Shown here piece after piece: positions 1-64,000 of a stretch of DNA of 64,000 nucleotides. How positions within the stretch are numbered: the stretch's first letter is position 1; each line of letters begins with the position of its first letter. The stretch comes from Zygnema cylindricum (Eukaryota; Streptophyta; Zygnematophyceae; Zygnematales; Zygnemataceae). The position numbers and the translations under genes are program-made. Below the pieces are notes generated by a model that was not told the DNA's origin, ran no database searches, and saw only the letters and a program-made list of their open reading frames with translations. Location: positions 1 through 64,000 of the forward strand of contig JBBHKE010000236.1 in assembly GCA_037447655.1 (NCBI GenBank), read 5' to 3'.

Positions 1-1125
1 GAAACAAGCTCTTCGGCAATGGAACAAGAAGCTTGATGAGTTTCTTACAGGTTTGGGATATATTCGGATCAGCTCAGATCATTCAATTTATTTGTTTGAA
101 GATGAGGAATGAATTATTTTTATTGCAATTTATGTCGATGATTTGCTTGTTTTAAGTAAATCCACGAATAAAATAAATAAGTTTAAAATAAATTTTAAAA
201 AAAGATTTGAGATGAAGGATATAGAGAAGCAAGGTATATTTTGGGAATTCAGGTAGAGAGAGATAGAGATAGAAAGATAATAAGATTAACTCAAAAAGAG
301 GCCATTGGAAACATGTTAGGAAAATTCCAAATGGACAAGGCTAATTGTTGTACCACTCCTATGGAATTAAAGAAGGGAGTTGAGGGGAGTGAGGAAGAAG
401 GAGTTATAATCTAAGATGATGAAGTAGGCCCGAAAGAAAAAAGATTTATGCAGACCATCCCTTATAGACAAGTAGTGGGCAGCCTAATATATTTGATGAA
501 TTGTACCCGTCCGGACATAACCGCAGCTATGGGAGCACTAAGTAGGAGTCTGAAAGCTCTAACTAAAAAAGATTGGGGGGCAGCTAAGAGAGTCCTTAGA
601 TATCTCATAGGGACTAGGGATCTATGGTTGCATTTGGGTGGGAATAATACTGACATCACCACTTAGAGTGATGCCAGCTATGGGGATGTTCCTATGAGGA
701 GATGCACATCTGGATATGTATTGTATGTGGGTGAAAGGGCTTGCTGCTGGAGCAGCAAGCAACAAAAGGTCATTGCTCAGTCCACCATGGAGGCTGAGTA
801 CATGGCTTCTTGCTCTGCTGTAAAAGAATTAATGTGGGTCAAGTTTTTGCTTGGTGAGCTTGGTCATCTTAAGAGTGGTGTCCAAAAAGTGTTTTGTGAC
901 AATCAGGCTGCCATTGCCATTTTTGCCAATCCTAAACATCACTTGAAAGCCAAACACATGGACATTAGACTTAGCTTTGTTAGGGAGAAAGTAGAAAACA
1001 AAATAATAAGTTTGGAGTATAAACCAGATAGTGAAATGGTAGCAGATATGATGACCAAACCTGTTCCTTCCCCTAAACTAATTTTCTGCCTGGGGAATTT
1101 TGGTCTTAAAATAAAGAGTGACTAG
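1..1125 (+). pseudogene. Copia-1 reverse transcriptase C-terminal part and RNase H, decayed
   Basis: This is the 3' end of a Ty1/copia polyprotein cut by the window edge. The sequence opens inside the RT palm (KQALRQWNKKLDEF, then the catalytic YVDD at about 131-142). It continues through the RT connection (QKEAIGNML, YRQVVGSLIYLMNCTRPD) into RNase H, with SDASYGD, STMEAEYMA and CDNQAAI holding the expected acidic residues, and ends SPKLIFC...KIKSD at 1125. It is broken by TGA near 112, a frameshift near 225-240, TAA at 412-414 and TAG at 664-666. It is closely related in sequence to the pol regions at 6725-8326 and 20637-21788. It belongs to the LTR that follows. Identity as copia RT/RNase H is secure; it is not functional. 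Confidence 0.95.
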
Positions 1126-1138
1126 AAAATAATAGGAG

Positions 1139-2208
1139 TGTAGAAATTAAAGGTTATTTTAGTATTTTCTAGGTTTTGTAAATTGCAGAAAAGAAGCAGA
1201 GTCAGTTTGCCTCTACCTCCTCTCTCCAGCTCCCACACTTGTCGCAGTCACTGAAAGTTGGAGAGGGAGATAGAGCCATGGACGCCTATGCTACCCCGAC
1301 GAGGATATATTTTAGGGTGGTAGATTTTAGCAAAATAAACTTGGGGAGCCCAAGATTCGAACCTGGTACCAGCCGTCCGCCAAAGTAGTCGGTAGCCGAT
1401 AGCCTTAGCCAACTAATCTAAACCAGAGATATATGATATAGGATTTCGTAGTTATTTAAATGTTAGCACGTAGGCTATTTTCATTCAGCAGGATATTTAG
1501 ACATAGATACAGTTTGTAATGTACGGCGACAAAACATCCGAAACGGATACTGCGCATTTTGTTTCGAAGGCGAAAGAAATAGTGCGCAAGTATTTATGAC
1601 GGCCACGATTGTAATCCGGCTTCATCGGACGGCCACGAAGCATGCTAAGAGCGCGTAATGAGTTCTCGGCGGTTTACGGTTGACTTCACATCAATCGCCA
1701 CGTGGCATAATCACATTGGATTTGGCATCTTAGGGGATTCCAGGAACGAATCCAAAAATGACATGTGTCGACTTGTTGGCCATGTCGTACAATGGCCATA
1801 GACATAGTACATTGGCACATGTACCTTTATGTACGATACACTCTTATGATTGGTGCCGTACTTCAGTAGATAGAGTTTTAGAGAGAGATAGGACTTAGAA
1901 AAATTTGATAGATTAGACCCTCTCTCCCAGAGAGCTCTTGTACAAAAGGTCAACTTTGACCCTTCATAATCTACTGCTCAAGGGAGAAAATTCAGAGATT
2001 TTTTTTGCTATAGACTCAAGGGAGAAATTCAGAGATTATTTTAGCTATAGACTCAAGGGAGTCTTGCCTTTACAGGGGTGAAGGTGGCAAGAGTTTTTGT
2101 CTGCCAAGGTGGCAATTATTCTTGCTGAAACACAAAGGGGTCAGGGTTATCCTAGAGGCTTTGTGTGAGCTGCCTACTCTGAGGTCCTATGAGGGTCTCA
2201 GAGTTGCA
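1139..2208 (+). repeat. 3' LTR of Copia-1
   Basis: The LTR starts TGTAGAAATTAAAGG directly after a purine-rich tract (1126-1138) that follows the pol stop. It ends ...GAGTTGCA, giving TG...CA ends and about 1070 bp. Segments are recognisably shared with the LTR fragments at 26046-27074 and 44021-44771. It contains an antisense tRNA-like module (about 1340-1430), and its 3' part has local duplications ending in the GACTCAAGGGAGTC hairpin at 2050-2063. The matching 5' LTR lies outside the window, so the target duplication cannot be checked. The 3' boundary is placed by comparison with the ends of the other LTRs. Confidence 0.82.
1340..1430 (-). other. tRNA-like module inside LTR, antisense to the element
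   Basis: On the minus strand a B-box-like GGTTCGAATC (plus strand 1354-1364) lies in a T-arm whose 5-bp stem CCAGG/CTTGG still pairs around a TTCGAAT loop. An A-box-like TTAGTTGGCTAAGGC lies upstream (plus strand 1402-1418). Spacing fits a tRNA with an extended variable region. No clear acceptor stem is seen, so this is a tRNA-derived relic or Pol III promoter-like module rather than a working tRNA gene. Equivalent modules occupy the same relative place in other LTRs of the group. Confidence 0.6.
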
Positions 2209-2358
2209 AAGGGCGTGCCTTCTATTAGGTTGCGTCTGTAAACCTGCGTGGCTCATTCTGTTTGGTAACACGTAGGTTAATATTCAATGCTTAAAATCTG
2301 GAAAAAAACTTCGAATGCAATGTCACTACGCAATATCTGTACGAGCGGAGGTAATATT
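2209..2358. other. Short spacer, target of Copia-3 insertion
   Basis: About 150 bp of non-coding DNA lie between Copia-1 and Copia-3. Its right end (2333-2358) matches the sequence just beyond Copia-3 (22931-22956), and that sequence is itself one unit of a roughly 24-bp imperfect tandem repeat (ATATCTGTAC...GCGGAG...). I see no gene. Confidence 0.6.
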
Positions 2359-3054
2359 TGTTGAAAAGTGATATTTTGTATTCTACCTTTTTTTGAGTCC
2401 TGCAATTCTCATACTTATCGTAGTCACTGAGAATTGACAGGCAATCATGGCTGTCTTAGACAGATGTGAGGATAGACACATGGTTGTCTTAGACAGATGA
2501 GAGGATAGACAGAAGACAAAGCTCTTGCAAAACATAATTGCCACAAAGGCTTTGATACTGTAGCCTCCGGACGAAGGCCGTACGGATTAGGCGCCCCCCT
2601 TAACCGTTAGGTCTTGACGTTTCGTTGCATAGGTTTGTCCTTGATAGATATTTAAAGTAGCATACACGGCATATTTCTTTTAACATCTTACGAAACGAAA
2701 CTCAACATGGAACGTATGGTAACGCACGCAAAAATGAAAAAAACATTTAATATCAATGGACGAAATTAAATATCGCGATCGACTGTTCGCAAAACAAGAA
2801 TGAATTTCACGCGATCAACACGGAATGTTGACCGTCGAAATTCAACGGTCAACACAGAACATTGACCGGTGAAATTCAACGGTCAACATTTATTCGGCGC
2901 GCCGTCAGATCCAACGGCTGAAATCTGTCGTCGTAAAAAGAACAGACGGCACGCATGAGTGCCGGTATACTAGAACAACTATCTGGGAGCAGCTCGGCGA
3001 AATGGGAGAAAATGACACGTGGCATCATCCTATTGGATGACCCAAAGACTAAAG
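2359..3054 (+). repeat. 5' LTR of Copia-3, first part
   Basis: Starts TGTTGAAAAGTGATATTTTG and aligns along its length with 21802-22500 of the 3' LTR. It contains a duplicated block of roughly 35 bp (ATGGCTGTCTTAGACAGATG...) at about 2445-2515 and an antisense tRNA-like module at about 2551-2615. Copia-2 interrupts it; the last five bases, TAAAG (3050-3054), are the left target duplication of Copia-2. Confidence 0.9.
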
Positions 3055-3912
3055 TGTTGAAAAAAGGTAATTAATAGTTCACTTCCCTATTTAGTTTTGT
3101 TTTAAAGAAAGAGAGTAAGGATCAAAGGCGCGCCATGGCTGCCGCCATATTTAGAAAGTGGCAGTTTTTGCAGTTAAGGGTATTTTGGCTAAAATGATGC
3201 CTAGGTCTAGGTTTGAACCCGTGACCTCTAGATTCTTTGTAGCCTAACGCCTTAACCATTAAGGCGTTATGAAATGATCCACAATGGGTTTCATAAATAT
3301 ATAAATACTAACGAAACAGCTAATTAACAGCAGACTAACCAAAAGGAGCAATTTCTGCATGTACGCGAATCTGAACCGTGTAAAATATGTTTTGATCGGA
3401 CGGCCGGCATTATAGCCGCCACGCGAAGTGAGCTTTTTGGCGGCATACGGATATAGCGTCACGCGGTGCCACGTGGCGCCACATTATTTGATACCGGAGA
3501 AGATGGGAGGAGGAACCATGGCTTCCGATATGACAGGTCTCACCTTGTAGACCTTGTTGTACAATGGTTGTACAATAAGTACATCGCCCATTGTACCTTC
3601 TTGTACTTTATAGTGTTCCTATTGGACTAGGGTTTAATAGTAGGTAGTCGTGAGTAGGCAGACCGAGACTTAGTAATATTTAGGTACCTCTCTCTCTAAG
3701 AGAGCTTGTAACTATAAAGGTCATCTTTGACCAGCCATAACTTACTGCTCGGGTGAGCAAATTCAGTGATTCTTTTTGCGTTTGACTCAGGGGAGTCTTG
3801 TCCCACAAGGGTGAGAGTGGTCTGAATATTTGTGTGCCTGAGCGGCGCTTATTCAGCGGGAAAGTAGAAGGGGCAAATATATCTGTGGGTCAATGGAGAC
3901 CACAGAATTTCA
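3055..3912 (+). repeat. 5' LTR of Copia-2
   Basis: 858 bp, TGTTGAAAAAAGG...GAATTTCA. It aligns with the 3' LTR at 8339-9222 but lacks about 36 bp near its end (the block 'tatcctagaggctttac' plus flanking bases). It carries the antisense tRNA-like module at 3207-3270 and the GACTCAGGGGAGTC hairpin at 3784-3797. The promoter of the element should lie here, but I cannot assign a TATA box with confidence. Confidence 0.9.
3207..3272 (-). other. tRNA-like module inside LTR, antisense
   Basis: On the minus strand TTAATGGTTAAGGCG (A-box-like, D-arm; plus strand 3248-3262) is followed about 30 nt later by GGGTTCAAACC (B-box-like; plus strand 3210-3220). The pattern resembles the D-arm and T-arm of Leu/Ser-type tRNAs. 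The T-stem is only partly paired and no acceptor stem is evident. The 3' LTR copy is at about 8488-8550 with a more decayed B box. Confidence 0.6.
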
Positions 3913-3928
3913 GGTTATGGGGCCCACC
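3913..3928 (+). other. Primer binding site, initiator-Met tRNA half-molecule type
   Basis: GGTTATGGGGCCCACC immediately follows the LTR. Apart from one extra G it is the complement of the anticodon stem-loop of plant initiator tRNA-Met (GGTGGGCCCATAACC), not of the tRNA 3' end. Drosophila copia is the classic case that primes from a tRNA-iMet half cleaved in this loop. Equivalent sites follow the LTRs at 9661 and 25362. Confidence 0.75.
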
Positions 3929-5000
3929 CTCTAGGGTGCCCATATTTGATGAATCAGACTTTCTTTATTGGGAAATGATGATGGAGGGAGAACTATTTGA
4001 GAAGCATCTATGGGGGCATAGTGTCTGGACAAATTCGATGCCCACCTCCACCTGGGTTGGGAGGGACACGTTTTTCTGGCACCTCCGCCCCTACAGTTGG
4101 TAGAACAGCTGTCACCATCACCGAGGATGAAGATGAGGAAAGAGAGGAGATTGTCATGGAAGGAGAAAAGGGAGGAGTTGCAACTCAAGTGACACCATTG
4201 CCGAAGGCGATACCGGCAGCAGCACCACCAAAAACGGCGACAAGGGTTCAGACCGAAAGATCAGAGTATGAAAAGTGGAACTACAAAGACAAGGTTGCTA
4301 AGCTCTTAATTCTTAAAAGTGTAGCAAAGGGCATTGCCATTCCCCTTATGCATGTCAAATCTTCATCTCAGATTTGGATATCACTAGTTAACAAATATAA
4401 GAGTGGATCATTGCAGCAACAACAGTTGGCCGAAAATAAGATTGCAGCTTATACTTATAAAGGAGGAAGTATGAATAATTATTGCAATGATTTAGGAGCA
4501 TTATTTGGAGAGTTAGAGAGTGCAGGTAACTCATGGTCCGAGAGACAAAGAGTGAACACATTAATGATGAAACTACCTGAAGAGTATGAGAATATCATTA
4601 ACCGATTGCAGGACATGGGAGATAGCAATTGGAATTGGGATGACACAGTGGGAATGATTTTAGTGAAAGAAAGCACCATAGAGCTTAGGAGAGGGAGTCC
4701 AAGTGTTCAAGCATTGTCTGCAGGAGCTGATTGGCGGAAGCGTATGAGGAGAGAGGGAAAGATCACTATCGAAACATTGGTGGAAGAGGACAAGGAGGTG
4801 GAAGATTTGATAGACAGGGGAGAGGAACTTCTCGAGGAGGATTATGTCACTTCTGCAAGAAACCGGGACACTATATGGCAGATTGTGTGAAACTTGCAGA
4901 TCTTCGACTAAAAGATGGTCAAGGAACCTCAAGGGATGGAGGAAAGAAAAATGCTTTCCTGACTGAAGTTCATGATGAGAAAGTGGCAGAAAAAAACTGA
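3918..5000 (+). pseudogene. Copia-2 gag (capsid and zinc knuckle), broken
   Basis: Reading starts in one frame (VPIFDESDFLYWEMMMEG, about 3936-4010), the typical copia gag opening. It shifts frame near 4010 into GIVSGQIRC and a long gag body. The capsid-like UBN2 part reads KGIAIPLMHV, NKYKSGSLQQQQLAENKI, LMMKLPEEYENIINRL up to about 4690. A further shift leads to the CCHC knuckle CHFCKKPGHYMADC at about 4845-4889. The nucleocapsid-like arm is Gly/Arg-rich. At least two frameshifts make it a pseudogene. Confidence 0.9.
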
Positions 5001-6240
5001 ATCAAAAGAAGAGCTTGAGGAGCTTCTTTTTAATTCGAAAAACAATGAAAAGCATGTCGATATTCCACGGAGACAAAATTGTGCTTTTGGAGGCAAAAGG
5101 GATCCACCCGAGGATGGGTGGATCATAGACTCAAGGGCTTCAATGCATATGTGCAAAGATAAGTGGTGGTTCACTAAATTGAGAAAGATCTCAACAGTTG
5201 AGATAGAGTACGGATATGGTAGAGTAGAAACCACAAGTCTTGTTAGAACTGTTGCCTTGAAGGTTCGAGTTGATGGAAAGGCCTCAATTCTAACACTCTC
5301 AGACGTTCTTTACATTTCACAGCTTAGCAAGAACCTCGTCTCAACTTCTGTCCTAGATGAAAAGGAGTTTGAAACAAGAACTAGGAAAGGAATCTTCACA
5401 ACAAGCTTTGATAATGAGGTTTATTTCATAGCTGAGAAGGGCAGTCAAGGAATGTTCAAAATTGTTCTTTGCAATCAAAACAGTGTTCTCTACTCGTGTG
5501 CAAATGAGATGATGCTTTGGCATAAAAGGTTGGGGCATGTGCATCTAGATAGATTAAAGAAAATGAAGAAAAAGGGAATAGTGGAGGGTATTACTTTTTA
5601 GGATGAGGAGACCTTTGATGATTGTAGTGGATGTGCCCAAGGGAAGATTCATAGACTTCCATTTCCAAAGGCAACCACATTTAGGAGAGAGAAAGTATTA
5701 GATCTTGTTCACACTGATGTTTGGGGACTTGCTAGGTATGCTTAACATGGGGAGAAGAGATGGATTTTAACTATAAAAAATGATTGGTCTAGATACATGA
5801 AGGTATACTTTCTCAGACATAAGTTAGAGGTATTAAGATGTTTCAAAGAGTATAAAGTATGGAGTGAAAAACTACATAAAATCTCAATAAAAGAGATAAG
5901 AAGTGATAATGAGAAAGAATACACCTCAAGGGAATTTGAAAAATATCTTAAACAAGAAATAATTCATCATGAGAAAATTGTTCCCTATAATCCGGAACAA
6001 AATCGAGTAGCAGAAAGAGTGAATAGAAATTTAGAAGATATGTCCATAAGTATGTCAACTGACTAGAGGATAGGGCTGCAGTTTTGGGCTGAGTCTAAGA
6101 ACTATGCTAATTTCATCAAAAATAGAGTCCTAACTTCAGCAAATAAGGAGGAAACTCCGTATGAGAGGTGGACAGGAAGAAAGCCTGATTTGTCTAGTTT
6201 GAGAGTGTTCGGAAGTCAAGTTATAGTTTAGATTCCGATA
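4972..6240 (+). pseudogene. Copia-2 protease and integrase, broken
   Basis: The protease active site reads DSRAS (about 5128-5142) where copia proteases have DSGAS or DTGAS, so the essential Gly is lost. GAG-pre-integrase follows with WHKRLGHVHLDRL (about 5518-5555) and, after a TAG near 5599-5601, CSGCAQGK. The integrase core shows the D,D,E acids in HTDVWG, RSDNEKEY and PEQNRVAER. An in-frame TAA near 5743 and a TAG near 6064 interrupt it. The region ends with TPYERWTGRKP and VFGSQV at about 6150-6230. Confidence 0.92.
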
Positions 6241-6724
6241 AGACTAAATGGAAGTTAGAGGGAAGAGGGAAACCAGGATATCTTGTAGGATATGATGAGA
6301 GCACAAAAGGATACCGAGTGAACGACTTGAAAAAGAGAGATATAATTTTGGTAAAACACATAGTGGTGATGAATGAAGAGAAGTCCATTGATCCATTCAA
6401 ATATAATAAGGAAGTCAAAATCAGATTTGAAACGGATCAGTTTTTTGACTTTGACTTTGAATATGAAGAGATGGAAGATGGACAAAAAGGAAAATCTGCA
6501 GATCTACCAAAGGAGGAGGAAAGGACAACATCCGAGGCAACGCCACAATACGAAGTGGAAACCGATGAGGATTTCGATGAGACACCGGAATTAGAAGATA
6601 GGGGAGCTGAAAATCTTCCTAAACGAAACCAAAGGATGCCTTCCATACCAGCTTCCGATTTTGAAGGGGGAGAAGAAGTAGTAAACGACTTCAAGAAAGA
6701 CAAGTAAATAACCAACTCACAAAG
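6241..6724 (+). pseudogene. Copia-2 integrase-RT linker
   Basis: The integrase C-terminal stretch GKPGYLVGYDESTKGYRV is followed by an acidic, low-complexity linker (DFDFEYEEMED, PQYEVETDEDFDETPEL, about 6318-6707), as usual between copia integrase and RT. It ends at a TAA near 6705-6707, just before the RT frame opens. Confidence 0.75.
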
Positions 6725-8326
6725 ATGTCTCACCCGAATGAACCTCAGACATACTTAGAGGCCATAAACACCCCAGAAAGTAGCCTGTGGATCACAACTA
6801 TAAATGAAGAAATGGCCTCTATCATGGAAGCCAATACATGGGAGTTGGTAGATTGTCCACTGGACCGAAAATCGATCGGATGTAAGTGGGTTTTGAAACT
6901 TAAATTAAACCCCGATAATACCATTGAGAGGTACAAAGCTAGGTTAGTTGTAAAAGGTTATACTCAGAAAGAACGGATAGACTACGAAGAAACCTTTGCA
7001 CCTGTAGTCAAATTTCCTTCTGTTAGAATCCTTTTAAGTATAGCCGCAGCGAATGATATGGAAATCCACCAGATGGATATTAAAACGGCCTTTTTGCACG
7101 GAGAGTTGGAAGAAGAAATTTACATCAGGCAACCGGAAGGATTCGTGGAAAGTGAGGAAAAAAACAAGGTTTGTAAACTGATAAAATCACTCTATGGGCT
7201 TAAGCAAGCCCCGCGACAATGGAATATTAAGCTAGACGAGTTTCTGACCGGTTTGGGGTATATCTGAATTAGTTTAGATCACTCTATATATTTATTTGAG
7301 GATGAGGATGGAGTGATATTAATTGCTATATATGTAAATGATTTGTTGGTCTTAAGCAAGTCCTTAGATAAAATTAACAAACTAAAACAGGATCTTAGAA
7401 GCACTTTTGAAATAAAAGATCTCGGCGAAGCAAAGTACATTTTGGGAATTCAGATGGAGAGAGATAGAGGGAATAGAATTATAAGACTCACTCAAAAAGA
7501 AGCAATCGGTAATATGCTAGAAAAATTTCAAATGGAGAAAGCAAACAGATGTACTACTCATATGGATTTTAACAAAGTGTTTGAGGGGAGTGAAGAGAGA
7601 GGAATATTGATCATTAATGATGAGATGGATGAGATAAAAAGAAAATTTATGGAAAATATCCCTTATCGGCAGATTGTAGGCAGTTTAATTTATTTAATGA
7701 ACTGTACCCGTCCGGATATAGCTGCAGCGGTAGGTGTCCTTAGTAGAAATCTAAATGAACCAAGAAAGAGAAACTAGGAGGCTGCCAAAAGGGTGATGAG
7801 GTAACTGGAGGGGACAAGGGAATTATGGTTGCATTTGGGAGGGGAGCACATTGACATCACCACTTGGAGTGATGCCAGTTATGGAGATGTGCCTTTAAGC
7901 AGGTGTACAACTGGATATGTGTTGCAAATTGGATCCGGTGCATGTTGTTGGAGTAGCAAGCAACAAAAAGTAGTTGCTTAGTCCACTATAGAGGATGAAT
8001 ACATGGCTTCCTGTGCTGCCACCAAAGAATTAATGTGGGTTAAATCTCTTCTTGAAGAACTTGGGTTCATGAAGCTTGGAACTCAAAATGTTTTTTGTGA
8101 TAATCAAGCTGCTATCTCTATTACAGCAAATCCGAAACATCACTTCAAAGCTAAGCATATGGATATTAGACTAAGCTTTGTTAGAGAGAAGGTAGAAAAT
8201 AAAATTATTAAACAGGTTCATAAAATTGATAGAGAAATGATTGCAGACATGATGACAAAAGCAGTGCCTTCCCCTAAATTGATTTATTGCAGAGAAAACT
8301 GTGGAATAAAATTGAAAAGTGACTAG
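6725..8326 (+). pseudogene. Copia-2 reverse transcriptase and RNase H, broken
   Basis: RT begins EPQTYLEAINTPE and contains CKWVLKLKLNPD, KARLVVKGYTQKE, HQMDIKTAFLHGELEEE and SLYGLKQAPRQW. The catalytic box reads YVND (about 7331-7342) instead of YVDD. RNase H shows WSDASYGD, a decayed STIEDEYMA and CDNQAAI. In-frame stops lie at 7265-7267, 7775-7777, about 7801 and about 7979. It ends KLKSD at 8326, 12 bp before the 3' LTR. The changed active site and stops rule out activity. Confidence 0.95.
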
Positions 8327-8338
8327 GAACTAAGGGAG

Positions 8339-9222
8339 TGTTCAAAAGAGGTAATTAATAGTTCACTTCCCTATTTGAGTTTGCTTTAAAGAAAGAGAGT
8401 GAGGATCAAAGGCTCGCCATAGCTGCCGCTATATTTAGAAAGGGGCAGATTTGAAGTAAAAGGTATTTTACGAAAATGTTGCCTAAGTCTAGACTTAAAC
8501 TTGCGACCTCTAGAATCTATATAACCTAACGCCTTAACCATTAAGGCGCTACGAAACGACACACCTGACGGGTTTCATAAATATATAAACATTAACGCAA
8601 CAGCTAATTAACAACAGACTAACTAAAAGGATTATTTTCTGCATGTACGCGAATCTGAACCGTGTAAAATATGTTTTGATCAGACGGCCGACATTATACC
8701 CGCCAGGCGAAGTGAGCTTTTTATGGCATACGGAGATAGCGTCATGCGGTACCACGTGGCGCCACATTATTTGATAATGGAGAACATGGGAGGAGGAACC
8801 TTGGCTTTCGATTTGACAGTTGTCACCTTGTAGACCTTGTCGTACAATGTTCGTACAATAATTACATTGCCCATTATACCTTCTTCCACTATATAGTGTT
8901 CCTATTGGACTAGGGTTTAGTAGTAGGTAGTCGTGAGTAGGCAAACCAAGACTTAGTAATATTTAGGTACCTCTCTCTAAGATAGCTTGTAGCTATAAAG
9001 GTCATCTTTGACCATCCATAACTTACTGTTCAGGGGAGCAAATTCAGTGAATCCTTTTGCGTTTGACTCAAGGGAGTCTTGTCCTCACAGGGGTGAGCGT
9101 GGACAGAATATTTGTGTGCGAGGGTGGCACTTATTTAGTGGGAAATTGGAAGGGCAAAATGTTATCCTAGAGGCTTTACATATGCTGCTCATCTGTGGGT
9201 CAATGGAGACCACAGAATTTCA
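8339..9222 (+). repeat. 3' LTR of Copia-2
   Basis: 884 bp, TGTTCAAAAGAGG...GAATTTCA, preceded by the purine tract AACTAAGGGAG (about 8328-8338) and followed by target duplication TAAGG (9223-9227). It has the GACTCAAGGGAGTC hairpin at 9065-9078. It is visibly diverged from the 5' LTR at many single bases, so the insertion is old. Confidence 0.92.
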
Positions 9223-9227
9223 TAAGG

Positions 9228-9660
9228 GACAGAATGTGGTTGACCTATTAGCCACGTGGCAGATCGGGAGTGGTGCGGAATATATCCGTACATAAAGTAC
9301 GGCGGCTTTTGTACTTTATATGTATGATAACTAGGGTACTCTATTTTGATTGGTTAAGAATAGCTATTAGGAGTATTCCAGGACTTAGAAAAATATTGAA
9401 AAGTCCTCGCTCTCCAAGAGGCCATCTGTAAAAATATGCTGTCGTTAAATAACCATAACTTAATACTCACGTGAGCAAATTCAGTGATTCTTTTTGCAGC
9501 GGACTCAGGGGAGTCTAAGCTACACAAGGGTGTAGCTAGTCAGAGTTTTTACGGCCCAAGGTGGGACGTATTCATTTTCAAAGTCAAAAGTGCATATATT
9601 AACCTAGAGGCTTCACATAAGCTGGACATTCTGTGTACCAATGGAGGTCACAATATTACA
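9228..9660 (+). repeat. 5' LTR of Copia-3, second part
   Basis: Resumes the Copia-3 LTR after Copia-2 and aligns with about 22500-22930 (shared GACCTATTAGCCACGTGGCAG, split here for length). It ends ...AATATTACA and is followed at 9661 by AGTTATGGGCCCACC, the half-tRNA-iMet primer site with its first G changed to A. The GGACTCAGGGGAGTC hairpin lies at 9501-9515. Confidence 0.9.
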
Positions 9661-9689
9661 AGTTATGGGCCCACCCTCTAGGGTGCCCA

Positions 9690-10770
9690 TTTTTAATGGA
9701 ACAGGGTTCATTTATTGGTAAACCATGATGAGGGCTGCATTGTTTAAAAAACGGCTATAGGGCATTGTGAGTGGCCATGTGCGTCGGCCATCTGGTAAAT
9801 TAGGAGTTCCACCAGGGTTTGGAGGATCGCGGTTCACTCGAGGATCCGCAGGGGCAGAGGGGGTGGAGGATGTTGCAAAAAGCACCATGTCTGACAATGG
9901 GAAGGAGAAAACAACACCGATGGCTAGTGGATTGGCTCTAGTACCACCTGTTCAAAAAACAGAGGCGAATGATACTGAAATCTGGGATTTCAACAATACC
10001 GTGGCAACTCATTTTATTCTTGGGCGTCTCACTCAAGGAGTGGCTACACCTCATCTTCATGTGGAGAGGGTAGACGAGTTGTGGGAAGCTCTCGTCGACA
10101 TTACAAGAGCAGTACGATTCAGCTGCAGAAGTTAGCAGATCAGAAGGTACAGGCATATGTGTACAAAGGAGTAAAGATGTTAGATTTCTGTAATGATTTG
10201 GCTGGGTTATTCATGGAGTTAGAAAGTGCAAGGAAAAGGGAGACCGAGAAAGAGAAGGTGAACACTTTGCCAATGAAACTCCCAGATGACTATGAGAACA
10301 TTTTTAACAGGGTCCAGGATTTGTCAGATCATCTTTTGATCTGGAATTCTTTTGTGGGGATGATTTTTGTTTGGGAGAGCACGATTTAGATTCATAGGGG
10401 AGGAAAGAGTGTTCAAGCATTGGATACCGGTACTTACTCGGGGGATAAGGATTTTAAGAAACCTTATGGGAACTTTGGTGGAGGAGGAAGAGGAAACCAT
10501 GACGGATCTGCACCAAGGGCTCCGAAGGGGCTTTGCCATTTTTGTAAGAAGCCGGGACACTACATGGCGGAGTGCACTAAGTTGACGGAGTTGAGATTGA
10601 AGGAGGAATCGATTGGAAAACCAGCCGGAAGGAAAAAGAAGGCGTTCGTTGCGACACAAGTCGTGGGAGAGGATGCCGATGATGATGATGGAGAACTTCT
10701 CCTCAACGAGGAGTTGGAGGTGAAAGGTGAGTCGGATATTCCAAGGAGGCAAAAATGTGCTTTCGGTTGA
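9690..10770 (+). pseudogene. Copia-3 gag, broken
   Basis: The decayed capsid opens with NGTGFIYW (TAA/TAG inside), then GIVSGHV, followed by TLPMKLPDDYENIFNRV and the CCHC knuckle CHFCKKPGHYMAEC (about 10533-10574). Frame changes near 10110 and a stop near 10388 separate the parts; a TGA at 10768-10770 ends it just before the protease. It is parallel to 3918-5000 in order and motifs. Confidence 0.9.
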
Positions 10771-12050
10771 GTGAAAGAAGCTCCTGAAGAAGGATGGATC
10801 ATTGATTCAGGAGCCTCTATGCATATGTGTAGAGAAAAACCATTGTTTACCAAAATGAGAAAGATCTCAACTGTAGAGATAGAGTATGGGGATGGGAGAA
10901 TAGTGACCACTTATTCAGTGAGATCAGTAGATCTGAAGGTCCTAGTTGATGGAAAGACATCCATAGTCACTTTCTCTGATGTTCTTTTTATTTCGGAGTT
11001 GAACAAAAATCTTATCTCTACATCGGTCTTAGATGATAAGGACTTTGAGACTAGTACAACGAAAGGAGTATTTGTTGCTAGCTATGAGAATGATGTGTAC
11101 TTCACAGCTGAAAAGGGTAGCCAAGGAATGTTTAGGCTGAATTTGAGTAATGGAAAGACGGGAGTTTATTATGCTGGTGTAAGTGATTTGATGATGTGGA
11201 ATAAAAGATTGGGACATGTGCATCTAGATAGATTAAAGGAAATGAAGAAAATGGGTGTAGTTGAGGGAATACATTTTGGGGATAATGAGACTTTGGATGA
11301 TTGTAGTGGGTGTGGTCAAGGAAAAGCCCACAGATTGCCTTTTCCAAAAGTCGCAACATATAAGGGTGAAAAGGTTTTAGATTTGGTTCATACTAACATA
11401 TGGGGACCGGCCAAAGTGCCATCAGTTGGAGGGAAAATATTTATGCTTACTATCACGGATGATTGGTCTAGATACTCTAGAGTATATTTCTTGAAAAACA
11501 AATCTGAGGCTTCGGCTTATTTTAAGGAATATAAAGCATGGAGTGAAAAGCTCCATGAGACACCTATAAAGAGAGTGAGGAGTGATAATGGTGGGGAATT
11601 CACTTCGAATGAGTTTGAGGATTACTTGAAAGAGGAAGGGGTTCAACACCAAAAGACTGTCCCAAAGAATCCAGAACAAAAAGGTGTAGCCGAGAGACTA
11701 AATCGGACTTTAAGTGATAGTGCCCGTAGTATGTTCACTAGATAAAAAGATAAGGAAAAGCTTTTGGGCAGAGGCTATGAATTGTGCTATCTATCTCAAA
11801 AATAGAGTCTTTACCTCCGCCATAAAAGGCCAAACACCTTATGAAAGATGGACCGGAAGAAAACCTAATATTTCCCACTTAAAGGTGTTTGGAAGTCAAG
11901 TGTTTGTCTAAACACAGAAAAATCTGATTGGAAGTTATATGCTAGAGGAAAGCCGGGAAACTTACTTGGGTATGATGAAAATGTAAAAGGATATAGAGTT
12001 TATGATCTCGGAAGAGAAGACAAGGGATCGCAATTTCAAGGGATCGCAAT
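10771..12050 (+). pseudogene. Copia-3 protease and integrase
   Basis: A long open stretch (10771-11745) keeps the protease active site DSGAS (about 10804-10818), the GAG-pre-integrase MWNKRLGHVHLDRL with CSGCGQGK, and most of the integrase. The first catalytic acid is replaced (HTNIWG instead of HTDxWG); RSDNGGEF and PEQKGVAER remain. A stop at 11743-11745 and a frameshift lead to SFWAEAMNCAIYLKNR and PYERWTGRKP. The C-terminal GYDENVKGYRVYDL fades out near 12050, with a short direct duplication (GGGATCGCAATTT, about 12026-12055). Confidence 0.92.
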
Positions 12051-12189
12051 TTTGATGACGTGGTATCAAGTGGACCGTACGTATGTGATGTCGATTCACT
12101 ACGTGGTTTCGTCCACAAGTGAATAATCAAGTTGATACCCAGTACGCGCATTTTATGGAAGCGTCGGTGCAAATATTTGGTTTAACATT

Positions 12190-12803
12190 GTTTTGTCTTT
12201 TTGTGCATTAATTATTAGTGTAGAATTGACATTTTCTGACATACCTTGAATTATTCAAGTATACTCACATTAATTTAAGTAGATGGGAAATTACGTACGG
12301 CTGGTATGCCTCCGTACATTTAGTAGTAAGACTGAGTGTATATATTGTAGAACTTAGTCATTTTAGGATAGGAACTTTCTGTACCAAAAACTGTTTATGA
12401 TCACATTTGGTAATTTTATCTGAGTATTGCTCTCAGATCTGATGTCAGAATTGTCTGAAATTCTGCATGTGTGTTCCTATTTGTATTTTTAATATTGTCA
12501 CAATTTTTCAGGTATTGTGTGCCTGGTGTGTGTTTTACTTCATTGTGAAGTTAGTCTGTTTAATCAAAAATTTGGCAGACTGTTTTTCTGCAACTTTGAC
12601 TAGATGATGTGATCACTTTAATTATTATTTTTGTCTAAAACTTTGTGAGGTTATTCTATAGCCTACATAATATCTGTAAATGTAGTTTCAGGTTGTTTTG
12701 TAATTTATTTTGAATTCTGTGTGTATCCAAAGTAGGCTGTTTTTGGGGTAGTCTGTGGTGCTTCCGAGGGTGAATCCATGGCTAGAAATGGCTATGGACA
12801 ACA
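12190..12803 (+). repeat. LTR fragment of the Copia-5 family
   Basis: It resembles the 3' half of the LTR at 24412-25361: shared GTACGGCTGGTATGCCTCCG, AAACTTTGTGAGG..., and the terminal CTATGGACAACA. It sits between the integrase and RT of Copia-3, so it is an insertion (solo or truncated LTR) later reduced. The right end at 12803 is clear; the left end is not, and 12050-12190 cannot be assigned. I found no target duplication. Confidence 0.65.
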
Positions 12804-12814
12804 AAGGTAACTAA

Positions 12815-13268
12815 GTTGTCACATTTAAGCGAACCCCAGACATAGTCAGAAGCAGTTAATAGTCCGGAAGGTGATAGATGGGTGACAGCTATTAATGATG
12901 AGATGGCTTCTATTATGGAATCAAACACATGGGAGTTGGTGGATTGTCCTCCAGATAGAAAGTCGATAGGATGCAAGTGGGTATTTAAGTTAAAACTCAA
13001 TCCAGATAACACTATCGAGCGATACAAAGCCAGATAAGTAGCAAAGGGGTTCACACAGAAGAAGGGGATAGATTATGAGGAGACTTTTGCTCCAGTTGTT
13101 AGATTCCCCTCCGTCCGCATTCTACTTAGTCTAGCGGCAGCGGAAAACATGGAAGTGCACCAGATGGACATCAAAATTGCCTTCTTACACGGAGAATTGG
13201 AAGAAGAGATCTTCACGAACAACCGGAAGGATTTGTGGAGAAATGAGAGGAAAGCAAGGTGTGCAGAT
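12815..13268 (+). pseudogene. Copia-3 reverse transcriptase, N-terminal part
   Basis: Reads SPEGDRWVTAINDEMASIM, CKWVFKLKLNPDNTIERYKAR (then TAA), EETFAPVVRFPSVR and HQMDIKIAFLHGELEEE, and shifts frame near 13205. TRGAG-1 interrupts it inside KVCRL; the reading resumes at 20637 with ...LIKSLHGLKQAPRQW. Removing TRGAG-1 and one target copy restores continuity, which confirms the insertion. Confidence 0.93.
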
Positions 13269-14735
13269 TGTCGTGCATGAGAGGCAAGCAAGCAAACATG
13301 CATCACAACCAGCAAAGTCATGCTCACAAACATATACAACAACGGAAATAAATATGAAAAGTCAATAAAATATATACACCATGACAAGGAACAAAGGTGA
13401 AAATGACCCAAGAAAGAAGGGAAAGAATACTCCCCTAGAGTGAAGTGAACCCAATAATTATGCTAAGCCAAGAGGTAGCCACTAGGCTCTCTGGTCTTTA
13501 TCACATTCCCTACAAGAGTTATCCCGTTACGACAGCAAAGCAAGAAATATTCCAATCGGAACAAGGGAAAATCCAAATCCGATCAAAAATACACTCATTT
13601 CAAGCCAACCAAAATACGAACAAGTCACAAACACACAACCAAAACGTCGAGCTGCCCGAGGAAGGCACAGCAAGCTACAGATGTGCTCCCCCATGATCTC
13701 CAATTCCACAATTCCACCAAAAGACCAAGTTTGGAGGGAAACCTTCCGGACGTGGCCTTAGGCCTTGTGAATTAAAAACGTGGGCAGAAATAAAAGGGGA
13801 AATATTCTTAACCTATCTAGCCTCTACAGCTAGCTAGCAAAGGAGAAGAAAGACACGTGGGCAATCGGTGAGAGAGAGAGCAAGAGAAAAGCTCCGCTGC
13901 CAAGAGAAAAGTATTGTCCAAAAGCTAAATTCTTTAAGTCTGAGAATTAGGCTAAGTAAGAGCTACGCTAGGCCTAAGCAAAAGTAGCCTACTTCTAGTC
14001 TACTTTACATGCATGAAGATGTTGGCCAATAGGCGGCCAACATCGTCTGCCGTACGCTTGACAAAATCCACCGTCCAATGGTAAAAACCCTCCCTAACTA
14101 CATGTATGCGCGAACCTACATGGGTTCGCGACTTAAATAAATATATGTATCAAAGCGTCCCCCGGAAATCGCGATACGCCTCCAAACAATACTTGACGTC
14201 GATACTCCAAAAATCGCGTGCATACGCACGAAACGAACCATATCGCACAAAATATCCCCGGAAATCGCGATGCGTCTCTCAAACGATATTTCGCGTCCCT
14301 AATTTGAAAATCGCATATCTGCGCACGAAATGAAACATATCGCACGGAATCAATACTATTTAAATAGAAGATATAAAACGTGCGCACGGAATTAGTATAT
14401 ATGTAATTGTATGTGAACCTAAATCGCGTTCACATCATAAACAAATGAACCGACGAAAACTCGCACGTGCGAACGCAAATTATGCACGCGTGCCAAAATC
14501 GTGCGTGCATGCATAAAATCGTGCGTGCATGCATAAAACCGCGCGTGCATGCATGAAACCGCGTGTGCGTGCCTTAAACTGCGCGTGCATACAAAATACT
14601 GCGCGTACGTGAAAAATACCGCGCGTGCTTGCAAAATAACGCGCGTGCGTAAGAAAAACTGCGCGTGCGTGGGAAATACCGCGCGTGCGTGCATGATAAC
14701 TTGCGCGCGAGCAGCCGACACGATGCGGCATGACA
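13269..14735 (-). repeat. 3' LTR of TRGAG-1
   Basis: In window orientation it runs TGTCGTGCATGAG...CGGCATGACA, 1467 bp. From about 13459 on (ATGCTAAGCC...) it aligns with 19361-20636. Compared with the right LTR it lacks about 0.9 kb of A-rich sequence (the counterpart of about 18460-19360), probably lost between short repeats around ATGCTAAGCC. It includes the CGCGTGCGTG minisatellite. Confidence 0.8.
14466..14715. repeat. CGCGTGCGTGCA minisatellite in LTR
   Basis: Imperfect tandem units of about 20 bp of the form aaaatacCGCGCGTGCGTGc. The homologous array in the right LTR is at about 20345-20610 and differs in unit number and order. Open frames through it are artefacts of the repeat. Confidence 0.85.
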
Positions 14736-14737
14736 GC

Positions 14738-14942
14738 TGTCGTGCATGAGAAGCAAGCAAGCAAACATGCATCACAACCAGCAAAGTCATGCTCACAAAC
14801 ATACACAACAACGGAAATAAATATGAAAAGTCAAAATAATATATACACCATGAGAAGGAACAAAGGTGAAAATGACCCAAGAAAGAAGGGAAAGAATACT
14901 CCCCTAGAGTGAAGTGAACCCAATAATTCCCCCACCCCAGCT
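14738..14942 (-). repeat. Second partial LTR copy and polypurine tract of TRGAG-1
   Basis: Two bases (GC) after the LTR end at 14735, the sequence TGTCGTGCATGAG starts again and repeats the outer 190-200 bp of the LTR (compare 13269-13458). It then ends at TTCCCCCACCCCAGCTCC. Read in element direction this is GGAGCTGGGGTGGGGG, a polypurine tract. TRGAG-2 has the same arrangement (47175-47398). Confidence 0.75.
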
Positions 14943-14944
14943 CC

Positions 14945-15960
14945 TTAGCCTGTGGAGGAGCTGGTCAACACAGCTGAGGGCCTGGAACAGATACGGAGGT
15001 AGCAATGGTCAGCCGGCCTGGAACAGATACGGAGGTAGTAATGGTCAGCCGGGTTGAAAGATAATGGAGAAGAGAGGCACTCCATGTGGAACCCTTGATC
15101 ACCACCTGTACATGCATAAACACTCTTCAAACTCAACACCCCATTAGTATCACTATCCACCACATTGAGAATGTGTGGAAAGACCTCGGTGTCGATGGTA
15201 TGGATCCTTTCCGAGAAAAACGAATCGCCATTGTCTTCCCGAAGTTCGTTACTGGAAAATGCAGGGAGAGCGGAAGCCAAATGTGCCATAGTGGGCAACG
15301 GCTTGCGAGCAGAGACAAAAGGGAGGCAGATTTTGCGACCGGGAAAATTAGAGGGATGGTAGGAGAAAGTTTGATCATACATATCTACTCCTCCACCGAT
15401 TCGGAAGATAACATCCTGTCCCACTAAGCATTCGTAGTCGTTTGATTTGGTGACCAATGCCCGGACAAAAACCTCTACGGACTCACTCTCGGTTCCGTTG
15501 TGAAATCGAAAGACAAGCGGGTCCTTGGTAATTCCAAGCATCGACTCAGTGGTACCGGCTGAAGTGAGAAGGCGCGTAGCCGTGGCTTGAAGCTTGTCTG
15601 CGGTCAGACCAAGCTTAGCGCAAATCCGGATCCAAGGATCACGGGTTTGGCTCCGGTGTCCATGAGAGGGAAAGAAGGAGAAACACCATTAACGGAGAAA
15701 GACATTCGAGAATTGTCCAAAAAACTGATGTGAGGATCAAGGTCACGACGCTCATCTGCGGTAACCGGCTGAATAACAGAAAGACAACGGTTCTGTTGCA
15801 ACGCACTCAAAGCGGCGGCTGCAGCGAACTCATCAACAAGGGGAGAGGCTTTGGGAACCTCATTAAGAAAGGGAGAGACATTGGGGGCCTCATCAATCAT
15901 GGTAGAAATGATGCTTAGTCGTTCCTTGACTCGACGTGCATCATGTATGGTACTATCCAA
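14945..15960 (-). pseudogene. TRGAG-1 aspartic protease region
   Basis: From 15960 downward: KERLSIISTMIDEAPN, DLDPHISFLDN, then the retropepsin site LMDTGAKPVILGSGFA (about 15620-15665). After a frameshift near 15600-15540 come LGITKDPLVFRF, YECLVGQDVIFRIGGGVDM and KICLPFVSARKPLP. The C-terminal tail contains a duplicated segment (PADHYYLRICSR / PADHCYLRICSR) and ends SSSTG at the stop beside the polypurine tract. It is homologous to 47401-48386. No RT follows. Confidence 0.85.
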
Positions 15961-15977
15961 AATAGTGAGAGCTTCAG

Positions 15978-17688
15978 CTACAATGGAGGAAGCTGTGTCT
16001 GGTAAAGGAGAGAGAGATTCTTTCTCGAAAGAAAGTGAAATATGGGAATTTTGTAATTTACCGTCCCGATTATGATCGAGGATCGCTTATCAAAAGTGGC
16101 TGCCCGTTGTTGGACCGTGGAATCCCGGAGGATTCGACCAACCAACGATGGCGTGTGGACGAGAGTCCTTGCCATCCCTGTGAATTGGGGTTTCATTTCG
16201 GCTATGAAGGCAGCGAATTGCTCTTTCATCATAGCGGCCATCATGACTTGTATCTCGGACTTTTCTTTCTCTCTTCAAGAGATCCTAGGCGGAGTCGCCT
16301 CTTTCTGTGTCTCGGTAGGAGGAGTGACCGGCTTGGCAGACGTGCAAGAATTCCACCGTTCTGAATCTGATTCTTATATGAGAAATTAGGGTCATTAACA
16401 TGGCAACGTTGGACATAATGTCTCTTCAAGTTGCAATGGGTGCATGTGGCTAACTTATCCGGGTACATTCGGGCAATTTGCCCTGTGTTTCCACATCTGA
16501 AACACAGTCGTTCTTCGGAATAAAATGGTGGATTTCCCATGGCTGACGTCTTTGGAGGCCTATTAGAAGGCCACGGGTTCCTCGGAGGAGAAAGTGGAGA
16601 AGCGAATTTCGAAAGATCGTGAGCTTCCCACCAACATGATTGCATCTCATATTCTACCGCATATTGAGCGACTTGATCAAATGTAAATTTCAGACCGTAA
16701 ATCTGAGTGAGATGACTTTGTATAAAATGTTTCGATTGATCTGGAAACCGTCCAACAAATTTTTGAACAGCTTCCGCATCGGACATTAGGTCCGGTAAAG
16801 CTTTTCGCACAGACTTTATGCGAGCACGTAAAGCAGGGGCGGTTTCTCCTGGTTTACGCGTGAAATTCATCAATTCTTTCACCTGATCGGGGTTTTGCAT
16901 CCGATACTCGGCTTCTAAGAAATCGAACATAACAAATAGTGGATCCGGCAACGGAATTATCATCCCTGGTCGTGTTGGGACGGCAGCACGAGCGGCCACA
17001 GCATATTGGCGAGGAATTTATGGGACTCCAGGAATTAGCACAACACCTTGGGCATCTAAGACCTTGGGAAAAGCGGCCTGGAATGGAATATCCGCTTGAC
17101 CTATGACCTCAGGTGTACCAGCAAAAGGAGGGGATAATTTTGTCATCGCGAGTATAGCATCATACTTGCGGGAATATAATGTAAGGGTCGAACCTCTAAG
17201 GTACCGGCCAAGAAGAGAAAATGCCACACGAAGATCAAATCGATCTTGATAGCGAAATGCCAAATCACGCATTTCCGTATTATAGAGCATACGGAATGGG
17301 ATAAAGACATGGTATCCTTCATCCCTGAAAAGCAAAATTGCATTTTCCCCATGCCCCCCTCTGAAGAGGAAGCCATGTCGTCAAAGGAAGAATGCACTAG
17401 TGGTTCCAAATTTGGACCGACCGAAAACTGAAATGTGAGAGGATGGGAAAAGATTTCCTCTGAAAAGTCTCTTTCGATTCTATCTAGGGATGACCTAGAG
17501 AAAACTGAGGATAATGATGAGACTGTGGTCAATACTGACCGAACAGACGGAGATCTAGGGGCCGCAACCGAAACTGGTGCGTCCGTAGCCTCGGAGAAAC
17601 TAGAAAGATCTAACTGCGGTGGACGGAAAACTATCCCGCCGCGGGTAGATCCGGATTGATAACGTAAGTTATCCCAATCCGTGGGCAT
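15978..17688 (-). pseudogene. TRGAG-1 gag with two zinc knuckles, broken
   Basis: The N-terminal part starts at 17688 (MPTDWDNLRYQSG) and continues through frames broken near 17300 and 17010. The capsid-like part MFDFLEAEYRMQNPDQVKEL, RKPGETAPALRARI, FVGRFPDQSKHFIQSHL runs from about 16935 downward. The first knuckle is damaged (CFRCGNTGQIARMY; His and last Cys lost). The second is intact (CTHCNLKRHYVQRC). Gag and protease appear to share one frame originally. Confidence 0.85.
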
Positions 17689-18254
17689 ACACGAAGAGAA
17701 AACCCTCGAGTATGACTGGGAATTTCGGAACGACCTAACCGAGGTGCGTCAAATGACAGGCCAATCCACACAAAACAAACAAACACACGAAAGCTCTACC
17801 AAGACCTGGTGGTCGGATCTAGCAAAAAGCCGGAATACCAAAACCTCTACCCTGCAAACAATGGGGCAAGGCCGAAGGGCCAGATCTATAAAAACAAACA
17901 GAGAAACTATCCAGGCACCTTTCGGTGCAGATCTACAACGGCACAGACAGAAAATTGTCTAAACAGTGCCACCAACGACAAGATCTATGAAAGAAAATCC
18001 AATCCAGATAGTCACATAAAAACCTCAAGGCCACTCACGGCCAGATAACGTGCAACGAAAGCAAGGAAAATGCAAATTTTCAAAAAGAAAGGTTCGTAAT
18101 AGAGCCAATCCACACCGAACCCCTACACGGGTGTCCAAATTACAAAGGAACGCTCCTGCACCCGCAAGGCATCGTGATACTTACAAACACCTTTAATACT
18201 CTGGTGAGTACTAAAAGTGAACCAGACTTGGTCGAGGCAAGTCGGATTTTGCAA
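17689..18254. other. Leader region of TRGAG-1
   Basis: Non-coding stretch between gag and the right LTR region, expected to be the 5' leader in element direction. I found no primer site that I could assign and no gene. Confidence 0.4.
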
Positions 18255-18365
18255 GACTCCCTGGAATCGAACCCGCTCCGATTCCGAATAATCGTGTCAA
18301 GAACCACCGCTAAACACCCAAGCAATTAGTATCCTGCTAGGGTATGCGTATCAGCGCTATGCCAC
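18255..18365 (-). other. tRNA-like module near the TRGAG-1 leader
   Basis: On the minus strand a perfect B-box GGTTCGATTCC (plus strand 18263-18273) sits in a T-arm-like GCGGGTTCGATTCCAGG. Upstream there are two A-box-like candidates (TAGCGGTGGTTC and GCATAGCGCTGATACGC). Overall length fits a class II tRNA or a SINE head. No full cloverleaf can be drawn with confidence. Confidence 0.45.
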
Positions 18366-18439
18366 GCTATGCCCAACTATAAAACAATGATAATTTTAGG
18401 TTATAATTCGTGCAATTCTAACATATATGAATATATATA

Positions 18440-20636
18440 TTTTTTTATTTTGCTAAGTGTTTTGAATGATTAAGGTTGGCAAGAGGAAAATAAAGAAAAT
18501 ATCAAATCCAACACAACCCAAACATCAACAAGATAGCAAATTAAGTTGCACCAAAGGAAAGAAATATGAGGAATATTGAGAAAAAATCAAAATAAAACAC
18601 AAAATACGGTAAAATTGGGCAAAAGGTTTCCCAAACCCTAATACCACGCTGCAAAAATCAAAAATCTGCGATCAAAGAATGGTAATATGCTGACCTAGGG
18701 TTAAGAATTCCAAAAAATAAACCCTAAATCCGCCCAAACCCTAAATCTGCGGCCAAAACCCTAAATCTGCAGCCAAACCCTAATTCCGCAGATTAACCCT
18801 AAAAATCTGACACAAAATCAGACCTAAATCTGCAGACCAGAAATAGAGTGGAAGCAAGATAGAAGACAAGAATTGAAAGCAAGAAAGAAGAAAACAAAAA
18901 ACCAAAACAAAATGTTTTTATTTTTTTTAAAACAAAATTTATAAATTAAATTATTTTTATAATATATTTTCCCAAAGCAAAACTGAAAGCGAAAGCAAAA
19001 ATAGAGAGAAAGTAGAATGAAGCTTGTAGTAAAATAAAGCTAGATCAAAAGGAAAAAAAACCAACTCAAATAAAAGGTGGAAGAAAATCTAGAAATGAAA
19101 AGATAGATTTTATATTGAAAATAATGTAATTTTTATATTTTTTTTCCTTTAGCTTTAATTTATCACACAAAACTGAGAGGTAAAACTGAAAATAAAAGGT
19201 AAATAGGCAGGAAAATAGAGAGACAAAAACAAGAATTAAAACTGAATATGAAAAGTAATATTTTTTTTATGAAATAAAATTTATATTTTTAATAATTTAT
19301 TTTTAAAAAAATAGACTTTTAGAAAATGTGATTTTAAAAAGTGTAGCTTTTGGACAAGAATGCTAAGCCAGGAGGTAGCCACTAGGCTCTCTGGTCTTTA
19401 TCACATTCCCTACAAGAGTTATCCCGTTCGACAGCAAAGCAAGAAATATTCCAACCGGAACAAAGGAAAATCCAAATCCGATCAAAAATACACTCCTTTC
19501 AAGCCAAACCGAAAATACAAACAAGACACAAACACACAACCAAACCGTCAAGCTGCCCGAGGAAGGCGCAGCAAGGTCCAGATGTGCTCCCCCCACGATC
19601 TCCAATTCCACACTTCCACCAAAAGACAAACTTTGGAGGGAAAACCTTCCGGACGTGGCCTTAGGCCGTGTGGATTAAAAACGAGGGCAGAAAAACAAGG
19701 AGAATAATCTTACTCTATCTAGCCTCTACAGCTAGCTAGCAAGGAGAAGAAAGACACGTGGGCAATCGGTGAGAGAGAGAGCAAGAGAAAAGCTCCGCTG
19801 CCAAGAGAAAATTCTTGTCCAAAAGCTAAATTCTCTAAGTCTGAGAATTAGGCTAAGTAAGAGCTGCGCTAGGCCTAAGCAAAATTAGCCCACGTCTAGT
19901 CTACTTTACATGCATGAAACAACTTAAGATGTAGGCCAATAGGCGGCCAATATCGTCTGCCGTACGCCTAACAAAATCCACCGTCCAAGGGGTAAAAACC
20001 CTCCCTAACTACATGTGCGCGAACCTACATGGGTTCGCGACTTAAATAAATAAAAGGTATCGAAGCGCCGCCGATACAACCGGGAATCGCGAATCGACGC
20101 CAAACGATACCGCGCGTCGATACTCACAAAATTACGTGCATACGCACGAAACAAAACATGTCGCACGAAATGAAACATATCGTTTGAAATATTTCCAAAA
20201 ATCGCGCCGCGTCGATACTCCCAAAATCCTGTACCTTGAAAATAAACAAAACAAAACGTGCGCACGAAATTAGTATGCATTTAATCGTACGTGAACGCAA
20301 ATCGCGTTCACATCATAAACACATGAACCGACGAAAACTCGCACGTGGGAACGCAAATTATGCACGCGTGCCAAAATCGTGCGTGCATGCATGAAACCCG
20401 CGCGCGCGTGCCTTAAACTGCGCGTGCATACAAAATACCGCGCGTGCGTGCAAAATACCGCGCGTGCGTGAGAAATACCGCGCGTGCGTGAGAAATACTG
20501 CGCGTGCGTGAGAAATACTGCGCGTGCGTGCAGAATACCGCGCGTCGCGTGCATTATATCGTGCGCGCACACCAAATATTGCGCGTGCGGGCATGATATC
20601 GTGTGCGCATGCAACCCAACGCGATGCGGCATGACA
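18440..20636 (-). repeat. 5' LTR of TRGAG-1 (boundary approximate)
   Basis: The right part (19361-20636) aligns with 13459-14735. The A-rich left part (about 18460-19360, with repeated AAACCCTAAATCTGC units) aligns with 44990-45825 of TRGAG-2. The left boundary is not resolved: the expected TGTCGTGCATG start is absent near 18440, so the outer part of this LTR may be deleted or strongly diverged. Confidence 0.6.
20345..20610. repeat. CGCGTGCGTG minisatellite, second copy
   Basis: Counterpart of 14466-14715 in the right LTR, with repeated ~20-bp units (cCGCGCGTGCGTGagaaata). Unit number differs from the left copy. Confidence 0.85.
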
Positions 20637-21788
20637 AGATTGATAAAGTCCCTTCATGGACTAAAGCAAGCTCCACGCCAATGGAACAAAAAACTGGACG
20701 AGTTTTTGACGAGTTTGGGATATATTCGAATCAGTTCGGATACTTCTATCTACTTATTTGAGGACGAGGAAGGTATAATTTTCATTGCCATATATGTTGA
20801 TCATTTGCTTGTTTTGAGTAAATCAATGGAGAAAATAAATAGATTGAAAAAGGATCTAAAAGGTAGATTTGAAATGAAAGATTTGGGAGAGGAAAAGTAC
20901 GTCTTGGGAATTGAAATGGAGAGAGATAGAGAAAAGAAAACAATCAGACTAACTCAAAAGGAAGCAATTGGGAATATGCTAGAAAAATTTCAAATGGAAA
21001 AAGCAAATAGTTGTACGACTCCAATGGACTTAAAGAAGGGAAATGAGCGGGAGCTCAAATGAGGGAGTCTTAATCCTGGATAATGAGCTAGGACCTGAGG
21101 AAAGCAAGTTCATGCAAACAATTCCGTACACACAGATTGTCGGTAGTTTGATCTACTTTATGAATTGTACTCGTCTTGATATAGCTGCAGCTATGGGAGT
21201 ATTAAGTAGGAGTTCGAATGATCCTAGGAAGAAAGATTGGGAAGCAACCAAAAGGGTCATGCGATACTTGATAGGAACGAGAGATCTATAGTTGTATTTG
21301 GGAGGGGATAATACTAACATCACCACTTGGAGTGATGCTAGTTATGGGGATGCTCCGATGAGGAGGTGTACATCTGGGCATGTGTTGTATGTTGGGAATG
21401 GCGCTTGTTGTTGGAGCAGTAAGCAACAAAAGGTGATTGCTCAATCCACCATTCAGGCTGAGTATATGGCCTCTTGTTCGGCTGTGAAAGAATTGATGTG
21501 GGTAAAATCTTTGCTTCAAGAATAAGGATATATGAAAAGCGGAGTGCAAAATGTATTTTGTGAAAATCAAGCTGCGCTTGCAATTGCAGCAAACCCAAAA
21601 CATCACTTTAAATCAAAGCATATGGATATTCGTTTGAGCTTTGTTAGAGCGAAGGTTGAGATAAAATAATTAGTTTAGAAAATAGACCAGATGGAGAGAT
21701 GGTAGCAGATATGATGACTAAGCCTGTTCCTTCTCCCAAATAAAAATTTTGTAGGGAGAAGTGTGGACTGAAAGAAAAGATAGACTAG
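20637..21788 (+). pseudogene. Copia-3 RT C-terminal part and RNase H
   Basis: Continues the RT broken at 13268: SLHGLKQAPRQWNKKLDEF. The catalytic box is YVDH (about 20790-20801) instead of YVDD. Then QKEAIGNMLEKFQMEKAN, a frameshift near 21050, YTQIVGSLIYFMNCTRLD, RNase H WSDASYGD, STIQAEYMA and CENQAAL (the Asp of CDNQAA changed to Glu). Stops lie near 21289, 21523 and after 21666. It ends 14 bp before the 3' LTR after a purine tract (AAATAAGGGGAG). Confidence 0.93.
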
Positions 21789-21801
21789 AAAATAAGGGGA
21801 G

Positions 21802-22930
21802 TGTTGAAAAGTGATATTTTGTATTTTACCTTTTTTGAGTCCTGCAATTCTCATACTTGTCGTAGTCACTGAGAATTGACAGGCAGCCATGGCTGTCTTA
21901 GACAGATGAGAGGATAGACACATGGCTGTCTTAGACAGATGAGAGGATAGACAGAAGACAAAGCTCTTGCAAAACATAATTGCCACAAAGGCTTTGATCC
22001 TGTGACCTCCGGACGAATGCCTTACGGAATAGGCGCCCGCCTTAACCGTTAGGTCTTGACGTTTCGTTGCATACGTTTGTCCTTGATAGATATTTAAAGT
22101 AACATACACGGCATATTTCATTTAACATCTTACGAAACGAAACGCAACATAGAACGTATGGTAACGCACGAAAAAAATGAAACAAACATTTAATATTAAT
22201 GGACGAAATTAAATGTCGCGATCGACGGTTCGCAAAACAAGAATGAATTTCACGCGATCAACACGGAATGTTGACCATCGAAATTCAACGGTCAACACGG
22301 AACATTGACCGGTGAAATTCAACGGTCAACATTTATTCGGCGCGCCGTCAGATCCAACTGCTGAAATCGGTCGCCGTAAAAAGAACGGACAGCACGCATG
22401 ATTGTCGGTATGCCGAAACAACTATCTGGAAGCAGCTCGGCGAAATGAGAGGAAATGACACGTGGCATCATCTTATTGGATGACCCAAAGATCAATGGAC
22501 ATAATGACGTTGACCTATTAGCCACGTGGCAGACAGGGAGTGGTGCCGAATATATACGTACATAAAGTACGGCGGCTTTTGTACTTTATATGTACGATAA
22601 TTAGGGTACTCTTTTTTGATTGGTTTAGAATAGCTATTAGGAGTTTTTCAGGACTTAAAAAAATATTGAAAAGTACTCTCTCTCCCAGAGGCCATCTGTA
22701 CAAATACGTTGTCTTTGAACAACCATAACTTAATGCTCAGGTGAGCAAATTCACTGATTCTTTTTGCAGCGGACTCAGGGGAGTCCAAGCTACAAAGGGG
22801 AGTAGTCAGTCAGAGTTTTTGCGCCCCAAAGTGGGACTTATTTATTGTCAAAGTTAAAAGTGCATGTACTATCCTAGAGGCTTCACGTAAGCTGGACATT
22901 CTCTGTACCAATGGAGGTCACGGAATTACA
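21802..22930 (+). repeat. 3' LTR of Copia-3
   Basis: 1129 bp, TGTTGAAAAGTG...CGGAATTACA. It is uninterrupted and so defines the full LTR: a tandem GGCTGTCTTAGACAGATG block at about 21888-21956, an antisense tRNA-like module at about 21990-22055 (B-box-like on plus strand 21990-22006, A-box-like CGCCTTAACCGTTAGG at 22038-22053) and the GGACTCAGGGGAGTCC hairpin at 22771-22786. Confidence 0.93.
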
Positions 22931-24411
22931 ATATCTGTACTAGCGGAGATAATATCTTTACCATCGGAGGTAAATAATGACTTTTACAGAGGGCAATAAA
23001 TGTACTACCCAAAAATTTCAAAACGCAACGACAAAAAGGCGTCCGCAAACTTTGATGGTGGGAGCGTGACGCAAAAATTTCGGCGGAGTCGCAGCCTCCC
23101 TGACGGAAGGCACATGGCCTTTTTGACGTGTACGCATATACACACGCGCTCATCGTGGATTCTTTTTACGTTTTCCACGCGGCCTATTTTTACACTTTAT
23201 TTATTCGAGAATTGTCCTCATAGTGCACGGTCTTAGAAAACTGTAGGTTGGTGACGTGGCATCACGATTAAAAAATGTAATTAAAACCCGACAGTCCTAA
23301 TTTACGCTTACAACCTTGGACAATTTTTTGTTATGCTGTTTTCGTTGATTTTTTTTTTTTTGTACGAAGCTGTACGAAACGGTTCGGTCGTCAGTAAAAA
23401 ACCCCATTTTTTCGCTAATCGAAGTGAACCCTTAGTCAAATGTCGGTACGTGCTCTCACAGTGGAGCTCACGTGAAGTGAGAAACTACTTGCGCGCAGCC
23501 ATTTTATTTATATGTGGTTGCCGCAATTTTGTTACGGTAAACCTGCGCCGGCCGTGTGAATTTGTTTTTTTTTATGACGTTCGACGTTCGCAAGCGCGAC
23601 ACTTTTTAAGCCGTCATTACAATATTCCGCCAGTCAAGTTTGTTCGACGGGCTGACTGCCCCATATAATCTGAACTTAAAAGTACGGTGCGAAACTGTAC
23701 TTCAAATCTATAATTTCTGACAACTACCTGTGCGCAGCAAAAATCGTCTCTGCGATTAGCAATTCCTTATTTTTTTTACTTTTGCCCTTGAGCATTAACA
23801 GCTAAATTTTGCTCTAAGTACGTACACTATAACAAAAGTTCATATATCCGTATGTCATAGATGTCCAATTCGTACGGATTTGGCATATTTTCAGAAAATT
23901 ACGTAGTATTCGTTTGTTTCTTAGTTTTTCGCAAATTTCGTACTTTTTACTGTACGAACTGTATGCAAATGTACATCAGCGTGACTCTAAAAAATCCTTA
24001 AAAAATCTGAAAAAGTACGGACGATATACGAAAATGTACAAGCCTATACGGAAACTGTACCCTGATAATTGTAAAAGAATAGAAAATCTAAAACTGTTGT
24101 CCTGAAATATAAAAGAACGTACAAGAATGTACCCTAGAAACCCTAAAATCCCGCTTAAATAACCCGAAAATGTACGATAAGGTACGGCTATGATAATAAA
24201 TGTATGGCAATGTAACGCAGCTGTGCTAAATAATACGGAAATGTATGGCAACATACCATAGTGTAACAACTTTAGAAAGTACGAAGAAATACGGATAATG
24301 TACATAAATGTACGAATAATCTAAAACAGTGAAAAAAAAATATACGCAATGCACTAAAATATACCCATAAAACCATAAAATTCCCTAAAACCCTTAAATA
24401 ACCCTAAAATG
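22931..24411. other. Non-genic DNA with small repeats
   Basis: No gene is recognisable. It begins with two ~24-bp tandem units (ATATCTGTACTAGCGGAG, ATATCTTTACCATCGGAG). At 23345-23430 is a GTACGAAGCTGTACGAAAC...CTAATCGAAGTGAACCCTTA block also seen near 56725 and 57430. At about 23437-23660 is a relative of the arms of the foldback at 50501-52664. From about 23815 to 24330 GTAC tetranucleotides are very dense. Confidence 0.6.
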
Positions 24412-25361
24412 TGTTGTTTTGAAAAGTTAGTTTCGTGCGTACAAGACAAACTGTGCGTAACTGCTAAGTGGATTTCATATGGAGGCTCGAATAGATTCAC
24501 GGATTGGGGGAGCAAACGTACAAATATAATTAAAGTGGCGTGAACAGGTATTAACAAATGGATGGCGGATCGCGAAGGGATCCGATATGTCAAAACATAA
24601 TATTGAAATAGGCGTCGCAGGTACGGCGGAGCTGCGACGCAGTTAAGTCAACTCAGCTGCGGCTATTTTTATGATCCGTACGAACAAGCGCAGCCAGCGC
24701 AGCTGCGGATAATATGAATAGGATAGATTTCGAGTAATGATGATTGTACGGTAGTGGTAGCTTAGTAGTTGCTTAGTGGTAGCTTGGTTTCTGACATACG
24801 AAGAGTGCGGTGTAAATATTCCGTAAAACATAGGTTTGTCCTTTTGACCAATTAGTTTATTAGAGTAGATACAGTACGGCTGGTATGCCTCCGTACTCTG
24901 AGTATAACTTGCATCATAGATTATTTTATGTATCGCAGTCAAGTTTATCAAAGCAATGGCAAACTGTTTTCTGCATCTTTGACCTATTGGTATGATCACT
25001 CTGTTTGGTGCTTTCATGTGAAACTTTGTGGATTTATTCTATAATATAAAATCTATGTGTGTGTTAAGTTTCATTGTACTCCGGTATCTCTGTAAGATTG
25101 TGTGAGCAGTCAAAGTGGTTAGTTTGTGAAGCTGTCAGCTGTTTTTGTGAAACTCTGGAGCCTATATCTTCTAGATGCCTTGGTGGATTTAGCTGTAACT
25201 TGGGGAGTTAATAGTGTATATGGTATAATACATATTGGTACAGTTTGAGGTGATTATGCTCATTGCGGAGTAATCTGTGCTGTCTGAAACACAACTGTTT
25301 TTGAGGTAGTCTGTTGGTGTTTCCGTGAGTAATCCATGGCTGAAATAGGCTATGGACAACA
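24412..25361 (+). repeat. 5' LTR of Copia-5
   Basis: 950 bp, TGTTGTTTTGAAAAG...TATGGACAACA, aligning along its length with 29534-30496. It includes GC-rich repeats of GCGCAGCTGCGG near 24600-24720 and GTACGGCTGGTATGCCTCCG near 24866-24886. I found no tRNA-like module in this LTR family. Confidence 0.88.
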
Positions 25362-25564
25362 GGTTATGGGCCCACACCCATGGCAACCTATCTTTGATTT
25401 ATCAAAATATCACTACTGGAAGTGTGCACTTGAGAGCTACTTCGAGATGATGGAGCTAATTGACGTGGTGGACGGTACCTTGGCCGAAACATCAAATGGA
25501 TGGAAAAGGAAAAATCATGAGTGTCTAAGGGTTATCAAGAACTCAAGAACTATTGGGAATCTGT
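25362..25564 (+). pseudogene. Copia-5 primer site and gag N-terminal fragment
   Basis: GGTTATGGGCCCAC (25362-25375) is the half-tRNA-iMet primer site. The overlapping frame continues MGPHPWQPIFDLSKYHYWK, a copia gag opening (PIFD...YHYWK corresponds to the F-G-NY-W start of UBN2 capsids). It continues to DVVDGTLAETSNGWKRK and stops at about 25564. No later gag, protease or pol follows. Confidence 0.75.
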
Positions 25565-26045
25565 GAGTACTAAAAAGGAAAAGGTAGGTAAACTACAAAG
25601 CCGGTTCCATGGCAGGTGGTGCAGTTAATCGAGGTAGTAGAGCTTCATCGAGAGTTCACGTGTGAAGGTCATCACTATAAAACTATTTAGTTTCTATCCA
25701 ACGGTACCCACACCCGGGTATTGGACAACAGGTATCGGATAAAGTCGGTACCTAATGAGTGCCTTTGTGGTTNNNNNNNNNNCTGTCAGTCTTGGGGTTA
25801 TGTTTAAGTGGGGACACTTTATTGTGAAAGACACACGAGTCAAGGTGGTGTCTTACGTTTCAATCTTACACACTAAACCTGTGTAAGTGGGTGAAACTGA
25901 AAGGAAATCTTTACATCGGTGGGACCGTCTGTTTTTGAGACTGGCTAATGTGGGAACACATCGCACCTGAGGGAACTCGGGCGTCGTTTTTCTTAGTGAC
26001 TTTTACCTAAAAGTTCATTTAACTATCAATACCGACCGGTTTCAA
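25565..26045. other. Unassigned interior with assembly gap
   Basis: Non-coding sequence containing 10 N at 25773-25782. The sequence right of the gap has LTR-like character but I cannot place it. Nothing else is recognised. Confidence 0.6.
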
Positions 26046-26506
26046 CTGTACGACACAGTAATTTGATTGGTGCCGTACTTCAATAGATAGAGTTTTATAG
26101 CTGCCTCTCCCAGTGAGCACCTTGTATAAATGTCAAACTTTGGCCAGCCATAACTATCAATTTACTTGAAAATCCATTTTCAGTGATTCTTTTTGCTGCG
26201 GGCTCAAGGGAGTCCACGCTACACAAGGGTGTAATCGGTCAGAGTTTTTGTCTGCCAGGGTGGCTACATTTCTAAAGGAAAGTCAAAGTGGGTGAATGTG
26301 TCCAAATCACACATTCTAACTTTGCATTCTGTGGTGGAACTGAGCACACAGAAAGTGTTATTTCACAGGGGTGAATTTGTATTGGGGTTCTGACTGTCAT
26401 GGGGTCAGCCATTTGGATTTATATCAGGTTAGGAGTCGGCACTATCTAGATTAGCTTCTTTTGGATGTGCCAACTCTGAGGGCCAATGGAGGTCTCACAG
26501 TTTCAC
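26046..26506 (+). repeat. LTR fragment of the Copia-1 family, 3' part
   Basis: GATTGGTGCCGTACTTCA...AGATAGAGTTTTA and the conserved leader block with GGCTCAAGGGAGTCC (26201-26215) match 1855-2208. It ends ...GGTCTCACAGTTTCA. It is also matched, inverted, by 44021-44530. Confidence 0.75.
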
Positions 26507-27074
26507 GTGTCATCCGGAGTGGCGCCATCTGCAAACTACCAAATTGTCCTTTCCGCGATGTCGGTGCTAACAACGGCCGTCCGATTTACATCGTCATTTA
26601 AAAAGGACTGTCCAAATAAATGCCCGTACTATTTATTTCGTCCGGTACTAAAAGTACAATTGTTTGTATGCCCTATATACCGTAATCCAGTTAAATGGAA
26701 AACCCTACCTGTTACTATTTAAATATCTATCAAACCCTATATGTCCTAGCACTAGTGTTAGACTAAATGGACAAAGCTAACTGCTACGGGATGTTTGACA
26801 AACTGTAGGTACCAGGATAAATTCCTCGTTCTGTCAAATACCTTTTTAGTAAACATACCATTATCTACTCTTGTCTCGTCAAATACCTTTTTAGTAAACA
26901 TACCATTATCTACTCTTGTCTCTCTAGAGAGCTTAGGCAGCCATGGCTCTAGCTCCCTCTCCAACCTTCAGTGTCTACAACAAGTGTGGGGGCTTGGAGA
27001 AGGGAGTAAGAGGCAAACTGCCTCTGCTCTTTTTCTATCCTAATAAATACCTAGAATATACTCAAATATCAACA
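26507..27074 (-). repeat. LTR fragment of the Copia-1 family, 5' part, inverted
   Basis: The reverse complement starts TGTTGATATTTGAG at 27074 and matches the first part of the LTR at 1139-1800 (CAGTTTGCCTC, CCCACACTTG, GTTGGAGAGGGAG). A ~46-bp direct duplication (CAAATACCTTTTTAGTAAAC...) lies at about 26833-26925, where other family members carry the tRNA-like module. It is head-on to the preceding fragment. Confidence 0.7.
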
Positions 27075-27839
27075 CAAACTTTGGGCAGTGGGCATTGTGC
27101 ATTTGAGACTCTTTGAAGTTATAACTTTTGACATCTGACGTGGAACTTTTTATGTTTCACATGAATGGACATAGCACATTGTTTTTTCCAATATCACAGT
27201 TCGTAATAAGGGAGAATGTCTTTAACAATTTAAAAACAGGCTGCATACAGAAAACCTTAAACATTATGTTTTTGTAAGGACATCATATCCAATCGGAGTG
27301 CATTAAAAGCTCTTTTTACCTCAAGTACCCAAATTTTTCTCTCTTTTCTTTTCTCCTCACATTGCATTTCTATGCTCCAATATGTCTTCGTGGCATTTCT
27401 ATGCTCCAATAGGTCTTTGCGAAGGTTTCCAACTATAAGCAACTTGTTTCTTCAAAGCCTTTTGCATGCGGTCTTCAACCAACATTGCATTAAACTTGCA
27501 TTATAAGACATTAAAGTGTACATATGAACCTTAACACCTTTTGAAACCCTGAAATAATGCAACTTTCACAAACAACTACACCACGCAAGTGTTGATTAAG
27601 CTTTAAGCTTCCTATTTGGAAACCTTGGATCAAATTTGCACAATTAATACAAAACTTTCTCTTTCATGATTCTTTTGAGGCAACACGTTGTACTTTTGCT
27701 ATTTTGTTGAAGATAAAAATAACCTCGTTGAACCAGTTTAAAACAGGTCCATTGCTTTCTTTGTGAAGACCTACGCATGTACCTTTGTTTGAAGATTATT
27801 AAAGAAATTTACCAGCAGGTCGCATTATGTTTTTTGATA
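27075..27839. other. Unassigned non-coding stretch
   Basis: AT-rich sequence inside Copia-5. A short open frame on the minus strand (27257-27442) has no recognisable motif. A 24-bp direct repeat (GCATTTCTATGCTCCAATA) occurs at about 27364 and 27394. Nothing else seen. Confidence 0.5.
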
Positions 27840-28990
27840 TGGCACTTTGTTAACACACTATATTAACGTGCTATCCGGCTCTATTATGTTTTTTGACGTG
27901 GCACTTTGTTAACACACTTTGTTATCCACTTTATCAATGTGGCATGTTGTAGGTGTGGAACTTTGTTAGTGTGGTCCCTTGTTGATCTGGCTTTCTTTTG
28001 ACGTGGCAAGTATATCGTTGACATGCCGTTTTGCTGACGTGTCACCTTATTGACGTGAACGCACTTTCCTTACATGACACGTTCTAGATGTGGCACTTTT
28101 TCTTCGCGAACTTTTTTGACGTGGAAAAAAAGAATGTTGACTCGACATCTTTTTGATGCGACATCCATGTTGTTGACGTGTTCCTTGCTGTTGTGCGAAA
28201 AAAAAATGTTGACGTGGCGAGCAAATTGTTACGTGGCATTTAGTTCATGTACCATCTTGTTGGTTCCGCATGGATTGTGATGGTGTCGTAGACTGCTGAT
28301 GAATTAAAGATATTGTTGTTGGCGCCTTTTTGACATGCCATGCACTCTATTGACGTGGCACGTTGTGGCGCAGCAAGTAGATTGTTAACCTGGCATCCTG
28401 TACACTGATGACTTGGCACTCTGATAAAGCGGTAGCTTGCTAAGGTAATTAGATTGTTGACGTGGTACCTTGCTAACGTGCCATATGCTGTACTAATATG
28501 GTACTTTGTGGACGTGTCAATATTGTCTATGTGGCGTACATTGCTAACTTGGGACTACTAACGTGGCGGATTGATGTTGCAAAAAAGATTGATGGCATAG
28601 CATCTTGCTGACGTGGCCTATATTGTGCACTGTTCTAACGTGGCATCTTCCTAAGTTGGCAAGCACTTTGTTGACATGTCACACTGTAGACTTGGCGCCA
28701 TGCTAACGAGGCAAACAAATTCCTAATGTAACGATTTGTTGACGTGGCATCCACTATGTTAACGTGGCACTCAGTGGACACGGTGGGATGTTGGCGTGGC
28801 AAAAAAAAAACTTACGTGGCATGTCATTGACACGGCATTTACATTACGTGATACGTATGGTACCTTTATAAGGTGGCACCTTGCTAATGTGGCGTACGTT
28901 GTGTTAACATAGCCTCTATGGTGATGCGTCCTCTAAATGTCGTAACACCTTGTTGACGTGGCGTATGCTGTGCTAACGTGGCTTTCTACT
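27840..28990 (+). repeat. Degenerate array rich in TGACGTGGC
   Basis: At least a dozen ACGTGGC motifs, mostly on the plus strand and set in phrases such as TTGTTGACGTGGCA and GCTAACGTGGCAT, recur at irregular spacing of roughly 15-100 bp. The phrases look like diverged copies of a short unit (gacgtggcA-NN-ttgttgac). ACGTGGC is the core of plant G-box/ABRE sites bound by bZIP factors; whether any is used is unknown. Confidence 0.75.
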
Positions 28991-29237
28991 AACATAGCAT
29001 GTGGAGTCTGGCGTTTTTCAGAACAAATGTTCCACGCTGGCAATTTTCAAGAAAGCAAAGGATGGGAAACGGCGACGTCAGCATAAGCAATGGTGATGTG
29101 TTGGCCTTGCTAAATTTTTGAATGATGAGTACTAGAGGTTGTGAAAGAGAATCTTTAATCTCTAAATATTTTTATATTCTTGTTTTTGTAGATATATCTG
29201 CATACAGAATAGACTACTGAGTCTAAAGCTTTAGGGG

Positions 29238-29533
29238 AGTGTTGAGTTTGAAAGCTGTAGTCTCAGTAGACGAGGCTGTAAGGAAGAAGTTAAGGATAAA
29301 AAGAGCTGCTGCTAGGGTTGCGATGTCACAATAACGCAATATGGCAGCATAGCACTACAGGCTGCATAATTTATTCGTATAAGGCTACGATGTCGAAATT
29401 AGCGCAGCATGGTAGCATAGCAGAACACGCTGCACGTTTACTGCGCTGCGATATTGAACTAGCGCAGCGTAGCAATATAGCATTACACGCTACATATTTT
29501 TTTTGGGTGCACAAAACTAAATTTTCAAGGGAG
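29238..29533 (+). repeat. LTR-like start with ~62-bp tandem repeats
   Basis: GGGGAG then TGTTGAGTTTGAAAGC (29238) has the look of a polypurine tract plus LTR start, but no partner was found. Within it, three imperfect units of about 60-65 bp (GCGATGTCACAATAACGCAA..., ACGATGTCGAAATTAGCGCA..., GCGATATTGAACTAGCGCAG...) lie at about 29313-29505. The stretch ends in a purine tract before the Copia-5 LTR. Confidence 0.55.
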
Positions 29534-30496
29534 TGTTGTTTTGAAAAGTTAGTTTCGTTCATACAAGACTAACTGTGCGTAACTGCTAAGTGGATTTAAT
29601 ATGGAGGCTCGAATAGATTCACGGAATGGGGGAGCGAACGTACGAATATGATTAAAAAGGCGTGAACATGCACTAACAAACTGATGGCGGATCGCGAAGC
29701 GATCCGATATGTTAAAACAAAATATTGAAATAGGCGTCGCAGGTACGGAGGAGCTGCGACGCAATTAAGTCAGCTCAGCTGCAGCTATTTTTATGATCCG
29801 TACGGACAAGCGCAACAAGCGCAACTAGTGCAACTTCGGATAATATGAATAGGATAGATTTCGAGTAATGATGATTGTACGGTAGTAGTAGCTTAGTAGT
29901 TGCTTAGTGGTAGCTTCGTTTCTGACATACGAAGAGTGCGGTGTAAATATTCTGTAAAACAGAGGTTTGTCCTTTTAACTAATTAGTTTATTAGAGTAGA
30001 TAAAGTACGGGTGGTATGCCTCCGTACTCAGAGAATAACTTGCAGGACTTAGATTATTTTATGTATCGCAGTCAAGTTAATCAAAGCAATGGCAAACTGT
30101 TTTTTGCATCTTTGACCTGTTGGTGTGATCAATCTGTTTGTTACTTTCATATGAAACTTTGTGGAGTTATTTTGTAATATATAATATATATATGTGTGTG
30201 AAGTTTCATAGTATTTCAACATCTCTTTCAGATTTTGTGCGAAGTCTAAGTGGTTAGTTTGTTAAGTTGTTAGCTGTTTTTGGGTAACTTTGGAGCTTAT
30301 ATCTTCTAGATGCCTTAGTGGATTTGGCTATAACTTTGGGAGTTTACATTGTATATGGTATAATGCATATTGGTGCAGTTTGAAGTGATTCTGTTTATTA
30401 TGGAGTAATCTGTGTTGTCTGAAACAAAACTATTTTTGTGGTAGTCTGTGGGTGTTTCTGTGAGTAATCCATGGCTGAAATAGGATATGGACAATA
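29534..30496 (+). repeat. 3' LTR of Copia-5
   Basis: TGTTGTTTTGAAAAG...GGACAATA, 963 bp, aligning with 24412-25361. The last bases are ATA where the 5' copy has ACA. Immediately to the right the minus-strand gypsy pol begins. Confidence 0.87.
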
Positions 30497-30619
30497 GGTC
30501 TGAGGGGAACGGAACCACTTTCCTCGTGCCGTCTGACCATTTCCGGAGGAGAACGTCTCTGTCCGAATCACACACAGCCATTCGGGCATGCACTCGGGAT
30601 AATTGAATTCCAATCAAGT

Positions 30620-31343
30620 CGGGAAGAGGCGAGCCCTACTAGATGGATTGGAGTGCATCAAGGTCGTTCCAAATATCCTTACGTTCTGCCCATATTGGAG
30701 CCTGCCCCTCGATGTCGGCCAAGAAAGTTAACAGTCCCCCCCCAGACTGGGGAAGCCAAATGAAGGCGGAGGATGCTCGAATGAGTCCCAAACTAATTTC
30801 CAGATCCTCATCATGGCGAGCCACAGTAGAATCCATGGTGGAAGGATCAGGATTCCGGCTAAGTCCGTTGGCATTCCCATGGATTTCCCCTGCCCTATGA
30901 ACTATGTCGAAATCATATTCTTGCAAGATAAGAACCCATCTAACAAGATTGCCGGTTAGCAAACTATTCTCCATGATCCTTTTCAAGGGTTGGTGATCAG
31001 TTATCAGGGTGAAATGGACCCCGTAAAAATAAGGTCGGAAATGCTAAATTGCGCAAAGCGCTGCGAGTAGCTCTCTGTGGTAACTGCTATAACTCCCCTC
31101 TCCTCTGTTATTGCTTTGGCTGGCATAAGCCACCACATATTCAGCTCCGGCATCATCGACTTGAGCTAAAACTGCTCAAAATCCAAACCTGTTCCTATCA
31201 GTATAAAGGAGGAAATACCTTCGATGATCAGGCATCCAGAGCACGAGGTGCTACTTCAGAGCATCCTTCAAGAACTGGAAGGCGATCTGTTGCTCTTCGA
31301 CCCAGTGCCATTCTTCCTCCTTCCGTAATTGCTGAGTGAGGGG
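30620..31343 (-). pseudogene. Gypsy RNase H and start of integrase zinc region
   Basis: Read on the minus strand: EEWHWVEEQQIAFQFLK (RT tether), YTDRNRFGF...AVLAQ (RNase H strand with the first Asp), REL(L)A, ITDHQPLKRI, then VRWVLILQEYDFDIVHRAGE and NANGLSRNPDP, the usual end of gypsy RNase H. Beyond it, RKWSDGTRKVVPFPS at about 30510-30550 resembles the segment before the integrase HHCC finger. Several in-frame stops lie between 31000 and 31340. The integrase itself is absent. Confidence 0.85.
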
Positions 31344-32398
31344 CTAAGCGTGATTAGTGAACTCAAGGAAAAACCACCGATAGTAGTTGGCCAAACCCAG
31401 AAAGGTGCGAAGGGCCGAGATGTTCTGCGGTGGGGGAAGGGCGTCAAAGGCTGCCACCTTGACCATGCGGGGACCCACAGTCTCGAGAGTCACCTCATGT
31501 TCGAGGTAAATGATTTTCTGTACTCCAAAAATACCATTGCACGGGTGACATTTCAAACCCGCAGCTTGGAGGGCCTGAAGGATGATCTGGATATTCTCCA
31601 GGTGTTCGTCATAGGTTTTTGAGAATATGATCACATCATCAATATAGCATCGGGCACAATCAATTCCTCGGAGACCTTCGTCCATAGCCCGTTAGAATTT
31701 GGTTGGTGCATTTTTTAGCCCGAAGGGCATGTAAATCCACTCGTAAAGTCTAGATCTTGCCCAAAATGCCGTTCTCTCCCGGTGTTTTGGTTCCATGGCA
31801 ATCTGGTGGAATCCGTTTTTCATGTCCAATGTGGAGAAGTTGGTGGCCCCAGTACGCGAGTCGAACATCTCTTCCGTGGTCGGCATTGGATATCCGCTAA
31901 AAATGGTGGTCGTGTTCAGCATGCGATAGTCCCCACACATTCGGAAATCTACAGTTTTCTCGGATGAGTCCTTTTTAGGAGGGAGAACTGTGGGGGAACA
32001 AACCCATAGAGTCTGGTACTTTCCCGAACCAATCCGGCGTCAACCAAGGTTTGAACCTTAACTGTGATGAACTCCTTCTCCTTGAAGATGAGAGGATACT
32101 CTTTTTGCCAAACTGTTGTCGTTTCGTCAATAAAGTCAATCCGAAAGAGGGTTCCTTTGTAGATTCCGACATCTGTTTCTGACCAAGAGAACACCTGCTT
32201 GTTCTTGGCTAATAGTTTTGAGAGCCGCGCCTTTTGCTGAGGATCTAATTGCTCCCCTAGGGTCCAATCTATTTTCACAGGCTCAACAGAAGCCCAAGCC
32301 TCCAGCGGTCTACCCCAGAGGTTAATGTCAAATTCCAATCCTACTGGTGGATCTTCCTCTACCCCTCTGGCTAAGACGCTACTGCTGAGAACTTCCAC
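31344..32398 (-). pseudogene. Gypsy reverse transcriptase
   Basis: N-terminal part LSKLLAKNKQVFSWSETD and QKEYPL (about 32250-32080). Then, after a frame break near 31950, MCGDYRMLNTTT, FSTLDMKNGFHQIAM, TAFWARSRLYEWIYMPFGLKNA and the catalytic YIDD (31636-31647). The thumb/connection FLGLANYYRWFF follows. A TAG near 31692 and a frame break near 31950 interrupt it. The family is unmistakable; the DYR-LN and MPFGLKNAP motifs are those of Ty3/gypsy. Confidence 0.93.
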
Positions 32399-32532
32399 TA
32401 AGCTCTCACCATCTGAGCCGCCGCCCCCCGCCCCCCCAGGAAAACCTGTGGTGGTGAAATTAGAATTTTTATTCTCCTTTCTCTCCCCCCCTCAAGCTTC
32501 AAAGTTGCTTGCATCGCTAACAACTGAGGAGT

Positions 32533-33614
32533 TTAAAGGTAAATAGCCCTTGATTTTGGGGACTTGAGACTGGAAAAGGCGAGGGCATGCTTGAGCACCC
32601 ATGTGATCGAATTCAAATCCATAATTTTCCCAATTAGGTCGCACCTTTGAAGGTGTGAAATACCTGGTGTTGTCATTGTGCCTTTATGAAATCCCATTGC
32701 TTCTTCCCGTTTTGCAATTGTCGGTGTTGTCCAAATTCCCGCCTTACTGTCAAAAAATATTCCCGCTGCCCCTTTCCGATAAGCGTGATTGTGAGGGAAA
32801 GAGACCCATGTAGGGAGTGCTTTCCGTAGGAATCCCGATTTGTTACACTGAAAGAAAGGGGAGCTGTCGGGTCGCATCACAAGGATGGCCATCCTACCTT
32901 TCCCAAGTATTTGCTGCACCGAATTGTTCGGGTCGGGGGTTTGCTTATCCAATAGCTGCCGGAGAAATAAGAGCGAGATCATCTTGGTCCAATATGCCCT
33001 GACTCTGTGTGCTCTTTATCCCATGTGGGCGACGTCGAAAACCAAGGGAGCTCCTAAAATCCGGGTTATCTAATTGTAGCTGTCAGCAACCTGTTTCCGT
33101 TTATCATCTCATGGGTGGACATTCTCCAAAACGTACCCCACCGGTGTGTTCGGAGTTGTTAAATCCACGAGATTAGTTCGATCATCCAATTAAATGCCCG
33201 GCTCTTGCGTTCTTGATGCCCTTTGCCTTGTCCCGCTAAGGAGTATCTTTGACAAGGTCATCCTGCCATCACCAAATCTTTTCTTTCCAAACTGGCTAGA
33301 TGGGGTTTCAGGATGTTTTTTGTATTCTGTGGAAGACTCCGGTGAGCTTTGGAAAAGGCAGACACTGGAAGCTGTTGAGGATATATGGTGTGAAGTTGGT
33401 GAAGGCGGTGATCGCTGACAGCCCGTGCCTCAAGTGATATCTCCACGGCTCTATATGACTCTATCCGATATCTTGTTTTTAGAACAGCTTCTAAATCTGA
33501 ACTGATTCCAGAAAAGAGAGATAAAATTCGGAAGCCAGAATCTAGGACTGTCAATGACACCAAATGTCGGTTGAATTCTTCGTTACCGGACCTGGTTTTA
33601 GAAGCATCAGACAT
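32533..33614 (-). pseudogene. Cytosine-5 DNA methyltransferase domain inside the gypsy element
   Basis: From 33614 downward on the minus strand: motif I region RILSLFSGISSDLEAVL (S-adenosylmethionine loop; second Gly of FxGxG is Ser); AVEISLEARAV (acidic residue binding the ribose); DLVMAG, then TGA at 33258-33260 where Trp is usual, then PCQ (33249-33257, catalytic Cys kept) with AGQGKG; a frameshift near 33160; VGYVLENVHP (motif VI, ENV at 33118-33126); VAHMG-stop-RAHRVRAYWTKM (motif VIII, about 32994-33030); then MRPDSSPFF, RKALPTWVSF, EEAMGF (about 32688-32709) and IMDLNSITWVLKHALAF. The order and spacing are those of C5 methyltransferases that act on cytosine in DNA. It lies between protease and RT in the same orientation as the polyprotein. 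At least one frameshift and three in-frame stops inactivate it. A host gene fragment is less likely because pol continues on both sides. Confidence 0.88.
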
Positions 33615-33739
33615 GGTCTAGGAACGACTTCTTTTATTGGTAAAGTCGAGAAAGTCTCATCCACTTTCCGCCAGAGTTTCGCCACAAGTAATAATCTATC
33701 ATTATATTTCTCTTCCCACCACTTGGAAGTGAGGAATTG

Positions 33740-34393
33740 CTAGAATTCTTCAACTATATCTGTGGAACTGCCAAACAATTCTGTCGGAGATGATGTAGTA
33801 TACATCGGGTAGTAACCAGACACTAGGACATTTGTCTTCCCCCGGTTCCATAAATCCAAAAGAACCACCACTTTGGTTCCTTCGAGATTTTCGGGGTTCC
33901 GAACGGTACACTGTTCTTTCCACACGCTCAAACTCATATTTAGCCGGGTCCAAGTAGCCATTCCCAACAGAATTTCGAATTGAGTCCCTTCCACCACTAA
34001 GAAGGGAAGCTCAATTTTCACTTGTTGGCCTCCGTCGTCAGAAAACTCGATTTCCATGGCCTTGATAATCCCATGGACGAGCTTACTGCCGCTGCTTACA
34101 ATGCTTAAGCAGATAATGCTTGGGGAGATTTCGTGCCGCAGTTCCTTGGGCATTTTCTGCAAAGCGGAGGTGGTGATAAGATTGGGGAGCGCTCCAGTGT
34201 CGAACACAACGTCCTGGTATCCTCCGTACACGTAGAACTTGAAGTTTTGGGTTTGGTTCAGTATAAGAGCCACTGATAAGGCTTTGTAGTCCCTATCCAC
34301 TATAGGGGTTTTCGGATCTGTGGACAAAAAGACTGCGGTTGTCGAAGTGGCCATGTCGACCCTCCCTTTTTGAGAGTGGAACTCTTCTCCCAA
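33740..34393 (-). pseudogene. Gypsy aspartic protease
   Basis: A 217-residue open stretch with the retropepsin active site VVFDTGALPNLIT (DTG at 34193-34201), a second hydrophobic strand ELPFLVVEGTQFEILLGMATW (split by family numbering; here described only), and the ILLG motif of the flap-to-C-terminal sheet. It lies directly between gag and the methyltransferase domain. The open frame is intact over the protease itself. Confidence 0.85.
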
Positions 34394-36320
34394 TGTAGGA
34401 TTTCTTTAGGCAGGTTGTGGGAGGATGCTAGAGTCTTTAAGAGGGTGAGGACGTATGGCATGAGGTGCTTGACTAGCATGGCACCCCGTTTGGAGGAAGG
34501 ATGGGTAGCTTTCAGTGAAGATGGGAGTGAATCCGGTTTTTGCGGATCTATCCTGTCTTTCTTCCTCGTCCTCCTCGGAGCTAGAATTTGGGATTGGCCA
34601 AGTTTGGGGATTGTCATTTTCGGGGCGTTCTGCCATGTATCTCTCAAACGAGTCTTGATTGTCCTTTTTCTCTCGCTCCACTGACTCCTTTTCCCGTTGT
34701 TGTTTCTCGCTTTGGATGTTTTCAAAACCGGGAGGTAGTTTAGGTTTGATAGACAGGGAGGGCAGGTGAGTCGCTTTGATCCCGAGGCCAATGTCGTTGT
34801 TGATAATAACCGCCCAGGGAGTAAATCACAAAGGCTCTGTAGCCTTCCGGTTGTGGTCCCGCTGTCCCATTCTCTACTTGTCTCTTCTTTTTTCAAAGGT
34901 GGAATTTTGGAGTTGTCGACGTCTGTCTCCCACCCCAACATTCCAAGCTCCGGACACGAAGTTTCGGGCATGGTGGGCATTTGAAGGTTCCAAATCCCAA
35001 CCCAATAAGTCATCATCATTAGCACCCGCTGTGCTTTGAAGTTCAAGCTCTGCGAGCTTCTGTAACAACTCATGTTTTTGTATTTGGAGTTGTTGTGCTA
35101 CTGTGAGAGGAGCAAGCCGCGAAGGAGATCCCTAGCGGAGGGCAACCAATTTTGCACCCATTGCGGCCAGTTGCTGACTTTGCTGCTGGATGAAGATCTT
35201 CGGTGAAAGTCTGGTCGGAGCCACCGGTGCTTGCTCTGGTTCCTCTTTGGTAAGCGGAACTCTACGTCCCTAAGGATAGAGGAGTTGAAGTGGGAGTGGG
35301 TTAATGACAGTTTCTCCTTCGCTAGTGAATAGGGCGAACTGCATCATTTCTTTGGGGACCCCATTATTTTGGAAACATTGCGTTTCCTTCTGCCCGATGA
35401 AACCGCAAGCCTTGCATTTTGTTCCTTCGGAACACTATTTGCTGCGGATTTCATTTGATATCTGAGCGTCATCAAATTTTGGAAGTTTGATTTGTCACAA
35501 CTGGGATTGCGATATTTTGGAGGTTTCTCCTCGGGGAGTCGAACCATAAGTGTCTTTCGTTACTGGAGTTTTCTCCCCCCCTCCCGTTCCCCTTTAAGCC
35601 TTTCTTGCTACTTCCGGGTCTTTTCTGCGCGTTCTTTCTCCAATTCCTTCAACTTCAATGCCAGCTCCGGTTTAAGTTTCCGTGTGCAGTGCTTCCACCC
35701 ATGCCCTGTTTGATGACAATTTAGGCAATTGTAAAGAAAAACTCTTTCGTCTGCTCCCATTCCCGGTTCTGACCCGCAATCAGCCACTTGTTTCCCTTTA
35801 AGCTTCCGCAAAGCTTGAAGTTCAGCCTGTTTCTCCTCACTCAAGGAGGTCTCCCTGGCGAATCGTGCAAAATTTGCGCAAGCCTTGCCGGTCACGGCCT
35901 TCTCACTTGCATCACTGCGGACACAGTGGTCGTACAACTTCATCGCCACCAACGAAAAGTCCTTGGCAGAGGGATTGATGTCTTGAACTGCTTGTTTGGC
36001 AATCCAAATAACCAAGGTAATTTGCCTTGTTGGTCCGAAAAAAATTACGGACGACGATGAAATATTTGGTTGCCATCGCTGAAAGATCAATAGTTGGCAG
36101 CTTTGTCTTTTGACAAAGGCTGGAGAGTCGGTTAAAGACGGTATGCGGAGTCTCGTTCTTCAAATATCGGAATTCCGTGAACTCCTTGATCCCAAACTCG
36201 TTCCTCTCTTTGTAAAGGAGTCTCCAGATGTTAAGCAAGGTGGTACAAGGGTTGGGATTGGCAACCATACGAGTTATTGCTTGGGTTGCCTAGATTGCTT
36301 GCAGCTGGTTAACATAGGCA
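34394..36320 (-). pseudogene. Gypsy gag, central and C-terminal part with zinc knuckles
   Basis: Next to Copia-4 comes a retrotransposon gag segment (LLNIWRLLYKERNEFGIKEF, LKNETPHTVFNRLSSLC, 36268-36000). Then a coiled, charged region with EEKQAELQALRKLKGKQ and the CCHC knuckle CLNCHQTGHGWKHC (about 35685-35730). A second knuckle-like CKACGFIGQKETQC lies at about 35380-35420. After a Gln-rich stretch near 35080-35180, an acidic linker (SSSEEDEEERQDRSAK) leads to the protease. Frame changes occur several times. Confidence 0.8.
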
Positions 36321-36325
36321 CTTCT

Positions 36326-36974
36326 TGTAGGATCTTAGGCAAAAGAGTTTTACTTAAAATAATTCTCAAAACATAAATCATTACACAGCGGAAGCTCATA
36401 AAAGACAAGAGGAATATTCAACCAAATAGATTTATAAGTGTTCTTGGCCGAAGCCTCTTTACAACATGTCTCTTCTCTCTTCTCTCTCTTCACTCTTCTC
36501 TTTAAATATTCTCTACTCCAAGATTAATCCTCTATGATTAATTGATTGATAAATTAATACTCTGCACATGTACGCTGTTACCTATATATACTCGGTACTC
36601 TACACTAAGAGACAACAAGATAAGACAAGCAGAACTTAGCGTAGCGACGAAGTCTGTCCCTAGCTGACTGTGCACTCTTTCAATGAAAATTCCACGAAGG
36701 AAGGCGCATACGCTTCTTCCTTTGAAACAACAAAAATCCAAACGTTGACTTAACACGTGTCGCCTCACGAACACACCTGCACGCAAATTGTAACACCTGA
36801 GCACGAAACAAACAAGTGACGCGAAACGAAACAGTATGTTTCGTTCTCGGACAACAAAAGTACTGTCGCGAAACGACATCGTACTTTTTGTATGATGACG
36901 CGACAGTTCGCGTCAAACAAATATAAGTTGGTATGACGCTTCGCGAAATGTCGCGAAACGACAATAATCCAACA
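36326..36974 (-). repeat. 3' LTR of Copia-4
   Basis: 649 bp, TGTAGGATCTTAGG...AATCCAACA in window direction. The adjacent polypurine tract is at 36975-36986 (AAGAGGGGGAT on the minus strand). Confidence 0.96.
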
Positions 36975-37007
36975 ATCCCCCTCTTATTGTCGGAATCGCC
37001 AAACTCT

Positions 37008-38549
37008 TCAAAATAATCCAAGTTTCGGTCGCCCCCTCTCAAACACATCATGTGTAGCAGCCTTTGTCAACAAATCAGCCGCCTCCTCTTTATTTGGTAC
37101 GTACGAAAATTCAATCTCGTTCGTCGTAACCAAATCTCTTACAAAATGCCATTGGATCCTGATGTGTTTCGTCCTCTTGTGAAACACAGGATTTTTCACC
37201 AACGCCATAGAACTCATGCTGTCAGAATAAATCGTCATACAACCAATAGGAATACTTAACTCACGTAACATCTCTTTAATCCAAATAGAAGCCTTAGCTG
37301 CATGACATGCAGCCATATACTCAGATTCTGTGGAACTTAACGCAACCGTAGGTTGTAGTCTAGAACTCCACGAGATCGAAGCTCCTCCAAAAATAAATGC
37401 ATATCCTGACGTAGACTTACTTGAATCAAAATCGCCGCCCCAATCCGCGTCACAATACCCAACACACTCTAAAGAATTTTTGTCAGAAGTAAACATAAGT
37501 CCAAGATCAATCGTACCAACCAAGTATCGAAATATACGTCGTACGGCCTCCCAGTGTGCCTTCTTTGGCTCGTGACAATAACAGCTGACGATGGAAACCG
37601 CGGCCGAAATATCTGGACGAGTACCAACGCTAAGGTACATAAGTGAACCAACCGCCTCTCGATATGGTACGTCGATAGATTCCTCCTCTTCAAACTTACG
37701 AATGTGTAGGTTTGCATCCAACGGTGTAGAAAGCGGTTTCGCGTCAGACATACCAAATCTCTCCAAAATCTCCTTGCAATATTGAGCTTGACTCAATTTA
37801 ATGTTCCCCTCCTTGTCACGTATTACTTCAATCCCCAAAATATATCGTACCACTCCAAGATCCGTTACTTTGAAATGTAATCCAAGATAACGTTTCAACT
37901 CATCAATGCGCTCCAACTTATCGCATGCCATCAAGAAATCATCCACATAAACGGAAAAGATGCTTTGATCAACGCCTTCACCTTTCACGTAAACTCCAGA
38001 ATCGGACGTAGTCCGTACAAATCCAAACTTCAATAGTACTTGATAAAGTCTCAAATACCAAGTGCGTGGTGCTTGTTTCAAACCATATAATGATTTTCGC
38101 AAACGCCATACATTTCTTTCCTGCAAAGGAGAGACACCTTCCGGTACTTTCATATATACCTCTTCCTCCAACTCACCATTTAAAAACGCGGTTTCAACGT
38201 CCATTTGATGGACGTGCTTCTTCCCCATCGCTGCAATTGAAATAATAATCCGTAGTGAGTCGAACTTCACCACGGGAGCATAAGTCTCCTTGAAATCGAT
38301 TCCCTCACGTTGTTGGAACCCCTTACACACAAGCCTTGCCTTGTACTTAATTATTTCACCCGACGCTCCAGTTTTGGTTTTTAAGACCCACTTTGCATCA
38401 ATAGCCTTTTTCCCCTCCGGTAATTTCACTTCCTCAAAAGTTCGATTATCAACCACCGACTTAAATTCTTTCTCCCATGCCGGTTTCCACTTACTCTCCC
38501 AATCAACCGACCTTCTAGCCTCGACATAATATTGAGGGTCGCCGGTCAT
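37008..38549 (-). CDS. Copia-4 reverse transcriptase-RNase H
   Basis: An uninterrupted 513-residue frame that makes DNA from the element RNA. RT: EGKKAIDAKWVLKTK near residue 45, HQMDVETAFLNGELEEE with Asp117, SLYGLKQAPRTW, catalytic YVDD at residues 201-204. RNase H: Asp367 in CDADWGGD, Glu408 in SSTESEY, Asp443 in YSDSMSSMAL, then HIRIQWHFVRD. All catalytic acids are present. The Met at 38549 is internal to the original polyprotein: the same frame continues upstream through a single TAG (38568-38570) into the gag-integrase frame. Expression would need stop-codon readthrough, internal initiation, or the TAG may be a recent mutation. Confidence 0.95.
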   Translation of the reverse strand: MTGDPQYYVEARRSVDWESKWKPAWEKEFKSVVDNRTFEEVKLPEGKKAIDAKWVLKTKTGASGEIIKYKARLVCKGFQQREGIDFKETYAPVVKFDSLRIIISIAAMGKKHVHQMDVETAFLNGELEEEVYMKVPEGVSPLQERNVWRLRKSLYGLKQAPRTWYLRLYQVLLKFGFVRTTSDSGVYVKGEGVDQSIFSVYVDDFLMACDKLERIDELKRYLGLHFKVTDLGVVRYILGIEVIRDKEGNIKLSQAQYCKEILERFGMSDAKPLSTPLDANLHIRKFEEEESIDVPYREAVGSLMYLSVGTRPDISAAVSIVSCYCHEPKKAHWEAVRRIFRYLVGTIDLGLMFTSDKNSLECVGYCDADWGGDFDSSKSTSGYAFIFGGASISWSSRLQPTVALSSTESEYMAACHAAKASIWIKEMLRELSIPIGCMTIYSDSMSSMALVKNPVFHKRTKHIRIQWHFVRDLVTTNEIEFSYVPNKEEAADLLTKAATHDVFERGRPKLGLF

Positions 38550-38561
38550 ATTCTCCGTAAG

Positions 38562-38570
38562 TGATTGCTA
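38562..38570 (-). promoter_or_regulatory. In-frame TAG in a leaky readthrough context
   Basis: On the minus strand the sequence is TAG CAA TCA. This fits the UAG-CAR-YYA consensus known to favour readthrough in plant RNA viruses such as tobamoviruses. It is the only stop between the integrase and RT frames of an otherwise intact element. Whether it is used, or is a chance CAG to TAG mutation, cannot be told from one copy. Confidence 0.5.
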
Positions 38571-41500
38571 CAAAAGAAACTCCGTCTCCTTAGCATCGGA
38601 AAGAAAATAATGCGAATTCGATGCATTTTCCCCTTTTCGATCGTAAGTGAGTTTCTCCGGTTTCTTCCCTTTTGTAATCCGAGAGCTCCTCCTAATAACT
38701 TGCTCCTCCTCCTTTTCCTCTTTCTCTTCCTCGGATTCAACTTCAATTTCTTTTTCACTTGATTTAAAACTCGATTTAGAGCTTTGAGATTTCCGAATGT
38801 TCGAAGGCACTCGGGAATCCAAAGATCCATCACTCTTACTTTCAAATTCAGTTTCAACCGATTTCTTCAAATTTTTTTTCTTAGATTTCTCATTCGGTTC
38901 CACATCGGATTCCGAATCCCCAATGAACGGAAAACTCTCAATTTCACTCTCCTCATAAAAATCCAAATTTTCTTTAAATTTCCCAACGGAATTCATGGCG
39001 GATTTGAGATCCTCATGAAAATCCACATTCCGAGATTCCTCCACGGTGTGACGTGCCGGATCATAAACTCGGTATAAACTCCCCTTCGCACTATATCCAA
39101 TAAAAATTCCCGGCCAACTCCTTGGTGCAAATTTCCCCTTCCTCTTAATTGATTCCACATAAAGCGTAGCATGACATCCCCAAATTCTCAAATGATGAAC
39201 CGTGGGCTTTCTCCCACTCCATAACTCCTCCGGTGTTTTACTACCGGAAACCGAAGTGAGTCTTCGGTTACAAATGTAATTTGCCGTAAGAATCGCATCT
39301 CCCCACAAAAACATCTCTCGTCCGGAGCTATGAACCATCGCACGGACCATTTCTTGTAAAGTGCGATTCTTCCTCTCGGCCACTCCATTTGACTCCGGAG
39401 AATAAGACGCCGTGAATTGGTGCCTTATCCCCCACTCCTTACAATACCCCTCAAAAACAACAAACTCCCCTCCATTATCCGATCGAATAGACTTAAGCTT
39501 CTTATCAATTTGCCTTTCGGCCATCACATGCCATTCTTTAAATTTTTCAAATGCATCCGATTTCTTTTTCAATAAATAAACCCATGACTTTCGGGAAAAG
39601 TCATCAACAATCACCAAAGTATACTTGTTACCTCCAATTGTCTCGGGTTTAATATGTCCACAAAGATCAATGTGGACTACCTCCAAAGGACTTTGAGCAC
39701 GATGCTTGATGTCTTTATTCGGATGGGATTTCCGAATTTGACGTCCTTTGCTACATCCTCCGCATCCATTCACCTTCTCACCGGATGCGAGGTCCAAACC
39801 CCTCACCGAAGAATGACGAATCATCTTCTTCAAACTTACCTCGGATGTATGACACATTCGATGGTGCCATAAGGTAAGATCACCTTTCAACTCCGAAATT
39901 TGATGTGAAATTCCCTCGGTGGGAACTTTAGATTTCGGCCTCCTCCATAAGAGCCGACTATGATTCGCATCCGTTACAACTCCTTCTCCAATTACATTCC
40001 CCTTCTCATTCCAAATCTTGATAGATTGATCACCTCTCGCAAGTAAACTTCCACCACTCTTTTGGATTTGTGGAGCGCTTAACAAATTCACCGAACCGTC
40101 CGGAATGTAAAGAGTATTTTGAAGACGATACTCCGTCGATCTCTCTTTCCCATCATTATCCCATGAAAGAAGATCAAGCCGAACCGTGCCAACCGTATCA
40201 ACCGAAATGACATGGCCGCTTGCTACCGTAATAAACTTTGGAACCGTAAGTTCCATCATGTCATCAAACAAGGTAGCATCCGTGCAAACATGGTGAGATG
40301 CCCCCGTATCAATGATCCACTCTTTCTCTAAATTTCCTTCACTACTCACCGAATCAAGAGTAAGGTTAAGAACCGGAAAAAGATCACCGGTTTCATTACC
40401 ATAGTCGAAGTAATTTGCATTACCATAACCTCGGCCACCACCGCGGTCTCCTCCTCGACCGCCACCTCGGCCACCTCTATCACCTCCTCTACTTCCTCTT
40501 CCACCTCCGGAATCTCGACTCTTCGAATAACATTGAGAGATCGTATGTCCCCACTTACCACAAAAGTGACATTGCTTGTCCTTATCCGGACAAGATGAAG
40601 ACAAATGTCCAAGCCGGTTACACCGGTAGCATGTCACATTGGAAAGATCCGAAGGGACCTTCGGTGGACGACCTTGCTCCCTCTTGTTGCCTCGGCCGCC
40701 ACCACCACCTCTCGGGCCACCTCCTCTACCACCTCCTCTACCACCGGCATAGTTAAGATCCGGGGTTTCGGGAGTAGTAGAGTTAAGAACTCCTCCTCCT
40801 CCACTTGAAGAAGCCGATGGAGTTCCCTCCGACATTTTGATAAAATTAACGGTGAATCCGAAATTATTATCCACCTTCGCTCGTAAGATAGCCTTAAGAT
40901 GCGAAAGCTTGTCCGGCAAAGCGTTAAGAAAAACGCTTAATTTATCCGCATCCAAAATAACTCGACCATTGTTGAGTAATTGCTCGAGTATAATATTGAA
41001 GCGCTTCACGGCATCATCCATCAATTCATTTGACTTGATTTTAAAATTCATAAAGTCCGTATAAACATATTGACCCTTGTTCTCAACGCCTTTCTCATAT
41101 TGCTCCTCAAGTGCTTGCCAACACTCATGGGCCGTTCCGTGAGCGAGGAAATTATCAAGCACGGAAGAAGTGCAATTCTTCATCAAACCGGTCGTTGCCG
41201 CAATATCCTTTAACCTCCATTGAGCACGTGCCTTACTCTCCGTTGGCATCTTCTCTTCTCCATTGACAATCCTCCAAAGCCTCTTGAGAATAAGTTGATT
41301 TGAAATAAATTTCTTCCAAACCGCATAATTGGTGCCATTAAAGGCCACGGATTTCCCCGACATATTATAAACATCTTCGTTATCCAATGCCTCTTCAAAA
41401 TCTGAATCTTCCTCTATCTTTGCTTTACCTTTCCTAATTCTCTCTTTTATCTCACTCTCATTAGCTCCTCCACTGAATGGATCGGCAGCCTGAAATGAAG

Positions 41501-41693
41501 CAAATTCTCTTTTCTCACTAGATTGAGTTTGAAATCGTGAATCTACATATCTCATTAATGTATCAAACATCTCCTCAAATTTTCTCTCCGTATTCCGAGT
41601 CTCCTCAAATTGAGAACCCGAAAAACCGAACTCTCTTGCTCTCTCCGAAATCGACATGGGGGAAGGAGTATTTCTGTTCTTCTTCCTCCCCAT
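38568..41693 (-). CDS. Copia-4 gag-protease-integrase polyprotein
   Basis: A 1041-residue frame from ATG 41693. Capsid (UBN2-like) about residues 105-290, opening FNGTNYAVWKKF; Gly/Arg-rich stretches; two CCHC knuckles at 355-368 and 375-388; protease active site DTGAS at 462-466; GAG-pre-integrase HHCC (WHHRMCH near 610-615, CGGC 644-647); integrase core with Asp676 (HIDLCG), Asp739 (RSDNGGEF) and Glu773 (VAERKNR); a Ser/Glu/Lys-rich linker from about 905 to the end. Length and order are normal for copia. The start is 43 bp inside the LTR-distal leader, just after the primer site. All key residues are intact. Confidence 0.95.
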   Translation of the reverse strand: MGRKKNRNTPSPMSISERAREFGFSGSQFEETRNTERKFEEMFDTLMRYVDSRFQTQSSEKREFASFQAADPFSGGANESEIKERIRKGKAKIEEDSDFEEALDNEDVYNMSGKSVAFNGTNYAVWKKFISNQLILKRLWRIVNGEEKMPTESKARAQWRLKDIAATTGLMKNCTSSVLDNFLAHGTAHECWQALEEQYEKGVENKGQYVYTDFMNFKIKSNELMDDAVKRFNIILEQLLNNGRVILDADKLSVFLNALPDKLSHLKAILRAKVDNNFGFTVNFIKMSEGTPSASSSGGGGVLNSTTPETPDLNYAGGRGGGRGGGPRGGGGGRGNKREQGRPPKVPSDLSNVTCYRCNRLGHLSSSCPDKDKQCHFCGKWGHTISQCYSKSRDSGGGRGSRGGDRGGRGGGRGGDRGGGRGYGNANYFDYGNETGDLFPVLNLTLDSVSSEGNLEKEWIIDTGASHHVCTDATLFDDMMELTVPKFITVASGHVISVDTVGTVRLDLLSWDNDGKERSTEYRLQNTLYIPDGSVNLLSAPQIQKSGGSLLARGDQSIKIWNEKGNVIGEGVVTDANHSRLLWRRPKSKVPTEGISHQISELKGDLTLWHHRMCHTSEVSLKKMIRHSSVRGLDLASGEKVNGCGGCSKGRQIRKSHPNKDIKHRAQSPLEVVHIDLCGHIKPETIGGNKYTLVIVDDFSRKSWVYLLKKKSDAFEKFKEWHVMAERQIDKKLKSIRSDNGGEFVVFEGYCKEWGIRHQFTASYSPESNGVAERKNRTLQEMVRAMVHSSGREMFLWGDAILTANYICNRRLTSVSGSKTPEELWSGRKPTVHHLRIWGCHATLYVESIKRKGKFAPRSWPGIFIGYSAKGSLYRVYDPARHTVEESRNVDFHEDLKSAMNSVGKFKENLDFYEESEIESFPFIGDSESDVEPNEKSKKKNLKKSVETEFESKSDGSLDSRVPSNIRKSQSSKSSFKSSEKEIEVESEEEKEEKEEEQVIRRSSRITKGKKPEKLTYDRKGENASNSHYFLSDAKETEFLL

Positions 41694-41721
41694 GCGCTCC
41701 CTCTCTATCTCCGAAGCACTA

Positions 41722-41733
41722 GCTTTGATACCA
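41722..41733 (-). other. Primer binding site of Copia-4
   Basis: TGGTATCAAAGC on the minus strand, two bases from the LTR, complementary to the 3' end of initiator tRNA-Met. This is the usual plant copia site and differs from the half-tRNA sites of the other copia elements here. Confidence 0.85.
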
Positions 41734-41735
41734 AT

Positions 41736-42383
41736 TGTAGGATCTTAGGCAAAAGAGTTTTACTTAAAATAATTCTCAAAACATAAATCATTACACAGCG
41801 GAAGCTCATAAAAGACAAGAGGAATATTCAACCAAAAAGATTTATAAGTGTTCTTGGCCGAAGCCTCTTTGCAACATGTCTCTTCTCTCTTCTCTCTCTT
41901 CACTCTTCTCTTTAAATATTCTCTACTCCAAGATTAATCCTCTATGATTAATTGATTGATAAATTAATACTCTGCACATGTACGCTGCTGCCTATATATA
42001 CTCGGTACTCTACACTAAGAGACAACAAGATAAGACAAGCAGAACTTAGCGTAGCGACGAAGTCTGTCCCTAGCTGACTGTGCACTCTTTCAATGAAAAT
42101 TCCACGAAGGAAGGCGCACACGCTTCTTCCTTTGAAACAACAAAACTCCAAACGTTGACTTAACACGTGTCGCATCACGAACACACCTGCACGCAAAATG
42201 TAACACCTGCGCACGAAACAAACAAGTGACGCGAAACGAAACAGTAGTTTCGTTCGCGGACAACAAAAGTACTGTCGCGAAACGACATCGTACTTTTTGT
42301 ATGATGACGCGATAGTTCGCGTCAAACAAATATAAGTTGGTGTGACGCTTCGCGAAATGTCGGGAAACGACAATAATCCAACA
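41736..42383 (-). repeat. 5' LTR of Copia-4
   Basis: 648 bp, the promoter-bearing LTR. A TATATATA box lies at 41993-42000 on the minus strand, a plausible core promoter placed upstream of the leader. Its right edge is followed by target duplication CTTCT. Confidence 0.95.
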
Positions 42384-42388
42384 CTTCT

Positions 42389-44020
42389 CTGAGCCTGTAG
42401 TTTCATGTCATGTGTAAAGGTAGCAGTTACAGGGGTTGCAACCGCCGCAGCCAAGTCAGCCTCCGCTCGTAAAACTGCAGCATCAAGGGCTGGATCCGAG
42501 ATCTTGATGATGAGGCCATCAAAAGAGGTTGACGCTCTTTGCAATCCGCCAACGCCCCTCCACAAAGGTAGTTGACCATCATGGGAAAGAGGGTTGTTTT
42601 GAAGTTTTTCCGGAATGGCTCAAAACTGGTACTTATTTCTTTCGTATTGCGTGAAAGATTTCCACAACAACTCAAAATCTGAAAATGCGATCCCCGAGCT
42701 ATCTCTTGTAAAGATCCGAATATCCCCCTTTTCTTTTTCTTCATCTGCAGAATTGGTGAAATGGGAAGAGGAAGGCCCGGTGGGGCTGACAAACTGAGCT
42801 GGCGAGATGACTCCCGTATCCTTTTCCTCAAAACCGGAACCGTGTCCTCCTCCGGTAGAAGGTGTTGCCTTGAGAGGTGTGGATCCCCTTGCCACAAAGG
42901 AAGTACTAGCGCCTGAAAATATGGTTGGAGGAAGGATGTTCCCCACTACTCCTCAAAATCCATGAGATTATTGTCATTCCCTGAGAAATTGCTCCACCGA
43001 TGGGATGTGGAGGCGAGGTCGGTTCAAAGGAGGTCTTTGGGGAATGGGTGGTGGCGGAGAAGGGGACAACTGGAGGCTTTGAGGAGAAGGTGGCTGTCTC
43101 TTGAATGGTGTCTGTCTCATTGGTCGCCTTCGGGAGGACTCGAGGGAGGAGTTCTTGAGCTGGAGGATGAGGAACGCCGGTGAGGAGGTGAGTAGACGTC
43201 GTGTTTGTAGGGTAAGACAGGCGGATCTAGTGACCCACGGACTGCTGCAGCGAGAGAAAAGGATGAAGAGGGAGAGGAGGTGGGAACGTCCGGGGGCTTT
43301 GTTGTAAGACCCAAAGAGTGAGAAGATGGAGGAGGAGGAGAAGATGGGAGATCGGGGGATAGTTTGGGAGATGGTGAAGGGGGTGTTGACGTCCTCAACG
43401 GAGTGTGAATCCTCTCGTACGGTCGTAACTCCACCAAAACCTCCACGGCGGAAGTAACCTCCACCGAGACAAAGGTAGGCTCTTCCCGAGGAAGAGAAGC
43501 AGACTCATGAGGTAAATTTGCACCCAAACCCTTCATGTTAGAATCAATGATTTCCCCCTCTTCCCGCTGAAGAGGAGGCTCTTAGCTAGTTTTCGAGGAA
43601 GGAACCTAGGGCTGGGTGCTTGCAAGAGGAGAAGTCCCCTGAGCGGGCGCTTCGGGATGCAGCTCTGTCCTTGGTGTAAGAGGAATGTGCCCGCTGAGAA
43701 TCCCACTAGATCTACGCCTAGCTTTCCAAATGAGTTTCAATTTCTGTTCCCATAACTTTTGCCTTTCTACCTCTAAGGCTTCCCAATCTACCGTGACGGG
43801 TCGGACCCTCGCCGTAGCCTTGCCCTAGGAATTTTATAACTTCCACTAGTTCTTGGGCTCTTTCAACTACTCGGGTCAGATTCGTTATCCCCATTCCCGT
43901 AATCTCGATGTCATTAAGTCTTGTCCTCCACCGTCCTTTAAACAAATAATCTAGACACGTACCCGGAACCTCTGGATCAGTAGGTTTGGATCTCCAAAGC
44001 CATCCATAAAGAAGGACACG
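42389..44020 (-). pseudogene. Gypsy gag, N-terminal part
   Basis: The other side of the gag interrupted by Copia-4. From 44020 downward: LYGWLWRSKPTDPEVPGTC, LTRVVERAQELVEVIKF, a Pro/Ser-rich region (TSTPPSPSPKLSPDLPSS, about 43330-43400), and GVISPAQFVSPTGPSSSHF, DFELLWKSFTQYERNKYQF (about 42620-42680), then a run with DAAVLRAEADLAAAVATP next to the Copia-4 insertion. Frame changes are frequent. I recognise no domain by name in the N-terminal portion; assignment to gag rests on position. Confidence 0.6.
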
Positions 44021-44771
44021 TGAAACTCTGAGACCTCCATTGGCCCTCTGAGTATGCAAATCCAAAAGAAGCTTATCTAGATAGTGCCGACTCCAACTTG
44101 ATATAAACCCAAATGACTGACCCCTTGACAGTCAAAACCCCAATATAGATTCACCTCTGTGAAATAACACTTTCTGTGTGCTCAGTTCCACCACAGAATG
44201 CAAAGTTAGAATATGAGATTTGGACACATTAACCTACTTTGACTTTCCCTTAGAAATACAGCCACCCTGGCAGACAAAAACTCATGACCGACTACACCCT
44301 TGTGTAGCCTGGACTCCCTTGAGTCCGCAACAAAAAAAATCACTGAAAATGGTCAAGTAAATTGATAGTTATGGCTGCCCAAAGTTAACCATTTATACAA
44401 GGTGCTCTCTTAGAGAGAGGGTCCTATCTGCCAATATTTTCTAAGTCCTATCTCCCTCTAAAACTCTATCTTCTGATGTACGGCACCAATTAAAACACTA
44501 TGTCGTACAGAAAAGTACGGGTGCCGGTGTATTTTATGTACGGCCATAGTACGACATGGCCAAAATGTTGACACGTGTCATATCCGGATTCGTTTGCGTA
44601 ATCCCCGGAGTTGCCGCAATCTAATGTAGTGTTGCCACGTATCACTCAATGTGGTGGTGATCGCAAACCGCCAAAATCGTACTCCGCGATCTCGGCATCC
44701 TTCGCGGCCGTCCGATTAAATGTGGATTTCAATCGTGGCCGTCATAAATACTTGCGCGGTATTCTTTCCGG
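44021..44771 (-). repeat. LTR fragment of the Copia-1 family, truncated
   Basis: The reverse complement ends ...GAGTTTCA at 44021 and matches 1560-2208 and 26046-26506, including the GGACTCCCTTGAGTCC hairpin (44311-44326). The 5' part of the LTR is missing because TRGAG-2 begins at 44772. It abuts gypsy gag without a leader, so it looks like a separate insertion rather than the LTR of the gypsy element. Confidence 0.78.
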
Positions 44772-47172
44772 TGTCGTGCATGTGTCTAATCAAAACAACA
44801 AACATGCAACCTAACCAGCTGGCGAGTAGAACACGTGGAATAGACAATAGCAAAGCACATCCCGAAGCAAAAAGAATAATAATACAAAGCTAAAATGAAT
44901 ATGAAAATGTAAAAATGAGATAACAGGTGAAAAGGTGAGTGGGAAGCCGAGAGAGAGATCCATTTATTCAACTAAGCCGATGGGTAGCCAGTAGGCTCCA
45001 CGGTCTGGGCGTATTCCTTACAGGAGTTAGATCTATGATTGCAAATAAATAAAAATAGCAACCGAAGCCGAAAGCAATAAATAACAAATTGTAAAGAATT
45101 TGAAATAACCGAATTCGAACAAAGCAATAATTAAAACAGTAAGCCACAAAATAGCAAACAATGAGAAAACAAATAAGTAAAACTAGCATGAGGAAAATAC
45201 CAGAAAGCAACGATAAAAATCTGCAACCAAACCCTAAAATCTGCAACCAAACCCTAAAATCTGCGACCAAACCCTAAAATCTGCCAGAAATTTAGACCTA
45301 AAAAACCTAAAATAGAGTGGCAGCAAGGTGGGGAACAGAAATAAGATAGAGGGAAAACACCAAGGAACTAAATTGAAAAAACAAACAAAAGTATTTTCAA
45401 GGTACAAATTTTAGATATATATCAATTTTTATATCATTTTTTTTTTCAAAGGCAAAACTGAAAAAGAAACTAGTTGAGATGAAATAGGATTACAACTTGT
45501 AAAACATAAAACCCGGATCCAAACTAGGTGAGAGAAAATTCAGAAATAGATAGATTTAATATTGTAAATAATGTTTAATATACTTTATATTTCTTTAAAA
45601 TTTTGTTCTCACACCAAAATGAGAAGCAAAACTGAAAATGACAAGTAAATTGGACTGAAATTGGAAAAGACAAAACCAAAAAGCAAAACTGAAAATGAAA
45701 GATAATATTTCTTTTTGTGTTTTTTTTCTCCAACAAAAAACTGAAAATGAAATATAACAATTTTTCTGATTTTTAAAAACACACAACAAGAGAGAGAAGA
45801 ATGATAATTTGAGAGTACAGGGATACTAAGCCGATGGGTAGCCACTAGGCTCCACGGTCTGGGCGTATTCCTTACAGGAGTTAGGTCTAGGATTTTGAAT
45901 AAAGAAAACAAAACCAGAAAAATGCAAGAAAACAACAATAAAAATATGTCGAGAATCTGAGATAACCAGATCTTGGCACGCCGATTGCACAAAATTACAA
46001 CAAGAAAACAAGCAATGAAAATATGTACAGAATCGGAAATAACCAAATTCTAACAATCAAGTAAAAATAGCAACAAGAAAATACAAGAAAACAACGTTAA
46101 AAATCTGCACAAAATTCGAGAAAACTGAATTTTGACACACTAATAACCAATTGCAAAAAATAATAATAGAAAACAAACAATTGGAAGCTATAGAGAATCC
46201 GAGATAACCGCAATCTAACAAACCACAAGCAAACTCCAAACAAGGAAATGAAAATTAGACAAGAAAATGTCAAACACTAATTCACAAAAGGCATCCACAA
46301 AGGATAAGAAACATCCTGAGAAAGTACGCAGAATCCACACTAAAAGAGGTTGTTGAAGGGAAACCGTGCGGACTTCGGCCGAAACCGAGTGAATTAACTT
46401 GTAGGTCTTACAATGAAAGTTTAATGAGGAAAGAGAAAAGCTAAGCGCTGAAAAAACTAAGGCAGAAAAAGCCTTGCAGGGAAAAAACTGACAATTTGAC
46501 TAAGGAAAAAGACAAGGGAAAAAGACAGAAAAATCTAAATCCTTTTCGACCAATTCCTATACTCTCAAATTATGAGAGTACAAACCTAACGTAATCGCCT
46601 AAGTACTAACGAAATAGCCAAAGTACTACTTACTGACATTTGCTAACTAACCAATCACGTTACAGTATTTCACTATACAATTTACGACTAGTTTGGATCC
46701 TGGCCAATAAGCGACCAGAACCATATGCCTACGTTACAAAATTCACAATCCGCGGATTAAAACCCTTCCTACCTACATGGAAATACGTGAACCTACATGG
46801 GTTCACGACTTAAAATACAACCAATCACAGTGCGTCGCCAACACTTTGAAATCGCACGTCGCATCACCAATGTTCAAAAATCGTACGTCGCGTCACTAAT
46901 GTTTTGAAACCGTACGTCGCGGAGTTAATGTGTTGAAATTGTACGTCACGTCACTCCAAAATCTGTGACAAAAACAAAAGTACGAATGCAGTCGCTCACG
47001 CAAATATGTATCTCTCTGTCACCCGCGGGATTCCCGGCGTCTCTTCGAAGTAAGTACACAATAAATCATGTATTCAAGCATGATTTTAACACAACCAGAA
47101 TTAGTGTAGCCTCAACCCGTAATATTCTTACAAATAAACAAAATACATGTCCCGACACAATGTGGCATGACA
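44772..47172 (-). repeat. 3' LTR of TRGAG-2
   Basis: 2401 bp, TGTCGTGCATGTG...GTGGCATGACA. TAAGCCGATGGGTAGCC occurs at about 44972 and again at 45829, marking a ~0.86-kb segment bounded by direct repeats. AAACCCTAAAATCTGC is tandemly repeated near 45225-45285. Long A-rich stretches contain no gene. Confidence 0.78.
46835..46965. repeat. ~30-bp tandem repeats (GTACGTCGCGTCAC)
   Basis: Four imperfect units of the form TGTTTTGAAATCGTACGTCGCGTCACTAA, at the place in the LTR that corresponds to the end-proximal minisatellite of TRGAG-1. The unit sequence differs from TRGAG-1. Confidence 0.75.
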
Positions 47173-47174
47173 GT

Positions 47175-47398
47175 TGTCGTGCATGTGTCTAATCAAACCA
47201 AGAAACATGCAACCTAACCAGCTGGCGAGTAGAAAACGTGGAATAGACAATAGCAAAGCACATCCCGAAGCAAAAAAAAAATAATACAAAGCTAAAATGA
47301 ATATGAAAATGTAAAAATGAGATTACAGGTGGAAAGGATAAGAGGTGAAAGGTGAGTGGGAAGCCGAGAGAGAGATCCATTTATTCCCCCCCCCAGCT
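47175..47398 (-). repeat. Second partial LTR copy and polypurine tract of TRGAG-2
   Basis: After the LTR end (47172) and two bases (GT) the first ~210 bp of the LTR repeat (TGTCGTGCATGTGTC...), ending at CCCCCCCCCAGCTCC. Its minus strand GGAGCTGGGGGGGGG is the polypurine tract. Confidence 0.78.
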
Positions 47399-47400
47399 CC

Positions 47401-48386
47401 TTAGCCTGCGGTGGAGCTGGCAAACAAAATCGGAAGACCGCGAAGACGCGCATGGAGAGTCTCCTCAGTAGTGAGTATCCTCGTGGAATCCAAATCCAGT
47501 GAAAAATCCCGCAAATAACGCGAAGCACCAAGCTTGGCATGCTCCCTAATAGGCATGTAATCTGCACCCTGAGAACTCAAAGTCCCATTAGAAGTTTTCT
47601 TGTTGATCGGGAGAATACATGGAGAAATACATGGAAAGATACATGGAGAGATGTCAGTATCTAATGTGTCGATACATGGAGAGATGTCAGTATCTAATGG
47701 GTCGATACCAGCATAAGAAGAAATGTTGTCGCTGAATGAGCCATGGTAGGTAAGGGCTTCCGTGCTGAAATAAGTGGAAGGCAAATCTTCCGCTCAGGAA
47801 AGTGACTGGGTCTGTAAGAGAATGTCTGGTCATGCATATCTACACCGCCACCAACCCGAAATATAACGTCTTGGCCAACCAAACATTCGTAATCGCTACA
47901 CTTAGTAACGAGCGCACGTGAAGAAATTTCAGAAAATTCAGTTTCGGTTTCTGTTTGAAACCGAAACACGAGGGGGTCCTTGGTGATTCCAAGAACCGGC
48001 TCTGTGGTACCAGCTGAAGTTAGTAACCGTGTGGTTGTGGGTTGCAGCTTGTCTGCCGTGAGGCCAAGCTTCAATGCAAATCCGGATCCTAGGATCACGG
48101 GTTTTGCTCCGGTGTCCATGAGAGGGAGGGAAGGTGCGACACCATTGACTGTGAATGAGTGTCGGTTGTTATCAAGAAAGCTGATGTGGGGATCCAATGT
48201 ACGACGTTCGTCCGCCGAAATTGGTTGGACTGCTAACAGATTGCGATTCAGCTGCAACGCGCGTAAAGCAGCGGTTGCAGTTACCTCAGTCATAGTAGGA
48301 GAGACTTTAGGCACGTCCTCGATCATAGAAGATAGGATGCTCAATCGTTCCTTGACGCGATGAGCATCTTGGATTGTACTATCCAA
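47401..48386 (-). pseudogene. TRGAG-2 aspartic protease region
   Basis: From 48386 downward: KERLSILSSMIEDVPK, DPHISFLDNNRHSF, LMDTGAKPVILGSGFA (retropepsin site, about 48090-48140), LTSAGTTEPVLGITKDPL, YECLVGQDVIFRVGGGVDM, KICLPLISARKPLPTM. A frameshift near 47740 separates the C-terminal tail, which carries tandem LDTDISPCI units and ends SSTAG at the stop beside the polypurine tract. It matches 14945-15960. Confidence 0.85.
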
Positions 48387-49385
48387 GATTGTAAGTGCTT
48401 CCGTTACAATAGCCGAAGCCGTTTCCGGAAGAGGGGAGAGAGTTTTTTTTTCGAAAGATAGTGGAATTCGAGAAATTGTTACTTTTCCAACTCGATTATG
48501 ATCTGCCGAGCCTTGGTCAAACGTGGCTGCTCGTTGTTAGACGGTAGTATCCCGAAGTGTTCGACCGGCCAACGTCGGCGTATGAACGACCGTTCGGGCC
48601 ATTCCTGTAAACTGCGGCTTCATTTCCGCCATGAAGGCTGCGAACTGTTCCTTCATCATAGCCGCCATAGTAGCATGCAGCTCTAACTTTTCTCTCTCTC
48701 TACGAGAAATTCTAGGAGGAGGAGATTCTTTCTCGGTCTCTTTAGGCGGAGCGACCGGCTTGGCGGAACGGGCGGGAATACCCCCATTCTTGATTTGATT
48801 TTGATATGAGAACTCCAGATTTTTAATATGGCATCGATGGGCATAATGTCCCATCTGCTGACAGTGAGTGCATGTGGCTGTCTTATCTGGACACATGCGA
48901 GCCTCATGCCCTGTTTCCCCGCAACGAAAACATAATCTGTTTCCAGGGTTAAACGGTGGAGCTCCCATGGCAGACACTTTTGGAGGCCTATTGTTGGGCC
49001 ATGGGTTTCTTGGTGGGGGAAGTGGGAAAGCAACTTCCGATCGATCATGAGCTTCCCACCAACACGATTGCATCTCATATTCAACCGCATATTGGGCGGC
49101 CTGGTCAAAGGTAAATTTCAAGCCGTATGTCTGCGTAAGATGACTTTGGATAAATCGTTTTGAGTGATCAGGAAACTGTCCAACAAATTTTTGGACAGCT
49201 TCCGCATCGGACATTAAGTCCGGTAAGGCTTCCCGTAACGTCTCCATACGGGCACGTAGAGCGGGGGCGGTTTCACCCGGTTTACGTTCGAAGTTCATCA
49301 GTTCCTTCACTTGATCTGGATTTTGCATTCGATACTCTCCTTCTAGGAGATCAAACATGACCGAAAGGGTATGTCCACATAACAT
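48387..49385 (-). pseudogene. TRGAG-2 gag with two intact zinc knuckles, 5'-truncated
   Basis: Begins inside the capsid-like region (MFDLLEGEYRMQNPDQ), then PGETAPALRARM, FVGQFPDHSKRFIQSHL, and knuckles CFRCGETGHEARMC and CTHCQQMGHYAHRC (about residues 152-165 and 172-185 of the open frame). The frame stops at 48537-48539 (TAA) where TRGAG-1 has CAA, and then continues in the same frame into the protease. So gag and protease were one polyprotein. Confidence 0.87.
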
Positions 49386-50500
49386 TAGCTTGGTCTCTTG
49401 CCCTCGTGGCTCAACCCTTCTTGTTAAATTTTTTTCCCATACTCTCTACTCTTAATAATTCTATCTCTTAAATACTAAAACACTATTTAGTTAGTAAGAG
49501 ATTTCAATGGAAAAATGTATTTTTTCCAATTTTGTATTAATCGCTCAGGACCAAGATCAGTCGGAATTTCCACAAACATTTCCAAAGGAAAAGATGTCTA
49601 CTCTCCTCTTACACTTCACTATTTATCCATCATCGCCTTGGACTAGCCAAGCCAGAGTCAACGCTCCGTTTAAACAAACTTTTACCTGGGCCAATCATTG
49701 ATAAGCAAGGACTCAGACTGACCAATGCAAAAACGTGCGAAATCTCTTACTAACTACACCGCGCATCGTTATTAGTGTCAAATTTTAAATAGCGTAAAAA
49801 AAAAATGTTATTGATTCTAATTTAGTGTCAAAAACGTGGTAGATTATTGTCCACGTCCTTAAATAGCGTTGCTAATTTAATTTCGAAAATCATGTATTAG
49901 CACTTTACTAGCCAATCAAACGTTACGTTTCACTACTTAACATTTACGTGCAAAAGTGCGCGCCAAAACGAAACGACTTACACGATCGTCGTCTAAAATT
50001 CGCCGCGAAACTTCCGCTAAATCCGCTTATGTGAAAGTGACGTTCGTACTAAAATTTTACCAAAACGAACCACAATGCATACTAAACGTTTCATTAGAAC
50101 TTTATGAAACTTGCTGCACTTCGAAGTTTTACGGGCATTTTGCCGGCGTTTCGGCGGGCATTTTGGATTTTTATATGCGGCGTGGGCGTGGCGTTTTGGG
50201 CGGGAATTTTGGTAGACTCATAGCCTGCCCGAAGGTTGTTCATTGTAATTTTGTTACGGACATTACGAAGTCACCAAAAATTGTACACTGCGGATAAGCA
50301 TTGAAACCAGTGGAAGTTTACTCATTTTCGTACCTACCACTTCATCTGTCAAAATTCTTCGTACTCGTCTACATAAGTTACTTTTTTAAGTGACAAGTTA
50401 TTTATATTTACATCCGAATGCTCTGAAAGTTGTACGGAGAATCTTAGCTAAAAAACAAAGTAGCAAGACTAAGTTTCGGTTACATGCGAAATACCCAAAG
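49386..50500. other. Non-genic AT-rich DNA
   Basis: No gene recognised. ACTACACCGCGCATCG at about 49753 is one of several recurrences of a GTACACCGCGAATCG-like motif in this part of the window. Small open frames here show no motif. Confidence 0.55.
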
Positions 50501-50880
50501 TTTGAAGTACACAATGGTACAAGTAAAGTACCGTCGAGTATAAACTTGACAGTCAACCGGTTCGACAGCTTTGACTTTCATAATATTGTTGCAGTCGCTT
50601 AAAATTTTGTTGCGCTTGCGAACGTCGACTGTCATAATAAAATTTGCAATTCACACGGCCGACGAAGGTTTACAGTAACAAAAATGCGGAAGCCGTACAT
50701 AAATAAAAGTGTTGCAAACAATCATTTTTTGTCTTTACGTGAGCTCTACGGTGAGAGCACATGTTGGATTTTAACTTAGTCGGAAAATTAAAATTAAATC
50801 GTCTATGCGTTACATTGAACTTAGACGCAAACTAAAACGGAACCTCTCAAAATTGAAGTACATCGCGAATCGTAACTAGC
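50501..50880 (+). repeat. Left arm of a large inverted repeat
   Basis: Pairs with 52265-52664 read in reverse: shared segments include GTACACAATGGTACAAGTAAAG, here cited in part, CGACGAAGGTTTAC, AACTTAGACGCAAACT and GGAACCTCTCAAAATTGAAG. A third, same-family copy is at about 23437-23660. Confidence 0.8.
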
Positions 50881-51238
50881 TTTTAGTACGCTAATTTCGT
50901 CGCCACAAATTTGGACACTATCACCCTAAATAGAGTACATCATTTTAAATTATTCTTTACATTATTTAACGTACTTTTGGAATCAACGTTGACAACTCTA
51001 ATATAGTGTGGCGTATGGTCAGTGTTTGACCATGCAAAACTGTACTATATTAACTAAAAAAGTACAAAAAATGATTTAATACAAACCGTTATTATGTAAC
51101 TGCGTTTCCACAAACCGCGTAGTGCAACGTCATAATGACGTGAAACTGTACGTTTTGTCGTATCCTGTAAGTGTCCCTAATTTACAATAAAGATATCAAC
51201 GCGGATAATTAGTACGGATAGAAACCCAAATTAGAGTT

Positions 51239-52157
51239 TGTTGAAAAGAAGTAATTAATATCCAATTCTTAATTTAGACTCTATAGTGAAGAGAGAGGGA
51301 GAGAGTCACCATAGTTGCTTCATAGTTCGAAAACAGGCAGACAGATTGGCGAGAGTCACCATAGTTGCCGCCATAGTCCGAAAAACGGGCGGGGAAGGCA
51401 ATCAAACAGATGATAGATTACCAAAATGTTGCCTTTTGCGAGATTTAAACCTGGGTCTACGGGTACTATGTAGACGTGGGCCTTAACCACTTGGCGTTAG
51501 CAGAACGATACACGTGTGGTTTGGTAGATGAATTAAATTGTTATAAAACGCGCGGCTTTAAACATGCAAAATTGACGAAACGGCATCTATAGTCAAACGG
51601 CGCTCAGCGGACGCGAATCTAACGTGTAAAATACATGATCGACGGACGTCGTCGCCCGCCAAAACCGAATTAATCTTTGGCGGCTTTCCCGAACGGCGCG
51701 CTGCCGCGTGACATACATCATTAGACGCCAGAAGATGGGGAGAACGATAGCTCCCAAATTGACAAGTGTCAACCAGAAGGCCATGTTGTACAATGGCCAT
51801 AAAATAAATACTGTCAGCCACTATACCTTCTTGTACTATACACTCTTTTGATTGGCCTAGGGTAGAGTAGTAGGTAGTTATGAGTAGGAGTTAAAGGGAC
51901 TTAGCGTATTTGAGGCGCTCTCCGGTGACCTTTGTATTTATAGGCCATCTTTGGCCATATAACTTGCTCGGGGAGGCAAAGTCGTGATTCTTTTTCCGGA
52001 CATTCAGGAGTCTTGTACTCACAGTGGTGAGGGTGTTCAGAATATTTGTGTGCCTGGGCGGCACTTATTGAGTGAGAAAGTGAAAGGGGCAAATATTATC
52101 CTAGAGGCTTTACATAGGCTGCTAATTTTGAGGGTTAATGGAGACCACAGAATTTCA
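51239..52157 (+). repeat. Solo copia LTR
   Basis: TGTTGAAAAGAAGTAATTAAT...GAATTTCA, 919 bp, related to the Copia-2 LTR. It is flanked by GAGTT (51234-51238) and AAGTT (52158-52162), a 4/5 target duplication. No internal region is attached, so it is a solo LTR left by recombination. It lies in the loop between the two foldback arms. Confidence 0.85.
51438..51500 (-). other. tRNA-like module inside the solo LTR, antisense
   Basis: Minus strand: D-arm-like GCCAAGTGGTTAAGGC (stem GCC/GGC; plus strand 51481-51496), an anticodon-arm-like GTCTAC...GTAGAC pair of six, then AGGTTTAAATCT (B-box-like, plus strand 51441-51451). This is the best-preserved module after that at 1340-1430. No acceptor stem was found. 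Confidence 0.6.
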
Positions 52158-52264
52158 AAGTTATTGATAAATTAGAGTAAAAATTGTTTTTGAAAAGAAA
52201 ATGATTACACAATTTAGAGTTGATAACTCTTTTTTCATTTTTTTACTCTAATTATATCTTTACT

Positions 52265-52664
52265 CTAATTACTATTCGCGGTGTACTTCAATTTTGAGAG
52301 GTTCCGTTTCAGTTTGCGTCTAAGTTCAATCTAACGCTTAGACGATTAAATTTCAGTTTTGCGGCTAAGATAAAATCCAACATGTGCTCTCACCGTGGAG
52401 CTCACGTAAAGACAAAAAGTAACTGTCTGCAACACTTTAATTTATATGTTGCAACACTTTTATTTATATGTGGCTGCAGCTGTTTTGTTACCGTAAACCT
52501 TCGTCGGCTGTGTGAATTGCTAATTTTATTATGACGGTCGACATTCGCAAGCGCAGAAAAATTTCAAGCGGTTGCAACAATATTTTGAAAGTTAAAGATG
52601 TTGAACCGGTTGACCGTCAAGTCTATACTCGACGGTTCTTTACTTGTACCATTGTGTACTTGAA
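52265..52664 (-). repeat. Right arm of the large inverted repeat
   Basis: Inverted partner of 50501-50880. Spacer between arms is about 1.38 kb, of which 919 bp is the solo LTR, so the original loop was about 0.46 kb. Confidence 0.8.
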
Positions 52665-55543
52665 ACGTACAATCTTTCACAAAATGACGTAAGTGACTGT
52701 GCGCAGCCAAAATAGTCACTGCCATGATCAATTCCCAAAAGTTATTTACCCTAATAGCGATACAAGGTGCATTGTACTTCGAGTAAAAATTATTTTGTAA
52801 TTTATGTAACACGTGTCTACGTCCTTTTCGCACGCAATTCATTAATTCTGTCGTCACCGACATTATGGATTCGTAATCACCTGTATTAGGGTGTCGCGAA
52901 CCGTTCCATCGATTTTGATTGAACGAATGAAGTCTAACAAGTATAGTGTAGGATGGTTATTTGGATTTTTTTTTTACTTCTCCTTTCCCACTCACTATTG
53001 AAATTAACCGTGTTTCGCGCTACTCTACTTGAGGGTCATTTTTTGCACATTTTGGCTGTGATATGCAGCTTAATGTTAAAGTCATTGTTTCGTTCTCCGC
53101 CAGGGAGATTCCACAATTTTCAATTTTAATCTTAAGTCGCGGCTTTTGAAAATTTGTTGTTTGAGGCCCATGGTCTCCCTCTCCCATTCGCTCTACCTTT
53201 TCCCATCCCTCTCGCTCTCCCTCTATTCCCCTTTTTCTCCCCCTCCATGTAAAAAAAACTTGACAGTAGGTAGTGTACATTCTGTGAACACTTGGCTCGG
53301 TTGGGTTGGGTTCAATCCTTTTTTACTTTGATTGGGTCTAAACTGAACCAAATAGCTTAATATGTGATTTCACAATTCCTAACCAAAACACGCTGTTTAA
53401 TTTTGCGAAACCAAACCGGCCACACCAATAAAACAGTACTAGTCACAAACTCCCTAATAGTTGTTAGCAAACCACATGTTCTCCGTCAAGTTTATATCAT
53501 TGTTTTACGTATTTTATATATTAACATGTATTTTTGTTGTTTTTTATTCCCAAATACGTTTGATATTTTCTTGCTTTTCCATTAATACATCGGTTCAATT
53601 TGACTTTGGCTATCCGACAGAACAAACAATTTTTGCAATCGTTAGAAGCAAACCATTCTATAAAACACTAAAAAAGAAATTTAACAAAATGAGTCGTAAA
53701 AAAATCGGTTCAGTTTGGTTCGGTTCATTTCACACCAAATCGGTCCTACAACTATATTGTGCGACCTTTAGTTTTTCATCATACAACTTTAGGTTCATTC
53801 GATGTTTGGTTCGGACAAACTACATATGTGTACGGTATAGCGACCGCTGATAATCTATATGATGCTCAACGATTGGTTTTTCCACGCTTAGAATGCACAT
53901 ATTTGAGCCAAATATGTACAGTTTGAAGTCATCGAACGTCGTGTAAAAACGTTACTGTAATAACATAGTATTTTAACATTATATAAACTTTGTCGTTAAG
54001 TAGTAGTTGTGCTTATTATAGAAGTTCAAACTTAAAAACATCGTATTCAACTTATTCAACAATGAATGAAACCTTTGAACATCAACAAAAATAAAATATG
54101 GTGGAGAAAATTATGAACAAATATCTTCGCACATAGTTGTTCACTAAATCACAAAAATGTACCATATAAAATTGTACGTTTGGTGTATTTCACACGCAAA
54201 TCCCTTGTTCTGCATGCTTTAAGTGTAGGCAATACTGAATTTACTTGGTCTTTAATTTATATTCTATATGTATTTGAATTGTAGTTAAGGTTACCTTGAC
54301 AATTGCTATTTGTGATTTAGGGGGTATCCCTATGTATGCAAGTTTACCCCTTTTCTAATTGTTTTTCACGTGTACCAAACGAAAAATTGTAAAATCTACC
54401 TTGGCATAAGGTTTTAAAAACCATGAGTCTGTTCACCACATTACGTCTTCAATTAGTATGCTCCGAGAAAAAGAAAGATTTTGAAAAAAACTCTCATATG
54501 TTTCGAAAAGGCTACATATCAAATATGGACAACAGGCTCTCGATACAGAACATTACTTTCAAGTTTTTTTTTTCCAAAGTGCAGATATCGCTTATGTTTG
54601 AGCTTTAAAAACTCACGGTGACAGTGTGATGTCATCATTCATTAAGAGTGGTAATAACCTTAAAGGTTCAAAAATCTTATGCACAAATAAAGACATACAA
54701 GCCAAACTTGTGTAAAAACCTACCTTTTATGCCCTCGGTTTCTCAGTCGAGCACATTTAAAAATATAACGAAAACATAATCCTTTTGCCAAAGGTGTTCG
54801 TTCCTCTTAATTTTCAATTGTATAAAATTGGAATAAAATAGTTGCTTCATTTTTTTCGCCAAAAATCATTTAAAAGGTAATATATGACCTTCGTATCTAA
54901 GGTGCAAAACGTTTTTTAGTTTTCTTCGATGGTGAAGTTTGATATAAAGTGGACAAATTGTGTTGTTATTTTTCTTTATTGTGAATCGATGTGAGCAACG
55001 TTTTTGGTTGGATTGTCTAATTTTCGTCCCAATCTTCTATAGCTTTAAGATAGGGGTTTTATAATACATGTGGCTTGTACGAAAAAAAAAAGATTTGCTC
55101 GTAAAGTACTCATGTTGTATGTGTGCACCGAGCATACCAAATGTTTACGTACATTGTCGTCACCTTTTTTGTCAACATTTTAACATGATAAGACATCATT
55201 GTTGACAAAGAAATGTTGCACGGTTTTTGTTAACAATGTTTGGGACAATAACAGAAAAACAATCTATCCACTGCAAACAGGCAAAAAATAAATGCGGTTG
55301 GTAATATAATAGTTGCACCTACATTATATTAAAGGTCCCCATTGTGTGTGACGTTTTCATTCAAAGTCGTTTAATTGTGGCTTGGGCAGCTTCAACCCCT
55401 TTAAACCCTTAGAAACATCCATACTACTAAACCTTTCAAGCCATTTCGATGCCTTTCAACTATTTGTTGATTGTCATGCAATTAAACCCTAAGTTTGAAC
55501 CTACTCGTTTGCTACCCATACTTCATGGGTTATGTGCATATTG
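52665..55543. other. Non-genic AT-rich DNA
   Basis: No gene or transposase recognised. At about 53280-53760 the GGTTCGGTT/AACCGAACC-type degenerate motif common in plant intergenic repeats recurs (for example GTTTGGTTCGGTTC near 53714). Short open frames lack motifs. Confidence 0.55.
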
Positions 55544-55952
55544 TATCCCATGATAGATATGAAAGTCTCTTTTATAATTAGGGTTAATTAGTATTCATCG
55601 TAGTTCACTATAGGATACCAAGAATTGTTGTCAAACTAAAAAAAAAACTATAGTGGGGTTTACGAAGGCTTCAAATTATAATTAGATTATGAATGGAGTG
55701 GTTGATTGTAAATTGTTCAAAGAATTTTAAGAAAAAGAACAGTTGTGTCATAAATTATATTTTAGGTTTAAGGGCTATGATTAATGGGCACCAACAATAT
55801 AGTGGTGTTGACTTTAATAAGCAAAAACTATACTTTAATGCTTCTTTCTTTGCTCCGTCTAAAAGTTCGATATTTGTTGTTACCCTTTCCTATAAGTTAA
55901 CACAACTTAACATACATACAAATGTGGTTGACTATTTTAGTATTTGATGTTT
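55544..55952 (+). repeat. Left arm of a second inverted repeat
   Basis: Pairs in reverse with 58317-58765; shared pieces include ATATGAAAGTCTC, GGTTAATTAGTATTCATCG, AAAACTATACTT and ATGTGGTTGACTATTTTAG. The arms diverge abruptly at both ends. Confidence 0.82.
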
Positions 55953-58316
55953 TGGGGTACGTCCCCATGTATTATAGTATCGACTTTAATTTGTCGTTTT
56001 AACCTAAAACGCAGTTCCGTACAAGAAAAACTTTAGCCGTACAAATAAATAAATTCTTTAAAAGTACAGCAAACGTCAAGTCGATACTTTGAATGTAATT
56101 CATGTTTGTTGTCATGTGAACGCATATTGGTGTTTTCCTTTTTTCGACCCCCGGGCAAGAGAATTGAGCCTGTCAAAAAACTTCATGAAAAATCACCTCG
56201 CGATTGATTTCAGGGGAAGTATCACCCAAACAACGAATGAAAAATGACTCACACACGCGCCACACAAGTGGGAAAATTTAGGACGAGGGGAGATTACTCG
56301 CTATTTTTTTACCTGCCCGTCACGAGCATGTACGGAAAAGACTAGGATGTACGGAAAAAAATCTGCAGGGGTCTCGGACCTCCAATTTCATTCATGGGTC
56401 CATAAAGTACAATTTTGCACGGTCGGAGGTCGTCCGTACTCTATACTATTTAAGACGAACCTATATTAGAATTAAAAACGCTAATTAAACTTTACCTTAA
56501 ATAGAATAATGAAAAAAAATAGAATCATTTACTCTATTTCATGTGATAGAGTCGAAATTTTGAGCGACCGAATTAGAGTAATTTACTTTAATTACAATTC
56601 GCGGTGTAGCCAATCACTGGACGAAGTGATCTTTTGCTTCGAAAACTCATAATCGGACGGTCGACGTTGTCGCCCAAAAGTTTGGAGAATCTTGATGAAT
56701 CTCTAGTAATCATGTTTTACATATTAAAAAAAACAGTACAGCCCTGTACGGCAATGAGCTAGATCTGTACGGAAAGGCCCTTTTTCAAGTAAACAACCCC
56801 ACTTTTCGCCTAATGGAAGTTCACCCTTAGAGCGTTGTTCTATTAGGCGGTCTCAGTAAACATTAAAAAATCGTTTACTGAAGCCAGCGTTCCATTGTGT
56901 CGGGTCAGTAACCAACATTTTATTTGCGTAGCACAATTTGATTGGTCCACATAATAGATGAATACGACTATGGTAATCTTCAGAGAATCTCTGACAGTGA
57001 ACTTTGACCACATATTTGTAACCCGCGAAGGAAAAAAGTGACGCATACGACGTATTGAATAAAATCTGTAAGGACGGACGAAACTTAATATTTGTAAAAG
57101 CGTACGAATATGTCAGAATGGTTAGTGGATGACAACAGAAGCGTGAAACAATATCCTCCGTCGAAGATTTTCTTACGACTTCCGGTTGCCTCGCATCCTC
57201 CCTGGAAGAAGGCACATGTGGTCGCGCTGTCGTTGTGGATATTTGCTCACTTTCCACAAGGCACAGTGTTATTCGTTTTGGCGCTTAGAATTGACCTACT
57301 CCGGGTCACTTGTTGCGAACTGAAAGTGTCAGACGATGGCGTATCCAATTATGCATCTGATGGTCCACGTTTACGCCCATAGACGTGGAGAATCGAATCC
57401 CTCATTCAGTAGGCTTGTTTTTCTGACTTTTTTTTTTGTACGACACTGTACGGAACAGTACGACTTTCAGTAAACAACGGCATTTTTCCCCTAATGGAAC
57501 CTCACCTTTATTCACCATCTGATAATGCACGCTCACACGTGGCAGTAATTAGGGTTTGTTGGTGGTTACAATAGTTGGCGTATCCACCGTCCAGATCAGT
57601 CACAGCTTTTAGAATATTATTCAGGACTGTGGACCAAAACCGCATTCATTTAGTGCGCCAAAAAATACGGTCGATTCGTACGTTTACGAAGTTACAAAAC
57701 GCAGTACACCGCGAATCGCTATTTGCGTATTGAACAGTAACTCGGTTCCCCCAAATTTGGACCCAAATTCTTAAATAACATTAATAATTCTTTTCTTTTC
57801 TTTATGCCTTTTAGGGTTTTGTTCCAATTAGCGTTAATAACGAAAGTACACTGCGATTTAAATAGTGTGGTGTACGGTCAGTGTCAGACCGTAAAAATTT
57901 AGCCTCTCTAGGTGAAAAAGTACAAAAAATAATTTAACATAAGCACGTGCACATGTGAATGTGCACTATAAGAAAGTGAAAGTTTTAACTGACATAAAAT
58001 AGTCTAACAAGTAGGGACGATAAAATTACGCGACGGCATACGATTTCAAAGATTTTGTATGGATACATATATTAGTGTAAGCACGTTTAGGGTTTTTACA
58101 TTTTTTTTTGAAAAATCCTAATTAGCATTAGTAAAAAATTTAGAATATTTGTTTTTTTTTGAAATTTTCAAATTCCCAATTAGCGTTAATAACGCTTATT
58201 ATTTTTATACGCTATCTAATCTTATACGCTAATAGCGATTCGGTGTACTGTAGTGAACGTACCGAGGATCAATAATCCGACATAACCGTCTAAAACTCTA
58301 AAACGTCAAAGTCATT
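55953..58316. other. Loop of the second inverted repeat
   Basis: 2.36 kb without recognisable coding sequence. It contains two similar blocks with GTACGG...GTAAACAAC...CTAATGGAA(G)TTCACC (56725-56832 and 57430-57512) and GTACACCGCGAATCG at about 57710 and, inverted, near 58240 and 56600. No transposase was found in any frame. Confidence 0.55.
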
Positions 58317-58765
58317 AAAACATCAAACACTAAAATAGTCAACCACATTTGTACATGTGTTATGTTGTGTTAACTTTTAGGAAAGCGTAACAAAAAATAT
58401 CGAACTTTTTATGCGGGGTGCCTAACTTATTTTTAGTTTTCCATACAAGTAGCAAAGCAAGAAGCATTCAAGTATAGTTTTTGCTTATTAAAGTCAACAC
58501 CAATATATTGTTTGGTGCACATTAATTCTAGCCCTTGAACCTATAATAGAATTTATAACATAACTGTTATTTTTCTTAAATTCTTTGAAAAAATACAATC
58601 AACCACGCCATTCATGATCTAATTAGAATTTTAAGCCTCACAATAAACCATAAACCCCACAATAGCTTTTTGTTTAGTTTATAGTTCTTGGTGTCCTATA
58701 GTGACCTACGATGAATACTAATTAACCCCAATTAGAAAAGAGACTTTCATATCTACCGTGGGATA
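58317..58765 (-). repeat. Right arm of the second inverted repeat
   Basis: Inverted partner of 55544-55952; about 40 bp longer because of small indels. Confidence 0.82.
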
Positions 58766-60593
58766 ATCTCTATAACCTCTACAAATCCACCTTAATTCTT
58801 GTTCTTTAGCTAAAACATATACCGTTCTACACCAAAAAAGCACAAAGCAAGTGGTATCGATTTAAGGGTTTTTTTTTTTAAGGACATAAATGAATCAACA
58901 TCCATTGCAAATATTATTGGGCGTTTTCGTCTTTTCTAACCAAACTACCTAATCTACCTCAAAACATTACACGTAGTAAGTTTGGTTCTCACTGATAGAT
59001 ATTGCCAAACAGATAATCAAGTTATTCTAAGTTTGGAAGATTTTGGAGTCTTCTAAAGGATTTTGGACTATTCTACTTTGTCTTGCCTTGCCGTACATGG
59101 TGAGGTCTATTTATAAAATATAAACTCTTACAAATCGCGATTTGGTGAGGTGGTGCCACCTATGAGATCATTGCAAGAGAAATATTTATTCGACGTCGTC
59201 ACACGTGTCACATCTAACGTTTAATCGGTGAAAAACGATTCTAGAAAAGGCAGATGCTCTAAAAGAATTGAATTGCATTTTGGGATTTTGGCAGTATACA
59301 CAAATTTTTAAGACTTCCAATTAAGACTTTCACTATTCTTTTTCATCATGAAGGGTTTGATGGTGACTTTAGTGTTGATCACTTCGTTGCTAGGATTGAT
59401 TTATCGATAAAGTTTACGGAGGAGTAAACATGCCTACCGTAAAACCCACCCCCTCATTCTAAAACTAATATGGGTCTAGACGAGATCAATGAGTTCGATA
59501 ATAATACTTTTTAGTGCGCAAAAAGCCCAAAAAATAATTTATAAGTCGCGAATAGGTTTCAATGGTTTTCGTCAATGTTGAAAGTAGAAATTTTGTATTT
59601 TTCTTATTGTTAGTCACATGTTCAAACCTCATAAATGCAAATGTCCAAAAGTTTGATTTCTAGCGAATGTAAATTAGTGATTTAACCGATTTTAAGCGCG
59701 AGAGTCTGGACTTTACGGTAATTCAACAAATTCATGAAATAGTTTTCCAACTGTTTCAATGCCCGGTTTATACATTTCGACTAAGAATAACTCAGAAATC
59801 TTTGATTTATAGAGTTCAAAATATACTATAAATCACAAACTACATCATGAATTGCTATTAGGGTTAATAAAAAACAAAACAAGAATGTACTAAGATAACA
59901 CCAATTCGATGGTGATTGTCTTTTTAAAATAAAATAGCGTTGGTAAAACTAATTGTTTTTTTTTTTCTTCGGGCCAAAGTTTCAAATGGTTTAAAGTTGG
60001 GCACTTCATTTGAAATTTTAAAAGAAACAGAAGAAATAATAATAAAATAATAACAGAAACCAAATAAGAAATAATAACAATAATAAAAACCCTAAAAAAC
60101 AAAAAAAAAACGTAAACCTAACAGCAAATCACTGTGTATTGCACCAAAAAACCATTATTGACATCCACACTTTTTTTCTGTCAACATTTTGAAAATGAAA
60201 GCAAGCATTTTTTTTAAACATAAAGGTACAAAATAAACTTGTAAATCTACTAAAAACAAACAATTCTACAACGAACATCATCTAATCTACAAGTTCCGGA
60301 AAAAAAAATAGGAAAACGAAAAAAAAAAAGGGAAGTATTTGGTAAAGTCAAACTAAAAGGTATAAAAACAATTAAAAAAAAAAAACGAACTAAAAAAAAC
60401 AATTCACTACACTATGCTAAAAAAAATGTTAATTTTCTACTAATTACTAAATAAACAATAAAAAAAGGTCCGAACCAAGTATCTTAGGTTCTAGAAAATG
60501 AACATTTGTAAATAATAAAAAAAAAAAATCGCTATCATAAAAGACACCATTCTCTCTAGTGCCAAAAAACGAAAAAATGAAGGAACCAAAGTA
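58766..60593. other. Non-genic AT-rich DNA
   Basis: No gene recognised. From about 59870 to 60540 the plus strand is strongly A-rich with many runs of A. Confidence 0.55.
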
Positions 60594-60866
60594 ATCTCTC
60601 TCTATCTCCCTCCCTCTCCACCTCCCTTCCCCCTCTCCCCCTATCCCCGCCTCTCCTCTTCCCATCCCTCTTCCCCTCTCCCTCCCGCTCTCTCCCCCCC
60701 CTCTCTCTCCCTCCCTCCCTCCCGTCCTCTCTCCCTCTCCTCTCCCTCTCTCGCCCTCTTTCTCACCCTCTCCCTCTTTCTCTCCCTCTCCCTTCCCCTC
60801 TCCCTCTCCCTCTCTCTGCCTCTCCCGCTCTCCCTCTCTATCTCTCTCTTTTCTCCCTCTCTCTTT
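60594..60866. repeat. CTCTCCC/CCCTCTC microsatellite
   Basis: Almost pure pyrimidine on the plus strand, imperfect (TCTCCC)n and (TC)n. It lies downstream of the zinc-finger gene and would be purine-rich (GGGAGA) if transcribed with it. Confidence 0.9.
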
Positions 60867-61107
60867 GTGAGAAAAGTGTCATTTTACAAAACTAAAATCA
60901 CAACAATCGAGTATTGTAAAATTTTATAAATAAAGAACAAAAAAAACCCATATAGACCTTTATATTCATGACTTGATAAGTCTCCATTTAATTTTTTTCT
61001 TTCTTTCTCTCTTCAATCTCCTTTGGATATCGAGCTTCCCTCTCCTACTCTCTTCTCCTTGCCTTCAGCAGACGTTCCTCTTTCCACTCTTTCCCCATCC
61101 TCTCGCA

Positions 61108-61340
61108 CCACCTCTCTCCCTCTCTCTCTCCCTCTCTCCTCTTTCCCACTCCCTCACTCTTTCCCTCTTTCCCTTTCTCTCGATCCCTCTCTCCCTCTGT
61201 CTATATCTCTCTCTTCTTTCCCTCTCTCCCTCTCTCTGTACCTCTCTCCCCCTTTTCCTCTCTCCCTCTCTCTCTTACCGTCTCCCCCTCTGTCCCTCTC
61301 TCCCCCTTTTCCTCTCTCCCTCTCTCTCTTTCCCTCTCCC
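61108..61340. repeat. CTCTCCC microsatellite next to the stop codon
   Basis: Second pyrimidine-rich tract, ending 3 bp from the stop codon of the zinc-finger gene. Ser/Leu/Pro-rich open frames through it on the plus strand are repeat artefacts. Confidence 0.9.
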
Positions 61341-61343
61341 AAA

Positions 61344-64000
61344 TCATAGTGCCAGTTTCAAATCCAAATCTACTCCCTTCTTCGTCTCTTTCCTTCTTTT
61401 CAAACCTATCATTGCTAAAGGAGATTCCTCCATAGACTCCCTCTCTCCATTCATCTCCCTCTGGCAATTTGTCTGCATCTGAAAATTTAAATTTGTCTGC
61501 ATCTGAAAATTTGACACTGAATTTGTCTGCATTTGAAAAATCGAATTCGAATTTGTCTGCATCTGGGAACCTGCATTTGTCTGTACTGGGAAATTTGAAT
61601 TTGTCTGTATCTGCTTGTTCGACCGTATCTGCTCATTCGTCTGTATCTGCGAGTTTGTCTGAATCTGCTCGTTTGTCTGTATCTGCTCGTTCGTCTGTAT
61701 CTGGGAGTTCGTCTTTTCCTGCAAATCAGACTGATTTTGGGCCAATTGTTGCTCGATCGAAATTCGTCGCAAAATTTCTTGGGCCAACCACGTTTTGTTC
61801 AAAACCTTCTCGGAAGCTTCCGGGAGGCTTCTCTGCAAAGAAGGCAAAGGCTGAGCGGCAACTTCCGAGAAGTTTCCTCCCGTTTCCGGCATGGTTTGAG
61901 CTCGTCCTATATGCTGTCCCTCGAGTTGACTTCCTCCTCCAAATTGGGTTTCTGGGAATTGAGGATTTTCTCCAAAACCGGGCTTCAAAAAATGGGGTAG
62001 AGTGAGAGTCCTTCCAGCCACGGCTCCTTCTCCTCCTCCTTCTCTTCCTCCTCCTGTTGTGACATTTGTAGACAGAATGGGAGGAGAGATTTGAGGCGAA
62101 ATTTGAGATGAAATCGGAGCCGTCAATTTTTTCGTCGAAATCGTTCCACACTCGGATGGGAATATATTACGAGACAAACGACACGGAACGGAAAAAAAGT
62201 TACAGTATTGGGCACAGCAGGGTTCTATGTTGGGTAAATCCGTTAAAGGAGAAAAAGACGAAGACGCCGCGCTCCCATTGGTCAGGGGAAAATCGGAGGA
62301 CCCAAAAAACGACGAAGGGACAGATAAACCGTCAAGAGATCCTCCGAGATCTTTAACCATCGGTGGTTCTGCAAAAAAAGGCAGTTAGAAAAAGAAATAA
62401 AGAAAAAAAGAAAAGAAAAAGAAACGAACAAAAAATAAACATCAGTCGAAGAAAAAAATTAAAATGCACAAAAGTTCTATAAAAAAATTTAACAAGTTTC
62501 ACTAAAAAATAAACATAAAAGAACGGACAAAAAAATGACGAGGAACTTTTGAAGAACACTATGCATACGTTGCAAAAAAAAAAAAAAAAAAATAAATAAA
62601 AAGTAGTTAAACAAAAAAACTAAAGAGGAAGTTAAATAAAAAAAGAAAAAAAGACGCAAAGAAAAAGAAAAATTAGTACCTCCCGAAAAATCGCCGTCTC
62701 CTGCAGAAAAAATTCCCGAGGAAATTTTCCCTCCTTTAACCGAAAAGTTGGACCCATTTGCGGAAAAACTGCCACCTCCAATCGATGACCTCCAGATTTC
62801 GAGTTTCACGAGCTCATCTTCCTGAACCCTCCCACCATTTCTTTCGATCTTCCTCTTTCCTCCCCTCCTCCTGCTCCCCCTCCTCCTCCTCCTCCTCCTC
62901 CTCCTCCTCTCTCCTTCTGCCCCTGTTTCCCTCTCGGTTTCCTTTTCCCCGAAAGGTTTTTCTGCGGTAAATCGGGATGTACTCCTTTCAGTTCCCTGTG
63001 ACCGTTTCTATGTCCTCCTAACGCTTGTACCGTTGGGAACCTCATACCACAAATAGTACACACGTGTGGACCCGCCCCTGTATGCCAGCTAGTCAACGGA
63101 GTCAATAGAGTAAACGAAGTCAATGAAGTCAACGGATTCGAAGAAGTCAACGGGTTTGAAGAAGTCAACGGGGTCGAGGACAGAGTCAACGATGGACTCG
63201 AGGAATTCAAAGGAGTCAATGAAGTCAAAGAAGTCAACAGAGTTGCGAGGATTGTGGGATTCGAAGAAGTCAAGGAAGACAACGGAGTCAATGAATTTGA
63301 GGGATTGGAGGAAGTCAAAGGAGTGGAGGGAGTAGACAGAGAGAGAGGGGAGAAATGGGATTGAGGAAGAGGGGAAGGTGTAGAATGGGACAAAAGGGAG
63401 TCATTAGGGAGAGAAAGGGACTTTGTATGAGTCCCAAAAAAAGAGGAAGAAGAAGGGGGCAAATGGGGTGTAGTTTGGGAAGTTTGGGTATTTTGGGTGC
63501 TTGGGAAATCGAGTGAATTTTGAAAGTTTTGGGAATTTGAATTTTGGGTGTTTTGATATTGTTTCAAATTTTTCACATTTTGGAACGTATCGACGTTTGG
63601 AAACATTTGGGAATTTGAAATAAATGATGATGGAGCGTTTCCGGTATTCGAATTATTCGAAGACAAGTTATTATAATTCATATTGTCGCCGTCGTTCTTA
63701 TTGTTCGCATTTCTATCGCTCCTTCCATCATTGTTGATATTATTATTACTATCACTATTACTACATTTATAATGAAAACTATTCCTATTATCATTATTAT
63801 CGTACAAAAAACTAGTAGGGTTTTCCGATTCCATATTGGACCTCCACGACCCGGGAAGACTAAAAAGGGTGTCACTGAGGGACCTCTTCGGAGCCTCCTT
63901 CCTCACCGAGGAAGACAACAAAGTCGCCGTACCGAAACCCTTGTCCGTACTGTCCGTACAATCCGTACGGGAGGATGTACGGCCGGGCGGCAGGCTCCAG
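61344..64000 (-). CDS. One-finger C2H2 zinc finger protein with EAR motif (5' end uncertain)
   Basis: Probable nuclear transcriptional repressor. Exon 1 runs from the window edge or from ATG 63834 (MESENPTSF) to 62680; exon 2 runs 62368-61344. The frame is open upstream of 63834 to the window edge, so the true start is unknown. Features: Asn-rich stretch; Ser/Thr/Pro-rich stretch with imperfect LTSSNP repeats (plus strand about 63090-63340); one finger CTICGMRFPTVQALGGHRNGH (C-x2-C-x12-H-x3-H, plant QALGGH core, about 63000-63060); a GGA-repeat tract (62866-62911); a conserved-looking EDELVKLEIWRSS segment; then exon 2 with about ten Q(I/M)QTN repeats and the terminal DLDLKLAL, an LxLxL EAR motif that recruits TOPLESS-type corepressors in known plant proteins. 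The finger frame runs to a stop at 62806-62808, and the segment joining exon 2 is in another frame. A 1-2 base difference in the GGA tract, or a missed small intron, must separate them. The finger class resembles SUPERMAN/KNUCKLES-type proteins but I cannot assign an orthologue. Confidence 0.8.
62369..62679 (-). other. Intron of the zinc-finger gene
   Basis: Donor GGGAG|GTACTAATT (62680/62679) and acceptor TTTTTTTGCAG|AACC (62369/62368). It is 311 nt long and T-rich in gene direction. Joining gives an in-phase codon (G|AA) leading into PPMVKDLGG of exon 2, which supports the model. Confidence 0.72.
63930..63990. repeat. GTACGG-repeat cluster at the 5' side of the gene
   Basis: GTACGG or CCGTAC occurs six or more times within about 55 bp (for example CCGTACTGTCCGTACAATCC). 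GTAC is the core bound by SBP-box factors in known plants. Whether this is promoter or coding sequence depends on the unknown start of the gene. Confidence 0.5.

Follow-up and report, generated by a model that had tools for sequence, protein, structure and literature searches.

The 64,000-nucleotide stretch of Zygnema cylindricum DNA analyzed in this study (hereafter the window; positions 1-64000 of contig C179, in an assembly of 352.8 Mb and 2,689 contigs) was confirmed to hold a decayed, dead copy of an LTR retrotransposon of the Ty3/gypsy type, whose family polyprotein contains a cytosine-5 DNA methyltransferase (MTase) domain of the DNMT3 type. The original prediction, which placed such a domain between the protease (PR) and the reverse transcriptase (RT) of a gypsy element, was supported both by a profile match and by copies found in the same genome. 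Cells normally use a DNA-methylating enzyme of this kind to silence these elements. A kept and selected enzyme of the silencing mark makes it testable whether the elements write their own DNA methylation, and a conserved UAG codon in front of the domain offers a concrete handle on the dose and packaging of the MTase.

The element in the window and its methyltransferase domain

The features of the window copy and of the insertions that interrupt it are listed in Table 1. The protease and the RT that flank the MTase were both backed by relatives, and the row nearest to the RT was a copy from the same genome, with an identity of 83% over 146 columns. The protease open reading frame (ORF) spans positions 34405-33740 and is in frame with the stretch behind the UAG codon; its Pfam matches remained below the cut-offs. 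The gag region is split by a complete nested copia element, which is flanked by a 5-bp target site duplication (CTTCT or a one-base shift thereof) and contains long ORFs of 1,058 and 519 codons. The upstream part of gag probably lies beyond this insertion, from about 42.4 kb upward, with approximate limits. At the other end, the integrase (IN) is truncated at about 30.5 kb by a repeat-flanked stretch, for which no target site duplication was found; a copia-gag-like ORF was recognized by eye just inside it. Flanking LTRs of the gypsy copy were not found, and its ends are either lost or located beyond the insertions. Additionally, the 64-kb window contained no Rfam match at gathering scores.

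Table 1. Coordinates of the gypsy copy in the window and of the insertions that interrupt it.
Feature	Position	Strand	Evidence
Remnant of gag that includes a single CCHC zinc knuckle (CLNCHQTGHGWKHC, inside ORF 36159-35608)	35330..36289	-	Weak matches to the gag of P0003
Aspartic protease (DTG)	33842..34405	-	PF13650, E 0.018, below cut-off; relatives P0029 and P0003
UAG codon with CAAUUC directly behind it, separating PR from MTase; candidate programmed readthrough site	33740..33742	-	
DNMT3-type cytosine-5 MTase domain, broken	32536..33617	-	Translation, Pfam, PDB, relatives
MTase motif IV, PCQ (catalytic Cys)	33249..33257	-	Translation, row alignment
MTase motif VI, LENV	33118..33129	-	Translation, row alignment
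Reverse transcriptase (YIDD), split between reading frames	31344..32311	-	PF00078, E 2.2e-11; relatives
RNase H	30639..31250	-	PF17917, E 2.8e-10; relatives
Integrase zinc-binding region, start only	30500..30638	-	P0001 aligned up to residue 1128; limit by eye
Repeat-flanked stretch that terminates the gypsy element but does not belong to it	24411..30499	+	Direct repeats 24411-25364 / 29533-30499, 88.7%
Nested copia element, not part of the gypsy element	36325..42383	-	LTRs 36325-36974 / 41735-42383, 97.8% identical

The motifs of the MTase were read from a three-frame translation of the minus strand over positions 32400-33800. The domain is split over two frames (frame 0 at 33617-33168, followed by frame 2 at 33159-32536) and is interrupted by four in-frame stops; its reading frame changes once, near 33.16 kb. 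The predicted motifs LSLFSG (I), AVEI, PCQ (IV), LENV (VI), RAHRVR (VIII), and EEAMGF were all present and ordered on the minus strand, such that motifs I, IV (PCQ), VI (ENV), VIII (RxR), and X stand in sequence. Taken singly, the five open pieces all failed to match the Pfam family PF00145, even at an E-value of 1. When the domain was read through with an X for each stop, the expected profile match was obtained and was significant (E 8.4e-7; 29.2 bits, with the gathering cut-off at 22), and DNMT3C, DNMT3A, and DNMT3B were the top solved structures in the PDB, from an E-value of 1e-4.

Against 5.8 billion database sequences, the window domain, embedded in X padding to the length of a polyprotein, matched two proteins among 4,696 candidates, with E-values of 2e-77 for P0001 (1,494 aa, MTase-RT-RH-IN, where RH is RNase H) and 1.2e-74 for P0002 (MTase-RT). 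Since the genome itself added 112 further places that match most of the length of the domain, the resemblance is not a product of chance. The two relatives scored 39.2 and 44.6 bits, respectively, against PF00145. The bare 359-residue piece of the window recovered none of 2,101 candidates at an E-value of 0.001, probably because full polyproteins exceed the length range of that search.

A profile of the family was built from nine MTase domains and was used to rank 57 sequences up to an E-value of 0.01. DNMT3A scored 92 bits, followed by DRM (47), HaeIII (43), HhaI (41), and a DNMT2-type enzyme (35), while no DNMT1 or CMT was among the 57. The AlphaFold model of the relative P0009 (mean pLDDT 68; mostly 75-92 in the MTase part, with several blocks at 54-68) was nearest to DNMT3 entries, with a TM-score of 0.84 by target length for 8te1_B, and the best 50 of its 206 structure matches at an E-value of 0.001 were all DNMT3. 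By profile and by predicted fold, the element MTase appears nearest to the DNMT3 family, nearer than to DNMT1/CMT, DNMT2, or the bacterial enzymes. It resembles host DNMT3 and DRM in its DNMT3-type catalytic core, with DRM second in the profile ranking, but differs from host DNMT3, DRM, and chromomethylase in being fused to gag-pol domains. DRM has a rearranged motif order, whereas the order I-IV-VI-VIII-X of the element is unrearranged.

Copies in the same genome and selection on the domain

With more than 100 relatives in the genome, some of them fresh and unbroken, the MTase looks like a kept part of the family and not a stray insert. A search of the genome with PF00145 gave 123 scored matches among 782 candidates, all above the cut-off. 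With the window MTase as the query, 113 of 1,856 candidates were scored and 114 rows were obtained, including the window itself and two rows from one candidate, C606; the 112 other places had identities of 57-72%, and the best of them covered residues 2-359. The matched stretch was free of stops in 18 of the 114 rows.

Two classes of the element coexist in the genome, a window-type class (L009, L012, L022, L024, and others) and a second class (L010, L013, L016, and others). Among 20 stretches of 10 kb fetched around PF00145 matches, 19 hold the element MTase. Locus L025 (C514:121800-131790) was read by eye as an exon of a chromomethylase-like host gene and not as an element MTase. This exon and 27 matches to GRAS in the genome point to a streptophyte host; Dirigent and MIR160 gave no match, a result that does not demonstrate their absence. 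The placement of the domain was shared by these other copies: a protease lies upstream on the same strand in all 19 MTase loci, and an RT lies downstream in 17 of them (as a 35-residue piece in L023). An integrase was matched in 15 of the 19 loci and a PHD finger in 13, while gag was matched in a part of the copies only. Ten further loci (L030-L039) included a protease in nine cases and an RT in all ten. The Ty3/gypsy order gag-PR-RT-RH-IN with a DDE integrase was found in the own-genome copies L009-L020 and in P0001. Copies with the predicted gag-PR-MTase-RT order were recovered as well, for example the unbroken L010, a single ORF of 2,395 codons that encodes gag-PR-MTase-RT-RH-IN-PHD. When the relative P0039 from Closterium was used as the query, an RT match lay 289-463 bases behind the MTase on the same strand in 45 of 45 scored candidates, these being the best of 3,866 in a search that favors complete copies; the own-genome matches to P0039 reached at most 50%.

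Direct repeats at the ends were seen in six of the 20 fetched stretches (L010, L013, L014, L015, L016, and L027) and in none of the other 14, so that most copies are undated. The LTR pieces within the fetched stretches were identical in L010 (524 of 524 bases) and L016 (352 of 352 bases), and the end repeats shared identities of 99.8% in L014, 96.8% in L027, 91.9% in L015, and 90.9% in L013. Given the identical LTR pieces and the long open ORF, some copies of the family were recently active.

These copies bear on whether part of a methyltransferase gene of the host merely landed by chance in one gypsy copy, which is barely conceivable. The broken state of the window copy and its open pieces that do not match PF00145 speak for such a landing, but the explanation is refuted by the 112 other places and the same placement in the copies read. 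The long open polyproteins of other organisms and the purifying selection on the domain also stand against it, and the host exon at L025, chromomethylase-like by eye, belongs to a different family.

Selection was estimated as NG86 dN/dS between own-genome copies. For the MTase, the values were 0.12-0.42 among the 13 pairs listed of 66, those with pS under 0.62; for the RT, they were 0.045-0.28 among the eight pairs with a defined value of the ten listed. The MTase domain is thus under purifying selection and is, on the whole, less constrained than the RT. The catalytic Cys, the motif VI Glu, and the first motif VIII Arg were kept in all 50 MTase rows, while the motif IV Pro was replaced by Glu in 16 of the 50. 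Of the 11 rows from the own genome, the four window-type rows read PCQ and the seven second-class rows read ECQ. Bearers of ECQ included L010, L013, L016, L017, and L028 of the second class, P0019, P0021, P0033, and others, and L010 carries the Glu-Cys pair despite its single open frame and identical LTR pieces. A Glu in place of the motif IV Pro may weaken catalysis.

A retention of the domain for nucleic-acid binding instead of DNA methylation, by which it would methylate or chaperone the element RNA or prime packaging, was regarded as unlikely. The replaced motif IV residue in 16 rows, including that of the single-ORF L010 with its identical LTR pieces, is in its favor, as is a LINE-type enzyme that did not methylate DNA in yeast (PMC5890265). 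The three residues invariant in all 50 rows argue against it, and the fold and profile are those of the DNA-acting DNMT3, with the tRNA-acting DNMT2 scoring much lower by profile.

The UAG codon between protease and methyltransferase

In elements of the window type, the protease frame hits a stop and continues in the same frame with QFPISKRWE. This stop was compared among 19 loci (L008, L009, L012, L019, L021-L024, L030-L039, and the window). It was a TAG codon in all 19, and it was followed by CAATT in 18 and by TAATT in L024. The longest invariant run over 17 aligned sequences of the region was TAGCAATT, and protein homology was in frame on both sides of the codon. One of 18 pattern matches, on the plus strand of L001, was unrelated and was dropped from the count. 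No covariation was detected in the predicted RNA structure around the UAG, where none of the 11 predicted pairs had changed on both sides. The leaky UAG-CAA-UUA context of tobamoviruses resembles the UAG-CAA of the element. The conserved codon and context suggest a programmed readthrough at the UAG in the window-type class of this genome, such that the enzyme would head the readthrough Pol.

It is improbable, by comparison, that the invariant UAG marks the true end of gag-PR and that the MTase-Pol ORF is translated by other means, such as reinitiation or splicing. Downstream ORFs of 1,520 and 1,525 codons do start just behind the UAG in L009 and L012, as this explanation would have it, but the same-frame homology begins directly behind the codon (QFPISKRWE), no Met common to all copies was seen there by eye, and the near-invariant UAG-CAATT has the likeness to the leaky viral context already described.

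The readthrough proposed for the window-type class would not extend to all relatives. The proteins P0001 and P0002 begin shortly before the MTase, where they would be expected to start if a stop of this kind lay in front of them. The next relative, P0003, runs from gag through the MTase into the RT without a stop, and hence the stop is not common to every relative of the window class. In the second class, no such stop was present in L010. In addition, 15 ORFs of the Marchantia type and related ones were measured, and they end 66-145 residues after the MTase, so that the enzyme there would be made together with gag-PR. These ORF ends, together with the single ORF of L010 that needs no readthrough, indicate that the dosing step is not general.

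Relatives, published precedents, and a proposed role

A search with the P0001 domain identified 41 proteins at an E-value of 0.001 or better among 5,404 candidates. The named sources included Marchantia polymorpha (five proteins), Closterium sp. NIES-53/54 (three), and one labeled Mesvir1, which was taken as Mesostigma by its label only. One of the Marchantia relatives, P0005, is Mp_4g09160 and is named Marchantia polymorpha subsp. ruderalis. No relative found was named Klebsormidium, and two queries against a viral contig collection recovered no relative.

By BLAST, the relatives fall into two kinds of domain order, PR-MTase(-RT) and RH-MTase-IN(-PHD). The latter forms one clade of 11 rows in the MTase tree (SH-aLRT 99), in which P0030 shows the MTase alone, and a single change of MTase position was scored across the 46 rows that had a state assigned. 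Behind the integrase, P0028 and P0022 of this clade have a PHD finger, and P0028 also lists PF21743. The window-type rows were grouped in both the RT tree (98/95) and the MTase trees (83 and 84), which fits a common descent of the two domains. The MTase trees were quick trees with SH-aLRT support only. DNMT3C, P0021, and P0038 were omitted for their long branches, P0034, P0037, P0039, and P0041 are in neither MTase tree as their matched stretches were under 220 residues, and the RT tree was built without the L004 row.

Published precedents for such a capture, as anticipated in the original prediction, include KnitGypsy-Dnmt3 and the Symbiodinium elements (PMC5890265), and this kind of element is consequently not new. 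That paper has a section titled after hundreds of DNMTs in retrotransposons. KnitGypsy-Dnmt3 of Klebsormidium nitens is described as intronless, under purifying selection, and with conserved catalytic residues (de Mendoza et al., 2018; PMC5890265). Compared by description, the Zygnema element shares with it the LTR gypsy structure, a DNMT3-related domain inside the Pol polyprotein, the lack of introns, purifying selection, and conserved catalytic residues, and the own-genome copies fall within this type by their DNMT3-related domain in a gypsy Pol ORF under purifying selection. Unlike KnitGypsy-Dnmt3 as described (PMC5890265), the present family includes more than 100 copies, a UAG before the MTase, a PHD finger after the integrase, and one clade with a relocated domain. 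SymbioDIRS-Dnmt3 of Symbiodinium similarly has a DNMT3 in a retrotransposon Pol, but with a tyrosine recombinase and split LTRs, in contrast to the plain LTRs and DDE (rve) integrase found here. SymbioLINE-Dnmt also places a C5 methyltransferase on a retroelement, but this is a LINE with an orphan DNMT lineage in ORF1 (PMC5890265). A DIRS identity of the Zygnema element was ruled out by its DDE integrase (PF00665 in P0001, and an integrase in 15 of 19 loci) and plain end repeats. The protein P0042 (1,313 residues) appeared DIRS-like by eye, with an N-terminal DNMT3-like domain, an RT, and a tyrosine-recombinase-like C-terminus, and it is a distant outgroup with 26% identity to the P0001 domain.

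The main text of PMC5890265 does not mention a PHD finger, a chromodomain, or Marchantia. Among the openly available full-text articles covered, none was found to report a UAG that separates the PR of such elements from the MTase, a PHD finger in them, or Marchantia elements with DNMT3. Within that scope, the copy number in this genome, the placement of the UAG, the PHD finger, the relocated clade, and the occurrence in a liverwort may tentatively be taken as new.

The last 75 residues of L010 matched PHD fingers of PHF12, KDM5 (lid, 5A, and 5B), BAZ2A/B, WSTF, PHF21A, AIRE, and UHRF1 among the best 60 of 86 matches, the closest solved relatives being PHF12, KDM5 (lid), BAZ2B, WSTF, and PHF21A. 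Many of these fingers read the unmodified H3 tail. Chromoviruses are gypsy elements with a chromodomain after the integrase; the Zygnema element resembles them in having a chromatin reader behind the integrase, but this reader is a PHD finger and not a chromodomain, and a methyltransferase is present in addition.

The most likely role of the element enzyme would be the de novo methylation of its own cDNA, and the full sequence of steps, read from the domains and their order, is slightly favored over its being wrong at some point. A minority of translation events would continue past the UAG of the window-type elements and yield the enzyme as the first Pol domain. The MTase would then be packed with the RT into the particle, be freed by the protease, and methylate the new double-stranded cDNA in the particle or on the way to integration. 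A new copy would arrive with the host's own mark and might so be hidden from responses to unmethylated foreign DNA; alternatively, new methylated insertions would be quiet and hence less harmful. The PHD finger that follows the integrase is closest to fingers that read unmodified H3 tails, and it could help to tether the complex to chromatin suitable for a methylated copy. In Symbiodinium, a DNMT3 from a retrotransposon was reported to methylate CG sites de novo, and the authors proposed that the cDNA is methylated (PMC5890265). CHG/CHH methylation is reported for the Klebsormidium elements, which the same paper describes as silent (PMC5890265); the same would be expected of any transposon. 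The tendency of the MTase toward higher dN/dS than the RT weighs against the cDNA-methylation account.

Self-restraint, by which the enzyme would silence its own new copies and their kin in trans, sparing the host and favoring the element in the long term, was given a low probability. It is among the roles proposed in PMC5890265 and fits the many decayed copies in this genome, where few of the matched stretches are free of stops. It needs no place inside the polyprotein, however, and is indistinguishable here from the methylation of cDNA.

The preferred reading of cDNA methylation can be set in a wider scenario, which is possible but somewhat doubtful. One DNMT3 capture that predates the divergence of the streptophytes now carrying it (Mesostigma, Closterium, Marchantia, and the present host) may have founded a gypsy lineage with both a writer (DNMT3) and a reader (a PHD finger for unmodified H3), rebuilding out of separate components the pairing with an H3K4me0 reader known from animal DNMT3. 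The dose would be set by the place of the MTase relative to a recoding stop, namely behind the UAG in the window type, ahead of the stop that closes the first ORF of the Marchantia type, and within a single ORF in the second class, and the copies would be delivered pre-methylated.

The window also contains two gag-PR stretches on the minus strand (15230-17380 and 47739-49415) that are kin to the gag-PR of P0019, with up to 38% identity. Neither an MTase nor an RT was matched in them, and they are probably non-autonomous relatives of the MTase elements. The first sits between direct repeats at 13460-14708 and 19360-20568 (83%). Additionally, two long ORFs of 346 and 397 codons, both with low-complexity stretches, lie on the minus strand at 61344-63999; the upstream one includes a plant-type C2H2 zinc finger (QALGGHRNGH), and the other ends in DLDLKLAL.
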